Assembly (NCBI GenBank): GCA_022709525.1
Contig: JAKLIQ010000007.1
Location: forward strand, 1 to 49,719
Direction: 5' to 3'
Length of the DNA: 49,719 bases
Source of the DNA: Candidatus Omnitrophota bacterium
GTDB lineage: Bacteria > Omnitrophota > Omnitrophia > Omnitrophales > Aquincolibacteriaceae
Below the pieces are notes generated by a model. The model saw only the letters and a program-made list of their open reading frames with translations, did not search any database and had not been told where the DNA came from. The position numbers and the translations under genes are program-made. Positions within the stretch are counted from its first letter, which is position 1, and each line of letters starts with the position of its first letter. Shown here one piece after another: positions 1-49,719 of this stretch.

Positions 1-2
1 TC

Positions 3-1480
3 CAGTCCGGCGTCACCTACAGCGGGCTCCAGACGGTCAATTTCGACGCCCAGACGGTCCAAAAGGTCCGCATCTCGGTGGGCGGAGGATACCAATCCAA
101 CGGGACCTGGGCAAAAGATATCCGGGTGAACGGGCTGAGCGCGGTTTATAAAGCGCCCGCTTCCCTGCAATACCAAATAGAGATCCTCCACGACGGGACC
201 TGGAAAGACCTCGGCACATACACCGTTGACAGCGCGGCGTCTTCCGGAACCTTCCAGATCTCAGGCGCTTCCCAGCTGAACGGCATCACGCTGGCCGGAC
301 AGCAACAGGTCCGGATCACGCCGCTCACGCCGTATGCGACGATCACGATGGATTCTCTGACGGTAAGCAGCAAACCTTTGAATAGTGCTTTTATCAGGCC
401 GCCGGAAACACGGCTGATCTCGACTAACTTTTATACCGGGCCGAAATTCAGAGAGATCCTTGATACCGCGTCGACTTTCAGTTATGCGGACAATCAACGG
501 ATCACGGATACAGTTTCGATCTATTTCTATGAAGATCCGGAAACTCACGCGATCGTGCGGGCTTCGGAAGTGACGAGCAAGTCGTGGAAAACGGCCTATG
601 TCGATATCCGCGACCCGAAAGCGTCTTATTCTTATTTACAGACCGGAACGGTCCAGCCGCCGGCGTCGGGAAGCGGAACTTACACCGTTGATTTCGGAAC
701 AGGAACGTCCGGGAATTGGATCTTGACGGGTGCCGTCGTTAACCAGGCAGTGATCAACACCGATTTTGCCAATCCTCACCAGCCGGACCTGGTTGGAGTC
801 ACTGCAAGCCCTGCGCCCGGAACGACCGGGACGAGTAGCGCTTGGTGTTCTGGCGGCGGAACCGTCTGCATGGTTGATGGCTCGGTAGCCAACAACAATA
901 TATGGCAGAGGTCGATAGCGGCAGGAACCATGGCGCAGATCGGAACGATCGATCTTGGACGAGTCAGGGAGATCAATCAAATTTCGATCAATCTTCATAC
1001 ACAAGGCAACTACACCTACCGCGATTACAAAATTGAAATTTCAACGGATGGAAGCAATTGGACCGAGGTTCCTCCGGGAGGGACTCCGGACAACGGCGTT
1101 TACAAGGGATTGCAGGTCGTTGATTTCGGGACTCAGGGAGTTCGTTATATAAGGATCTCGACGACAGGACAAAATTCAGGATCTACTAACTACAATTGGG
1201 GACAGATCCTGGAAGTGAACGCCCAAAGGGTTATTTCTCCGGCAGACACTTTCAGCTACAAGATCGAGGTGGAAGATGGCGGCCGGTGGATCGAGCTTGG
1301 GACTTACCAGATCCCCGCAGGGACCGCCCCGCAGTCTTTTGTGCTTTCGAACGATGCGATTCCGGATGATATCGCTTTGACCGGATTGCATCGGGTCCGC
1401 TTTACCGCGACATCGCCTTTTTCCTCGGATATCCGGCTACAGACTCTTACGGCCTACGGCCAAGTCGTTCCCAATGTAAC
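3..1480 (+). other. Giant 1: alternating discoidin (F5/8 type C)-like and small beta-sandwich modules
   Basis: Around 828-1230 the protein has the pattern of an F5/8 type C domain: an opening with WQRSI, an IGTIDLGRVREI strand, DYKIEISTDGSNW, and a closing GVRYIRIS strand. The first 45 codons of the window repeat the closing part (GLQTVNFDAQTV then VRISVG). Between and after these lie two copies of another module (about 160-380 and 1245-1470) sharing YxIE, W, LGTY and a VRxT strand. Such domains usually bind sugars or lipids on surfaces. The family call rests on pattern only and the ligand is unknown. Confidence 0.6.
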
Positions 1481-4400
1481 GGCGGTGCCGGCCGCGCCCG
1501 TGTTTTACCAGGGAGCGTTGCCGGAAAATGACATCGAGGCATTTGCCGGAATGCTGTTAGTGTCCCGCACCTATTACAACCCGGACGGAAAGACGACGCA
1601 CCATGTCGATTATTTTGACGGCCTGGGCGCTTTGACCCGCCGGGACACTTACGTCTATAGAGAAGTGGCCGGCCGCAATCCCACTGAGGATGACATTGTT
1701 TCGATCGTGCAATACGGATTTTTCCAGGGCGTTGCCACGATCACCGGCGTCCAGTTTACCAAGAACTGGCAACCGGGCTATCTTGCCGCTTCAACCGCGA
1801 ATGCCGCCGAGAAAGACGCGATCACGGCCGCTTTCTCCGGCGACACCATATTCAATGCCGCGCTGGCCGCCGCTTCGCGGGCTATGGCGACGGCGCCGAT
1901 CATGATAGCGCAATTCGGCTATTCTGTCGGCGGGACCCGCTACGTCAGTTCGAAGGAATATTTCATCTATGAAGGGTTGACGCTCAAGCGTTCGGATATT
2001 TATTCCCGGGAAGCGGTCGGCGGCGTTGGCGCTCTTGCGAAGGTCCAGGAAAAATTCTACCACGCGGATACGGCGCTTTACGGCGAAATGGCCGTTGATT
2101 ACATCAACTATTGGGAAAATACGGGGGACGGCGTCCGGGCGGTCACAAGCCGCGCCCATTATCGTTACGACACGACCGACGCTTATTCCGGCGCGAACCG
2201 GCTTGCCACGGTCGATACCTACGGTGTTTATCAGGGGTCCGACACCTTCCTGCAGAGGAAAGAGATCTACAATACTTCTTCCGCCTATACCTCCGCGTAC
2301 TGCACTGCCTGGCAAAGTTGCTATCAGGATGTCACGAAATACGGCCACATAGCTGTTTTGACGCATACATATGAAGCCGTCATTGATCCGGCCGCGATTA
2401 ACGCCGCGCATTTAGTGACGGGAAATACTGTCAATGGGGTCACCTACAGGTCGGCTATTTACGGGTTTTCTTTCCATCAGTATGACGAAGCGGATCGCCA
2501 TCTTGTCGCGGACCACAATTATGAACGGCACTACGGCACAGGCGACCTGTCCGCCACGAACCTGGGATACACCAATTCCAGGACCTCGATCACCTATTAT
2601 CGACGCGATGGGAATGTTCAATATACGAATACTTATTATTGGGGGCATCCCGACACGGTCGTAACAAGGATCAATTATGTTTACCATGAAGGCGTTGCGA
2701 ACGGGAACCTTCCTCCGATCCTGCTTTACACCGAAACAAGGAAAGCCGGAGCGACCATTGCTTATAGCATTTATAACACGGCATTTGAGGCCGGCATCAC
2801 ATTCCCGTCCTGGGTCTACTCGGCCCAGGCCGCGTCCTGTCCAAGCGTTACTTATGGGCCCCGCGTCGTTCTCGAAGCATCAAAAGAAGGGGATGCTTTG
2901 GCAGCTACGGCCTATATCTACCGCGCGTCGGACGGCACGCTGGAACGAACCGTAACATATCAGGATACCCTGGCGGGCGATTGGCATAAGGTCGCCGAAT
3001 CTTCCTATTCCACCGACGGAAAGCGCCTCCTTAACGTCAGGAATTTTGATTGGTACCGGAACGTGAGTTTTGAGACCTATACCGAAACTTACAGGTACTG
3101 GACCGAAGGCCTTTCAAATTACCAGAGATCCTCGACACATACGGAACTGGGGAATGATGTTTTTAGGATCGGCAATAATGTCGTGACGACTGTTTACAGC
3201 TATGTCCTGAACGGAAAAGCGCTCAAGCATACCGTGACCCAGGCGGGATTGGGCCGGGTCGAGCAATTCTATTACACTCCCGGAGCTCATCTTAAATATA
3301 GCGAGACCAGATGGACTTCTGCCGCCGCTACTGATAACTATGGTTCCAGCATCGCTCCCTATCTGACAAGAAGTTATTACGACTATGAGACGGGACGCCT
3401 TCTTTCGACTTACGACTGGTATGGCAATACGACCGAGATTTATAGCTATCAGTCTGATGGAACTTTGGTCCAGTCCTTTGGGATCGAAGGTGATTACGCG
3501 CAGGCATGGGCAAATGGCTCCTTCATCAATACTCCCGCAGCGATGACTTCCAGCAATATCTATACCATTAAGGACTATGATTCTTACGGCAGGGTGACGG
3601 AAGCCCGTAGCTATTCGCCTTTTGCGCCCGATACGCGCGAGGTTTTCCGATATGACCAAAACAGCGCTTCAGCGACTTTTGGAAAACTCTATGAATCCAA
3701 GGTTTACCGGAGCAACGGCGGAGCGCTTGTTCAGACGAAGCATTATGACGCGGTAACCGGTATTTTGTACTACTCCGAAGACCACATTAACGGCGGCCGC
3801 TGGACCACTTACACTTATGACCGTTATCGCCGCCTCATAAGAACAGACACAATGAGTGGCGGCGGCACGACCTACTATAACGCGGCCAACGGCAGCCGCA
3901 TGATTTCCACAAGCGATGGTACGACCTACCACTATAACAACAACAGCACCTCAGCAAATTACGGCGCTCTGGTTTCTGCGACATCAAGTCAGCAGGGCGG
4001 GGACATCATAACGACCATTGCATATTCCGGCAGCCGCGGCCACGAGCGCCAAGTGTCCCAGGTTTCCGAAGCCCGCGTTGGATATCTATTCCCGAGAGGA
4101 AGATATTTGTCGTGTTGCAGCAGCGGCGGGGCGGGGCAGCGGTTGTTCCAAGAAGGAATCGTGGGGGTTGACAGCGATTCTTACACGAAGATATCGGAGT
4201 ATACCTATCATTATTCGGCCGGCGGTGAATCCGGCGTCACGCTGGTTGGCCATACGTGGGCTTATTCATTCGATTATATGGATGATGATAACTGGACGCA
4301 TGGCAGCAATGACATGCACTATCGGCTAAGGTCCGGCGTAGAGATACAGAAACGCACTTCAACGATCGTGAAAGACGTAAATGGCCGCACGATCTATACA

Positions 4401-7400
4401 GTGGAAAAAGACAAAAACGGCGTTGTGGTAAGCCGCACGTATGGTTATCAATACGATCAGTACGGGAATGCCATCAGCTATTATCAATACTCCTACGACA
4501 CGACCGCCGATAAACCCGAAGCCCACCGTTACCAGGTTTTTAACACCTATGACAGCTACGGGAATATTACCCGTTCGGTATCTTATGAGCTTCATGGAAG
4601 CGCCCCGCGCACTTTAGCGAGTATCACAACCTACACCTACGAGAATGGAGTTCTTTCCAGGACCAGAACAACTTCCTTTGACGAGAACGGCCACCGGGAT
4701 GTCGTCACGATAAATTATTATGGCGCCGACGGAAGCTTGACCGGCACTTCTCAAACGGCAGTGGCGGGAGGGGAGACCGCGAATTCCTTCGCGGAAATGA
4801 ATGCCGCCATGGCTCGCGCGGCCCGGGCCCAGGCCGCCGCCAATGCCCTCGCTGCCGCCGCCAATGCCCTCGCCGAAGCCCAAGCGGCTTTGGAGGAAGC
4901 GCAGGGCGCGATCGCGGAGGCCCAGGCCTTGGTCGCGGAGGCGCTCGCGCAAATGCAAGCGGCGTTGGCATTGCTGGAAGGTTTGGGCGAAGATTACGCA
5001 AGTCTTGCCGATGCGATCGAGTTGGCGATCCAGGATGTGACGAGTCTGACCGCTACAGACTGGGATTACAACTTTGATACGGATACCTGGACCTCAAGCA
5101 TCGACAGTTACGATCTGGAATGCGCCTTCATCCTGGTAGATATGTTCGCCGACTACCTCAATGGCGACACGAGCGTCATCTTCATGGGCGCGACCAACGA
5201 AGAGGGCGGCGATAACAACGGTTACGCGATCTACCGCAAAACAGGGGAGTCGGTCACTGACCCCGTGACCGGAAATATCACTTACGCCGCCACCGGTTTT
5301 TCAAGTTACGACCATTTCCACTGGGCGGACATGGCGCAGACCGAAGATAACCAGGGCGTTGTCCTCCAGCAGAAGGCCTGGGATATGTATGCCCAGGACG
5401 ACACGCTGACGATCGACTATGTGTATGAAGCAGGAGAGCTGATCTACACCGAAAGTCATTTCCATGTCGACGGCCAGTGGTTCACGGAAGACTCCGATAC
5501 CCGGACAAGGACTTACGCGGATAGCGATGCCGGACGTGCCGCTTTTCAAAGAGACATGCTCGCGGCGGGTCACGACCAGGCCTGGATCGACTCCCGCCTT
5601 GATGAAAACGCCGTAGATGATGACGGCAATAGCACCTACCTGCAGGCCTTCAAGAACGAATCAGGCGGCGGGTTGGCGGGTTGGCTTGAGATCTGCATCG
5701 ATTTTTCGCTCATCGCGACAGGTGGTCTCGCGGAGATCGCCTTGGTCATTTATGCCTGGTCACAGGGCGAATCGACGATCGATGTTTTAGCTGACGCTTT
5801 TGGGATCACCGATGTTGAATTGATGGGCTATGTCACGCAGGCTGTCACCAGCGCAATGCAAGCCGTGGGCGGGATTTTGGTCTGGACAGGGTGGGGGACC
5901 ATTGTCGGAGTGATCCTCCTTCTGGCGTCGATCGCGATTTCAACCATATGGACCTACGGGACAACGGGCGATACCAAAGCGACCGTTACCGCTTTCGTGA
6001 TCGCCTGTGTGGGCGCCCTCACTTCGGTCCTTGCCGGAAGTCCCGCGATGCAGGCAGCTCTTGCCCCCGCGCAAAGTATGAATTGGTTCGGGAGAGCTTG
6101 TTATTATGCGGCTGTTTACGGGATCGTCTTCGGAACGATCAACACCCTGGCCTATGGGACCGTAAATTATTTGACGCAAGACGGCGACAAGAGCTGGTTT
6201 GATTGTCTCGGGGAAGTGGCCGCCTATTGCTACATCGCGGCGGCTGTTTCCGGGTTTTTTGCCGGCCTTATGGCGGGTAAAAGTGGCGGTGAAGGGCAGA
6301 CCGCGAAGGCGGATGCAAAACTGGATATGAGCCAGGTCATTACAAGCGCGTGCGTGAGGGGAATGGCTGCGGGCTTGGGGTCGCTTGTCCCAAATCTCGT
6401 TATGAATTATGGCAACGAAGATTGGCAGGATTTTTTAAGCGATACTCTCGGCCTCGGCGAAAAAGAGGATCCAAATGATCCCAATGATATCAATGTTGCC
6501 CGGAGGGCTTTTAGCGCCGGCCTCAGCGGGATGATCAGCAGTCTAACTTTTGCAGCGTTCACCCCCGGAAGCGTTTTCAGTTTTGCCACACTTGCTTCTG
6601 ATACCTTAATGTCAGCGCTCTCGGGTCTTGTTACGGCCTCCGTTGCTCGGGAGGTGATCCCGGATCTCATTGAAGACGGCATGTACGCGGATCTGGCCAA
6701 AGAATTGGGAAATTTGCTTGGCGAAGCCGCAAACAGCATCGTAAGTTTCTTGATCGGAAGGGTCCTTGAACTTCCGATGTCGGCCCAGCAAAAATTTGAC
6801 ATTTTCAATGCTGTTCGCCGCGACGACAATCTTAAAAACCAATCTCCGCAAGATGTTTTGGATTTTATTCGTGCCGAAATTTTGATTCCAAGAACAGATG
6901 CCAATGGCAATATCATTGGTTTTGATTCCAATCCTTACGGGAATTTAAGGGATGCCAAGGGTAATTCGGTAATAGGGCCGATCATTTCCGGGTCCGAATG
7001 CGCGGCAAAGATGATGGATGCGACCGATCCAAAGTCCATGATGGCGATCGCGGCCGCCTATCAGTCGGATGGTAAGGGAAACTATCGTTTCGATTCAAAA
7101 GCTTATGAACAATTTTTGGCTGGTCAGAAGCCCATGGATGTGATGAGCCGCGGTCAGGATATCGACTGGAGCAACATCGAAGCGATTCAAACAAAAAATA
7201 TCGAGGGTTTGGAATTTATAATCTCCGCAACTCTAATGGATGGGACGACCTGGCAATGCGATTTGACTCCGGATGATATCAAAACTCTCGAAGGGATCAT
7301 AACGCTCAATCGCGGTAACCTTGCGAAGATTTCAACAGAGATCCAGCTAGCCATCAGCAGCGGAGGGCTTAGCGTTTCGATGATCCGGATCAGTTTGGGT

Positions 7401-10400
7401 AGCTATGAATATGCCGGGCGGACTTATGAGCAAGCGGAACTCGATATTACGGCGACAAGCGTGGAATTCAGCTTCAGTTACGGCGGCGGCCGGTTAGGCG
7501 TTGAGGCCGGCACCATGGACGAGACCATGAAGGGTCTTGAGATCATGGGTCAAGTTTTGGATGGCATTGGCCGCGAACTGGATATGAAAAATGAGGCGGA
7601 TGTTTTGATGCTTGGCGACAAGCTTCAAGCGTGTGCGGCGGATTTTGCTGGCAAATTCACGATCGCCGGGGTCATGAAAGTCGGCGAGCGGGATATCCAT
7701 TATAAGCTTACGATCTCGGCTGATTCCGTCATGTATGAATTTACGGCTTATGGTAAAGACGGAGCAAAGATCGACGTGGTGGGCGTTGTCGGGAACACCA
7801 AAGAAGCGTTGCATGATATTCGCAAGATCTCCGAGCTTGCTTCCAATTTCAACCTGAATTTCACAGAGGCCAACGCCGGCGACATCATCGCCTTTTTGAG
7901 CCAGCTGCAGGATTGGCTTGGGAAGGGCCCAGAAGGCCTTTACGCAAAACAGTTAACGATCACTTTTTACCGGGATGGCGTGAAATTCGGCGACGTTACG
8001 ATCTTCGCGGGTACAAAGGTGATCCTTCTGGCTAATTTCAATCTCAAAGGCCAGGAAGGTAAAGTGGTGTTTGGCGGGATTGCCATGAATGCCGAGAAGG
8101 GGATCAAAGGGGTTTTTGAGGTTGAAAAGATCGCGGCCAAATACGACCTGCGCGCCGACGCGATGGTGGATGGGGTCGTGGGCGGCGGCATGAATGCTTT
8201 CTTGACGGAAGTGTGGGGGAAAATGGGCGAGCTCGGTTTTACGCAGATGAATTTCCAGTTCTTTAATACGGACGGAACCCTCTTTGGCACGTTCACCATG
8301 ACAGCGATCGGCGGTTTCTGGAGTGATGTTCAGGCGAAGGGATCGGACGGATTCATCACCTTGAATGCCATTCAGGTCAGCAATGCCGGTCAACTGGGCG
8401 CCGCCATGCAAGATATCCAGACCTTAAAAACGGAAGCTCTTAAATATGATTTTACGGATCAAAAAGGCCGAAAAGCTTATGCTGGTTGGGTTTTAAAGGT
8501 TTGCGAAACGAGCTTAAGCGGTAAGGTCGTGTTGGGCGCCGATGGGAATCCCGTACCCTCGATTTCCGAAGAAGTGGCTCGGGGCGGGATCGATATCATG
8601 TTCTTTGACGGTGGTCCGGGAAAACAGTTCCTGGGGAATTTCCTGCTGCAGACGGTGATTGACCCGGTGACCGGGAAGGTTTCTTATCAGATCACGGTTT
8701 CGAATGCGGAGCTGGTCGGCAAGGATGGCGGATTCGCAAAATTCGGACAAACTTTTACGATTGATAAAAAAGATGGGGAAACCGGCACGGTTACGGCGGA
8801 ATCGTTTGTTTCGAGTGTTATGAGCGGTGTGGAAAGCCTCCGCGCCTATGCCCTGACATTGGATTTAAAAACCCCGGCCGGTCGCGATGCGCTTTTGACA
8901 TCTTTTGAAAGGATCCTTACCGGAATGCAGGCGGAAGGGATCCAGTTCACCAGTTTGGACCTTTTGGTCGGTCCCGCAAGCTTTCAATTCTTTGACGGAG
9001 CCGGAAAAGCTTTGGGGCAATTCACGCTCCAGCTGGACGGAGGCGTTGTCCGTCTTGGTGTTTCCGTGGATATGAAAGGAAGTGACGGCGGGTTGGTTCG
9101 TTACAGCCAGGTTTTCGAAGAAAGCGTTGAAAATCTTAAAAAAGATGACAGCGCTTTTGTCTCGGGAGTAACAAAGACGGCGCAAGCTCTCCAGAAATAT
9201 GCCTCCACCGTACCGCTCAATACCCGGGCGGATCGGGAAAGCTTCCTGACAAATATACAAACAGTAGCAAAGGGTGACAGTATCGCGGGAGTTTTGACGC
9301 CGGGGGATCTTCCGGCCCTTCAATTTGCCGCCGGGTCGTCGCTTGTATTTGAATTTATGGCAAGCCCTGTGGTTTCCTTGGGGTCGGTGCTGATCGGAGT
9401 CGGTCCTGAGGGAAAGATCCAGTATCAAACGACCATTTTCGGTAAAGGATTGACCAAAGTGGACGGCGTTCCGATTGATGCGACATCGATTCAGGAAGCC
9501 TTGACGGGAATGGAGTCTGTTTCCAAATTTTCCGAAATTCTCGGAAAATACGATCTCTCAATAGTGGCCGAACGTTCTGCCTGTTTAAAAGAAATTACGG
9601 CAAAATTAAATCTCGAGAACGAAAACGATCGGGCGACTTTCTCGGCGTTAAGCATGGCTTTCCTTGGCGGCGGCATTATACCCGTGGAAGATATGGCCGC
9701 TCGTATTGTGAATAAGAACGGGATAACGATCGGAACCGTTGGCTTTAATGCTAATGGCATGATCAACGTTTCTTCAGCTTGGAACCCGGCGCAATGTACA
9801 GGGCCCGTGGATATGAATAGGGACAAAACGGTCGATGCCGCGGACCAGCGGACTTACAACGATCAGCAAGTGAATGTTTATCAAAATCAAGTGACGATCA
9901 TGAACGCGTCGTCGCTTTCTCAATCAGAAGTCAATCAGCTGACGGCCCAATACACCCAATTTGCCTATGTGGATCCTGAGACTCAAAAGACCGTTGCGAT
10001 GCTGACATTCGCGACAGCAGGGAACGTTTCGCTGGGCGGCGGCTTCCTGATCACAGATGCCGACGGCGAGATCGTCGGCGTGGCCGACAGCACGTTCACT
10101 TCTGTGGCCGCCACCGAATTAAAGAATTATCAGGTGAATGACGCTCACGGGATCAGCACGGAATCGGTAAAAGCTTTCACGTATGTCGGAGCGGACGGGA
10201 AGACGTTCTATACCATCGCGATCACGGCGCGGGGAAAACTTGCGATGGCGGGTCAATGGGGCCAGGGCGTTACTCGGAGCAGCGCGGCCATTTCCGATCC
10301 TTCGTCATTCACCGTGCTTACGGCTTTCAATTATGCTTCGATGACCGGGTGGCAGCGGCTAAGCGGGGTCGGTGCGGGTCAGCCAAGCCTTTATGGTCAG

Positions 10401-13400
10401 ATCGATCTTAAGACCGGTAGCTTTGTTGAGTATCAACTGATCGATCCCGCAACCGGAGGATTGAGGACTTTTGCCTTTGCTCCGAAGGTGGAAGGCCAGC
10501 CGGTCGACTATCAGCTTTATGAAACGACCGGTGGAACGCGTACGGCCGTAGCGGGCATCGAGGTCAATGCGAACTTCAAGGCCGAGGCGAATGCAACCCT
10601 TGGCGCTCAAACATCGATTGTTTTGACGCAACAGCTTGGCGCGGCAGTCGGTATGACCGCAGCCGCCGCTTACTCCGCACAGTTTAATCTAAAAGTGTCG
10701 CTCCTTGACTCAAACGGCGCTTTCATCGGTGCCACCATCCTCATCGACGCCAAAGGCAATGCGGTGTGGTACCGCACCATCGATATGAAAGAAAATGCCT
10801 ACATTGGCGCAGGAGTGAATGCGGGATATGTCTCAATTAATGGGGTCCAAACAACGGGCAATCCACAGGCGTTTCTCGGCGAGACGGCGAACCCAATACC
10901 TGTCAAGGATGCCCAAGGCAACGCACTCACACCCATTGAGGGAACTCGCCTACAGTATTCGGAACCTTCCATCACTAACGCTAATCTTTTAACTCCGGCC
11001 GACCAGCAACTCGCCACCTCCATGCTCACCAGCATGGGTGTGTTGCATAATCAATACGAATTGATGATTGGCGACAAAATAGTCCAGTCGCAATTTAATG
11101 CTGCGGGACAATTAATATACTTCGCGAATCCTGAAGTTTCAGGCCAGTGGCTTATGAATACCGGAGTCTTGGAAGGTGAGGCGGATTCATTCGTCGCCTT
11201 TTCCGTAAAGGGCGTAACGAGTGATAATCAGCCGTTAACCGCTGACGCGCAAAAAGTCTTTGCCGCAAAAGATCCGAATGTGACGCAATATCAAACCGCA
11301 ACCTATGCTTTGCAGGACGCTACTGGCAAATCCATTCCAAATGACTCAGTGCTTGGCATGCAGATCGCGACAGTTATGGGCCTTAAGAGCCAGACAATAT
11401 TCATGGATGCCGCAGGCAATGCGCTTTGGATGATGAACGGGACAGATTTGAGCGCTTTATCGAAATCCGGCGCGGTTCTTATCGGTGTCGGGGATAACAA
11501 AGGGCTGGTTTTTGGAAATACTGACGGGGTCTGGATAACGGCCGATACAAGATCACCGACTGGCTATGATTTTGGCGTCGAGGGTAAAACAACCGCAACC
11601 TTGAATGGCGGCACCGAGGTTACGATTCGCCGTAATTATCAAGTCGAAAACGCAAAGAATTACAGCTCCGAACAATTGCGCTCATTCGATAAGCTGATGA
11701 GCGATAACAATTTGACGCAGTATGTGTGGATCAATGCTCAGGGCGGGATTGGCGGTCGCGCGATGTGGAATGGGGTGCTGCTTGATTACGAAATGGGACT
11801 CGACGCCAACGCTTGGTATTTCTTCAACCAAACTTCCGGCCAGTTTGAACTTTATGATGCAAAGCGTGTCGGATTTGATCGAGTCATTGAAATGGTCAAT
11901 GTCGGAACCCTAAACGATCCCGAGTACGTAGCGGCCAATGTCAACACGGGCTATCTTGACGGGAAAGTTGTGGATCCCGATAGTCTGACGGCGAGCGCTC
12001 TTTCGGCTTTGAATGCGTTTAATGGCAACCGCCTAGGCCAGGCGACGTTCGAGGTGAGTGCGGCTCTTGGGACCATGTATTCGATCCCCGAAGGAACTCA
12101 AGCGACGGCACAAGTGAGTTTGAGCGGAAGCGTATCAATGTGGTCTTGCGAATTTAATGGTTTTACGCATGTTTTTGCAAAAGGATCGATATCGTTCGAA
12201 TTGATGGCAACTCAGAACGCGCACATTTCATGGACGGAATATGTTTTGGATTCCAAGACCGGGAAATTAGACATGATCGAAGTTCGCCTGGATGACGGAA
12301 CGATTGTCCAAGCCGCTGAAAACTCCGGCACCCTCGAAGGACTAACCGATTATACCCATGTAGCGACTTACACTTATGCCGGCCAAAATCACACAATTCT
12401 TTATGAAAATACGGCGTTAGTCGGTTCTTTTACAGGCGCTAGTCTCGAAATGATGTTGACGGGGCCCATTCCCGCCGGTTCAAGTTTTATCGATGTTTGG
12501 AATAAAGACATTCAATATTTAAATGCCGGAACCATGATTTATACAAGCGGACGCACGAATGAGGCGTTGATCGGCGTTAATATAGCAACAGGAAAAGCGG
12601 AAGCTGTATGGAACCGGGATACCGGTAAAGCCATGACTCTCAGCGCGGATCCGTCTCGCGTAAGTGCGATTGCAAAATTCTATCAAGGAACAGGTGCTTA
12701 CAATGATGAATTGATGCCGTTACCTGTTGATGTTTCGATCGATCTGTCGCGTGCGGATTCAGTCGCTTGGGACAGCACGGGGCTCACGATTTTCTTTGAC
12801 GGCGCGCTTGAGATCGGAGTATTCACGCAAGATCTGACCGGTTTTTCTGTCAATTTCAATTCGATCATATCATCTCTTAGTTTTTATGCGGGGGCTGACG
12901 GCGCTACCATTCGCGCATCGGGCGGTGCGCGTCTTGTCTATGACTCAACCGGCAAAGTGATCGGCGCATTCGATGTCAGAGATTCGAAAAATGTTGTGTC
13001 GTTTAAATGGGACACCGTCGGAAATAACGTAATTGATTTCGATTCCAAAACTGAAGGCGCACAAAAAACACTCACGCTTCAAAGTGGTACAGAAATAACT
13101 TTACGCGAAGCTTCTCATGTTCTCGTAAGCGCCGGAACCGATCCTGCCCAAACCATACGGATTTTCTTAGATGCCCAATCTATGGTGCTAGGCATGACGA
13201 TAGGTGATCTGTCTAATCCTGCATCGATCCTCTTCTTCAGAGGCACCCAAGGCGAAGTGGTCCAGCGCACTTCTAATTTTGAATTAACGGCAACCGGCAA
13301 GAACGGTGAAAGTTTGGGTACTTTCAATCTGCAAGAAAGCGCTTTAGCGGCAGGAAGCCGGCTTATTCGCGAGCAGAGCGGCTCGGCAAAGACTTTAAGC

Positions 13401-16400
13401 GGCTCAACGATCTCCGTGAAGCTGAGCGTTGTGGAGCGCGCAACGCCTGCCGGGGAAACCCAGACACTTTACTATCTCTATGACAGCACTGGCGATCTTC
13501 TTGCCACGGGTATCCAAGCCAAGAACGGAATGATCTTTTTCCAAGGGGTAGATCTGGTGGAAACGCAATTTGTTCCTGTTGCCGAGCTCTACGTCATGCT
13601 TGACCCCGAAGAAGTAAACCTGACACAAGTTCCCGTTAAGGCAAACCAAGCCGAGATCGATTTTGCCCGCGAAGGGGTCTGGGAAGGCGATAAATCCTAC
13701 TCGGTGCAATTCCGCTCTCTTGCGCTCGAGGTATCCGGCGATTTAGGCACAGTCAGCGCCGACGCTTCGGTCCAAAAATCGATCATGGATACGGTAAAGG
13801 TCCTGTACGGATCGACCACCGTTCAGCTGCTGGATTCTTTCGGGAATTCTTTCATGCAGGGCCATTTGGTTACCTTTCAAGAGAACGGCGTTGAAACCGT
13901 CGCGTTTTTAAATATCGACAAAGCCCAAGCGGGATTTGTCTGGACGACCTGCGAGGTTACAAAAAATGGAACCACCCGCCAGGAATTGGCCCAAATGCAG
14001 ATAAAGACCCGTGAGGACAGGACTCACTATGCCGCGACTTCGACAGAGCAGACAGGTTACGTCCATTTTATGAAAGAATTTATTGATCATGCCGCCCAAG
14101 GCGAAAGTAAGGTCCAAAAGGCCTATCAGCAGCTCGGCTTCACATGGACCGCCGAAACATTTACGCAAGCCGCCGCTGCGGCTGAGGCCAATCCCGGCGA
14201 TATGTCGCTGGCCGTTTTATTTGACGCAGTGCCGACCGGTATTCTTGATCCGGACAATTTGATCAGCGGAGCTCAAGAAAAAGCGATTGTCAATTATCTT
14301 AACCTTCCGGATTCCACCGGCCTGCCGCGTTTCCGGCAGAATCTTTACTATATACCAACCGGCCCTGATTCAAAGACCTACGTCCAGGTTTCTTTCAGTT
14401 ACGAAAAAGGATCCGGCGGGCAGATCTCAGGGATCTTTTTTTCCGCGTCCCCAACGGGGACCGAAGGAAAGCCCAACAATGCTTTTATTTTCGCGGAGCG
14501 AAGCGCTGCCGTTCAGGGCGATCTTTACTATGATGCGTTTACCCGGGGGTTTTATGTCGGTACTTATTGGGGTGAGGTCATTCGTTTGCAGGAAGGCCTC
14601 ATTGATTTTTCAAAAACACAAGCCGCGGTAATGGAACTGCAAGGCGGGATTGATTACGGGGAGGCGATAAGCGCTCGAAGCGTTTTCGAATCCGAAACAG
14701 CGACGGAAGGGAGATATAGCGAGAAGTTCCACTCCGATATCTATCGCGGCCAAATTTCCGGCTCCATTACGGATTTTGATGTTTTAACGAACCTTACCCT
14801 TAATAACCAGGGACAACCTACGATCAATGCTCAAGAACTTTCCAATCAAACAGGCATGAATGCCCTGATCGACCTTTTTGGTGTGAACGACGGAAATGGG
14901 CACGGTATTAATGTGGCCAATCTCGCAAGCATCACATGCAGTTTTGATACCAATTCCGGGCATTGGTATGGGTTAGTTGAGGCGGGTCTGATCGAGGGAA
15001 CTGCACCCTATCAATATAGACTCAATGACGGCACCTATGCGACCCGTGAAGTTGATCTGAAGCCGTTCTTTGCCAAAGGAGTCCTTGACTCTTCGGCGCA
15101 AGTCCAGATCTCTTATTCGCCGACGGTCGCAAAGGGCCAAGGGGGATACCAGCTTCAGCTCCAGCAATCTCTTGTGGGCTATCAGGCGGTTCTTTTGCAG
15201 AATCCGGGGGCTTTGGAGCTGATGAGCGGGGTTATGGACAAGGTAATGGGGCCCGAATTCAAGATCGTAGATCCGGAGACGTTTTCTCAGGCGGTTTTTG
15301 CGACCGCCGCTTCTTTAGCAACGCCCAACAGCAGGGGTATCTATCCAAGCTCAGAGGATTTTAATCAGTTATTGGGCTCTATGGCGGTATTTGCCAATCG
15401 TAATTGGGAGTCGGTGAAATTGACACCTTCACCGGTCTCGGGATGGTCCCATGCGGGGATGTTGGATATGAACGGTAATTTTGTGGTCGCTAAAGATGCC
15501 GGGTACTCCATATCTTACCTGGACCCGGATTTTGGTTTTGCGCAAGCCATTCAGCTGGACATGCTCGTAGGTGCGTTCCTTGAAAGCGTTCAAGGAATAA
15601 CGTTTGGTTTTAACTTTACTTTGGACGCCGTCGAGCGGGGCGGGGCTCTCTTTTTTGAGCCCAGCTATCGGCTTGATATTTCAAGCCAAAATCCCAATAG
15701 CGTCGAATTTGCCGAAAACTTCACTCAAAACATTGTCGGAACCTTGGCCGGGTCCGATGTTGCGGTCAAATCTTTCACCAAAGAAGGATTGGAGCGCACG
15801 ATCGGCGTAGATGGTGTGGCGGCCATCAAATCGATTTCGATCACCTTCTCTCCGGTCAATGACCAGGCCCTCGCTCAATCCCTTACCTTTAACGTTTCTT
15901 TTAAATTATCCAGTCTTTCGGGTTTGTCCAAATTGGACAATTTGTACCGGTCGATTTACGGTTGCACAAGCCCCTCGATTACTACCCTGAAGGGGGGAAG
16001 TGCGACCCTGGCTCAAGCGGTCGATCTGGCCGGAGCCACCGTAAGCTTCGCTGTTTTCAGTGGGTTGAACGGGATGAATATCCAGTCGGCCAAGCTTTCA
16101 GGCGAGATCAACAAAGGTTATCAGATTAAATTCCTGGATTCTCCGGATTCTCAGGCCTTTACCCAAGGGCTTGTCCATATCGACCTTGCGCTTTTGCCTG
16201 ATGGCAAGAGAGGGATTGATGAATGGATAGCCATGCCTTTGGCCGCAAGGTTTATGGTAACTAATCCCATATACCAGCTTACAAGATTTACCGCCTGGGT
16301 CGGTGAGGGCGTAAGGGGGTTTTTAGGGTTTGAAAGTTCCAATATTCTCAGCGATGCAGTCGATCTTGCAAATAGCTGGACGGGGGCGGGCCGGAACCAT

Positions 16401-19400
16401 GGATTGGATTTTAGTCTGAAGAGCATCGTGGCTTTTGATACATACGGTACCCCGGCGGGAATCGTCTATGAAACGAGTTCGGGTAGTTGGTTTAATTTGT
16501 GGGATAAGGATTTTGTGACCGCAAGCTTTACCCGTGATGCGATGAATTACCTCCAGGTCGTAAGCATGGGCGCTGATGGTGAGCTTCTTTATAACTCGAT
16601 CGGTACGATCAGTAACGATTATATCCTGAACCTTGCCGGCGATTGGCGGGAAGGGCCTCTTGGTTATTTCTATGGGACCAATGAAATTTCGCTTACCGCC
16701 CATCTTGATTGCCGCAACGGCTTTAATGTGCTCGCTTATCACGACTACGCCTCTGAAGGTTATCAGCAAACACTTGAAAATCTCAAATCTTTTGGCCAAA
16801 AAGTCGTCGTGTCGGTTCAGAAGTGGACGTCAGATAGGATGCAGGAAGGTTATCTCGGCGCAATTGCAATTAGCGGAGCAGCGCTCGCAACTGGGGCCGC
16901 TCTTGCGTTGGGCGGAATAGCTCTAGGCGCTGGCGAGCTTGTTCTGTGGGGCGCCACAATTGCCGTATCGAAGGCAGCAGCGTTTGGCATCGTTGCTCTT
17001 GGCGCTTGGAGTGCCGTTTCTATGTTGGGCGGTGTGTATACAGCTGATGAATACGCAACCTTGGTCGGACAAGGAATCGACCCCTGGCAAGCCGCGATCA
17101 AGATCAGTCAAGACAACAAATGGCTTGGCGTTACAGAAAATGTTTTGTTCAATCTTGCCCTCATCGCCTTTACTTGGAATATCGGCTCCGGGCTCATGCA
17201 ATTAGGCCAGAACCAGGTGGCTTTGCGCGCTTCCACGGCCCGGTTCGCCAACTGGCTTTCCCAGACGAAATTAGCCCAAGGGCTTTCCAAAATACCCTTT
17301 TTCCAGAAGCTTTCTGAACGGACGGGGGTACATGTCCTCGTCAGAACCAATGCGGAAGCGGCGATGCTTGCAAGGTATGCAGTTTGGCAGGGAAGCCAGA
17401 TAGCCGTAGGCAGTACGATTACCTTAAGGGGCGCAAGCGCGCTGGCCGTTCACCTCCTGAAAGGTTTTTCGCTGGTGGGTTTTACCGGGGAAGCCATCCA
17501 CCTCATGATCGAGTTGCCGCTTATGCTCAATACCGCGGCGAGCATCCTTATGGCCGGGAGTTCGGCAACGATCGAAAGCGTGATGCTCGGTATGCCGGCG
17601 GGCGGCCTCTGGAATGATATCAAGCGGGAAGTGGCTTTGATGTTTGTCAGCATGGGAAGCGGCACCGGGTTGGGCAATATGCTCCAGGGGTTTCTCCAGC
17701 CGGAAACCTGGGCCTTTGTCGCGGTCTTCAGCTTCTTAGGCGCAGTTCCGACTTATATGGGGAATACGTTAGGAATCTGGCTCGGCGGGTTTGGCTCCTG
17801 GCTGGGCTCCGTGGTCGGGGTCACAAGCATCGGCGGCCTGCGGGCCGGGGCCTTCAGCGCTGTTTTTAGCGGGCTTAAGAAGATCTGGGATACGTTCCTG
17901 CAGGGCGTTTGGGAAGAAGGCATTAAAGAGCCGATTCTGGGAAACCTGCTTCTTGGTTGGCTGCCGGAGTCTGCCCGTGAATTCTTTGTCGAACTTTTTG
18001 ATATCGCCGACGGCCGGGCCTCGGGTTTTCATCGCGCCGCTCTCAATCGCTTGCAGGGCAACGTTTTAGCGGCAACGACAGCCGCGCCACAGGCGCTTTC
18101 GGCTTTGACTAAGCTGGGAAGCCAGGAGGCGTTGGCGATCCAGCGGGAGTTGGAGCTTGCGCTCCAGACCCAAGATTTTGATGCCATCCAGCGCCATGTC
18201 AAGGAAGCCCTCACATTGATCGGGACCCAGGAAACAGGCGTCGCCCGCTTTGACCAGGCCATTCGGGACTTACGCGCCATGCAGGCGAGTGGAGAATCCT
18301 TCGGTCTCGGTATTCTGGATATTTTGACGCAATCAGATGCTCAGCGGGCCACCAATCCCTTGGTGAAAACCTTTGGCATTGAATTCCTTACGGCGGTATA
18401 CGAGTACCACGAGAATAATCCTTTCGTCGATCTTTCGGGGAATATGGCGCAGGATGTGGCCTCGCTTGCCGTGGTAACGGCGCTTTCGCTCAAGCTTCAT
18501 GGCTTTTCAGGGAAATTCACGATCGGCACGGAAAGCTTTGGTATCGATCAGATGCTCGGCCGTCTTAGCGGCGAGAATGCCAATATCAAGGCCGCGATCA
18601 AGGAGCTGGAGCTCCGGATCAGCAAGATCGCCGACCCTGCTCAGAGGAATTCCGCGATCAATGCTTTTGTCGCCAATCTTGCGACCGCTGGCTCCGTCCT
18701 TACTTATACCGATCCGGCGACAGGCCAGTCCGTTATCTCCGGCCAGGTGCTTGCCAATGCCATTTGGGGAGCATTGGGCGGGCAGATCTCGGTGGATTTT
18801 CTCACGCTTCTTGGCGTGGACCAGAATTTTATCGCGGCTTTTTCAAAATTGTCTCAAGCCGTTCAAGAAACATTCCTGCGGGCGTTAAGCGAGCGTTCGG
18901 CTTCTGCGGATGCTGCGGCTCTCAGCTCTTTGATGCTGGGGGCCCAGATGAGCGTGGACTCCGGGGACATCGAAAAAACCGTGGCTTTGGCGCGCGATCT
19001 TGGAGCTTCAAGATCCGCCCAGCGCGCTTTGCGCGATTTTATGAAATCCAATACTCGCGCGGCCCTTGAAGCTGCCGGGGCGATCCTTACTTTTAACGGC
19101 GGTTTTGATATCGGAAGTTTTCATAATTTCTCACAACTCATTCTTATCGCAGCCCAGATCTATCAAGGCGGAGAAACGATGGTTGCGGCCCTTAGAGGGC
19201 TCGGCCTGCAGGACGCCGCAATCGAGATCCTGGTCCAAAATCCCCATCTTGCGCGAGAAGCTGGTCTGACCATGTTGGAGCATACCGCCAGAGGCGAAAT
19301 GCCTTCTTCCGGCGAGATCGCCCAGTCCCTGCGCGCGGCCGTACTTGCCAGAGCGGACCAAGCACAGTTTAAAGCGATCGTTAAAACCATGTCAGGACGC

Positions 19401-22400
19401 CTTGCGGAGACGGTTTTAAAACGCGTGACGCCGATGTCAGAGGCCCTCTTTGAGGAGTTCCGTACGGATTTCGCCCGGCTTTTAGCGAATACCAGCATTA
19501 CAGCCGACGGAGCGCTTGTCTGCGCCCTGATCGCGGCCGAAGGCGTGATCGCCTTCAGCTTGGATGCGGGTCTTTATGTCAGCTCCGGCCTCCTGACGCA
19601 GAAGCAGGCCGATGCTCTTACAGATCAATCAACGGCCGGAAGATCAAGCGCTCCGGCGAGGGAAGCAAGAGAAGCGCTTTATACGGCCGCTTCCCGCTAT
19701 ATCCTCTACAGCACAAGAAAAGACGGCATTGCTTCCCAGTCAACGCGTGTTCGCCTCACCCAGCTTTTTACCAACCTCAAACTTGATAAAGCGGCTTTGG
19801 CAAATGATCCCGTCAAAGGGGGCCAGCAGTTTACGCTTCTGGTGGGGGTTCTCATGTCCTTGGAAGGCCAGCTCCAGGCCCTGCATGACCAGCAGGCCCG
19901 CCTGATGGAGCAAGGCGCTTCCCAGGCCGTTTTAGCCGACAGCATGGCCGCCGTGCTGGCATTAGAGCAGTCGATCGACGCCGTCAACGGTGCCTTGGAA
20001 TTTTATGGATATAGGAAGGCCCAAACGGAGGATGTCTCTGAAAAAGCCGCAGTTAAAACAGCGGAACAAAAGTCCGAACTATCCCCCGCGAAAGCGGTCC
20101 GAAAATCAGAAACGCTCGAAGAGTCAATCAAGCGGCAGCAGGATCCCGCCGCCGTGGCTCGGGAGGTCAGGAAGCAAGACCGCGAGGACGCTCGCGAGGC
20201 CGGCAAGATGCGCGCTGAGCACCTTGATAAATTCGGGGTAAAAGACTTGATCGTCAATGCCTTGAAGGCGGCGGGCTATAGCGTCCTTTACTGGTTGGTC
20301 GACCGTTTTGCCGGCGTCAGTTACGACCTTAAACGGATCGATCAGGGCGTCGATAAGGGGAATTCGAAAGCTAAAGAAAACCGCGGGATCATCCTGAAGG
20401 CCCTCGAAAACTCCGGGAAAGCTGATCTCATCACAAAAGAGATCGCCAATCGGCGAGGTCTTTATGGCGAAAGAGCCGAGGCCATCTCCTTAGACGGCCT
20501 GACGCTTTCTGAGATCTATCAAACCGAAGTCGGCGGGAAGCTGATCGGAGGTGAGGAAACGATCAATCGTAATCACATTAATCTCGTCCAGCAGCTTCGT
20601 AACAGAGAGATCGGCATGCTCCTTTATGAGGACGAGGTCTCCCACACCCAGGAGCTTGTCGCGGGGCATGCGAAGGATTATTTGATGCGGGATATCCGAG
20701 GTCAGTTAGAAAAAGCCAAAGCCGAGATTGAAGCCTCCAAAGAGACCGACCCCGCCAAACAAGAAGAACTCTTAGAGGAGCTTTTTGTTCTGGAGGCCCT
20801 GCTTAAAGATACGAGCGCAAGGACAGTGGGCGATTTCTTAAAAATTCTCAATCGTTTTCAAGGGCTCAAGAAAGAAGACGGGACGGACCTTTTCACGGAA
20901 GGCGAAAAAGAAGCCCACCTGAACGCTTGGGCGGTTTTACTTGAAAAAACCGGTATTGCCAAGGCGCTTATCGCAGAAGGCGATTCGATCATCGCAAAAA
21001 ACCTCGGCAGGAAAGAGACACTTCGCCAGCTCATGGGGCTTTATAGCTTTTCAGTGGCCTTGGCGCAAGGATGGGCGGGGCTTCATAGCTCCCAGGTCAT
21101 GGCCGCCTGGATCATGGCCCAGGGCTGGAACATTGCCGAGCTTGCGACCGGAGAAGGCAAAAGCGCGGTCGGGGCCCTTGCGGCTTTCGTGAATAGTTAC
21201 ACCAAAAAAGGATCTTTTATCGTCACAACGACCGATATGCTCGCCAAGCGCGACGCCGAAGGGATCGCTTCCCGCGTAAGCCGCTTGACGGGAAGGACCG
21301 TGGGATTGATCCAGGACCGGATGGATAATGCGGCCAAGACCCAAAACTATGCCAAAGATGTGACTTTTGTAAGTGTTAAAAACCTCATGTTCGATGTCAG
21401 CCATGACGTCTTGACGGCCAAGACCGATGGGGAGAAGGTCATCCGGCGGGATGTGAACGGCTGGTTTAAGGATGTTTCAGTGATCGTGGATGAAGCCGAT
21501 AGCGTTTTAATCGACCAATCCATGACCTCTTTTATCCGCGCTTCCCGGGCTGGGGAGATCACGGGGGTTCAGCGCGAGATCCGCCTTGCGTTCGCGAAGA
21601 TGCTCGACCAAGAAGAGGGAGGGTTCGGGAAGCTTCGGGTGGGCGAGCGGGTTTACCGCATTGAGAACGGAAAACGCGTCTATGACGATGTGGCGGAACG
21701 TTATAACCAGGAAGCGATGAGCCAGCTTGACGCGATCTGGAGCCCTTCGGGCGCTTATGCCGTAGCGACAGCTAAGGGCGAGCAAACGGCGCTGGGGATC
21801 TTGCGGGAACTTCAAAGGAACGGAACTCTTTCCAAAGAAGCTTATGAGCTTCTTGTGACAAAGAATAAAGCCGGAGAGACCGTTTTAACCCAGGCCGGTA
21901 AGGATTACTTAAGCGACGCGATCCAGGCCGAATACCTCTACCGTGAGGGCGAGAAATATTTCATTCGGTCCGGGGAGATCATCTTGGTGGATAAAGATAC
22001 CGGCGTGACCCAGGATGGCCAGCGCTTGAACCGGCTCCACCAGGCGATCGAGGCGAAAGAATATCATCTTCACAACCCGAATGTCACGACGATCCATGAA
22101 AGAAGCGTGGAGATCAAGATCCAGGGAGAGAACCAGACCAGTTCGAGTCTTAGCGCCCGCAACGGCATCCGCCGCTTCGGCCGCGTCTCGGGCATGACGG
22201 GAACCGCCGCTCAGGGGAAAGCGCCGAAACAATTTAAGGAGCTTTACGGGCTGACGGTCCGCGAAGTCCCGACCCATAACATACGGCTTCGCCATGACCA
22301 TGAGGTCGAGATCGCGCAAACAGACGCCGAAAGTCTGGCGCGGCTTAAAGCGATCGTGATCCACCACCTCCTGATCGGCCAGCCGATCTTGATCAACACG

Positions 22401-25400
22401 CTTGATGTGAATATGAACAATCAAATAGCCGATTTTCTGGAAGAAGTAAAAAAAGAGCTTGGCGAGAAAGCTCAAGGTATCCCGATCCGCCGTTTTAATG
22501 CCGCGATCCAGGCCGAAGGCGAGGGCGTGATCGAGCTCGCCGGCCAGGGCGGGATCGTTGTGGCGACCAATATCGCGGGCCGCGGCACCGATATCAAGAT
22601 CAGCGAGGAACTCCAGGAAAAAGGCGGGCTTGTGCAGATCAGTATCGGCATGAATGATACGGTACGCGCCGACACGCAAACCAAGGGGCGCGCGGGCCGC
22701 CAAGGCGCGGTCGGGGAAACCTATACGCTCCTTTCTCTGGAGCGTGATCGCGGGTTCCTTGAGCGCGGCCTTCTTAATATCCCGGGCCGCAGTTGGCGCG
22801 GCCGGTTGGCGCGGCTTTTCAAGCAGCAGACCCGGGAGCAGAAACTTTATAACCAAGCCATTCAGGCGGGCGTAAGCACGAAGGAGACCTTGAAGGCGTT
22901 CGAAGTAGCGCAGCGAAATATCGAAAACTATAACGCCAAAACGCTTTTAAGTTCGGCTAGGGCAAGCGATATGCTCTTTGCCTTCCAGCTTATGGCCAAA
23001 CCGGTCTTTGATCGCTTAGAGCAGCTTTTCCGCGAGAGAGTCCAGCGTGCGTATACGGATAATATCCCGTCTATTATCAGCGAAAAGCTTACCAAAGAAG
23101 TCGGTTTTGAGTCCTTTGTCGATCCTTCCAAGCCCTCCGAAGATTGGGATCTTGGAGGTCTTGCAGCCGCGGTCGAGAGGGAATTCGGTGTGCGCTTAAG
23201 TTTCGGGGACCTTCAAGGCGCGGATGCGGGCCTTTTCCGCGATTATGTCGAGCTCGCGCTCGCGCACCATTTTGCGCACCGCGCGCTTGAGGCGCGTCTT
23301 ACCCAAATCCACGGCGAGTTTTTCACAGCAGCCGAAAAACTCCGGGGATCGACAAGCTCGATGAAAGCGTATAGCGAAGCGCTTGCCAAGGCCCATGCCG
23401 AGCGGATGACGAAAGCCGAAAAAGCCTTCTCCGAGGGCATGATCACCGCCGACGAGTTGGCCAAAACGGTTCAAGATGAGGTCAGCGCGCTTAAGCAGCA
23501 TCGGGAGTCGGAAGCGCACGCCCTGGAGCTTGAAAATGAGGCCCGCCAGAAACTTGAAAAAGAAAAGCGCAAAAAGATCCAAAGCCGTTTGGACGCTGCT
23601 ATCGAAGGAATGCAGAGCCCCGCAGCGCCCGCACTCGGCGAACTTAGCCGTGCGAGGAAAAGAGAACTTGGAAAATTAAGGGTCGTAGAAGATATCCAGC
23701 TAGTCGCTGCGCCGATCCCTCAGGTTCAGGTGGTCCAGCCCTACCAGGTGGCCCGGGTTGATGTTTCCGTGCCATCCGCTGCGACCGCCCGGGCGCAGAC
23801 GATCGAAAGCCAAATCCAGGCCATGCGGGACTCAGGAGAGCGCCTCGGCCTTGTCAAGTCCGGTGAAAGCTATCAATTGATCGCTCTTGCCGCTGATGGA
23901 AAAAGCCATACGGTCCATGAACTTGGCATAAAGGAACCAAGCCGGGAATATCGCACGCTTTTAAGTATTCTTTCAAGGAATTATGATTTGATGGGGGTCC
24001 GGGTAACTCCCAAAGGAGCTATCCTTGCCGGCCACATCGAAGGCGAGGCGTTCCTTGATGCGGAGGCCGGGTCGATCGTGATGGATGCGAAAATAAAAGG
24101 GGAACTCCATATCGCCCAAGGGGCTGTGGTCGCCACCGCCTCGCTTGGCGGCGGCCAGGTCGGTCCTCATAGCGTCGTAAAGAATGTTGATGTAAAAGGG
24201 AAAATACAAGCAGGAGAAGGTTCGCGTGTCGAGTTTGTCAAAGCCGGGCAGGTGATCGTCGGGAATGAGTCCGTGCTTCTTTATGGAAAACGCGAAAATA
24301 AGAGAATTGAAGTGGGAGATCGCCAATATCGGGGCCAGGATGTGGATGGGGTTTGGAAGGCCCGGGGTAATGAGAATCTGGCTCGTATGATCCTTGAGGG
24401 GCGGATCTCAACTGAAATGCGCCCCAGTTTTTGGATGTCTTTAAAGATGTGGTTTTTAAGGATCCTTTATGCCCCCGAAATAAGAAAATCCGATCCTCTT
24501 CCGGTCAAGCGGTTCAAAAGATGGCTCAATGAGCTCGGGAAAGCGCTTTATCCGCTCATCCTCTCAGACCTGGTCATGAGAAATAAACTTCAAGACGAGA
24601 TCCGCTGGGACCTTCGGGACCTCCACGACTATCGCAGGGAACGGCTCGCGCGGGCGCTACTAGCACAAAGAGGCATCCATTCGGATGATAAGCAGAAGAT
24701 CCTTGAAGCGGCGCTTACGACCTTCCAATTTGATTCGCTTGAATTCAGGATCCTGGCCAAGCGGCTTGGGCACCGGGCCTTTGAGCTTTGGCTTAAAGAA
24801 GCATACGGAGTGGATCTTACAGTCCAGTCGGTCCACGAGGCCAATCAAGCGCTGCGCGAGCGGCCTGAGCTGGCCCGGGAATACGGCAAAGAAGGAGGGC
24901 AGCGTTACGACATCTTAGCGGGGCTTTATCGACGGTTCTTGATGGATAAGAAGACCTCCGACGATTTTTCAAAGAAAGCCGCCGAAGAATCCTCCTTTTT
25001 CAAGGGGCGTCCCGTAAGGGGAGCGTGGGGCGATGCGCCGGTCATGGTCCAATCCCTGGCGGAAAAACTGGCAATGCTTGAACTTAATATCACCCGCGAA
25101 GACCTTGCGGGGGCGGATATCCGCACGCAATACGAAGCACTTGTTAAAAAATATAACGAAACGCTCGCCCTTGAATTGCAACGCATGGCCTCTTGGGATT
25201 ATCTCCATTATGAGCGCCAGAACCTGGCCGTCCAGGAGGTTCGTACCCGCCTTGACGGGTGGCTTAAGGCCGGGGACTATGCTGCGGCCGCTGAATTTTT
25301 AGTTAGCCAATGGGAAGGCATGAGTCCTAGCGCAAATCGTCCTAATACAAAAGATCGCGTCGCATTGGTCAGGACCGTCCGGGAACTTCTCAAACGGGGG

Positions 25401-28400
25401 GATTTAAAAGTCCATGCCGAGCGCATGTCGCGATTTGCCAATATCCCCGAGGCCAGGGAGTTGATCGTGCGTTATCGCCAGATGGGCTATGACGAGGCGA
25501 CCGCGAAGATCATGGCCAACCGGGAGTGGCTTAAGCAGATGGGACATCCGGACTATTGGAACGTGGTCCTTGAAGTGACGGAGCGGGGAAGCCGGGCGCT
25601 TTCCGGTTTCTGGGCGATCAATGACGCAAAACTTGAAGATTGGTATTGGGCAAGCGGCGCCGAGGCGTTCGTTTCGGCGGGCTCGTGGGATCCGGCTAAG
25701 CGGGAAGATCCGGGGATGCTTCTGGCTAAAACCGGTTTTGCGGTGATTGGCGATAAGTGGATGAATGAATCGGATATCCATGAGAAATTGCACCTTAATT
25801 TCCCGATGCCGACCGGGGTTGACATGAAGACAAACGACATCGAAGAGATCATCAACCTCCTCACCCAGATGGAATCAGGCCTGCGGGAAGAGGGGCTTGA
25901 CGGAATGCATTATACCCGCGAGAAGATCCTCGGGAAATTGCGTTCCTATGCGGCGCGCGGCCAATTTGAGGGCGATCCCGAGCTTGCCGAAGCGGTCTTA
26001 GATGCCGCGCTTTACCTAAGGAGCGTTCTTCCCATGCCAGCCGTGATGAAGATCCTTAAGAATTCAAGGTCACCGCGGAACCTTTTGATGTGGCACCTCT
26101 TGCCGCCCGAAGAGATCAAACGGCTTGCGGCAGGCACCTTGCCTGAATTTCCCGAAGATGCCGCGCAGCTTTTAGCCGGCGAGGATCGAGAGATCCAGTT
26201 ATCCACCGGCAAAGAAGGCCGGGCCCAGGTTGATCTGGCTGTGATCCAAAAACAAGTCCAAGAGGCCTTAAACGAGGATCGAATCGATGTTTTGATGGCC
26301 CGTTTATTGGCTGGCGGCGCAATTAGCGTCTGGACAGCTTACTATCTTTTCCGCGATCATTATGAGGATTCCGTTGTTCAACAGATCCTGGCGCTTTTTG
26401 TGACAGGCGATAAGGCCTATGAGAATCTCACTTCTCTTGCCGCAGCCGTCCTTAAGGTCTATCCAGGCGATCCCAACGGAGCCATCTCAGAACCGATCCT
26501 AAGAGGTATCTTCGAAGCAATTGCCAAAAATGCCGATGAAACGCAGATCCAGCTACTTGACCGGATCCTGCGGTCGGATGCCACCGAAGAAGAAGGCGGT
26601 CTAAAACGCACTGTTGCGGCACGCGTCTGGGATGCGATGCTTTTCCAGTCGGTCAATAATCCGGCCCTTAAAGAGTTCCTGAAAGCCAATTATGTGACTC
26701 AGGTGGATACGCTCACCTCCTTGCTTGGGGATATCCAATCAGGCAAGATCCCGAATCAGGAAGCGATCCGGGCGCTTCAGAGCCTGCCTACGGCGGATGC
26801 GCTATTTGACCAAGCCCATATGCCTTTTGAGCTTGGATTAAGCCTGCCGGCGGATGATCACGCTAAGATGCAACCGTCCGATCAGGTCTATGCCGTGACA
26901 GGAGCGCGCCGCACGGGTTATTCCTCCACCTCGATAGTTTATAACCTTCTTTTCATGCTCCATAACCACCCGATGCACGGCGCGTGGGCTCAAGTCCTTC
27001 CATCGGGTGAATTTGCCCAGTATGACGGCCTCCTGCAGTTTACAGAAAAGACCGCTGACGATAAGTTTAAACGGACCGGTTACGGCTACATCGAAACTCC
27101 TTTTGGGATTCTGCGTTATTCAGTCGTAAGCACGGCCGAAGGAGAGATGGCACCCTCCGGCTCTTCGGTCACGTTTGACGGAAAAATGCATACGATCGAG
27201 GCAAGCATACTCCAGGAACATAACCAAGACCGGCAAGGTGTCCCAAGCAAGCTCGAAGAACTTGCTTATGGCTTAGCCGCCCAATCTAAGGATTTCACAA
27301 TGGTCTTAGATGATAAGCTTCCGATCAAGTTTGAGTTCCGGAGTTGGCAATCCCTTGCCCAGAGAAAAGATATTAGCGCTTTTGTCATCAACGGGAACGG
27401 TCAATCGATGGTCCAGCCGATGACCGAGGAACAGAGCCAGAAGATCTTGACCGAACTGGCAAAACAAACGCCGGAAGGCCGGGCTGAGCTGCGGCTTGCC
27501 GCCACTCCCGCACAAGTCGCACCGCGCGCTGAACTCAAGGAAGCCGCTATCACACCGGTCGCACTACCGGCAAAGGGCGTTACAGAAGGGGCTAAGGATC
27601 GAGAAGCATTGCTTAATACTGCTTTTGAGAATGGGAAGGTGACAGTCCAGCAGATAGTGCCCAACTATCAATTCCCGAAAGAAATGCCCGAGTATCGCTG
27701 GGCGTCCGAGGAAGACCTTAGGTTGCGGATGAAGGGGAATGTAGCGTATTTCGATGAGGGTAAGAATGAGATCGTCATCAACTACGAAAAAGTTAAAGAC
27801 CTCCCCGAGGCCGAGATGCTCCAGAACCTCGAGATCGCCATGGTCCATGAACTTATCCACGCCGCAGGCGGTAGTGAGGTTGAGGCCTACACCGCCCAAG
27901 TCGAGGCGATGAAGAAGCTTGCTCCCGAACGCTTCGCTTCACAGATCGACCTTATCGAAGCGCTTCTGGCCTTAGCTCAAGGTAATGTCTCGGATATCAC
28001 GATCCCTGAACGCGAAAAACTCCAGATCCTTGCCAATGAGATCTTGATCGCCAAAGGCGACAGGGCTCAGATCTTTGAAGAGATCTTAAACCGCCTCCAA
28101 TCTCAAGTGTATGCGATCGGCAACACACCTCTTAACGCCATGGCCGGGTTCATTCCTTTGACGGATGCAGAGCAAGTCGGCGGGCTCATCGAACGCAAGT
28201 TCAAATATGAAGCCACAAGCCGGGAGCACAATATCTTTACGGTCACAACGCAGGATATGGAAAATATCCCCGGCCTTGCCGCCCAGGTCATGCGGCTTAA
28301 AGAGCTTGGCTACGCGGTCTTTGAATTTGATGAGGCTGCGATCCGCGAGATCTTTGGCGCAAGCGTTGATCCTTACATGGCTGTCGCGCGGCTTGCCGAG

Positions 28401-28568
28401 CTTGCCGCTGCTCTTGGCAAATCACAATTCGATAAATTGATGATGCAGTATGAGATTCAGCCCCGCGGTGCCAATGGCCTTTATTCCGTTAAAGCATGCC
28501 TGTCAGGCGTTATCAAAACCCTCATCGGCGAGCTCGTCACTTACCAATCCATCGCCCAAGCCGCCTAA
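3..28568 (+). CDS. Giant multidomain surface/secreted protein with embedded SecA-like motor (5' partial)
   Basis: The frame is open from base 3 to TAA at 28566-28568, at least 9,521 codons. No start is chosen because the codons before the GTG at 78 already belong to a discoidin-like module (compare 3-140 with 1095-1230), so the gene begins left of the window. Residues in these notes are counted from the codon at 78. Order of regions: carbohydrate-binding-like modules, YD/RHS-like repeats, Ala-rich coiled coil, hydrophobic cluster, beta repeats, dockerin-like loop, more beta repeats, second hydrophobic cluster, helical linkers, SecA-like ATPase, beta-helix, two HExxH sites around an HNHP motif, and a conserved tail. 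Extracellular binding modules at one end and enzymes at the other resemble polymorphic-toxin/RHS proteins or the giant proteins reported from Omnitrophota. A role in attachment, predation or polymer degradation is inference. The stop codon lies inside the terminator-like hairpin. Confidence 0.93.
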   Translation, partial: QSGVTYSGLQTVNFDAQTVQKVRISVGGGYQSNGTWAKDIRVNGLSAVYKAPASLQYQIEILHDGTWKDLGTYTVDSAASSGTFQISGASQLNGITLAGQQQVRITPLTPYATITMDSLTVSSKPLNSAFIRPPETRLISTNFYTGPKFREILDTASTFSYADNQRITDTVSIYFYEDPETHAIVRASEVTSKSWKTAYVDIRDPKASYSYLQTGTVQPPASGSGTYTVDFGTGTSGNWILTGAVVNQAVINTDFANPHQPDLVGVTASPAPGTTGTSSAWCSGGGTVCMVDGSVANNNIWQRSIAAGTMAQIGTIDLGRVREINQISINLHTQGNYTYRDYKIEISTDGSNWTEVPPGGTPDNGVYKGLQVVDFGTQGVRYIRISTTGQNSGSTNYNWGQILEVNAQRVISPADTFSYKIEVEDGGRWIELGTYQIPAGTAPQSFVLSNDAIPDDIALTGLHRVRFTATSPFSSDIRLQTLTAYGQVVPNVTAVPAAPVFYQGALPENDIEAFAGMLLVSRTYYNPDGKTTHHVDYFDGLGALTRRDTYVYREVAGRNPTEDDIVSIVQYGFFQGVATITGVQFTKNWQPGYLAASTANAAEKDAITAAFSGDTIFNAALAAASRAMATAPIMIAQFGYSVGGTRYVSSKEYFIYEGLTLKRSDIYSREAVGGVGALAKVQEKFYHADTALYGEMAVDYINYWENTGDGVRAVTSRAHYRYDTTDAYSGANRLATVDTYGVYQGSDTFLQRKEIYNTSSAYTSAYCTAWQSCYQDVTKYGHIAVLTHTYEAVIDPAAINAAHLVTGNTVNGVTYRSAIYGFSFHQYDEADRHLVADHNYERHYGTGDLSATNLGYTNSRTSITYYRRDGNVQYTNTYYWGHPDTVVTRINYVYHEGVANGNLPPILLYTETRKAGATIAYSIYNTAFEAGITFPSWVYSAQAASCPSVTYGPRVVLEASKEGDALAATAYIYRASDGTLERTVTYQDTLAGDWHKVAESSYSTDGKRLLNVRNFDWYRNVSFETYTETYRYWTEGLSNYQRSSTHTELGNDVFRIGNNVVTTVYSYVLNGKALKHTVTQAGLGRVEQFYYTPGAHLKYSETRWTSAAATDNYGSSIAPYLTRSYYDYETGRLLSTYDWYGNTTEIYSYQSDGTLVQSFGIEGDYAQAWANGSFINTPAAMTSSNIYTIKDYDSYGRVTEARSYSPFAPDTREVFRYDQNSASATFGKLYESKVYRSNGGALVQTKHYDAVTGILYYSEDHINGGRWTTYTYDRYRRLIRTDTMSGGGTTYYNAANGSRMISTSDGTTYHYNNNSTSANYGALVSATSSQQGGDIITTIAYSGSRGHERQVSQVSEARVGYLFPRGRYLSCCSSGGAGQRLFQEGIVGVDSDSYTKISEYTYHYSAGGESGVTLVGHTWAYSFDYMDDDNWTHGSNDMHYRLRSGVEIQKRTSTIVKDVNGRTIYTVEKDKNGVVVSRTYGYQYDQYGNAISYYQYSYDTTADKPEAHRYQVFNTYDSYGNITRSVSYELHGSAPRTLASITTYTYENGVLSRTRTTSFDENGHRDVVTINYYGADGSLTGTSQTAVAGGETANSFAEMNAAMARAARAQAAANALAAAANALAEAQAALEEAQGAIAEAQALVAEALAQMQAALALLEGLGEDYASLADAIELAIQDVTSLTATDWDYNFDTDTWTSSIDSYDLECAFILVDMFADYLNGDTSVIFMGATNEEGGDNNGYAIYRKTGESVTDPVTGNITYAATGFSSYDHFHWADMAQTEDNQGVVLQQKAWDMYAQDDTLTIDYVYEAGELIYTESHFHVDGQWFTEDSDTRTRTYADSDAGRAAFQRDMLAAGHDQAWIDSRLDENAVDDDGNSTYLQAFKNESGGGLAGWLEICIDFSLIATGGLAEIALVIYAWSQGESTIDVLADAFGITDVELMGYVTQAVTSAMQAVGGILVWTGWGTIVGVILLLASIAISTIWTYGTTGDTKATVTAFVIACVGALTSVLAGSPAMQAALAPAQSMNWFGRACYYAAVYGIVFGTINTLAYGTVNYLTQDGDKSWFDCLGEVAAYCYIAAAVSGFFAGLMAGKSGGEGQTAKADAKLDMSQVITSACVRGMAAGLGSLVPNLVMNYGNEDWQDFLSDTLGLGEKEDPNDPNDINVARRAFSAGLSGMISSLTFAAFTPGSVFSFATLASDTLMSALSGLVTASVAREVIPDLIEDGMYADLAKELGNLLGEAANSIVSFLIGRVLELPMSAQQKFDIFNAVRRDDNLKNQSPQDVLDFIRAEILIPRTDANGNIIGFDSNPYGNLRDAKGNSVIGPIISGSECAAKMMDATDPKSMMAIAAAYQSDGKGNYRFDSKAYEQFLAGQKPMDVMSRGQDIDWSNIEAIQTKNIEGLEFIISATLMDGTTWQCDLTPDDIKTLEGIITLNRGNLAKISTEIQLAISSGGLSVSMIRISLGSYEYAGRTYEQAELDITATSVEFSFSYGGGRLGVEAGTMDETMKGLEIMGQVLDGIGRELDMKNEADVLMLGDKLQACAADFAGKFTIAGVMKVGERDIHYKLTISADSVMYEFTAYGKDGAKIDVVGVVGNTKEALHDIRKISELASNFNLNFTEANAGDIIAFLSQLQDWLGKGPEGLYAKQLTITFYRDGVKFGDVTIFAGTKVILLANFNLKGQEGKVVFGGIAMNAEKGIKGVFEVEKIAAKYDLRADAMVDGVVGGGMNAFLTEVWGKMGELGFTQMNFQFFNTDGTLFGTFTMTAIGGFWSDVQAKGSDGFITLNAIQVSNAGQLGAAMQDIQTLKTEALKYDFTDQKGRKAYAGWVLKVCETSLSGKVVLGADGNPVPSISEEVARGGIDIMFFDGGPGKQFLGNFLLQTVIDPVTGKVSYQITVSNAELVGKDGGFAKFGQTFTIDKKDGETGTVTAESFVSSVMSGVESLRAYALTLDLKTPAGRDALLTSFERILTGMQAEGIQFTSLDLLVGPASFQFFDGAGKALGQFTLQLDGGVVRLGVSVDMKGSDGGLVRYSQVFEESVENLKKDDSAFVSGVTKTAQALQKYASTVPLNTRADRESFLTNIQTVAKGDSIAGVLTPGDLPALQFAAGSSLVFEFMASPVVSLGSVLIGVGPEGKIQYQTTIFGKGLTKVDGVPIDATSIQEALTGMESVSKFSEILGKYDLSIVAERSACLKEITAKLNLENENDRATFSALSMAFLGGGIIPVEDMAARIVNKNGITIGTVGFNANGMINVSSAWNPAQCTGPVDMNRDKTVDAADQRTYNDQQVNVYQNQVTIMNASSLSQSEVNQLTAQYTQFAYVDPETQKTVAMLTFATAGNVSLGGGFLITDADGEIVGVADSTFTSVAATELKNYQVNDAHGISTESVKAFTYVGADGKTFYTIAITARGKLAMAGQWGQGVTRSSAAISDPSSFTVLTAFNYASMTGWQRLSGVGAGQPSLYGQIDLKTGSFVEYQLIDPATGGLRTFAFAPKVEGQPVDYQLYETTGGTRTAVAGIEVNANFKAEANATLGAQTSIVLTQQLGAAVGMTAAAAYSAQFNLKVSLLDSNGAFIGATILIDAKGNAVWYRTIDMKENAYIGAGVNAGYVSINGVQTTGNPQAFLGETANPIPVKDAQGNALTPIEGTRLQYSEPSITNANLLTPADQQLATSMLTSMGVLHNQYELMIGDKIVQSQFNAAGQLIYFANPEVSGQWLMNTGVLEGEADSFVAFSVKGVTSDNQPLTADAQKVFAAKDPNVTQYQTATYALQDATGKSIPNDSVLGMQIATVMGLKSQTIFMDAAGNALWMMNGTDLSALSKSGAVLIGVGDNKGLVFGNTDGVWITADTRSPTGYDFGVEGKTTATLNGGTEVTIRRNYQVENAKNYSSEQLRSFDKLMSDNNLTQYVWINAQGGIGGRAMWNGVLLDYEMGLDANAWYFFNQTSGQFELYDAKRVGFDRVIEMVNVGTLNDPEYVAANVNTGYLDGKVVDPDSLTASALSALNAFNGNRLGQATFEVSAALGTMYSIPEGTQATAQVSLSGSVSMWSCEFNGFTHVFAKGSISFELMATQNAHISWTEYVLDSKTGKLDMIEVRLDDGTIVQAAENSGTLEGLTDYTHVATYTYAGQNHTILYENTALVGSFTGASLEMMLTGPIPAGSSFIDVWNKDIQYLNAGTMIYTSGRTNEALIGVNIATGKAEAVWNRDTGKAMTLSADPSRVSAIAKFYQGTGAYNDELMPLPVDVSIDLSRADSVAWDSTGLTIFFDGALEIGVFTQDLTGFSVNFNSIISSLSFYAGADGATIRASGGARLVYDSTGKVIGAFDVRDSKNVVSFKWDTVGNNVIDFDSKTEGAQKTLTLQSGTEITLREASHVLVSAGTDPAQTIRIFLDAQSMVLGMTIGDLSNPASILFFRGTQGEVVQRTSNFELTATGKNGESLGTFNLQESALAAGSRLIREQSGSAKTLSGSTISVKLSVVERATPAGETQTLYYLYDSTGDLLATGIQAKNGMIFFQGVDLVETQFVPVAELYVMLDPEEVNLTQVPVKANQAEIDFAREGVWEGDKSYSVQFRSLALEVSGDLGTVSADASVQKSIMDTVKVLYGSTTVQLLDSFGNSFMQGHLVTFQENGVETVAFLNIDKAQAGFVWTTCEVTKNGTTRQELAQMQIKTREDRTHYAATSTEQTGYVHFMKEFIDHAAQGESKVQKAYQQLGFTWTAETFTQAAAAAEANPGDMSLAVLFDAVPTGILDPDNLISGAQEKAIVNYLNLPDSTGLPRFRQNLYYIPTGPDSKTYVQVSFSYEKGSGGQISGIFFSASPTGTEGKPNNAFIFAERSAAVQGDLYYDAFTRGFYVGTYWGEVIRLQEGLIDFSKTQAAVMELQGGIDYGEAISARSVFESETATEGRYSEKFHSDIYRGQISGSITDFDVLTNLTLNNQGQPTINAQELSNQTGMNALIDLFGVNDGNGHGINVANLASITCSFDTNSGHWYGLVEAGLIEGTAPYQYRLNDGTYATREVDLKPFFAKGVLDSSAQVQISYSPTVAKGQGGYQLQLQQSLVGYQAVLLQNPGALELMSGVMDKVMGPEFKIVDPETFSQAVFATAASLATPNSRGIYPSSEDFNQLLGSMAVFANRNWESVKLTPSPVSGWSHAGMLDMNGNFVVAKDAGYSISYLDPDFGFAQAIQLDMLVGAFLESVQGITFGFNFTLDAVERGGALFFEPSYRLDISSQNPNSVEFAENFTQNIVGTLAGSDVAVKSFTKEGLERTIGVDGVAAIKSISITFSPVNDQALAQSLTFNVSFKLSSLSGLSKLDNLYRSIYGCTSPSITTLKGGSATLAQAVDLAGATVSFAVFSGLNGMNIQSAKLSGEINKGYQIKFLDSPDSQAFTQGLVHIDLALLPDGKRGIDEWIAMPLAARFMVTNPIYQLTRFTAWVGEGVRGFLGFESSNILSDAVDLANSWTGAGRNHGLDFSLKSIVAFDTYGTPAGIVYETSSGSWFNLWDKDFVTASFTRDAMNYLQVVSMGADGELLYNSIGTISNDYILNLAGDWREGPLGYFYGTNEISLTAHLDCRNGFNVLAYHDYASEGYQQTLENLKSFGQKVVVSVQKWTSDRMQEGYLGAIAISGAALATGAALALGGIALGAGELVLWGATIAVSKAAAFGIVALGAWSAVSMLGGVYTADEYATLVGQGIDPWQAAIKISQDNKWLGVTENVLFNLALIAFTWNIGSGLMQLGQNQVALRASTARFANWLSQTKLAQGLSKIPFFQKLSERTGVHVLVRTNAEAAMLARYAVWQGSQIAVGSTITLRGASALAVHLLKGFSLVGFTGEAIHLMIELPLMLNTAASILMAGSSATIESVMLGMPAGGLWNDIKREVALMFVSMGSGTGLGNMLQGFLQPETWAFVAVFSFLGAVPTYMGNTLGIWLGGFGSWLGSVVGVTSIGGLRAGAFSAVFSGLKKIWDTFLQGVWEEGIKEPILGNLLLGWLPESAREFFVELFDIADGRASGFHRAALNRLQGNVLAATTAAPQALSALTKLGSQEALAIQRELELALQTQDFDAIQRHVKEALTLIGTQETGVARFDQAIRDLRAMQASGESFGLGILDILTQSDAQRATNPLVKTFGIEFLTAVYEYHENNPFVDLSGNMAQDVASLAVVTALSLKLHGFSGKFTIGTESFGIDQMLGRLSGENANIKAAIKELELRISKIADPAQRNSAINAFVANLATAGSVLTYTDPATGQSVISGQVLANAIWGALGGQISVDFLTLLGVDQNFIAAFSKLSQAVQETFLRALSERSASADAAALSSLMLGAQMSVDSGDIEKTVALARDLGASRSAQRALRDFMKSNTRAALEAAGAILTFNGGFDIGSFHNFSQLILIAAQIYQGGETMVAALRGLGLQDAAIEILVQNPHLAREAGLTMLEHTARGEMPSSGEIAQSLRAAVLARADQAQFKAIVKTMSGRLAETVLKRVTPMSEALFEEFRTDFARLLANTSITADGALVCALIAAEGVIAFSLDAGLYVSSGLLTQKQADALTDQSTAGRSSAPAREAREALYTAASRYILYSTRKDGIASQSTRVRLTQLFTNLKLDKAALANDPVKGGQQFTLLVGVLMSLEGQLQALHDQQARLMEQGASQAVLADSMAAVLALEQSIDAVNGALEFYGYRKAQTEDVSEKAAVKTAEQKSELSPAKAVRKSETLEESIKRQQDPAAVAREVRKQDREDAREAGKMRAEHLDKFGVKDLIVNALKAAGYSVLYWLVDRFAGVSYDLKRIDQGVDKGNSKAKENRGIILKALENSGKADLITKEIANRRGLYGERAEAISLDGLTLSEIYQTEVGGKLIGGEETINRNHINLVQQLRNREIGMLLYEDEVSHTQELVAGHAKDYLMRDIRGQLEKAKAEIEASKETDPAKQEELLEELFVLEALLKDTSARTVGDFLKILNRFQGLKKEDGTDLFTEGEKEAHLNAWAVLLEKTGIAKALIAEGDSIIAKNLGRKETLRQLMGLYSFSVALAQGWAGLHSSQVMAAWIMAQGWNIAELATGEGKSAVGALAAFVNSYTKKGSFIVTTTDMLAKRDAEGIASRVSRLTGRTVGLIQDRMDNAAKTQNYAKDVTFVSVKNLMFDVSHDVLTAKTDGEKVIRRDVNGWFKDVSVIVDEADSVLIDQSMTSFIRASRAGEITGVQREIRLAFAKMLDQEEGGFGKLRVGERVYRIENGKRVYDDVAERYNQEAMSQLDAIWSPSGAYAVATAKGEQTALGILRELQRNGTLSKEAYELLVTKNKAGETVLTQAGKDYLSDAIQAEYLYREGEKYFIRSGEIILVDKDTGVTQDGQRLNRLHQAIEAKEYHLHNPNVTTIHERSVEIKIQGENQTSSSLSARNGIRRFGRVSGMTGTAAQGKAPKQFKELYGLTVREVPTHNIRLRHDHEVEIAQTDAESLARLKAIVIHHLLIGQPILINTLDVNMNNQIADFLEEVKKELGEKAQGIPIRRFNAAIQAEGEGVIELAGQGGIVVATNIAGRGTDIKISEELQEKGGLVQISIGMNDTVRADTQTKGRAGRQGAVGETYTLLSLERDRGFLERGLLNIPGRSWRGRLARLFKQQTREQKLYNQAIQAGVSTKETLKAFEVAQRNIENYNAKTLLSSARASDMLFAFQLMAKPVFDRLEQLFRERVQRAYTDNIPSIISEKLTKEVGFESFVDPSKPSEDWDLGGLAAAVEREFGVRLSFGDLQGADAGLFRDYVELALAHHFAHRALEARLTQIHGEFFTAAEKLRGSTSSMKAYSEALAKAHAERMTKAEKAFSEGMITADELAKTVQDEVSALKQHRESEAHALELENEARQKLEKEKRKKIQSRLDAAIEGMQSPAAPALGELSRARKRELGKLRVVEDIQLVAAPIPQVQVVQPYQVARVDVSVPSAATARAQTIESQIQAMRDSGERLGLVKSGESYQLIALAADGKSHTVHELGIKEPSREYRTLLSILSRNYDLMGVRVTPKGAILAGHIEGEAFLDAEAGSIVMDAKIKGELHIAQGAVVATASLGGGQVGPHSVVKNVDVKGKIQAGEGSRVEFVKAGQVIVGNESVLLYGKRENKRIEVGDRQYRGQDVDGVWKARGNENLARMILEGRISTEMRPSFWMSLKMWFLRILYAPEIRKSDPLPVKRFKRWLNELGKALYPLILSDLVMRNKLQDEIRWDLRDLHDYRRERLARALLAQRGIHSDDKQKILEAALTTFQFDSLEFRILAKRLGHRAFELWLKEAYGVDLTVQSVHEANQALRERPELAREYGKEGGQRYDILAGLYRRFLMDKKTSDDFSKKAAEESSFFKGRPVRGAWGDAPVMVQSLAEKLAMLELNITREDLAGADIRTQYEALVKKYNETLALELQRMASWDYLHYERQNLAVQEVRTRLDGWLKAGDYAAAAEFLVSQWEGMSPSANRPNTKDRVALVRTVRELLKRGDLKVHAERMSRFANIPEARELIVRYRQMGYDEATAKIMANREWLKQMGHPDYWNVVLEVTERGSRALSGFWAINDAKLEDWYWASGAEAFVSAGSWDPAKREDPGMLLAKTGFAVIGDKWMNESDIHEKLHLNFPMPTGVDMKTNDIEEIINLLTQMESGLREEGLDGMHYTREKILGKLRSYAARGQFEGDPELAEAVLDAALYLRSVLPMPAVMKILKNSRSPRNLLMWHLLPPEEIKRLAAGTLPEFPEDAAQLLAGEDREIQLSTGKEGRAQVDLAVIQKQVQEALNEDRIDVLMARLLAGGAISVWTAYYLFRDHYEDSVVQQILALFVTGDKAYENLTSLAAAVLKVYPGDPNGAISEPILRGIFEAIAKNADETQIQLLDRILRSDATEEEGGLKRTVAARVWDAMLFQSVNNPALKEFLKANYVTQVDTLTSLLGDIQSGKIPNQEAIRALQSLPTADALFDQAHMPFELGLSLPADDHAKMQPSDQVYAVTGARRTGYSSTSIVYNLLFMLHNHPMHGAWAQVLPSGEFAQYDGLLQFTEKTADDKFKRTGYGYIETPFGILRYSVVSTAEGEMAPSGSSVTFDGKMHTIEASILQEHNQDRQGVPSKLEELAYGLAAQSKDFTMVLDDKLPIKFEFRSWQSLAQRKDISAFVINGNGQSMVQPMTEEQSQKILTELAKQTPEGRAELRLAATPAQVAPRAELKEAAITPVALPAKGVTEGAKDREALLNTAFENGKVTVQQIVPNYQFPKEMPEYRWASEEDLRLRMKGNVAYFDEGKNEIVINYEKVKDLPEAEMLQNLEIAMVHELIHAAGGSEVEAYTAQVEAMKKLAPERFASQIDLIEALLALAQGNVSDITIPEREKLQILANEILIAKGDRAQIFEEILNRLQSQVYAIGNTPLNAMAGFIPLTDAEQVGGLIERKFKYEATSREHNIFTVTTQDMENIPGLAAQVMRLKELGYAVFEFDEAAIREIFGASVDPYMAVARLAELAAALGKSQFDKLMMQYEIQPRGANGLYSVKACLSGVIKTLIGELVTYQSIAQAA
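1540..4760 (+). other. Giant 1: YD/RHS-like repeat region
   Basis: The region is tyrosine-, aspartate-, glycine- and threonine-rich, with recurring strand-turn motifs such as YYNPDGKTTHHVDYFDG, YDSYGRVTEARSY, TYTYDRYRRLIRTDT and YQYDQYGNAISYY. This is the usual look of degenerate YD repeats, which in RHS and teneurin proteins build a hollow beta cage. Repeats here are irregular in spacing (roughly 20-60 residues) and no canonical RHS core ending (DPxGxxD/YDPxLGR type) was seen, so call it YD-like, not a full RHS core. Confidence 0.6.
4780..5045 (+). other. Giant 1: alanine-rich coiled-coil segment
   Basis: About 85 residues (roughly 1568-1655) made almost entirely of A, E, Q, L and M, with repeats of the type AxAAANALAEAQAALEEAQ. 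No proline occurs in the stretch. This predicts a long helix or coiled-coil rod between the YD-like region and the following segment. It is a structural spacer as far as can be seen. Confidence 0.7.
5680..6690 (+). other. Giant 1: first hydrophobic cluster, several possible membrane segments
   Basis: Residues about 1868-2072 contain several 18-25-residue hydrophobic stretches (for example around WLEICIDFSLIATGGLAEIA, ILVWTGWGTIVGVILLLA and YIAAAVSGFFAGLMAG). A weaker group follows at about 2142-2202. Hydrophobic helical segments after a YD-like core are common in RHS and contact-dependent toxins, where they are thought to help delivery across a membrane. Stable anchoring or toxin-translocation use cannot be told apart from sequence. 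Confidence 0.6.
7180..9780 (+). other. Giant 1: degenerate beta-rich repeats, block 1
   Basis: At least four repeats of about 150-170 residues share a short beta hairpin: FYRDGVKFGDV, FFNTDGTLFGTF, FFDGGPGKQFLGNF and FFDGAGKALGQF. Each follows a helical stretch of the type VEKIAAKYDLRADA or VESLRAYALTLDLKTPAGRD. No catalytic motif was recognised. The family is unknown to me; the block looks like a stalk built of alpha/beta modules. Confidence 0.55.
9804..9860 (+). other. Giant 1: single dockerin/EF-hand-like calcium loop
   Basis: The residues DMNRDKTVDAADQRTYND (D3245 onward) match the spacing of a type I dockerin half: D-x-N-x-D-x-x-V-D-x-x-D. Asp at loop positions 1, 5, 9 and 12 and Asn at 3 could bind Ca2+. 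A functional dockerin normally has two such loops; only one is visible, so it may instead be a structural calcium site. It marks the boundary between the two beta-rich blocks. Confidence 0.55.
9870..16830 (+). other. Giant 1: degenerate beta-rich repeats, block 2
   Basis: About 2,300 residues of beta-rich sequence with recurring hairpins of the form DAxGNAxW (ILIDAKGNAVWYR, IFMDAAGNALWMM, QFNAAGQLIYFA, FLDAQSMVLGM). Spacing is irregular, roughly 90-130 residues. Threonine, alanine, glycine and asparagine dominate and cysteine is rare, as expected for an exported fibre. No enzyme motif was found. Role inferred: extended stalk. Confidence 0.5.
16845..17900 (+). other. Giant 1: second hydrophobic cluster, several possible membrane helices
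   Basis: Residues about 5590-5658 form a Gly/Ala-rich hydrophobic stretch long enough for two or three membrane passes (around AIAISGAALATGAALALGG and AFGIVALGAWSAVSML). Residues about 5772-5942 add several more, including FVAVFSFLGAVPTYMG and WLGGFGSWLGSVVG. The cluster separates the presumed exterior stalk from the helical and SecA-like part. If it is a true membrane domain, the SecA-like motor would sit on the other side of that membrane from the stalk, which would fit a cytoplasmic location. Confidence 0.55.
18050..20980 (+). other. Giant 1: helical linker region before the SecA-like motor
   Basis: The segment is Ala/Leu/Glu/Lys/Arg-rich and looks mostly alpha-helical, with a very charged patch near 20040-20230 (KKAAVKTAEQ, KQDREDAREAGK) and another near 20700-20800. 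No catalytic motif is visible. It could serve as a flexible bridge and as the N-terminal helical lead-in to the motor. Confidence 0.45.
20985..23330 (+). other. Giant 1: complete SecA-like DEAD motor domain
   Basis: All SecA landmarks appear in order. Walker A is AELATGEGKSAV (K7028; SecA normally has GEGKT). VTTTDMLAKRDAE matches the SecA VNDYLAKRDAE block. Walker B is VIVDEADS (D7138). The PPXD-like part ends in GEIILVDKDTG and LHQAIEAKE. Next come GMTGTA (G7372), ATNIAGRGTDIKI (A7496) and TKGRAGRQGAVGE (G7537). After these, KAFEVAQRNIENYN resembles the helical scaffold and SEDWDLGGL (about 23138-23160) resembles the helical wing. The C-terminal SecA zinc-binding motif is absent. SecA drives ATP-dependent protein export through SecYEG. 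Here the motor is internal to a giant polypeptide and its substitutions set it apart from housekeeping SecA, so a dedicated or self-exporting translocase role is inference. Confidence 0.88.
23980..24300 (+). other. Giant 1: bactofilin/hexapeptide-like beta-helix
   Basis: Residues about 7969-8071 alternate short strands with G, A and S turns (GAILAGHIEGEAFLDAEAG, IKGELHIAQGAVVATASL, VKGKIQAGEGSRVEF), the pattern of a right- or left-handed beta-helix such as bactofilin or polymer-forming cytoskeletal proteins. Bactofilins form cytoplasmic filaments at the cell envelope. It follows directly after the SecA-like part. The match is by pattern only. Confidence 0.45.
25590..26010 (+). other. Giant 1: HEKLH zincin-like site
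   Basis: The residues DIHEKLHLNF contain H8568-E-K-L-H8572, which fits the HExxH signature of zinc metallopeptidases. Upstream lies a W/Y-rich segment (FWAINDAKLEDWYWASGAEA) that could be the strand part of the fold. The third zinc ligand is not certain; several Glu residues follow (for example in DIEEIINLL). HExxH can occur by chance in 9,000 residues, so it is moderate evidence only. Confidence 0.35.
26860..27290 (+). other. Giant 1: HNHP motif region, weakly JAB/RadC-like
   Basis: The segment has LHNHPMHG (H8962, H8964) followed by LPSGEFAQYD. JAMM/JAB metalloenzymes carry HxHP followed by PSxxD, so the elements are in the right order, but the gap is longer than usual and the Asp is offset. 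Similar HxHP-PS patterns occur in C-terminal domains of RHS-type proteins. A JAB-fold peptidase is one possibility; an unrelated fold is another. Confidence 0.3.
27600..28010 (+). other. Giant 1: HELIH metallopeptidase-like domain
   Basis: The residues AMVHELIHAAGGSEVEAY contain H9257-E-L-I-H9261. Glu at 9267 or 9269 follows within a helix and could be the third ligand in a gluzincin-type arrangement. The preceding strand ENEIVINYEKV and helix fit the usual layout of a minimal zincin. If active it would be a zinc protease at the C-terminal end, the place where polymorphic toxins carry their effector and where self-cleavage would release a product. Confidence 0.5.
28413..28568 (+). other. Giant 1: conserved C-terminal tail (T0)
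   Basis: The last 51 residues (LGKSQFDKLMMQYEIQ..., ending in YQSIAQAA) recur in damaged form four times in the next 5.6 kb, always after an accessory module: near 29553, 30619, 32242 and 33999. Nucleotide identity runs up to 24-26 bases without a mismatch. That level of copying suggests this 3' end is a site of recurrent recombination, and the tail may also have a function such as a sorting or folding signal. Confidence 0.75.
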
Positions 28569-28600
28569 CCATTTCAACTAGCGCAGTTAAAATCGGTTAG
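28565..28600 (+). terminator. Hairpin over the giant 1 stop codon, terminator-like
   Basis: CTAACC pairs with GGTTAG, then ATTTCAACT with AGTTAAAAT (one mismatch) around the loop AGCGC, with one bulged C on the 3' side. The TAA stop lies in the outer stem. There is no T-run here, but the sister copy at 32476-32509 ends in TTTTT, which supports a terminator role. Confidence 0.6.
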
Positions 28601-28640
28601 CGATCAGCTTCCAATCTTCCCTCCACCCTGCAGCATAACG

Positions 28641-28663
28641 CTGTACACACCCGGTGTGTACAG
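28641..28663. repeat. Palindromic hairpin
   Basis: CTGTACACAC and GTGTGTACAG form a perfect 10-bp stem around the loop CCG. No T-run follows. It sits between the giant 1 terminator and a second palindrome. It could be an operator, terminator or REP-like element. Confidence 0.55.
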
Positions 28664-28675
28664 GGATGATCTACA

Positions 28676-28706
28676 ACCATTTCACACCCGGGTGTGTGAA
28701 ATGGGT
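28676..28706. repeat. Shared hairpin family ACCATTTCACAC, copy 1
   Basis: ACC-ATTTCACAC pairs with GTGTGAAAT-GGT around a CCGGGT apex, with one unpaired G in the 3' arm. Three close relatives sit at 29810, 30717 and 34207. It lies just upstream of the module A promoter and is followed by GTGTAATGC, which also recurs in altered form after the copy at 34207 and alone near 30892. Confidence 0.7.
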
Positions 28707-28731
28707 GTAATGCTCCTTATTAGTTTTCCTG

Positions 28732-28790
28732 TTGTATTATGGGTGACAATCGTATATATTATGAGTGACAAAAGAGTATCACAAGGAGGT
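28732..28790 (+). promoter_or_regulatory. Module A promoter with paired operator repeats and RBS
   Basis: TTGTAT (28732-28737) and TATATT (28755-28760) are 17 bp apart. Two copies of TATTATGRGTGACAA at 28735-28749 and 28757-28771 are 22 bp apart, two helical turns, and overlap the promoter. That is the classic layout for autorepression by the antitoxin. AAGGAGGT at 28783-28790 precedes the ATG at 28795. Confidence 0.65.
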
Positions 28791-28794
28791 GGCT

Positions 28795-29082
28795 ATGCGT
28801 TTTGTTTCGGTGAGAGATTTGAGGGGGAGGCCGGCTCAGATCTGGAAGCAATTGGCCCGTTTTAAGGATATGGTTCTGACGCTAAACGGAAAGCCGATCG
28901 CGATCATTTCCAGTACGTCAGAAGATCAGCTGGAAGAGAATCTTGCCGAGGTCCGGAAGGCAAGAGCGATGGTTGCGCTGGACGCGATCCGCCGGGAATC
29001 CGCCCGCCGCGGTCTTGACAAAATGACCATGGAAGAGATCGATGCGCTGGTCCAAGAAACCCGTAAGGCTCGCGCCAAATGA
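28795..29082 (+). CDS. Type II antitoxin, Phd/YefM-like (module A)
   Basis: A 95-residue protein opening MRFVSVRDLRGRPAQIWKQL and continuing with VLTLNGKPIAIISS, the N-terminal DNA-binding pattern of Phd/YefM antitoxins; the C-terminal half is charged and helical and should bind and block the toxin. The start at 28795 is chosen because AAGGAGGT lies 4 bases upstream; an in-frame ATG at 28765 has no such site and falls within the operator repeats. The stop overlaps the start of the PIN gene (ATGA), so the two are translationally coupled. Autoregulation is inferred from the 15-bp repeats over the promoter. Family call by pattern is good; DNA target not proven. Confidence 0.8.
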   Translation: MRFVSVRDLRGRPAQIWKQLARFKDMVLTLNGKPIAIISSTSEDQLEENLAEVRKARAMVALDAIRRESARRGLDKMTMEEIDALVQETRKARAK

Positions 29083-29552
29083 AAGTTGTTGTTGATACCA
29101 ATGTGCTGGTTTCCGGGATCCTTTCAGCGGAAGGCCCGCCGGGAAGAATAGTGGATTGGATCATCGAAGGTCATCTTCGCGTTTGCTGCAATTCCAGGAT
29201 CATCGCAGAATATGAACTGGTTTTAAGACGGCCGAAATTGGCTTTGTCTGGTTTGTTGGTGGCACGCCTTTTAACGCAAATGACCCCCGCCAGAGAACTG
29301 GCTTCTGGAGTTCCGCTTTTACATCATCTTCCGGACGCGAGTGATGAGGTATTTCTTGAAGCTGCCTTGGCGGGAAGCGTTGATTGTCTTATAACGGGGA
29401 ACTTAAAGCACTTCCCGCTGTCTTGCCGGCAGGGGATGCGAGTGCTTTCTCCAAAAGAATTCCTGGAGTTCTACGCCGATCGGCAATCCGGCGGTTCCGG
29501 TAAGGTCAAAAGTCCATCGACCCGCTATAAAGCCAAAAGACGACGTTCTTAA
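29079..29552 (+). CDS. PIN-domain toxin, COG1569-like (module A)
   Basis: A 157-residue protein with the PIN ribonuclease pattern: VVVDTNVLVSG with D6, IIAEYELVLRRPKL with E44, DASDEVFLEAAL with D89, and GSVDCLITGNLKHFP with D102. The acidic residues coordinate Mg2+ for RNA cleavage in this family. Length fits the COG1569 group of PIN toxins. A basic tail of about 25 residues (ending in KAKRRRS) is extra. The gene overlaps the antitoxin by 4 bases. Target RNA is unknown. Its stop at 29550-29552 is followed at once by a remnant of the giant 1 tail. Confidence 0.85.
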   Translation: MKVVVDTNVLVSGILSAEGPPGRIVDWIIEGHLRVCCNSRIIAEYELVLRRPKLALSGLLVARLLTQMTPARELASGVPLLHHLPDASDEVFLEAALAGSVDCLITGNLKHFPLSCRQGMRVLSPKEFLEFYADRQSGGSGKVKSPSTRYKAKRRRS

Positions 29553-29714
29553 GTCGCCGTCACGATCGATGCCATGAAACTCCCGATCGAGACCTACGAG
29601 GCCCACCAATCCGTCGCCTGATTATCATTATAACTTTTCAGTTGGCAATCAGTGCTGTCCTTGCCAACCATTTTAAAAATTAAAAGAAATGGCAAGGACG
29701 CCCAAGCCGCGTAA
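29553..29714 (+). pseudogene. Decayed giant-gene tail T3, interrupted by an 81-bp element
   Basis: Directly after the PIN stop, codons read to MKLPIETYEAHQSVA then TGA. Removing 29619-29699 rejoins the sequence to GCCCAAGCCGCGTAA, giving HQSVAQAA-stop, which matches the giant 1 end YQSIAQAA-stop. The GCC triplet is present on both sides of the insert (29616-29618 and 29700-29702). The part before MKLP does not clearly match giant 1, so this may be the tail of a different giant gene. Confidence 0.65.
29619..29699 (+). mobile_element. 81-bp hairpin element, copy 1, with GCC duplication
   Basis: The element starts TGATTATCATTATAAC and ends TGGCAAGGAC. It forms two hairpins: TGATT with AATCA, and a 10-bp stem GTCCTTGCCA (29657-29666) with TGGCAAGGAC (29690-29699) that ends exactly at the element edge. 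Near-identical and diverged copies lie at 34017-34096 and 30800-30878. There is no coding capacity, so it would be a non-autonomous MITE-like element. Confidence 0.6.
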
Positions 29715-29809
29715 ACCAAAACCAGCCCAAGACTTCAGACCGCAGCTCTCAGTCCTCAGCCATCAGCATTCGGCCTTCGGCAACTTTGATCTTACGTGGA
29801 CACCGTACA
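29715..29809. repeat. TCAG-rich minisatellite-like segment, copy 1
   Basis: Spaced TCAG units (for example CTCAGTCCTCAGCCATCAGC) lead into CGGCAACTTTGATC. The copy at 34112-34207 has the same order with different unit content. The segment separates a tail stop codon from its hairpin. It is not coding as far as can be seen. Confidence 0.5.
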
Positions 29810-29841
29810 ACCATTTCACACCCCGGGTGTGTGAAATCGGT
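29810..29841. repeat. Shared hairpin family, copy 2
   Basis: ACC-ATTTCACAC pairs with GTGTGAAAT-GGT; the apex is CCCGGGT and one C (29838) is bulged. It closes the module A tail block and may terminate transcription. The 60 bases that follow, to about 29905, show nothing further. Confidence 0.7.
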
Positions 29842-29905
29842 CCCATCCACTCAAATCTGTTCAGCGCCGAGCTCTAGAGCCGGGGACTGGAGGGGGTAGC
29901 TTGTG

Positions 29906-29962
29906 TACACATAACTTGACACATTTAAAATAGCGTGGTACCGTTATGTGTAACGGGAGGTG
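29906..29962 (+). promoter_or_regulatory. Module B promoter, inverted-repeat operator and RBS
   Basis: TTGACA at 29916-29921 is a consensus -35; a weak -10 TACCGT follows after 17 bp at 29939-29944. The pair TACACATAAC (29906-29915) and GTTATGTGTA (29943-29952) forms a 10-bp inverted repeat enclosing the promoter, a likely antitoxin operator. GGGAGGTG at 29955-29962 is the ribosome binding site. Confidence 0.6.
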
Positions 29963-29967
29963 AATTT

Positions 29968-30234
29968 ATGAGGCTTGAATCTATCAGGCGGTTTCGGAGC
30001 GGTATTTCAGGGTATACCCGAAGAGGGGAGATGGTGATTGTGACTAAAAGCGGCCGGATGGTCGGCTGTTTTCTGCCTTTGTCGGCCACGGAGGAAATTC
30101 CGATCGAACTGAAACGGGAGTTTGTCGCGACGTTGGGAAGCAAGATCGCGGCACAATTAGGAAAGAATAAGGTCCAAGAAAAAGAGGTTCTGGATGACTT
30201 CCGGGCATTCAAAAAGGTTCGCCGCGGACAGTAA
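29968..30234 (+). CDS. Small antitoxin, probably Phd/AbrB-like (module B)
   Basis: An 88-residue protein starting MRLESIRRFRSGISGYTRRG and continuing VIVTKSGRMVGCFLPL, a short beta-strand pattern with G-R-x-V-G-x-F similar to Phd-type antitoxins (K-x-G-K-P-V-A-x-L). The C-terminal half is helical and charged. The ATG at 29968 is chosen because GGGAGGTG lies 5 bases upstream; an upstream in-frame GTG at 29935 would sit on the promoter. It overlaps the next gene by 41 bases, which implies coupled translation. Family membership is inferred more from its position before a PIN gene than from strong motifs. Confidence 0.7.
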   Translation: MRLESIRRFRSGISGYTRRGEMVIVTKSGRMVGCFLPLSATEEIPIELKREFVATLGSKIAAQLGKNKVQEKEVLDDFRAFKKVRRGQ

Positions 30235-30622
30235 CGTTATTCTTTCCGCAGTGATCGGAAAGGCCGCGCTCCGCATATTTCTCCAGCCGGAAATCGAGCT
30301 GATCACGACGCAATTTAATTTCGATGAAGTTTTGGAATATTTGCCACGCCTTGCGTCCCGGTATCACCTGGATGAAACCTCCTTGTCTTTACAACTTAGA
30401 ATGCTGCCCCTACGCGTTTTCTCTGAAAAACATTACAAAATTCAGTTTCCAAAAGCCGGAAAGCTGTTACAGGAGCGGGACTCGGATGACGCTCATCTTG
30501 CGGCGCTGGCACTTGCGGAAAATGTTCCCGTATGGTCGAACGACAAGGATTTCGAGAAGCTTCCGTTCTCTGTTTATACGACCGCGCGGCTTTTAAGGAT
30601 TTTTGAGGGAAAGAAAAGTTGA
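30194..30622 (+). CDS. PIN-domain toxin (module B)
   Basis: A 142-residue protein with a PIN pattern: FAADSNVILSAVIG with D12, FDEVLEYL with E45 or E48, RDSDDAHLAALALA with D98/D99, and VPVWSNDKDFEKL with D117. These acidic residues match the four-carboxylate Mg2+ site of PIN ribonucleases. It differs clearly from the module A toxin, so A and B are not a recent duplication. The start lies 41 bases inside the antitoxin gene; no strong RBS is visible there, which fits translational coupling. The stop TGA lies in TTGATGA, the exact motif at which the giant-tail copy T1 begins. Confidence 0.78.
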   Translation: MTSGHSKRFAADSNVILSAVIGKAALRIFLQPEIELITTQFNFDEVLEYLPRLASRYHLDETSLSLQLRMLPLRVFSEKHYKIQFPKAGKLLQERDSDDAHLAALALAENVPVWSNDKDFEKLPFSVYTTARLLRIFEGKKS

Positions 30623-30716
30623 TGACCCAATACGAAATCCACCCTCGAGGTCCCAACGGCCTCTACTCCGTTAAAGCATGCCTGTCAGGCGTCATCAAAA
30701 CCCGGATTGCAGAACA
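30617..30716 (+). pseudogene. Decayed giant-gene tail T1
   Basis: From TTGATGA onward the sequence reads MTQYEIHPRGPNGLYSVKAC and continues to GVIKTRIAEQ, matching the giant 1 end (MMQYEIQPRGANGLYSVKAC). A 26-base run starting TCCGTTAAAGC is identical to giant 1. There is no start site; the copy joins directly to the end of the PIN gene and is cut off by a hairpin before the YQSIAQAA part. Confidence 0.8.
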
Positions 30717-30748
30717 ACCATTTCACACCCCGGGTGTGTGAAATCGGT
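30717..30748. repeat. Shared hairpin family, copy 3
   Basis: Same sequence as the copy at 29810 (stem ATTTCACAC with GTGTGAAAT, outer ACC with GGT, one bulged C at 30745). It directly follows the T1 tail, as expected for a 3' terminator of that tail. The 50 bases that follow are unassigned. Confidence 0.7.
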
Positions 30749-30799
30749 CCCGCACTCCATAGCCCAAAGATTTTAACCCACCCAAACTTGACACCCGCC

Positions 30800-30878
30800 T
30801 GATTATCATTAAATTTTTCAATTGAAAATCAGCGCTGCCCTTGTCGACCATTAAGCAAAAGAAATAAACGACAAGGAC
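30800..30878 (+). mobile_element. 79-bp hairpin element, diverged copy 3
   Basis: Same start (TGATTATCATTA) and end (AAGGAC) as the copies at 29619 and 34017, with about a third of the bases changed. The stem is kept: CCTTGTCG (30839-30846) with CGACAAGG (30869-30876) replaces CCTTGCCA with TGGCAAGG, two compensated pairs. GCC precedes it but the usual tail sequence does not follow. Confidence 0.55.
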
Positions 30879-30945
30879 GGTCTCAAAAGAAGTGTAATGC
30901 CCCCCATTAGCGTAATGTTCTTCTTTGCTCAGAAAAAAATAGTCG

Positions 30946-31010
30946 TTGCATTTGGAGCGCTATTTAATATAATTCTCGCTATACAGAACGTATTAACTCA
31001 ATCCATTGAG
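30946..31010 (+). promoter_or_regulatory. Module C promoter and small palindrome
   Basis: TTGCAT at 30946-30951 and a perfect TATAAT at 30968-30973 are 16 bp apart. CTCAATCCATTGAG at 30997-31010 is a 6-bp inverted repeat in the leader, just before the gene. There is no clear Shine-Dalgarno sequence ahead of the ATG at 31024; the leader is AT-rich. Confidence 0.6.
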
Positions 31011-31023
31011 ATAAATTAAAAAA

Positions 31024-32214
31024 ATGACACAACTACCTCATTTTAAAAGAGATATAACAAAAATTATACTGAATAGGGTCACAGGAAAGCCGAATTTCAT
31101 TCAGGCGATCATTGGGCCTCGCCAGGTCGGGAAAACGACGGCGGTGAAGCAGGTGCTTGCGGAACTCAATATTCCGGCCGAGTATGCCAGCGCGGATCTT
31201 CCGGCGCCTCCCGATGCGCTATGGATTCGCAAGCATTGGGAGCGGGCGCGAGTGTTGGCAAAAGAGGCGGGGAGTGGCGTCCTTGTCCTGGATGAGGTTC
31301 AAAAAGTTCATCGTTGGTCTGAGGAGGTCAAGCGTTTGTGGGATGAGGAAGTTACGTTAGGTTCCGGATTGCGAGTGGTTTTGCTGGGCTCCTCGTCGCT
31401 TTTGATCCAGAAAGGGCTTTCTGAAAGTCTGGCGGGCAGGTTCGAGGTTTTGCGCTGTCTTCATTGGGATTTCAAAGAATGCCGGGAATGTTTTGGATGG
31501 GATCTGGAACAGTATATTTTTTTCGGAGGATATCCGGGAGCGGCCGCGCTTATAAAGGATGAACCGCGATGGGCGAATTACGTCGTCGACTCCTTGGTGG
31601 AAACGGCTGTTTCAAAGGACGTGTTGTTATTGAATCCGGTGGAAAAGCCGGCGCTTTTGAGGCGGCTTTTTATTCTCGCCTGCGAATATGGCGGACAGAT
31701 CATTTCCTATCAGAAGATGCTTGGCCAGTTATCCGGGATCGTGAACACCACAACGATCGCTCATTACCAGCGCCTCCTTGAAGCGGCTTATTTGATAGCG
31801 GGTCTTGGCAAGTATTCCGGCTCCAAGGTCCGGATGCGCAATTCGAGTCCGAAATGGCTGCCTCTTACCACGACGCTCATATCAGCGCTTTCCCGGCGGA
31901 GTTTCCAGGAGGCGAAAAATGACCCTGCTTTTTGGGGAAGACTTACCGAATGCGCCGTCGGGAGCTGCCTTTTCCGGCTTGCGGAAAAGTCTGGAATGGG
32001 GCTCTACTATTGGCGAGAGGGGAATTATGAGGTCGATTTCATCCTTCAAAAAGGGAAGTCTCTGTCAGCGATCGAAGTCAAGAGTGGTTATGTTCGATCC
32101 CGTTTGAGCGGAATGGATCGAGTCGAACGGCGCTTTCCAAAAATAAAACGCGTTGTAGTCGGAGGCGATATCTCCGTTCAGGATTTTCTGGAAAACCCAG
32201 ACGGCGTATTTTGA
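31024..32214 (+). CDS. AAA ATPase with DUF4143-type C-terminal domain (module C)
   Basis: A 396-residue protein with Walker A GPRQVGKTT (K37), Walker B VLVLDEVQ (D90, E91) and a sensor-like VVLLGSSSLL. The C-terminal part has a winged-helix-like segment and then YEVDFIL and AIEVKSG, a possible PD-(D/E)xK nuclease-like core (D338, E351, K353). This is the standard build of the ATPase/DUF4143 family, abundant in candidate-phylum and anaerobe genomes and often found among mobile or defence genes. Biochemical function in the family is poorly known. It stands alone under its own promoter, and a giant-tail copy follows 28 bases after the stop. Confidence 0.88.
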   Translation: MTQLPHFKRDITKIILNRVTGKPNFIQAIIGPRQVGKTTAVKQVLAELNIPAEYASADLPAPPDALWIRKHWERARVLAKEAGSGVLVLDEVQKVHRWSEEVKRLWDEEVTLGSGLRVVLLGSSSLLIQKGLSESLAGRFEVLRCLHWDFKECRECFGWDLEQYIFFGGYPGAAALIKDEPRWANYVVDSLVETAVSKDVLLLNPVEKPALLRRLFILACEYGGQIISYQKMLGQLSGIVNTTTIAHYQRLLEAAYLIAGLGKYSGSKVRMRNSSPKWLPLTTTLISALSRRSFQEAKNDPAFWGRLTECAVGSCLFRLAEKSGMGLYYWREGNYEVDFILQKGKSLSAIEVKSGYVRSRLSGMDRVERRFPKIKRVVVGGDISVQDFLENPDGVF

Positions 32215-32241
32215 ATTTCAAGCCCCACGCCTGTCGAAGTG

Positions 32242-32476
32242 CTCGGGAAATCACAATTCGATAAATTGATGGCTCAGTATGAGATCCAACCTCGCACTGC
32301 CGACGGCTTCTACTCCGTCACAGCTTGTCTGATGGGTGTCATCAAAACGCTCATTGTTGAACTCACTACCCGCCGAGAAGTATTGGTTTCCGCATAAGGA
32401 AGACGAGCCCAACAATCCCTGCCTCTACCTGTCGGTAGACAGGTGCCGGCAGGCAGGCGTCGCCCAGGCCGCCTAA
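32242..32476 (+). pseudogene. Decayed giant-gene tail T2 with inserted REP-like hairpin
   Basis: The sequence reads LGKSQFDKLMAQYEIQPR then FYSVTACLMGVIKTLIVELTT, clearly the giant 1 tail, before a stop at 32395-32397. Further on, CAATCC (32413-32418) and TCGCCCAGGCCGCCTAA (32460-32476) restore the final SxAQAA-stop once the 41-bp hairpin between them is removed. AAATCACAATTCGATAAATT is part of a 24-base identity with giant 1. Confidence 0.85.
32419..32459. repeat. REP-like double hairpin inserted in tail T2
   Basis: Outer arms CTGCCT (32419-32424) and AGGCAG (32451-32456) enclose an inner stem ACCTGTC (32427-32433) with GACAGGT (32438-32444). This CCTGTCGG/GGCAGGCAGG style resembles REP palindromes moved by Y1 transposases. 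It splits the last codons of the tail close to where the 81-bp element sits in other copies. Confidence 0.6.
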
Positions 32477-32509
32477 CCATTTCAACTAGCGCAGTTGAAA
32501 TCGGTTTTT
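32476..32509 (+). terminator. Rho-independent terminator closing tail T2
   Basis: ATTTCAACT (32479-32487) pairs perfectly with AGTTGAAAT (32493-32501) around AGCGC, followed by CGG and TTTTT. It is the clean version of the hairpin at the giant 1 stop codon and confirms that T2 carries the whole 3' end of a giant gene, terminator included. Confidence 0.75.
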
Positions 32510-32527
32510 GCGCTCCGTTTTCTCGAA

Positions 32528-32600
32528 TTGACTAGAAAACTGAAGCCTGTTATAGTTAGTCAGAATTCAGACTAGTCGTGGTTCTGGTCTGATCAGGAGG
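32528..32600 (+). promoter_or_regulatory. Module D promoter, palindromic operator and RBS
   Basis: TTGACT (32528-32533) and TATAGT (32551-32556) are 17 bp apart. Just downstream AGTCAGAATTCAGACT (32558-32573) is a nearly perfect palindrome and GACTAGTC (32570-32577) overlaps it; both are likely antitoxin binding sites. AGGAGG at 32595-32600 is the ribosome binding site for the ATG at 32610. Confidence 0.7.
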
Positions 32601-32609
32601 AACGGCAAA

Positions 32610-32894
32610 ATGACGAAAACATTACCTTTATCGGAAGTGAAAGCAAAACTCAGTATCTTGATCGCCGGCATCGTCAAGCGAGCGGACGAGATCATCATTA
32701 CTCGCAACGGAAAGCCCGTGGCTGTTTTGATGAGCCCGGATGAATACGACAGCTGGCGCGAGACACAGGAGATCAAACGCGATCCGGATCTTATGCGTCA
32801 GATTCGCGAAAGCGAGGCGGCCTACAAGCGGGGGGATTATCAAGAGTATAGGACCAAAGAAGAATTGGACGAGCTTTTTTGGGGCAAAAAATGA
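32610..32894 (+). CDS. Phd/YefM antitoxin (module D)
   Basis: A 94-residue protein opening MTKTLPLSEVKAKLSILI and continuing EIIITRNGKPVAVLMSPDEY, the textbook signature of Phd/YefM antitoxins. The N-terminal part dimerises and binds operator DNA; the charged C-terminal tail (ending in ELFWGKK) neutralises the toxin. The start has AGGAGG 9 bases upstream. The stop overlaps the toxin start (ATGA). The palindrome over its promoter fits conditional autorepression. Confidence 0.92.
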   Translation: MTKTLPLSEVKAKLSILIAGIVKRADEIIITRNGKPVAVLMSPDEYDSWRETQEIKRDPDLMRQIRESEAAYKRGDYQEYRTKEELDELFWGKK

Positions 32895-33223
32895 GCTATT
32901 CGTGGGAGGTTTCCGAAGTGCTGCGTCGGGAGATCCGCCATCTTCCGCCGGAATTAAAGTTTAAAGTGCGGGGAGCTTTTGATGATATTCGGGCAAGGCC
33001 TGAAACCGGCAAACCGCTTGAAGAAGACCTGGCCGAATACCGGAGTTACAGGATCGGAAAATATAGGTTGATTTATCGGATCAAGGAAAACCGTCTTATA
33101 CTCGAAGCTTTTGGCTCTCGGCGTGATATCTATGAACGTCTGGTGCTCGAGATCGGCCGGGCAAAGATCCGGGAGCGTTCCGCAAAATACCGCGTCAAGC
33201 CACGCAAGCTTCTGAAAAAATAG
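32891..33223 (+). CDS. RelE/ParE-family toxin (module D)
   Basis: A 110-residue protein with the RelE/ParE fold pattern: WEVSEVLRREIRHLP helix, then LAEYRSYRIGKYRLIYRI strands and the terminal FGSRRDIYE. R54, R59 and Y81 occupy positions typical of ribosome-dependent mRNA interferases. The ATG at 32891 is chosen because it overlaps the antitoxin stop by 4 bases; an in-frame ATG 12 bases upstream lacks this coupling. The lysine-rich C-terminal extension of about 20 residues (RVKPRKLLKK) is longer than usual. RelE (mRNA cleavage) versus ParE (gyrase) cannot be settled by eye. Confidence 0.9.
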   Translation: MSYSWEVSEVLRREIRHLPPELKFKVRGAFDDIRARPETGKPLEEDLAEYRSYRIGKYRLIYRIKENRLILEAFGSRRDIYERLVLEIGRAKIRERSAKYRVKPRKLLKK

Positions 33224-33262
33224 CTGATCTTCGGAATGTGTCGTCATGCGTAAATTCATCTC

Positions 33263-33290
33263 TTGAAATCAGGAAGTTCTTCTGTAAAAT
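33263..33290 (+). promoter_or_regulatory. Promoter for the nucleotidyltransferase, leaderless
   Basis: TTGAAA (33263-33268) and TAAAAT (33285-33290) are 16 bp apart. The ATG at 33297 is 7 bases after the -10, where transcription would begin, and there is no Shine-Dalgarno sequence at the right distance. A leaderless mRNA is therefore likely. Confidence 0.55.
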
Positions 33291-33296
33291 TCCCTT

Positions 33297-33815
33297 ATGC
33301 TCTATTACGAACGTATCTTAAAGGCGTTCCAAAAAAATAAGTTACGTTACCTGCTGGCGGGCGGCATGGCCGTGAACCTGCATGGCATCCCGCGATTTAC
33401 CAAAGATGTGGATATTCTGATCGATGTGTCGGCAGAAAATCTGAAGCGCCTGCGGGCGGTCATAAAAAGTTTGGGACTGAAACCAAGAATGCCCGTCACT
33501 TTGGATGAGTTTTTGGATCCCGCGCAATGGAAGGTTTGGGGGCGGGAGAAAAATCTCCGGGCTTTGAGTTTATATAATCCCCAGGATCCTTACGAGGGGG
33601 TCGATATTCTGTGGAATGTCGGGTTGACCTATGAAGAAGGCAAAAAGGATCAAAAAAGACTAAAGGTCGGTGCCCTAAGGCTTTCTTTGGTGTCGATCAA
33701 GGATCTTATTAAAATGAAGAAAAAGGCGGCTCGTCAGCAGGATTTGTCGGATGTTGAAGCTCTTCGGAAACTCGAGCGGCTTAGCCAAAATAGGAGAAGA
33801 AATAAAGGGGAATAA
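33297..33815 (+). CDS. Nucleotidyltransferase-fold protein, AbiEii/DUF6036-like toxin candidate
   Basis: A 172-residue protein with the minimal nucleotidyltransferase pattern: LLAGGMAVNLHGIPRFTKDVDILID holds the GG turn (G22, G23) and the metal-binding D37-x-D39; D103 in the later VDIL strand is a candidate third carboxylate. This matches small nucleotidyltransferases paired with partner proteins, including AbiE-type toxins that modify tRNA or proteins. It sits 73 bases after RelE with its own promoter and overlaps the next small gene by one base (TAATG). Toxin function is inferred from the setting. Confidence 0.8.
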   Translation: MLYYERILKAFQKNKLRYLLAGGMAVNLHGIPRFTKDVDILIDVSAENLKRLRAVIKSLGLKPRMPVTLDEFLDPAQWKVWGREKNLRALSLYNPQDPYEGVDILWNVGLTYEEGKKDQKRLKVGALRLSLVSIKDLIKMKKKAARQQDLSDVEALRKLERLSQNRRRNKGE

Positions 33816-33991
33816 TGGGCTCAAAAAAAGGTTTTTCATATAGTTATGACGAAGAGAAAATAAAGGCATACGCTTCTCTCGCCGCAAAAGAAAAATTAGA
33901 ATGGCTTTACGAGGCCAACCAGTTCTCGAAAAAAGCCATCAAAGGAAAAACCCGCAAGGTTTGGGAAGCCTTTCGCGCAGGAACCATTTGA
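33815..33991 (+). CDS. Small 58-residue partner of the nucleotidyltransferase
   Basis: A 58-residue protein (MGSKKGFSYSYDEEKIKAYA start, VWEAFRAGTI end) whose ATG shares one base with the upstream stop, so translation is coupled by termination-reinitiation. Its core EKLEWLYEANQF followed by a basic helix resembles short proteins that accompany small nucleotidyltransferases in other bacteria. It is likely the cognate antitoxin or substrate-binding subunit. No motif proves this. The stop lies just before the next tail remnant. Confidence 0.7.
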   Translation: MGSKKGFSYSYDEEKIKAYASLAAKEKLEWLYEANQFSKKAIKGKTRKVWEAFRAGTI

Positions 33992-33998
33992 ATAAAAA

Positions 33999-34111
33999 GG
34001 CCACCAATCCCTCGCCTGATTGTCATTATAACTTTTCAGTTGGCAATCAGTGCTGCCCTTGCCAACCATTTTAAAATTAAAAGAAATGGCAAGGACGCCC
34101 AAGCGGCGTAA
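33999..34111 (+). pseudogene. Remnant of giant-gene tail T4, interrupted by an 80-bp element
   Basis: Only the last codons survive: GHQSLA (33999-34016), then the 80-bp element, then GCCCAAGCGGCGTAA (34097-34111), which gives AQAA-stop. GCC is present on both sides of the insert (34014-34016 and 34097-34099), just as in T3. The surrounding arrangement (element, minisatellite, hairpin) is the same as after module A. Confidence 0.65.
34017..34096 (+). mobile_element. 80-bp hairpin element, copy 2, with GCC duplication
   Basis: Differs from the copy at 29619 by only a few bases. The stem CCTTGCCA (34057-34064) with TGGCAAGG (34087-34094) is kept. It is inserted at the same position in a tail copy as in T3, with the same GCC duplication. 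It may have moved independently or been copied as part of a larger block. Confidence 0.6.
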
Positions 34112-34207
34112 GTCAGATCACAGCTTTCAGGCATCAGCCCTCAGACTTCAGTTTTCAGCTAGCAGCTTTCAGTCTTCAGCAACTTTAATCCTCCAGACGC
34201 TGCGTAA
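34112..34207. repeat. TCAG minisatellite-like segment, copy 2, flanked by GCGTAA
   Basis: Irregular TCAG units (CAGCTTTCAGGCATCAGCCC and further) end in CAGCAACTTTAATC. The 6-base GCGTAA stands at both edges (34106-34111 and 34202-34207), so the segment looks inserted into the stop-codon region with a target duplication. In giant 1 the same junction is uninterrupted. Confidence 0.55.
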
Positions 34208-34237
34208 CCATTTCACACCCCGGGTGTGTGAAATGGT
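34207..34237. repeat. Shared hairpin family, copy 4
   Basis: ACC-ATTTCACAC pairs with GTGTGAAAT-GGT with no bulge in the lower stem; apex CCCGGGT. The following GTGGAATGC resembles GTGTAATGC after copy 1. The stretch 34238-34339 after it is AT-rich and shows no gene. Confidence 0.7.
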
Positions 34238-34339
34238 GGAATGCCTCGTTATATTAAAATTTCTTAAAACAGTTAATAAAATAGGATTGAATAGAGGTAT
34301 CGATATAGCGATTTATAGCATTAGATAACAGCCAAAAGT

Positions 34340-34476
34340 TTGACATTAAGCCCATCTACAGTTACACTTATTTTAGAGTTTTTAGAACATAAAAATAAAA
34401 AGGCGGGTTTATTCTTGTCAACGAGAGTTGATGAGCGGTTGAAAAATGAACGTAAGCGGTAACGATAGAGAGAGGA
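34340..34476 (+). promoter_or_regulatory. Promoter and leader of giant 2
   Basis: TTGACA (34340-34345) and TACACT (34363-34368) are 17 bp apart. This gives a leader of about 110 bases. AGAGGA at 34471-34476 is a modest ribosome binding site 10 bases before the ATG at 34487. A second weak -35 candidate TTGTCA lies at 34415. No clear riboswitch was seen. Confidence 0.5.
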
Positions 34477-34486
34477 AACGACGCTG

Positions 34487-34597
34487 ATGATGATCGCCTA
34501 TCATAGCGATGAGAAGCCGTGGCTCATCAAAGGGCTGAGTCTTTTTGTGATCGTGACGTTTATCATGACGCAAAGCGACATTCAGCTGGCCCATGCG
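34487..34597 (+). other. Giant 2: signal peptide
   Basis: Residues 1-37: a basic/polar start (SDEKPWLIK), a short hydrophobic core (GLSLFVIVTFIM) and an AHA cleavage-like site before YAPAAPAPVPAG. The proline/alanine stretch after it is typical of a mature N-terminus. The core is short (12-13 residues), so a noncanonical signal or anchor is possible. Confidence 0.6.
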
Positions 34598-37500
34598 TAT
34601 GCCCCCGCCGCACCCGCGCCTGTTCCCGCGGGATCCGATCTCGCGAAATCCGATAAGATCCATTACGCGACTGATCTTGAAAGGCCTTTCGAAGAGCAAC
34701 CCATTGCTGAGACTTCGGATCTAACGAAGTTGACCCCCGCTACAACGGCACTGCCCGACTCATCGATTCTGGGTGAAAACGATAACCCTCTGGTGAATGC
34801 CGGTACGGTGGAGGCCCTTGAACCCGTGACGGAGAACGGCATTACGAAGCACTCTTTTATCGACGGCACATCGTATTCCGTGGACGCGCAGGGCAGGATC
34901 ACGGAGATCTGCGATTTAACCGATCCGGAGCATCCTGGCCAGCTCATTACACGGACGTTTGAATATTTTCAGAGGAACAATGAATCTTATGTAAGGGTCG
35001 TAACGGTTGCGGCGGAGGGTACTCTTCGAGATGAATTCCAGACATTCCACCTTACCCACGAAGGCCTTTTCGGTGAGATCGCAAGTTCGGGTCTGTGCGA
35101 GATGGGGACATCCGGTCAAACGCAGTACGTCGTTACCTCGGTCTATGACAGCTTGCTGAATATCGCAAAGTTCTTTGAATATGACGATGACCCGACAGAT
35201 TACATCGTCCGAACTTACGAGTGGAGGGCGGGTTCGGAGGGCTCCGAACGCGAAGTTGGGAGAATGACCGGTTATGAATGGGTCAGCGAAACAGATTCGA
35301 CCGACCTGACGATCCAGTATCTTGATGGGGAGGACCGGATCCGGGTGATCGATAACAAAAATAACTTTTTTTGGGACTACGTAAACGAAGGCCAAAATCC
35401 CGGCGTTGATGATAAAACAGGGGCGCTGGCCCAGGTGGGGACCGTGAACGCCCGCGGTCTGGTCCATGAAGTGATCGCGATGTCCACGATCGAACATCAT
35501 GGGCAAACCCTCCAAGTGTATGAAGTGACCCGTCCCAAAGAGCCCGATTACAAAATGGTTTATGAACGGCTTCCGGCGGGCGGGGTGGGGAGGGTCTTGA
35601 TCTGCAGTTATCGGGTTGCGGAAAGCGGTGAGTTGACGCACGTTGATTATGTCTATGAAAGAGACGGCGCGGGCCAGGAAACCATGACCGTTCTTGATTA
35701 TGACACAAACACCTATTTGAAGATGAGTTTTATTGACGGGGCCGGACCGGATGCTTCAAGCGGGCTGATCGACAGCTACAAGAATATCCTCGAAGCAGGG
35801 ACTTTTACAGGAATAGTTCCCAACCTTAAATACAACCCCCTGTTACAAAGGGATGGTGCTATGTGGGTTGTCATCGATCCGGATGACGGCCGGATCTTTG
35901 ACGTGTATCAGGAATTTTTAAGCGATGAATGGGACAATCTGGTCCGCAACTGCGGGCCGCCTGAGTCGGGTTCCTCAACTCCCGTGTGTTGTCGGTACGA
36001 CTACGACACCACGAGCCGTCAAGTTTATGTCTACGATGATGCCAATGGCTATTATGCCCTCTACGACCTCAAAGATCCCAAAACGCCCCGCCTTTTAGAA
36101 CAAGGCACTGTTAACTCCCAAGGCGTCCGCACCGCTACCCGCGATTACCGGGAAGTTGAAACCTTTACTTCCGTGACCGCGCCCGCCACCGTTTATGAAG
36201 ACGAGCTTGCTTTTGCCGCCTCCATCGCGGCCCTTCAGGCAAGGACCGGCGCTTTACTTTCCGATATCCAGCGGTCTTCTCCGGCCGTTGTTCCGGTCGA
36301 GCATCCGACAACCCTCGACGTTATCCTGACTTATGCGGGCATGCAATATCAGTATTCTTATAACATCGCGACGCAGCAGGCGATCCTCACGCAGACCCGG
36401 ACACCCCAAGACGGAGGGGCGCTTCGGGTCGTTGAATATAACGCTCAGGGCCGGAGGGTCCGGGAAACCCTTGAAGTTGCCGGCGAGGAAATCCAAACGC
36501 TTGTGAATTATCGTTACGAGACCGCAGGAGAGGTGATCGTGGTCGATCTTATTGCGCACACTCTTACGATCCGTCGCTTAGCCCAGGACGGTTCCGTCGG
36601 AGAAGTCCTTCGCAACTATACCTATAATGAAGAGAGTAAAACCTACCGTTGGCAGGAATTTGACGGCCAAGGCCGCCTTATTCTCGAAGAAGTTCGCGGT
36701 GAGACCGGATCGGTCACGGCTCTTAAGGCCTACCGTTACGAAAGGCCCGGCGAAGTGATCGTGATCAATGAGATGGCCGGCACATTTGAAATAAGCAGGA
36801 TCGATGATGATGGCTCGATCGTTTCGGCGGTATTGCAGGAGGGATATTTCACTCTCGATACCGCTACGGGTAAGCCGGTTTATTCACTTCATGCGCCTGG
36901 CGAAAAAGAAGATACCTGGAAATGGTATACCTACGGGGCCGACGGGATCCCGCTGACAAAAGACGATGCCGTAACAGGCAATCCCCTGCGCGGTCCGCAG
37001 CAAGGCCAAGGCCAGCCCAGACCGAGAGGACCCGGTGGGGAGAATACGACGATCGAGGATCTGATACGCCGGCTTCTTCAAAAACAGGAGACTTTAGAAA
37101 AATGTCAGAAAGAGAGTGCGTTAAATGCCCCCGAGGGGAAGAAGCCTCCTGTCGAGTGTCAGGATTATGACAGTCTCCTTAGCTCGGTCGGCGTATTGCG
37201 GAAGCAGCTCGAGGATGAAGAATACCGTAATCTTGGCGGGTTTGGAGAAGGCGGCAAAGGAGGGGGCGGCAACAATGATCTGAACTATCACGGACCCGCG
37301 ACAGCGCCCGAGTATACCGCGCCCTTGCTCGGGACGGGAAGCGCTCCGATCGGTAACCCGAATGCGGAGGTGACTTATACCAACGACGCCAAAACAGAGG
37401 CGATCGTTGCACTCGACGGCTTTACATCGGTTTGGCGAGCGGGAAGCGTCGGTTGCCCGGCCGGAGTCAACGCCTGCTGGGGAAGAGGTAACGATATTCT

Positions 37501-40500
37501 TGCGCAAGCGACCGAAGACACCACGGGAATGGTCTGGGTCTATGGTGCCAACGGCCGCGTAGCCAGCGTGAATAACGTAACCGGAGATCTTTTGGCCGCG
37601 TATACCTATGACGCATCAGGCGAAATAGCGACCGTTAAGTTCCAGAAAGACGGCCAATGGATAACGCAAAGCTACGAGAACGGAAAACTCAGCTCCGTTT
37701 GCGATCGGAATGGCGCCAATTGCACGGCTTATAGCTACGACACGACACTAAATCGCGCCATTTTGACTTCCGCAACCGGCACAAGGATCGTCGCTATGGG
37801 CGGGGATCGGGAGCTGGGAACCCTGGACGATTATTTGATCGATGGGACCGGGAGCCTCCATATTATCAAGGATGACCAGCAAAGGATCACCGAGGTCTTT
37901 GATTACAACGATAATTCCGGAACGACTTTCACCTATACTGGTTCTCAGGTCCTTATCCGCTCGGTCTGGCAGGAAGGGGAAGCGACAGTTTATAGCCAGA
38001 CCATCGTGGATCTTGGCGAAGATGGGGCCCTGGGAACGCTCGATGACCGCACGTTAAGCGCCGAAGGTTTCTCTTTAATCCCCAGGATCGATGAGACGAC
38101 AGGGAGGTTCTTGCGGGCTGACGGGACAACGGCTATGACGGCGGATGAAGCCGAGCAGATCGTCGTCCGCGAAGAAATTATTTATACGCGGGATCATTCA
38201 AAGAAAACCTTAACGATCACAACTTACCGGTTAGATGAGAACGGCCGGCGGGAAGTCGAGCCCGAAAGAGTCGTGGTTTACGGCGCCGGGGCCGACGACA
38301 TCCTGGAAACCGGCGATGACGCGCTGGTTTCTGTTCGCGCCTACGATGCTGAAAATGGACTTCATTATGAGCAGACCTATGACGATCAGGGGCGCGTGAT
38401 CGTCTACCGGAATCTTGATAGCGGTAATGAATTGCGTTACGAATACAATGACAGGGACCATAAGGTTACGATTCGGGCCAATGCAGGCGGCGACGATTAT
38501 TTCATGCAAGTCTATAAATTCAACGAGGATCATCCCGGCGAACTTGCCTTTGCGCGGCTTATCGAAGAAGAGCGCGACGGCATCAAGCGGATCTGGGATG
38601 AAAATGAGCAGCTTATCTCAACAACTGATCTCTTGACCAACCAGACCGTCGAAACGCGAAGTGGCCAATACGTTACTTCGGTCACGGATAAAGACGGCGT
38701 CACGACCTTTTTCCAGAATGGCGTGATCCTTTCGGTGGTCGATCGCGATCCTGCTCCCAACGGGACGGTCCTCCGGACTTACACCCACATCATTGATCCC
38801 GTCACGGGCCTTTTAACCGACGTCAATTTTGAAGGAAAAGACGCTCTTAAATATAATTCGTTTTGTCTGTCGGGAGAAACAGGCGCGTGCTCGAATTACC
38901 GCGTGGTCTACGATAACGGGATCATCCTGGAATATGTGATGAAAGACAATCGTCCTGTTTTGGTGTGGATCGGCGATCCGCTTGGCACGGAATTCACGCA
39001 AACGACAGACCCTGGCACCGGGGACCTCACGATCCGCTATAACGACGGCCGCAAGAGCGTCTATTCCCAAGTCGGAGGGTTTTATGAGATCCAGGAAACA
39101 TTGGGTTGGGACGGTGAGCGCGAAGTCTATTGTTACTACGGCGGACGAAGCAGCAAAGCGTGCCAGGAAGTGGATCTCGATCACGCGCTTTCCCGTATTT
39201 CGGCGACTGTCGCAGCGCTTCCTGAAGTAGGTGCGGACGTCGACCCCTCGCTTAAGAACGCCAAATTTGAAGCTCCGAAATTAGACAGCAGCGATCCACG
39301 GCTGGCATTTTCGATCCGCGAGGAAGGCGTGCTTGCCTTCTACAAACCCCGCGATCTTAGAGCATGGCAGGACATTCCGGGCGTGACTTTCCTTTTTGAT
39401 CCGAAGTTCGACCATGTGACAACCTACCAATATAGCGGCGAGGACCTTCTACGGACCATTGCGATGAGGGCCGACAATAGTCTTGTTGGGGTCGACGAAT
39501 TTGATAGCGACGGCCGCGCCAAGATCGGCTACCGCTATAACCTCGGCGGCACCAAGATCATCAGTTATACCACCTACGAGTATTATTCCGACGACAGCAG
39601 CGCAAAAGATTTCAGGCAACTCAAGCTTGTCGAAACCTTCAATGTCGCGGGCCTGAATATCCATCAGGTACCGAGCGTTCCGAAGGATAAAGAATCCGGT
39701 TGGCTCATGGGGCGGACGCATTATCTCAGGCGTATCGCGGCGGAAGGCGAGGACGCTGTGGCGGGCGTCCTGGAGAAACTGGATTATCTCGGCCTCGGCT
39801 TGATGGATTACTCGGAAAGCTATACGCGCCCGTTGACGGAAGACAGCGATCCTGTTTTTTATTCCATGACCCGTTACGATTATGAATCCATGCTCCTTCG
39901 TCGGCAAGTCACTTATCGGAACTTAACCGGTTCCGAACCCTGCGGGGCCGGTTTCGACGGTTGTGAAGCCATTTCTTTCGATGAATTATATTATGTGGAA
40001 GGGGCAAATGATCTTGATTTTACGAAGCGTTTTTGGCTCAACAGCGATGATCTTGAGAGCGGGATCCTGGCAAGCGTTTTTCGCACGGAGCAAGTTAACG
40101 AATACACCACCGTCACGCATGAATTCGGCGATGACAATCAGGAAGATACCGCGGATGATCAATTCACTGTTCAAACCTCGAAAGTGGTCCAGGATGATCT
40201 GGACGGGGATGCGTCGCGCGCCGAATGGGGAACCGAGACATGGACCTATGAAGGCGTTGCGGCCGGTGCGGTAACAGCGGTCAATCAATATAGCGACATT
40301 TATGCCCAAGGACTTTTCCGCGATCTTAAAAGCCACTCCAAGCAATATGACGTTTATGAAGACGGCACGCTTGTCCGGAGCAAAAGCTATGAAATGATCG
40401 GTGGCGTTGAGACCGGCGAAGTGACCTATTCGGAGACTTTAAGAAAAAGCGCAACCGATCAAGCCTATGACGGAACCCTTATGGAGACCTTGATGGCTGC

Positions 40501-43500
40501 GGGGTTTTTCCCGAACGCCACGCTTTCGGCTAATGACCTGCTTTCTTTCCGCGGACAAGATTTTTATTTTTCCCAAAGCTGGAAAGAGGGTTTCGATCAG
40601 CCCACGGCGGACCGCTACTTAAGGTCGGAAAGCTATTCCATCACTTCCCGGGATGAGAGGATCACGCGCAGCACTTCCCGCGATGTTCACACAGGAGAGA
40701 TCACTTATACGCATCAAACGCAGAATGACGATGCGGCGTTGCGTGGTTCACTATTAGGAGCGGGGATCGAAGGAGCGCTGGAATCTTCGGAGCGCGTTTA
40801 CGACGTTTATACGCTTGGCGGCGCCTTTAACGGGCCGCAGCTTTTTATGGACCATGTTGAGTCGATCGATGTTTATGGGGATGGCGCCCTGACCCGGATG
40901 AAATCTTTTGAGGTGGTGGGAAACCAATACACCGGCAAGGTAACTTTCATCAGCCAGGCCCGCGTCAGGCGCGACCAGGTCGGTTTTGACGGGCGTACGT
41001 CGATCGAAGAACTTATGCTGGGGGGCGATAAGTGGGATGAGCAATGGCTTCATGAAAGTTTCTCCTACTCGACCTCGTCCGGGGACGCATTCAACGCGAC
41101 GACTCGGATCATTGATTCCGAAAGTTACCAGATCACTTCGCGGGATGGCATTGAAACAAGAAGTTCTAATAAGAATCTGTTGAATGGGATCGTCAGTTAC
41201 AACAGGACGCTTAAAGTGACGTATGACGCGCGGACTTCCAATGGGACCGTGGCCGGATCCGTATTGATCGGTCTCAATCAAAATGATCCGAATTGGACTA
41301 CGGCAAGCATTACTCACAGCTTCACCTCCTTTGACGCTTTTAACGTCACGGATCGCTTCATTGATTCCGAATCGTTCCAGGCAACGTCCCGGGACCGGGT
41401 CATCACGCGTATTCTTGCGATCGACCGCACGGAACCGAACGGTCCGCGCGAGACCATCCAGCAAAGCACCCGTTTCGATCGGCAGACCCTTATCGGGATG
41501 CTAAGCAATCCCGAAGACCCGAACTACATTGTCAATATGCCCGACAGCATGAGGCAGGACTATTTGGCGGTTCTGAATAGCCCGGATTCCTTGACGGCCC
41601 AGGAAGGGGTTTACCTGATCTCGACTTCTGTTGATGGATTTGACGTGGAGCAAGCCGCTCGCAGGGTCGTTTCGACTCAATATCAGATCAGCGCGCGCAA
41701 CGGGAGCGTAACTCATACGCTTAATATCGATGCTTTTGTTCCCGTGGGTTTGCCGGATGTCAATGGGGCCTATTCTCAATATGAGACCATGACCACCTAT
41801 TCAAAGATGCAGACGGTTCTTGCCGAAGACCTGAATAAAATTTTGAACGGACAAAGTCTTCCCGGCGTCGGCCTTTATGGGGTCGAGATCACGACCGCGG
41901 ACCGGGCCGCGATCCAGGCCGCCATGGCCAGGCCGTATGCGGAATTTTATTTGACGATCTCAGGAACACAGTTTTCACTCGGCTTCTCAAGCCGCGATCG
42001 AAATACCAGCTATCAGATCTCGATCAATACCGCCCAGACCGCTGCCCGTTGGACCGTCCAAAAGTCAGAGAGGACTTTGACACAAACGGTCGGGGACCGT
42101 CTTGAGACAGAATATTGGATCCGGCATCCGGCCAGCGCGCCCGCAAGTTTCCAGACGCCTTCCGATTGGGTCCATTTGAATATGACCGATGCCGAGATCC
42201 AGGAACTTTTAAAAGCTCTTGCGGATCCCTGGGTCAGCGTGTCGCTTGTGACCATCGGTACGATCATGAATTTTCAGATCTCATTCCTAACCAACCCGAA
42301 TTTAAGTTATTCGATCTCGAAAAATACCGCTGTCGCGGGTAATTGGGGATTTCAAAGAGTCCGCCGGGATAGTTCGGAATACATAACCTCGCTTTTAGAA
42401 GCCGAAGAAACGCGCCGGCTTACGAACCAGGACCAGTTCAAGATGACGGACGCCGAGTTGGAGAATCTTCAGTCGATCCTGGGTCAGCCTTTCGTTAGCG
42501 CGATGACATCGACCACGGGGACTTTTATTTCGATCCAGATCGGCATTTTCGGCGATCCTAACATGAGCTATTTACTGAGCCATGACACCGCTTCGGTAGG
42601 CGAGTTGTGGAATTTTACGGTCAACACCGTGACAACTCCGGCGCAGTTGATCCGCCATCTTCAGGAGGAACAAGCGATCCGCGAGCGGGAAAGGGCCATG
42701 GAGGAAGCTGGACTGGAGCCCGGCGAAGAAGGATATGTCGAGCCCAATCCGGACCAGATTGTGAGGGTCCAGGGGTCCGATGCGGAGATCGCAGGGCTTT
42801 TATCTCTTCTTCAGAATAACCTTTATCTTACCGTGGTCATGTCTGTGAGCGGTACCTCCATCTTGTATCAAGTGACGGCATGGGACCACCCCGGTGAATC
42901 ATGGAGTTTCGGGCGCAATAGCGGACAGACCGAAGCGAAATGGAGTTTTTCGCATCAGTCCGTTCGGACGGCTCAGACGGTTTTAACCGGGCTCTCGGCG
43001 GAACAAGCGATTCGCGCGGCGGAAGCGGCTATGACGGAAGCAGGGCTTGAGCCGGGCGAGGAAGGCTATGTCGACCCCAACCCGAATGATTTGACGCGTT
43101 ACGATATGACCGATACCGATCTCCAGGCCCTAGTTGATCTTCTAACGAACAATCCTTACGTCAACGTTATGGAAATAACGACCGGGACAAAAATAACTTA
43201 TCAGATCTCCGTGTGGGGGGATCCCAATCTTGGGTATGTCCTTTCGACCGATACGGAATGGAACAATCCTAAATGGAATTTTCAAAAGACGGGCACTGAA
43301 ACCCGCGCGGCCCTGCTCGCAAAACTGCAGGCTGAAAAAGATATCCGTATCCGGCAAGCAGTCGATGCGGCCTATCAACCTCCCGCGGAAGCGGAGCGCA
43401 TCGAGATCACGGACGCGGATCTTGATGCGATGATCCTTGCTTTGGAAGATCCCTTGGCAGAAGTAGTTGTCATGACAAGCGGTACCACGGTTACCTATCA

Positions 43501-46500
43501 GGTCACCGTTTGGGGAAATCCGAACGCGACCTACGGAATTATGCGAAATGCCGGGCTGGTGGATTCAGTGTGGACTTATTCGGGGCAGCAGATAGTAAGC
43601 CGCGCGGAAGCTGAAGCGCAATTAACGTTCATCCAGGATCCGGACAAACGGGAAGCGGCCCGGATCGCTTTGGCAGATCCGCTCACGGTTTTCATGAAGG
43701 TCCAGAACGGCCGCTCCGATCCCATGTATCAATGGAGCGATCCTTCGGACCCGAATATCAGTTATTCGATCACGGTCAGCGAAGCGGCGGCGGGAGGATT
43801 TAAAGCCGAATTTCGCCAGACCGCAAGGGAAGCGACCGCTGTCATTGATCAACTCGTAACAGGCACTGTGACTGTCGGCGCGAATGTGGCTGATGACCGT
43901 TTCAGCACCACGCAGACCATCCAACAACTTCTTTTGGGAGATGTTGCCGATATTGACACCTCTTCGCTCTGGAACGGCGTCGAGATCCAGCTTGTTCAGG
44001 GGGTGGGGGACGATGGCAAGCTGAAATGGACGGGCTATCAAGTGGTCTCCAATGACGGATCGATCACCCGTATGGTTTTAATGGATCTCAGCGAAGGTCT
44101 GGAGGCGTCTGAACGGATCACTTATATTGAAACCGGTAAGATCGTTGAAGGAACGGTCATGGGGAATGGCCAGACCGCGATCCAGCTTTTTAGTATCCGG
44201 AGGCGATCGATCGCCTCGTGGCCCATCACACGGATCACGGAATCACGGGACAGTTTTGCTGCCGCATCCCGATCTTTTGATACCGATTTTTACGATTTTA
44301 ATAACAGGGAAGGATTCCGGATCCAAGGCGCCCTAGTTGATGATCAATATCAGGTCACTTTCATCTCCGAGGTTCCCCAAACAGCAGTCGTCGAAGTCCT
44401 CTATTTGATCCGCGATGACGCTCTGCGCGCCGCGGCTCAAGCCGCCGTAAACGATCCCTTTACCATTTTTTACAAGATCGAGACGGCGGGCATCCATGAT
44501 CCGGTCCTCTACCAATGGACCAATTCGCAAGACCCCAATAAGTCCTATGCGATCAATGTCAGCCAAGTTCCGGTGGGGACCAACGGACAATTCGTCCTGG
44601 AAGCCGCCTTCACATCAACTCAACGCGTGACACGCGATATTTTAAATGCGATCTATCTAGAACAGCTTGCCTTCCGGAATGGCACCCAAACGCCGCGCGA
44701 CGGGGATCAGGTCTTATCGGATGAACGCCTCAGGAAGTTGGAAGCGGCCCTTCATGATACGGATTACGCCACCTCCTTTGTAATGTCCGTGAGTTCGGAG
44801 GGAACGATCTACAGCTGGCAGTCGGCCGATGGCGAGAAGAGTTATACGCTTGAGCAGGGGCTTTTAGCGCTTGAGGATGTTGACGGGGCTATCGTCGAGC
44901 GGGTCAAAACTGTTTTCCGTGAGCAATGGGAACTTTCTTCGGACGAAATGTACGCGCTTCGCAGTGAATTGACCGAGGACGGCCAGGCCGATTTTGACAG
45001 AGGATGGAACGATCGGGCGCCGGATGCGGTGTTTACGGTTGTGTCCGACGGGACCCAGGATATTTACAGCTGGAAATCCCGGGATGGTCTGACAACTTAC
45101 TCGGTCATGAACTCGCCGGAATGGAAACAGATCGATCCGAGTGAATGGCCGCTACCGCCCATCGGCCGCGGCCTGCCGTTGAGTTATCAGGCGGGAGACA
45201 TTTTGCCTGCAGGGTATAAATGGGGGGAAGATGGAAACATGCTCCGGCTGGATCCCGTTTGGAATTGCACTTCACAGATCCGCGTTTCGGAGGCGGAAGT
45301 TTGGCGCTACATCCAAACGCTTTCCGGTGAAGATCAGACCGATGCCATGGCGGCTTTCCGGGACCGGAATGCGACGACTTCTTTTTCAAGAAGCGTGACC
45401 CGGATCACAATGAGCTATTCATGGCAGTCCCCAAGTAAGAGCCGTGGTTATACACTTTCAAGGGGGCCTGAATTGAAATGGGATACGATCGATCTTGGCG
45501 ATCTGACGCTCGCTCAGTGGCAGGCGCTCCATCCCGGCATCGAAGTAAAAACGGAAGGGGGGGTTCCATTACAGGCGGTCCTTGAGATGAATTGGAGCTT
45601 TGTCACGACGATCCAGTTGACCCAAGCTGCTTTTGAGGCCTATGGCGCCAATATTCAGGAAGGTACGGCCTCCGCAACTCAGTATCAGACAGCACTTGGT
45701 TTGATGGACGGTGAAGATACCTTCACGATGTCACGGTCCGGCGGCGATGCAACTTATGGTTTCCGGGACCGCCAGAGCGGCCGGAATTTTAGCCTCACGG
45801 AATCCGCGAGCCGCAAGATCTACGATTGGACCGATCTTGAGGAGGGCGTTGACTATACGGTCGGTGCCGGCGGTGAAAAATTACTGACCGATGCCGGGTT
45901 AGCCGCGGGATTTAAATTCGAGGATGGCGAACTTTACCGCATTGAGAACTGGAATTTTTCTGAAACGATTCAACTGACCATGGTCGCGTTCAAAGCTTAC
46001 GGCTCGAATCTCCGGCCGGATTCAAAGGCATATGCGCAATATCAAGCGACTTTAGCGCTCATGGATGAGGATGACACTTTTTCGATCTCGATTGCGGGCA
46101 ACGATAAAAGTTATAGTTTTCGCGACCGCCAGACAGGGAGAAATTTCAATCTCATCCATGCGCTTAGCCGTACGATCTATGACTGGAGCGAATTGGATCC
46201 CTCTTATCATATTGGTCCCATGCTCACGCTTGCGGGAAGGAATGCCGGCTTCAAACTGGAAGACGGAACGCTTTACCGCGAAGAAACATGGAGTTTTTCT
46301 GAAACGATCCAGTTGACCATGGCGGCCTATAAGGCTTACGGTGCATTGTTGTCTGTGGGATCGGCGTCGTATCTGCAGTATCAAGATGTTATTGCATTGA
46401 TGGATGGAAAAGACAGCTTCACGATGTCGATTTCCGGGGAAGATGTCGGTTATAACTTCCGCGACCGTCAGTCAGGCCGGAGTTTCAATCTTGCGGAGTC

Positions 46501-49500
46501 CATCAATCGTAAGGTCTACAGCTGGGGCGAATTAGATCCTTCTTATCGCTCGGGAAATGCACTGACGGCGGCAGGGATCGCCGCCGGGTTCAAGATCGAG
46601 AATGGCGAGCTTTACCGCATAGAACATTGGAGTTTTTCTGAATCAGTTGATATGACCCGCGCTGCATTCGCCGCCAAAGTCGCCTCCGGCGCTCTTTCTC
46701 CCGAGGATGTTATAGCTTATAACGCCGTGAAAGATAAGTTGAGCGACACCGATTCATTTACCATGACGATCTCAGGCGGCCAAACCAGTTTTAGCTGGAC
46801 GGATAAAGAGACCGGCAGAAGGTTTGGATATAGCGATGCGCTTAATCCTGTCGTGACCGGTTGGGATGATCAGGGTAATAAGATCATCACGACTTATCGT
46901 GGTAGTTTCTCAGAGACAGTTGATATGACCAAAGCCGCATTTGCCGCCAAAGTCGCCTCCGGCGCTCTTTCCCCGAAGGATCTTGAGGCGTATAACGCAG
47001 TGAAGGACAAGTTAAGCGATAGCGACTCATTTACCATGACGATCTCAGGCGGCCAGACCAGCTTCAGCTGGACGGACAAGGAGACCGGCCGGCGGTTCGG
47101 CTACAGCGACGCCCTTAATCCTGTCGTGACCGGTTGGGATAACCAAGGCAAAGAGATCATCACGACTTATCGCGGCAGTTTCTCTGAGACCATCGAAATG
47201 ACCCGTGCGGCTTTCGCCGCCAAAGTCGCTTCCGGCGCTCTTTCTCCCGAAGATCTTGAAGCTTATAACGCCGTTGATGAAATGTTGAGTGACTCAGATA
47301 CGTTTACGATGAGCATCTCAGGCGGCCAAACCAGTTACAGCTGGACGGATCGCGAGACCGGCCGGCGGTTCGGCTACAGCGACGCCCTTAATCCTGTCGT
47401 GACCGGTTGGGATAACCAAGGCAACGAAATTATCACGACTTATCGCGGCAGTTTCTCTGAGACCATCGAAATGACCCGTGCGGCTTTCGCCGCCAAAGTC
47501 GCTTCCGGCGCTCTTTCTCCCGAAGATCTTGAAGCTTATAACGCCGTTGATGAAATGTTGAGTGACTCAGATACGTTTACGATGAGCATCTCAGGCGGCC
47601 AAACCAGTTACAGCTGGACGGATCGCGAGACCGGCCGGCGGTTCGGTTACAGCGCCGGAAAGCACCTTGTGGTTGATGTGGCAGACGGCCAGGAAGTGAC
47701 TCGCGAGTACGAGGGTAGCTTTTCAGAGACCATCGAAATGGCCAAAGCTGCTTTTGAGGCAAAAGTCGCAGCGGGCGCTCTCTCTCCGAAAGATCTTGAG
47801 GCCTATAACGCCGTCAAAAATCAATTAAGTGACTCCGACACCTTTACGATGTCCATTTCAGGCGGCCAGACCAGCTTCAGCTGGACCGATAAAGAGACCG
47901 GACGAAGGTTTGGTTACAGTACGGGCATTAATCCTATAGTGATTGCGGCCAATGAGCTTCCGGCCGGAGCGGTGGTAGTGAAGGTCGGAGAGATCTATGA
48001 AGTCCAAGATGCGAATGGGGTAAAACTTTCAAATTATGAGGTGTCCGCCGACGGTCAAACGATCACTTGTTTATACGAGGGCAGTTTTTCCGAATCTGTC
48101 GAGATGACTCGCGCCGCATTCGCCGCGAAAGTCGCTTCCGGCACTCTTCCTCCCGAAGATGTTATAGCTTATAACGCCGTCGATGAAATGTTGAGCGACT
48201 CGGACACGTTTACGATGAGCATCTCCGGCGGCCAAACAAGCTTCAGCTGGACGGATAAAGAATCAGGCCGCAGGTTTGGTTATAGCGATGTAAAAAGTCT
48301 TGTGGTTGATGTGGTAAACGGTCAGGAAGTAACACATGAATATGTGGGCAGCTTTTCGGAAACCAAGAAGTTAACCCGCGCCGCTTTTGAAGACGCTGCG
48401 GTGAACCTCACAGGCGACGCTCTTACCGCCTATAACGCGGCCAAACTCAACAATGCCTTCGCCTCAGGTGACACCTTCTCCATGACCGTCTCAGGCACCG
48501 ACATTAGCTACAACTGGCGGACGGCCTCCGGCCACAGCTTCTCTTTAAGCGAGTCGCCGAGCCTCACACTTTTAGGGGACCAAGACATCCAGGCCTTAGG
48601 CCTTACCGTGGTAGGCGGGGAGGTCCTCAAAAACGGCCAAGCGACCGACGCTTACATAGCCGATGCCGGCAAGATCTACCGCGTCGATGGCTGGAGCTTT
48701 GTCGAAACGCGCCAGATGACGAAGGCCGCCTTTATCGAGGCCGGCACCAAACTCACCGGCGATGCGAAGACTTATTACGATGCCGCCGTCACCGCCAACG
48801 GCTTTACGACCGGCGACAATTTTTCCATGACGATCGCCGGCAGTGACGTCAGCTACAACTGGCGCACGGTGGGGGGCCGGAGTTTTTCCATGAGCCTCTC
48901 CCCAAGTTATGTCCTTTTAGGCACCACCGACCTTTCAGCCCTTGATCTTCATGTCTCAGGCAACGCGGTCCTTAACGGTGCCGGCGTGGCACAATCCGGC
49001 TATGAGGTGATCTCTGGGGAAGTCTACCGCTTAAAGACAAGCAGCTTCAGCGAGACCCGCAAGATGACGCAGGCCGCCTTTGAGGACGCGGCCAAGAACC
49101 TCACGGGCCAGGCCCTTATCAATTACAACACGGCCAAGGCCGCGCATGCTTTCACCGCCGATGACACCTTCTCGATGTCGGTCTCAGGCAGCGAGGTCAG
49201 TTACAGCTGGCGCACGGCCTCCGGCTACAGTTTCTCGATGGCGAATTCCCCCAACCTTACGCTCTTAGGGGACCAGGACCTGATCAATAACAATTTAAGC
49301 ATCGTCAACGGCCAGGTGGTAAAAAACAATGTCGCACAGTCCGGTTATGTGGTCTTGGAGGGGAAGGCCTACCAGATCGAAGGCTGGAGCTTTATCCAGA
49401 CGGTGCGTCTGACCCGCGCCGCTTTTGAAGACGCTGCGGTGAACCTCACAGGCGACGCTCTTACCGCCTATAACGCGGCCAAACTCAACAATGCCTTCGC

Positions 49501-49719
49501 CTCAGGTGACACCTTCTCCATGACCGTCTCAGGCACCGACATTAGCTACAACTGGCGGACGGCCTCCGGCCACAGCTTCTCTTTAAGCGAGTCGCCGAGC
49601 CTCACACTTTTAGGGGACCAAGACATCCAGGCCTTAGGCCTTACCGTGGTAGGCGGGGAGGTCCTCAAAAACGGCCAAGCGACCGACGCTTACATAGCCG
49701 ATGCCGGCAAGATCTACCG
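34487..49719 (+). CDS. Second giant repeat-rich secreted/surface protein (3' partial)
   Basis: From ATG-ATG at 34487 the frame stays open to the end of the window: 5,077 complete codons, no stop. Frame was spot-checked near 37022, 40022, 44042 and 48842. Start choice: AGAGGA upstream and an immediate signal-peptide-like sequence. Regions: signal peptide; YD/RHS-like strands with G-D-x-x-GT-x-DD loops (about 34700-40280); repeats with SESYxITSRD (40280-41500); units with DPNxSYxI (41830-44660); then thirteen tandem 89-122-residue units to the window edge. No enzyme motif was found. It is probably exported by Sec and works as an adhesin or fibre, by inference. The C-terminus, where any effector would lie, is outside the window. 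Confidence 0.93.
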   Translation, partial: MMIAYHSDEKPWLIKGLSLFVIVTFIMTQSDIQLAHAYAPAAPAPVPAGSDLAKSDKIHYATDLERPFEEQPIAETSDLTKLTPATTALPDSSILGENDNPLVNAGTVEALEPVTENGITKHSFIDGTSYSVDAQGRITEICDLTDPEHPGQLITRTFEYFQRNNESYVRVVTVAAEGTLRDEFQTFHLTHEGLFGEIASSGLCEMGTSGQTQYVVTSVYDSLLNIAKFFEYDDDPTDYIVRTYEWRAGSEGSEREVGRMTGYEWVSETDSTDLTIQYLDGEDRIRVIDNKNNFFWDYVNEGQNPGVDDKTGALAQVGTVNARGLVHEVIAMSTIEHHGQTLQVYEVTRPKEPDYKMVYERLPAGGVGRVLICSYRVAESGELTHVDYVYERDGAGQETMTVLDYDTNTYLKMSFIDGAGPDASSGLIDSYKNILEAGTFTGIVPNLKYNPLLQRDGAMWVVIDPDDGRIFDVYQEFLSDEWDNLVRNCGPPESGSSTPVCCRYDYDTTSRQVYVYDDANGYYALYDLKDPKTPRLLEQGTVNSQGVRTATRDYREVETFTSVTAPATVYEDELAFAASIAALQARTGALLSDIQRSSPAVVPVEHPTTLDVILTYAGMQYQYSYNIATQQAILTQTRTPQDGGALRVVEYNAQGRRVRETLEVAGEEIQTLVNYRYETAGEVIVVDLIAHTLTIRRLAQDGSVGEVLRNYTYNEESKTYRWQEFDGQGRLILEEVRGETGSVTALKAYRYERPGEVIVINEMAGTFEISRIDDDGSIVSAVLQEGYFTLDTATGKPVYSLHAPGEKEDTWKWYTYGADGIPLTKDDAVTGNPLRGPQQGQGQPRPRGPGGENTTIEDLIRRLLQKQETLEKCQKESALNAPEGKKPPVECQDYDSLLSSVGVLRKQLEDEEYRNLGGFGEGGKGGGGNNDLNYHGPATAPEYTAPLLGTGSAPIGNPNAEVTYTNDAKTEAIVALDGFTSVWRAGSVGCPAGVNACWGRGNDILAQATEDTTGMVWVYGANGRVASVNNVTGDLLAAYTYDASGEIATVKFQKDGQWITQSYENGKLSSVCDRNGANCTAYSYDTTLNRAILTSATGTRIVAMGGDRELGTLDDYLIDGTGSLHIIKDDQQRITEVFDYNDNSGTTFTYTGSQVLIRSVWQEGEATVYSQTIVDLGEDGALGTLDDRTLSAEGFSLIPRIDETTGRFLRADGTTAMTADEAEQIVVREEIIYTRDHSKKTLTITTYRLDENGRREVEPERVVVYGAGADDILETGDDALVSVRAYDAENGLHYEQTYDDQGRVIVYRNLDSGNELRYEYNDRDHKVTIRANAGGDDYFMQVYKFNEDHPGELAFARLIEEERDGIKRIWDENEQLISTTDLLTNQTVETRSGQYVTSVTDKDGVTTFFQNGVILSVVDRDPAPNGTVLRTYTHIIDPVTGLLTDVNFEGKDALKYNSFCLSGETGACSNYRVVYDNGIILEYVMKDNRPVLVWIGDPLGTEFTQTTDPGTGDLTIRYNDGRKSVYSQVGGFYEIQETLGWDGEREVYCYYGGRSSKACQEVDLDHALSRISATVAALPEVGADVDPSLKNAKFEAPKLDSSDPRLAFSIREEGVLAFYKPRDLRAWQDIPGVTFLFDPKFDHVTTYQYSGEDLLRTIAMRADNSLVGVDEFDSDGRAKIGYRYNLGGTKIISYTTYEYYSDDSSAKDFRQLKLVETFNVAGLNIHQVPSVPKDKESGWLMGRTHYLRRIAAEGEDAVAGVLEKLDYLGLGLMDYSESYTRPLTEDSDPVFYSMTRYDYESMLLRRQVTYRNLTGSEPCGAGFDGCEAISFDELYYVEGANDLDFTKRFWLNSDDLESGILASVFRTEQVNEYTTVTHEFGDDNQEDTADDQFTVQTSKVVQDDLDGDASRAEWGTETWTYEGVAAGAVTAVNQYSDIYAQGLFRDLKSHSKQYDVYEDGTLVRSKSYEMIGGVETGEVTYSETLRKSATDQAYDGTLMETLMAAGFFPNATLSANDLLSFRGQDFYFSQSWKEGFDQPTADRYLRSESYSITSRDERITRSTSRDVHTGEITYTHQTQNDDAALRGSLLGAGIEGALESSERVYDVYTLGGAFNGPQLFMDHVESIDVYGDGALTRMKSFEVVGNQYTGKVTFISQARVRRDQVGFDGRTSIEELMLGGDKWDEQWLHESFSYSTSSGDAFNATTRIIDSESYQITSRDGIETRSSNKNLLNGIVSYNRTLKVTYDARTSNGTVAGSVLIGLNQNDPNWTTASITHSFTSFDAFNVTDRFIDSESFQATSRDRVITRILAIDRTEPNGPRETIQQSTRFDRQTLIGMLSNPEDPNYIVNMPDSMRQDYLAVLNSPDSLTAQEGVYLISTSVDGFDVEQAARRVVSTQYQISARNGSVTHTLNIDAFVPVGLPDVNGAYSQYETMTTYSKMQTVLAEDLNKILNGQSLPGVGLYGVEITTADRAAIQAAMARPYAEFYLTISGTQFSLGFSSRDRNTSYQISINTAQTAARWTVQKSERTLTQTVGDRLETEYWIRHPASAPASFQTPSDWVHLNMTDAEIQELLKALADPWVSVSLVTIGTIMNFQISFLTNPNLSYSISKNTAVAGNWGFQRVRRDSSEYITSLLEAEETRRLTNQDQFKMTDAELENLQSILGQPFVSAMTSTTGTFISIQIGIFGDPNMSYLLSHDTASVGELWNFTVNTVTTPAQLIRHLQEEQAIRERERAMEEAGLEPGEEGYVEPNPDQIVRVQGSDAEIAGLLSLLQNNLYLTVVMSVSGTSILYQVTAWDHPGESWSFGRNSGQTEAKWSFSHQSVRTAQTVLTGLSAEQAIRAAEAAMTEAGLEPGEEGYVDPNPNDLTRYDMTDTDLQALVDLLTNNPYVNVMEITTGTKITYQISVWGDPNLGYVLSTDTEWNNPKWNFQKTGTETRAALLAKLQAEKDIRIRQAVDAAYQPPAEAERIEITDADLDAMILALEDPLAEVVVMTSGTTVTYQVTVWGNPNATYGIMRNAGLVDSVWTYSGQQIVSRAEAEAQLTFIQDPDKREAARIALADPLTVFMKVQNGRSDPMYQWSDPSDPNISYSITVSEAAAGGFKAEFRQTAREATAVIDQLVTGTVTVGANVADDRFSTTQTIQQLLLGDVADIDTSSLWNGVEIQLVQGVGDDGKLKWTGYQVVSNDGSITRMVLMDLSEGLEASERITYIETGKIVEGTVMGNGQTAIQLFSIRRRSIASWPITRITESRDSFAAASRSFDTDFYDFNNREGFRIQGALVDDQYQVTFISEVPQTAVVEVLYLIRDDALRAAAQAAVNDPFTIFYKIETAGIHDPVLYQWTNSQDPNKSYAINVSQVPVGTNGQFVLEAAFTSTQRVTRDILNAIYLEQLAFRNGTQTPRDGDQVLSDERLRKLEAALHDTDYATSFVMSVSSEGTIYSWQSADGEKSYTLEQGLLALEDVDGAIVERVKTVFREQWELSSDEMYALRSELTEDGQADFDRGWNDRAPDAVFTVVSDGTQDIYSWKSRDGLTTYSVMNSPEWKQIDPSEWPLPPIGRGLPLSYQAGDILPAGYKWGEDGNMLRLDPVWNCTSQIRVSEAEVWRYIQTLSGEDQTDAMAAFRDRNATTSFSRSVTRITMSYSWQSPSKSRGYTLSRGPELKWDTIDLGDLTLAQWQALHPGIEVKTEGGVPLQAVLEMNWSFVTTIQLTQAAFEAYGANIQEGTASATQYQTALGLMDGEDTFTMSRSGGDATYGFRDRQSGRNFSLTESASRKIYDWTDLEEGVDYTVGAGGEKLLTDAGLAAGFKFEDGELYRIENWNFSETIQLTMVAFKAYGSNLRPDSKAYAQYQATLALMDEDDTFSISIAGNDKSYSFRDRQTGRNFNLIHALSRTIYDWSELDPSYHIGPMLTLAGRNAGFKLEDGTLYREETWSFSETIQLTMAAYKAYGALLSVGSASYLQYQDVIALMDGKDSFTMSISGEDVGYNFRDRQSGRSFNLAESINRKVYSWGELDPSYRSGNALTAAGIAAGFKIENGELYRIEHWSFSESVDMTRAAFAAKVASGALSPEDVIAYNAVKDKLSDTDSFTMTISGGQTSFSWTDKETGRRFGYSDALNPVVTGWDDQGNKIITTYRGSFSETVDMTKAAFAAKVASGALSPKDLEAYNAVKDKLSDSDSFTMTISGGQTSFSWTDKETGRRFGYSDALNPVVTGWDNQGKEIITTYRGSFSETIEMTRAAFAAKVASGALSPEDLEAYNAVDEMLSDSDTFTMSISGGQTSYSWTDRETGRRFGYSDALNPVVTGWDNQGNEIITTYRGSFSETIEMTRAAFAAKVASGALSPEDLEAYNAVDEMLSDSDTFTMSISGGQTSYSWTDRETGRRFGYSAGKHLVVDVADGQEVTREYEGSFSETIEMAKAAFEAKVAAGALSPKDLEAYNAVKNQLSDSDTFTMSISGGQTSFSWTDKETGRRFGYSTGINPIVIAANELPAGAVVVKVGEIYEVQDANGVKLSNYEVSADGQTITCLYEGSFSESVEMTRAAFAAKVASGTLPPEDVIAYNAVDEMLSDSDTFTMSISGGQTSFSWTDKESGRRFGYSDVKSLVVDVVNGQEVTHEYVGSFSETKKLTRAAFEDAAVNLTGDALTAYNAAKLNNAFASGDTFSMTVSGTDISYNWRTASGHSFSLSESPSLTLLGDQDIQALGLTVVGGEVLKNGQATDAYIADAGKIYRVDGWSFVETRQMTKAAFIEAGTKLTGDAKTYYDAAVTANGFTTGDNFSMTIAGSDVSYNWRTVGGRSFSMSLSPSYVLLGTTDLSALDLHVSGNAVLNGAGVAQSGYEVISGEVYRLKTSSFSETRKMTQAAFEDAAKNLTGQALINYNTAKAAHAFTADDTFSMSVSGSEVSYSWRTASGYSFSMANSPNLTLLGDQDLINNNLSIVNGQVVKNNVAQSGYVVLEGKAYQIEGWSFIQTVRLTRAAFEDAAVNLTGDALTAYNAAKLNNAFASGDTFSMTVSGTDISYNWRTASGHSFSLSESPSLTLLGDQDIQALGLTVVGGEVLKNGQATDAYIADAGKIY
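34700..40280 (+). other. Giant 2: YD/RHS-like region with calcium-loop-like motifs
   Basis: Recurring strand-turn motifs such as YDDQGRVIVYRN, YTYDASGEIATV and FDGQGRLILEEV mark degenerate YD repeats. Within them lie acidic loops of the kind G-x-D-x-x-x-x-T-x-DD: GADGIPLTKDD (about 36938), GGDRELGTLDD (37801), GEDGALGTLDD (38019), GADDILETGDD (38284) and GDDNQEDTADD (40128). A Gly-rich, Cys-containing linker (around 36990-37270) splits the region. Confidence 0.55.
40280..41500 (+). repeat. Giant 2: SESYxITSRD repeats
   Basis: At least three units, 80-160 residues apart, share a strand pair: SESYSITSRDERITRSTSRD (about 40628), SESYQITSRD (41110) and SESFQATSRD (41367). Each is preceded by a helix-like stretch and followed by a TGEITY or NGIVSY strand. 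Units are diverged at nucleotide level, so the expansion here is old. Confidence 0.55.
41830..44660 (+). repeat. Giant 2: DPNxSYxI repeats
   Basis: Six or more units of about 90-150 residues carry the motif N/D-P-N-x-S/G/T-Y: NPNLSYSIS, DPNMSYLLS, DPNLGYVLS, NPNATYGIM, DPNISYSIT and DPNKSYAIN. Each follows a helix with an acidic MTDxEL or ITDADL start and a strand GTxxxYQI. The alternation of a helix and a short beta sheet is the same layout as in the later tandem units. Confidence 0.6.
47174..47646 (+). repeat. Giant 2: identical 200-bp stretch in adjacent units
   Basis: 47174-47373 and 47447-47646 are identical base for base and 273 bp (91 codons) apart, including all third codon positions. 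They diverge after GGTTCGG. This shows recent tandem duplication or gene conversion in this part of the array. Confidence 0.9.
48374..48681 (+). repeat. Giant 2: 308-bp direct repeat, copy 1
   Basis: Identical throughout to 49412-49719, 1,038 bp away (346 codons, three units of 115, 116 and 115 residues). The higher-order period is therefore three units. Identity begins at ACCCGCGCCGC, where the flanking codons differ. Confidence 0.92.
49412..49719 (+). repeat. Giant 2: 308-bp direct repeat, copy 2
   Basis: Second copy of the sequence at 48374-48681, still identical when the window ends. The true length of the identity is unknown. An array with perfect kilobase-spaced repeats is a weak point for short-read assembly. 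Confidence 0.92.

What the first reader, a model, noticed from the sequence alone, without database searches (positions are those of the whole stretch)
20985..23330. A complete SecA-type motor inside a 9,500-residue surface-type protein
Walker A, DEAD box, PPXD-like insert, GMTGTA, AGRGTDI, GRAGRQG, scaffold and wing segments are all there in order. Departures from housekeeping SecA (GEGKS for GEGKT, exact DEAD, GRAGRQGAVGE, no zinc tail) suggest a specialised motor. It lies after two hydrophobic clusters and before protease-like sites. It could power export of this protein or of partners, or act as an effector in another cell.
Basis: partly seen in the sequence, partly recalled or inferred. 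Interest (0 to 1): 0.8.

Follow-up and report, generated by a model that had tools for sequence, protein, structure and literature searches.

The report
SecA-like motor in giant exported protein
One of two giant proteins encoded side by side in an uncultured Omnitrophota bacterium carries a real, conserved relative of the protein-export motor SecA; the same arrangement recurs across the phylum, and because close counterparts start with an export signal the motor may end up outside the cell that makes it, possibly working inside prey.

Summary
Window 21,084-23,310 encodes a SecA-family ATPase (Pfam SecA_DEAD E 4e-42; PDB SecA E 7e-49; AlphaFold2 model whose best 36 PDB matches are all SecA) inside an ORF of at least 9,521 aa that is cut by the contig start. 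The genome is Omnitrophota and has a separate housekeeping secA (906 aa, zinc tail) and a single secY. 'Complete' is too strong: the ATPase, part of the PPXD and the long scaffold helix are present, but the two-helix-finger signature and zinc tail are absent. Related SecA modules sit in giant ORFs of at least 17 Omnitrophota genomes (up to 39,033 and 45,379 aa). Those closest to the window form a clade apart from housekeeping SecA, keep the catalytic motifs and evolve under purifying selection. Seven giants with a readable start (six with SecA, plus ORF2) begin with a signal peptide; in four, no transmembrane-like segment lies between signal and motor. The tandem paralogue ORF2 carries a cryptic SF2-like motor in the same slot. 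Best reading: a SecA-derived motor in an exported predation protein, probably acting in the target cell. As I recall, a 2023 preprint already reports SecA-DEAD domains in most Omnitrophota giant genes, so the kind is known; the topology and motor swap may be new.

The parts
3..28568 (+). ORF1, giant protein of at least 9,521 aa, 5' end cut by the contig start
849..1214 (+). F5/8 type C (discoidin-like, usually carbohydrate- or surface-binding) domain of ORF1
   Evidence: Pfam PF00754 E 1.6e-13
5691..6272 (+). first hydrophobic cluster (ORF1 aa 1897-2090), matched by ORF2 aa 10889-11079
   Evidence: hydropathy and BLAST
16410..19529 (+). domain X (ORF1 aa 5470-6509) preceding the motor; 33% identical in ORF2 and related segments in G024 and G026; contains a hydrophobic hairpin at 16,854-16,994
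21084..23310 (+). SecA-like motor (ORF1 aa 7028-7769): NBD1, partial PPXD, NBD2, scaffold helix
21144..21164 (+). Walker A, ATGEGKS
21489..21503 (+). Walker B / DEAD box, DEADS
22191..22205 (+). SecA motif GMTGT
22575..22595 (+). motif V, AGRGTDI
22686..22706 (+). motif VI, GRAGRQG
22878..23060 (+). predicted 61-residue scaffold helix
   Evidence: AlphaFold2 model
23235..24311 (+). segment after SecA conserved in G024 and G026 (helical linker, small domain, glycine-rich possibly beta-helical stretch; that description is by eye)
   Evidence: HMM match ORF1 7745-8103, E 1.7e-109; ORF1 was one of the sequences used to build the HMM
25779..25793 (+). HEKLH metallopeptidase-like site (HExxH)
   Evidence: sequence
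27564..28565 (+). C-terminal domain with HELIHAAGG (HExxH at 27,846-27,860), also at the end of ORF2 (about 80% identical) and of giants in G001, G002 and G021
34487..49717 (+). start of ORF2, tandem paralogue of 18,673 aa (stop to stop) continuing to contig position 90,487; begins with a signal peptide (about 34,487-34,597)
28400..32506 (+). remnant copies of the giant gene's 3' tail (28,400-28,535 is the intact one; 30,582-30,717; 32,229-32,364) and of its stop/3' flank (32,460-32,506, 96%)

Best explanation
Shown: the window encodes a SecA-family ATPase module inside a giant multidomain protein of an Omnitrophota bacterium, distinct from the genome's housekeeping SecA, with catalytic residues kept, and similar modules recur in giant proteins of the phylum. 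Inferred: the giant protein is exported through the ordinary SecYEG route by a signal peptide and takes part in attack on other cells. The motor is not used in the producer's cytoplasm; it becomes active once that part of the protein reaches the target cell's cytoplasm, where ATP is available. There it would move or pull polypeptide (the rest of the giant chain, or target proteins) using the SecA NBD1/NBD2/scaffold ratchet, without the SecY-inserting finger and zinc tail. Metallopeptidase and, in relatives, cell-wall-hydrolase domains on the same chain would breach the target. Delivery, substrate and direction are not shown.
For: SecA identity. Separate canonical secA (906 aa, zinc tail) and one secY. 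Recurrence in giant ORFs: (39,033 aa in the same genus; 45,379 aa in a single-contig genome). Phylum: G005:C47 matches the record of Candidatus Omnitrophica bin-627 by contig number, length and position. Clade apart from housekeeping SecA, 99/96 support for the split. Purifying selection: 2 nonsynonymous against 10 synonymous changes in 617 codons, pN/pS about 0.06; second pair dN/dS about 0.13 with dS near saturation. Signal-peptide-like starts in six SecA giants (G026C117, G038C33, G038C15, G373C129, G088, G063) and in ORF2; no TM-like segment between signal and motor in the first four. Cysteine low in most giants (0.03-0.28%; G088 is an exception at 0.95%, G086 0.62%). M23 after SecA in two giants; M48, M50 and weak LysM in G287; HExxH sites. 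Precedents: SecA-like domains in Amoebophilus effectors (PMC3482391) and long SecA genes in Wolbachia wBol1 (PMC3639933). Published view of Omnitrophota giant proteins as predation factors (PMC10066038).
Against: ORF1's own N-terminus is missing, so its signal peptide is inferred from the paralogue. Signal peptides and TM segments were judged by hydropathy and by eye, not a trained predictor. In the window's clade hydrophobic segments precede the motor (ORF1 5618/5646; G005 32265/32302), so a cytoplasmic motor cannot be excluded there. No delivery route into a target cell is known, and no expression or biochemical data exist. Some giants also carry ordinary cytoplasmic-type domains (GNAT, ACT, M20, HTH), which the model does not explain.
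Confidence: 0.45

Rival explanations
1. Self-export motor: the C-terminal part of the giant protein stays in the producer's cytoplasm, anchored by the hydrophobic segments, and the SecA module helps drive export of the thousands of preceding residues, or of partners, through SecYEG.
For: In the window's clade the motor lies late in the chain (7,020 of at least 9,521; 33,940 of 39,033; 10,832 of 14,634) and after hydrophobic segments. ATP is available only in the cytoplasm.
Against: In G373C129, G038C33, G038C15 and G026C117 the motor follows the signal peptide with no TM-like segment between, so it would itself be exported. The two-helix-finger signature and zinc tail are absent. A C-terminal motor is made last and cannot help earlier stages of export.
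Confidence: 0.22
2. The giant chain is a precursor cut by proteases into many proteins, and the SecA module is released as a separate accessory (SecA2-like) ATPase.
For: HExxH sites in the same chain; other giants mix unrelated enzyme domains including GNAT, ACT and M20; processing of giant Omnitrophota proteins has been suggested (cited in PMC13104272).
Against: The signal peptide would still carry the module out of the cytoplasm in the relatives; the finger signature is missing; no cleavage sites are known; no second secY.
Confidence: 0.15
3. The SecA core has been recruited as a nucleic-acid or protein remodelling helicase-type effector and does not translocate polypeptide.
For: After SecA, the next fold matches are SF2 helicases such as DinG and XPD. 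ORF2 carries a different SF2-like motor in the same slot, so the slot may need any SF2 motor.
Against: SecA-specific features are kept: GMTGT, a partial PPXD, the long scaffold helix.
Confidence: 0.13
4. Assembly artefact or decaying fusion without function.
For: The genome is a draft assembly; two relatives have frame breaks (G024 at a run of N; G026C9).
Against: 9,521 codons open; the same module continuous in G026C36, in the 39,033-aa ORF of G005 and in a single-contig genome; purifying selection.
Confidence: 0.03

Closest known systems
Giant proteins of Omnitrophota (PMC10066038; West-Roberts et al. 2023 bioRxiv 10.1101/2023.11.21.568195)
   Same: Same phylum, same size class, TM segments, proposed predation role. 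From memory (preprint not held): most full-length giant genes there encode divergent SecA DEAD domains.
   Different: I could not read the preprint. The signal-then-SecA order, the SecA-M23 coupling, the missing finger and the motor swap in the tandem paralogue are described here from my own analysis; whether any of them is in the preprint is unknown to me.
Housekeeping SecA / accessory SecA2
   Same: NBD1, NBD2, partial PPXD, scaffold helix, all ATPase motifs.
   Different: Embedded in a giant chain; about 25-29% identity to housekeeping SecA over long alignments; finger signature and zinc tail absent; not paired with a second SecY.
Long SecA-domain genes of Wolbachia wBol1 and insects, and Amoebophilus effectors (PMC3639933, PMC3482391)
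   Same: SecA ATPase domain inside a long protein of a cell-associated bacterium; Wolbachia has a housekeeping SecA elsewhere; effector role proposed for Amoebophilus.
SF2 helicases (DinG, XPD)
   Same: Fold of the motor core.
   Different: Much weaker fold match than SecA (E 2e-9 against 4e-34).

Membership tests
SecA ATPase family | Significant match to the SecA DEAD, P-loop and PP_bind profiles | tested here: met
   all over cut-off
SecA ATPase family | Walker A/B, GMTGT, GRGTD, GRxGRQG motifs in order | tested here: met
SecA ATPase family | SecA fold | tested here: met
   AF2 pLDDT 82.7, pTM 0.77; 36 best PDB hits SecA. The alignment used was rich in SecA, which favours this result; with 5 rows only the model was poor
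SecA ATPase family | Two-helix finger that enters SecY (LRxGIxLRxYxQxDP region) | tested here: not met
   found in none of 16 giants; C-terminal HMM match E 5.5e-4 only. The patterns are strict (one of nine housekeeping SecAs missed both)
SecA ATPase family | C-terminal zinc tail (not universal in SecA) | tested here: not met
   present in the genome's own SecA
Functional preprotein translocase | SecYEG-dependent ATP-driven preprotein translocation | not testable with these tools
   needs biochemistry
Accessory SecA2/SecY2 system | Second SecY in the genome | tested here: not met
   one SecY only in a 94.7% complete draft
Secreted effector / polymorphic-toxin-like protein | Export signal at the N-terminus | tested here: inconclusive
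   missing in ORF1 (truncated); present in ORF2 and six SecA-bearing giants
Secreted effector / polymorphic-toxin-like protein | Delivery into another cell | not testable with these tools
   needs experiment

The most novel reading that the evidence does not exclude
Omnitrophota export giant proteins that carry their own ATP-driven SF2 motor (SecA-type or a cryptic second type, interchangeable in one slot), and this motor works in the prey's cytoplasm, using prey ATP to pull the giant chain or its cargo in: a self-powered injected protein.
Probability: 0.2. Interest if true: 0.9.

Novelty: new member of a known kind. Interest (0 to 1): 0.5.

Why it matters
SecA is normally a free cytoplasmic motor. 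Finding it fused into exported giant proteins raises a testable question: what does an ATP motor do on the far side of the membrane? If it works in prey cells it would be an unusual self-powered delivery mechanism and a function for some of the largest known bacterial proteins.

Tried and rejected
AlphaFold2 with only five giant relatives gave a useless model (pLDDT 42); a 58-row alignment worked. A single-sequence scan of named genomes found nothing; the alignment scan worked, but most of its hits are ordinary or accessory SecA of other phyla. The viral scan gave one SecA-like protein of 728 aa, not a giant. SecA was sought in ORF2 and not found. Profile comparison of the ORF2 motor with SecA was inconclusive (probability 5.6). 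No Rfam match in the window. The G024 frame break is at a run of N, hence an assembly gap. A phylum-wide count of giant SecAs was limited because housekeeping SecA fills the match list. The Omnitrophota preprint is not held.

Full report
Observation. The window is bases 1-49,719 of contig C59 (118,521 nt) of a 2.04-Mb draft genome. Bases 3-28,568 are one open frame of 9,521 codons cut by the contig start. The stretch 21,084-23,310 is a SecA-family ATPase: SecA_DEAD E 4.2e-42, P-loop_SecA 7.5e-18, SecA_PP_bind 2.4e-8, PDB SecA best E 7.3e-49. All ATPase motifs occur in order. An AlphaFold2 model on 58 sequences has pLDDT 82.7 and pTM 0.77, and its 36 best PDB matches are all SecA, the best other fold being a DinG helicase at E 2e-9. 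The alignment was rich in ordinary SecA, which helps this result.

What is missing. The C-terminal third resembles housekeeping SecA only weakly (E 5.5e-4), and the two-helix-finger signature that in SecA enters SecY was found in none of 16 giant copies. The search patterns are strict: one of nine housekeeping SecAs also lacked both. The zinc tail is absent, while the genome's own SecA (906 aa, contig C12) has it. There is one SecY, so no accessory SecA2/SecY2 pair is seen.

Taxonomy and relatives. Genome G005, same genus, holds contig C47 that agrees in number, length and match position with a named record of Candidatus Omnitrophica bin-627; G024 and G026 likewise agree with Omnitrophica records. 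So the window is Omnitrophota. SecA modules lie inside ORFs longer than about 1,900 aa in G000, G005, G021, G024, G026, G038, G041, G063, G086, G088, G121, G140, G214, G254, G287, G312 and G373: 39,033 aa in G005; 45,379 aa with two SecA_DEAD matches in the single-contig genome G088. Of 19 genomes chosen for having few contigs, four have one in an ORF of at least 3,000 aa.

Origin and selection. In a tree of 44 proteins the window's copy groups with G005, G024, G026 and G140 and, less firmly, with G287, G312 and G021, apart from all housekeeping SecAs (split 99/96). More distant giant copies do not form one clade with it and have long branches, so single origin is undecided. Between G024 and G026C36 there are 10 synonymous and 2 nonsynonymous changes in 617 codons; a more distant pair has dN/dS about 0.13 with near-saturated dS. 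The module is under purifying selection in these relatives.

Architecture. ORF1 has an F5/8 type C domain near its visible start, hydrophobic clusters at aa 1897-2090 and 5618-5664, a domain X at 5470-6509, the SecA module at 7028-7769, a conserved following segment, and HExxH sites at 8593 and 9282, the latter in a C-terminal domain shared with ORF2 and with giants in G001, G002 and G021. ORF2 (18,673 aa) is a tandem paralogue; ORF1 aa 1 aligns near ORF2 aa 9,280, so ORF1 may be about twice as long as seen.

Export. ORF2 and six SecA-bearing giants with a readable N-terminus (G026C117, G038C33, G038C15, G373C129, G088, G063) start with a positively charged stretch, a hydrophobic core and, in most, an AxA-like site, read by eye. 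In the first four of these six, hydropathy shows no TM-like segment between signal and SecA. If the signals work, the motor lies outside the producer's cytoplasm, where there should be little or no ATP. Neighbouring domains in giants include M23 (two giants), M48, M50, weak LysM, HEAT and a cellulase-like domain, but also GNAT, ACT, M20 and HTH, which argue for caution.

A second motor. In ORF2 the SecA slot holds a different P-loop protein with PTGTGKT, DEAD, an FSGT-like motif and an LRGID motif. Pfam gives only sub-threshold ResIII (6.7e-4) and DEAD (8.6e-3). Relatives occur in giant ORFs of G011, G014, G038 and G039 and in a 1,614-aa contig fragment of G022. Comparison with SecA was inconclusive. 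The motor slot may thus accept more than one motor type.

Mechanism. The reading I favour, at 0.45, is an exported predation protein whose SecA-derived motor acts in the target cell's cytoplasm. Shown: identity, recurrence, selection in relatives, separate housekeeping SecA. Inferred: export of ORF1, delivery, polypeptide as substrate. Rivals are self-export, release by processing, and a helicase-like role.

Known or new. SecA domains in long proteins are on record for Wolbachia and insects, and SecA-like domains for Amoebophilus effectors (PMC3639933, PMC3482391). Giant Omnitrophota proteins are on record (PMC10066038). From memory, the West-Roberts 2023 preprint states that most full-length giant genes encode divergent SecA DEAD domains; it is not held and I could not check it. 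I therefore file this as a new member of a known kind.

Noticed in passing
contig C59 about 80,966-84,565 (ORF2 aa 15,500-16,699, beyond the window; L018:11267-14866): Cryptic SF2-like motor in ORF2 in the slot where ORF1 has SecA; relatives in long or giant ORFs of five other Omnitrophota genomes.
   Followed up: partly
window 28,400-34,241: Two extra copies of the giant gene's 3' tail, a copy of its stop and 3' flank, and four copies of a palindromic element between ORF1 and ORF2: possible remains of further giant paralogues.
   Followed up: partly
window 28,765-33,815: Toxin-antitoxin-type genes between the giants: PhdYefM/PIN_3, an unassigned gene with PIN_2, AAA_14-DUF4143 (PADLOC candidate PDC-S01), PhdYefM/ParE, AbiEii-like nucleotidyltransferase.
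   Followed up: yes
G088:C1:1156625-1292761: 45,379-aa ORF in a single-contig Omnitrophota genome with two SecA_DEAD matches and a signal-peptide-like start, preceded directly by a 1,483-aa ORF with its own signal.
   Followed up: partly
L046, L051, L088, L096, L112: Short SecA-like proteins (667-730 aa) without a zinc tail in Pseudomonadota form their own clade in the tree.
   Followed up: no
ORF2, G026C117, G038C33, G063, G088 N-termini: Similar extended signal sequences (a K/R/N-rich W-L/M-x-K/R-like stretch before the hydrophobic core, QDI before the cleavage-like site in G063 and G088), possibly a common targeting signal of Omnitrophota giants.
   Followed up: no
G086:C3 (5,341-aa visible part, aa 4,579-5,193): SecA module with two TM-like segments between Walker A and the GMSGT motif.
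   Followed up: no
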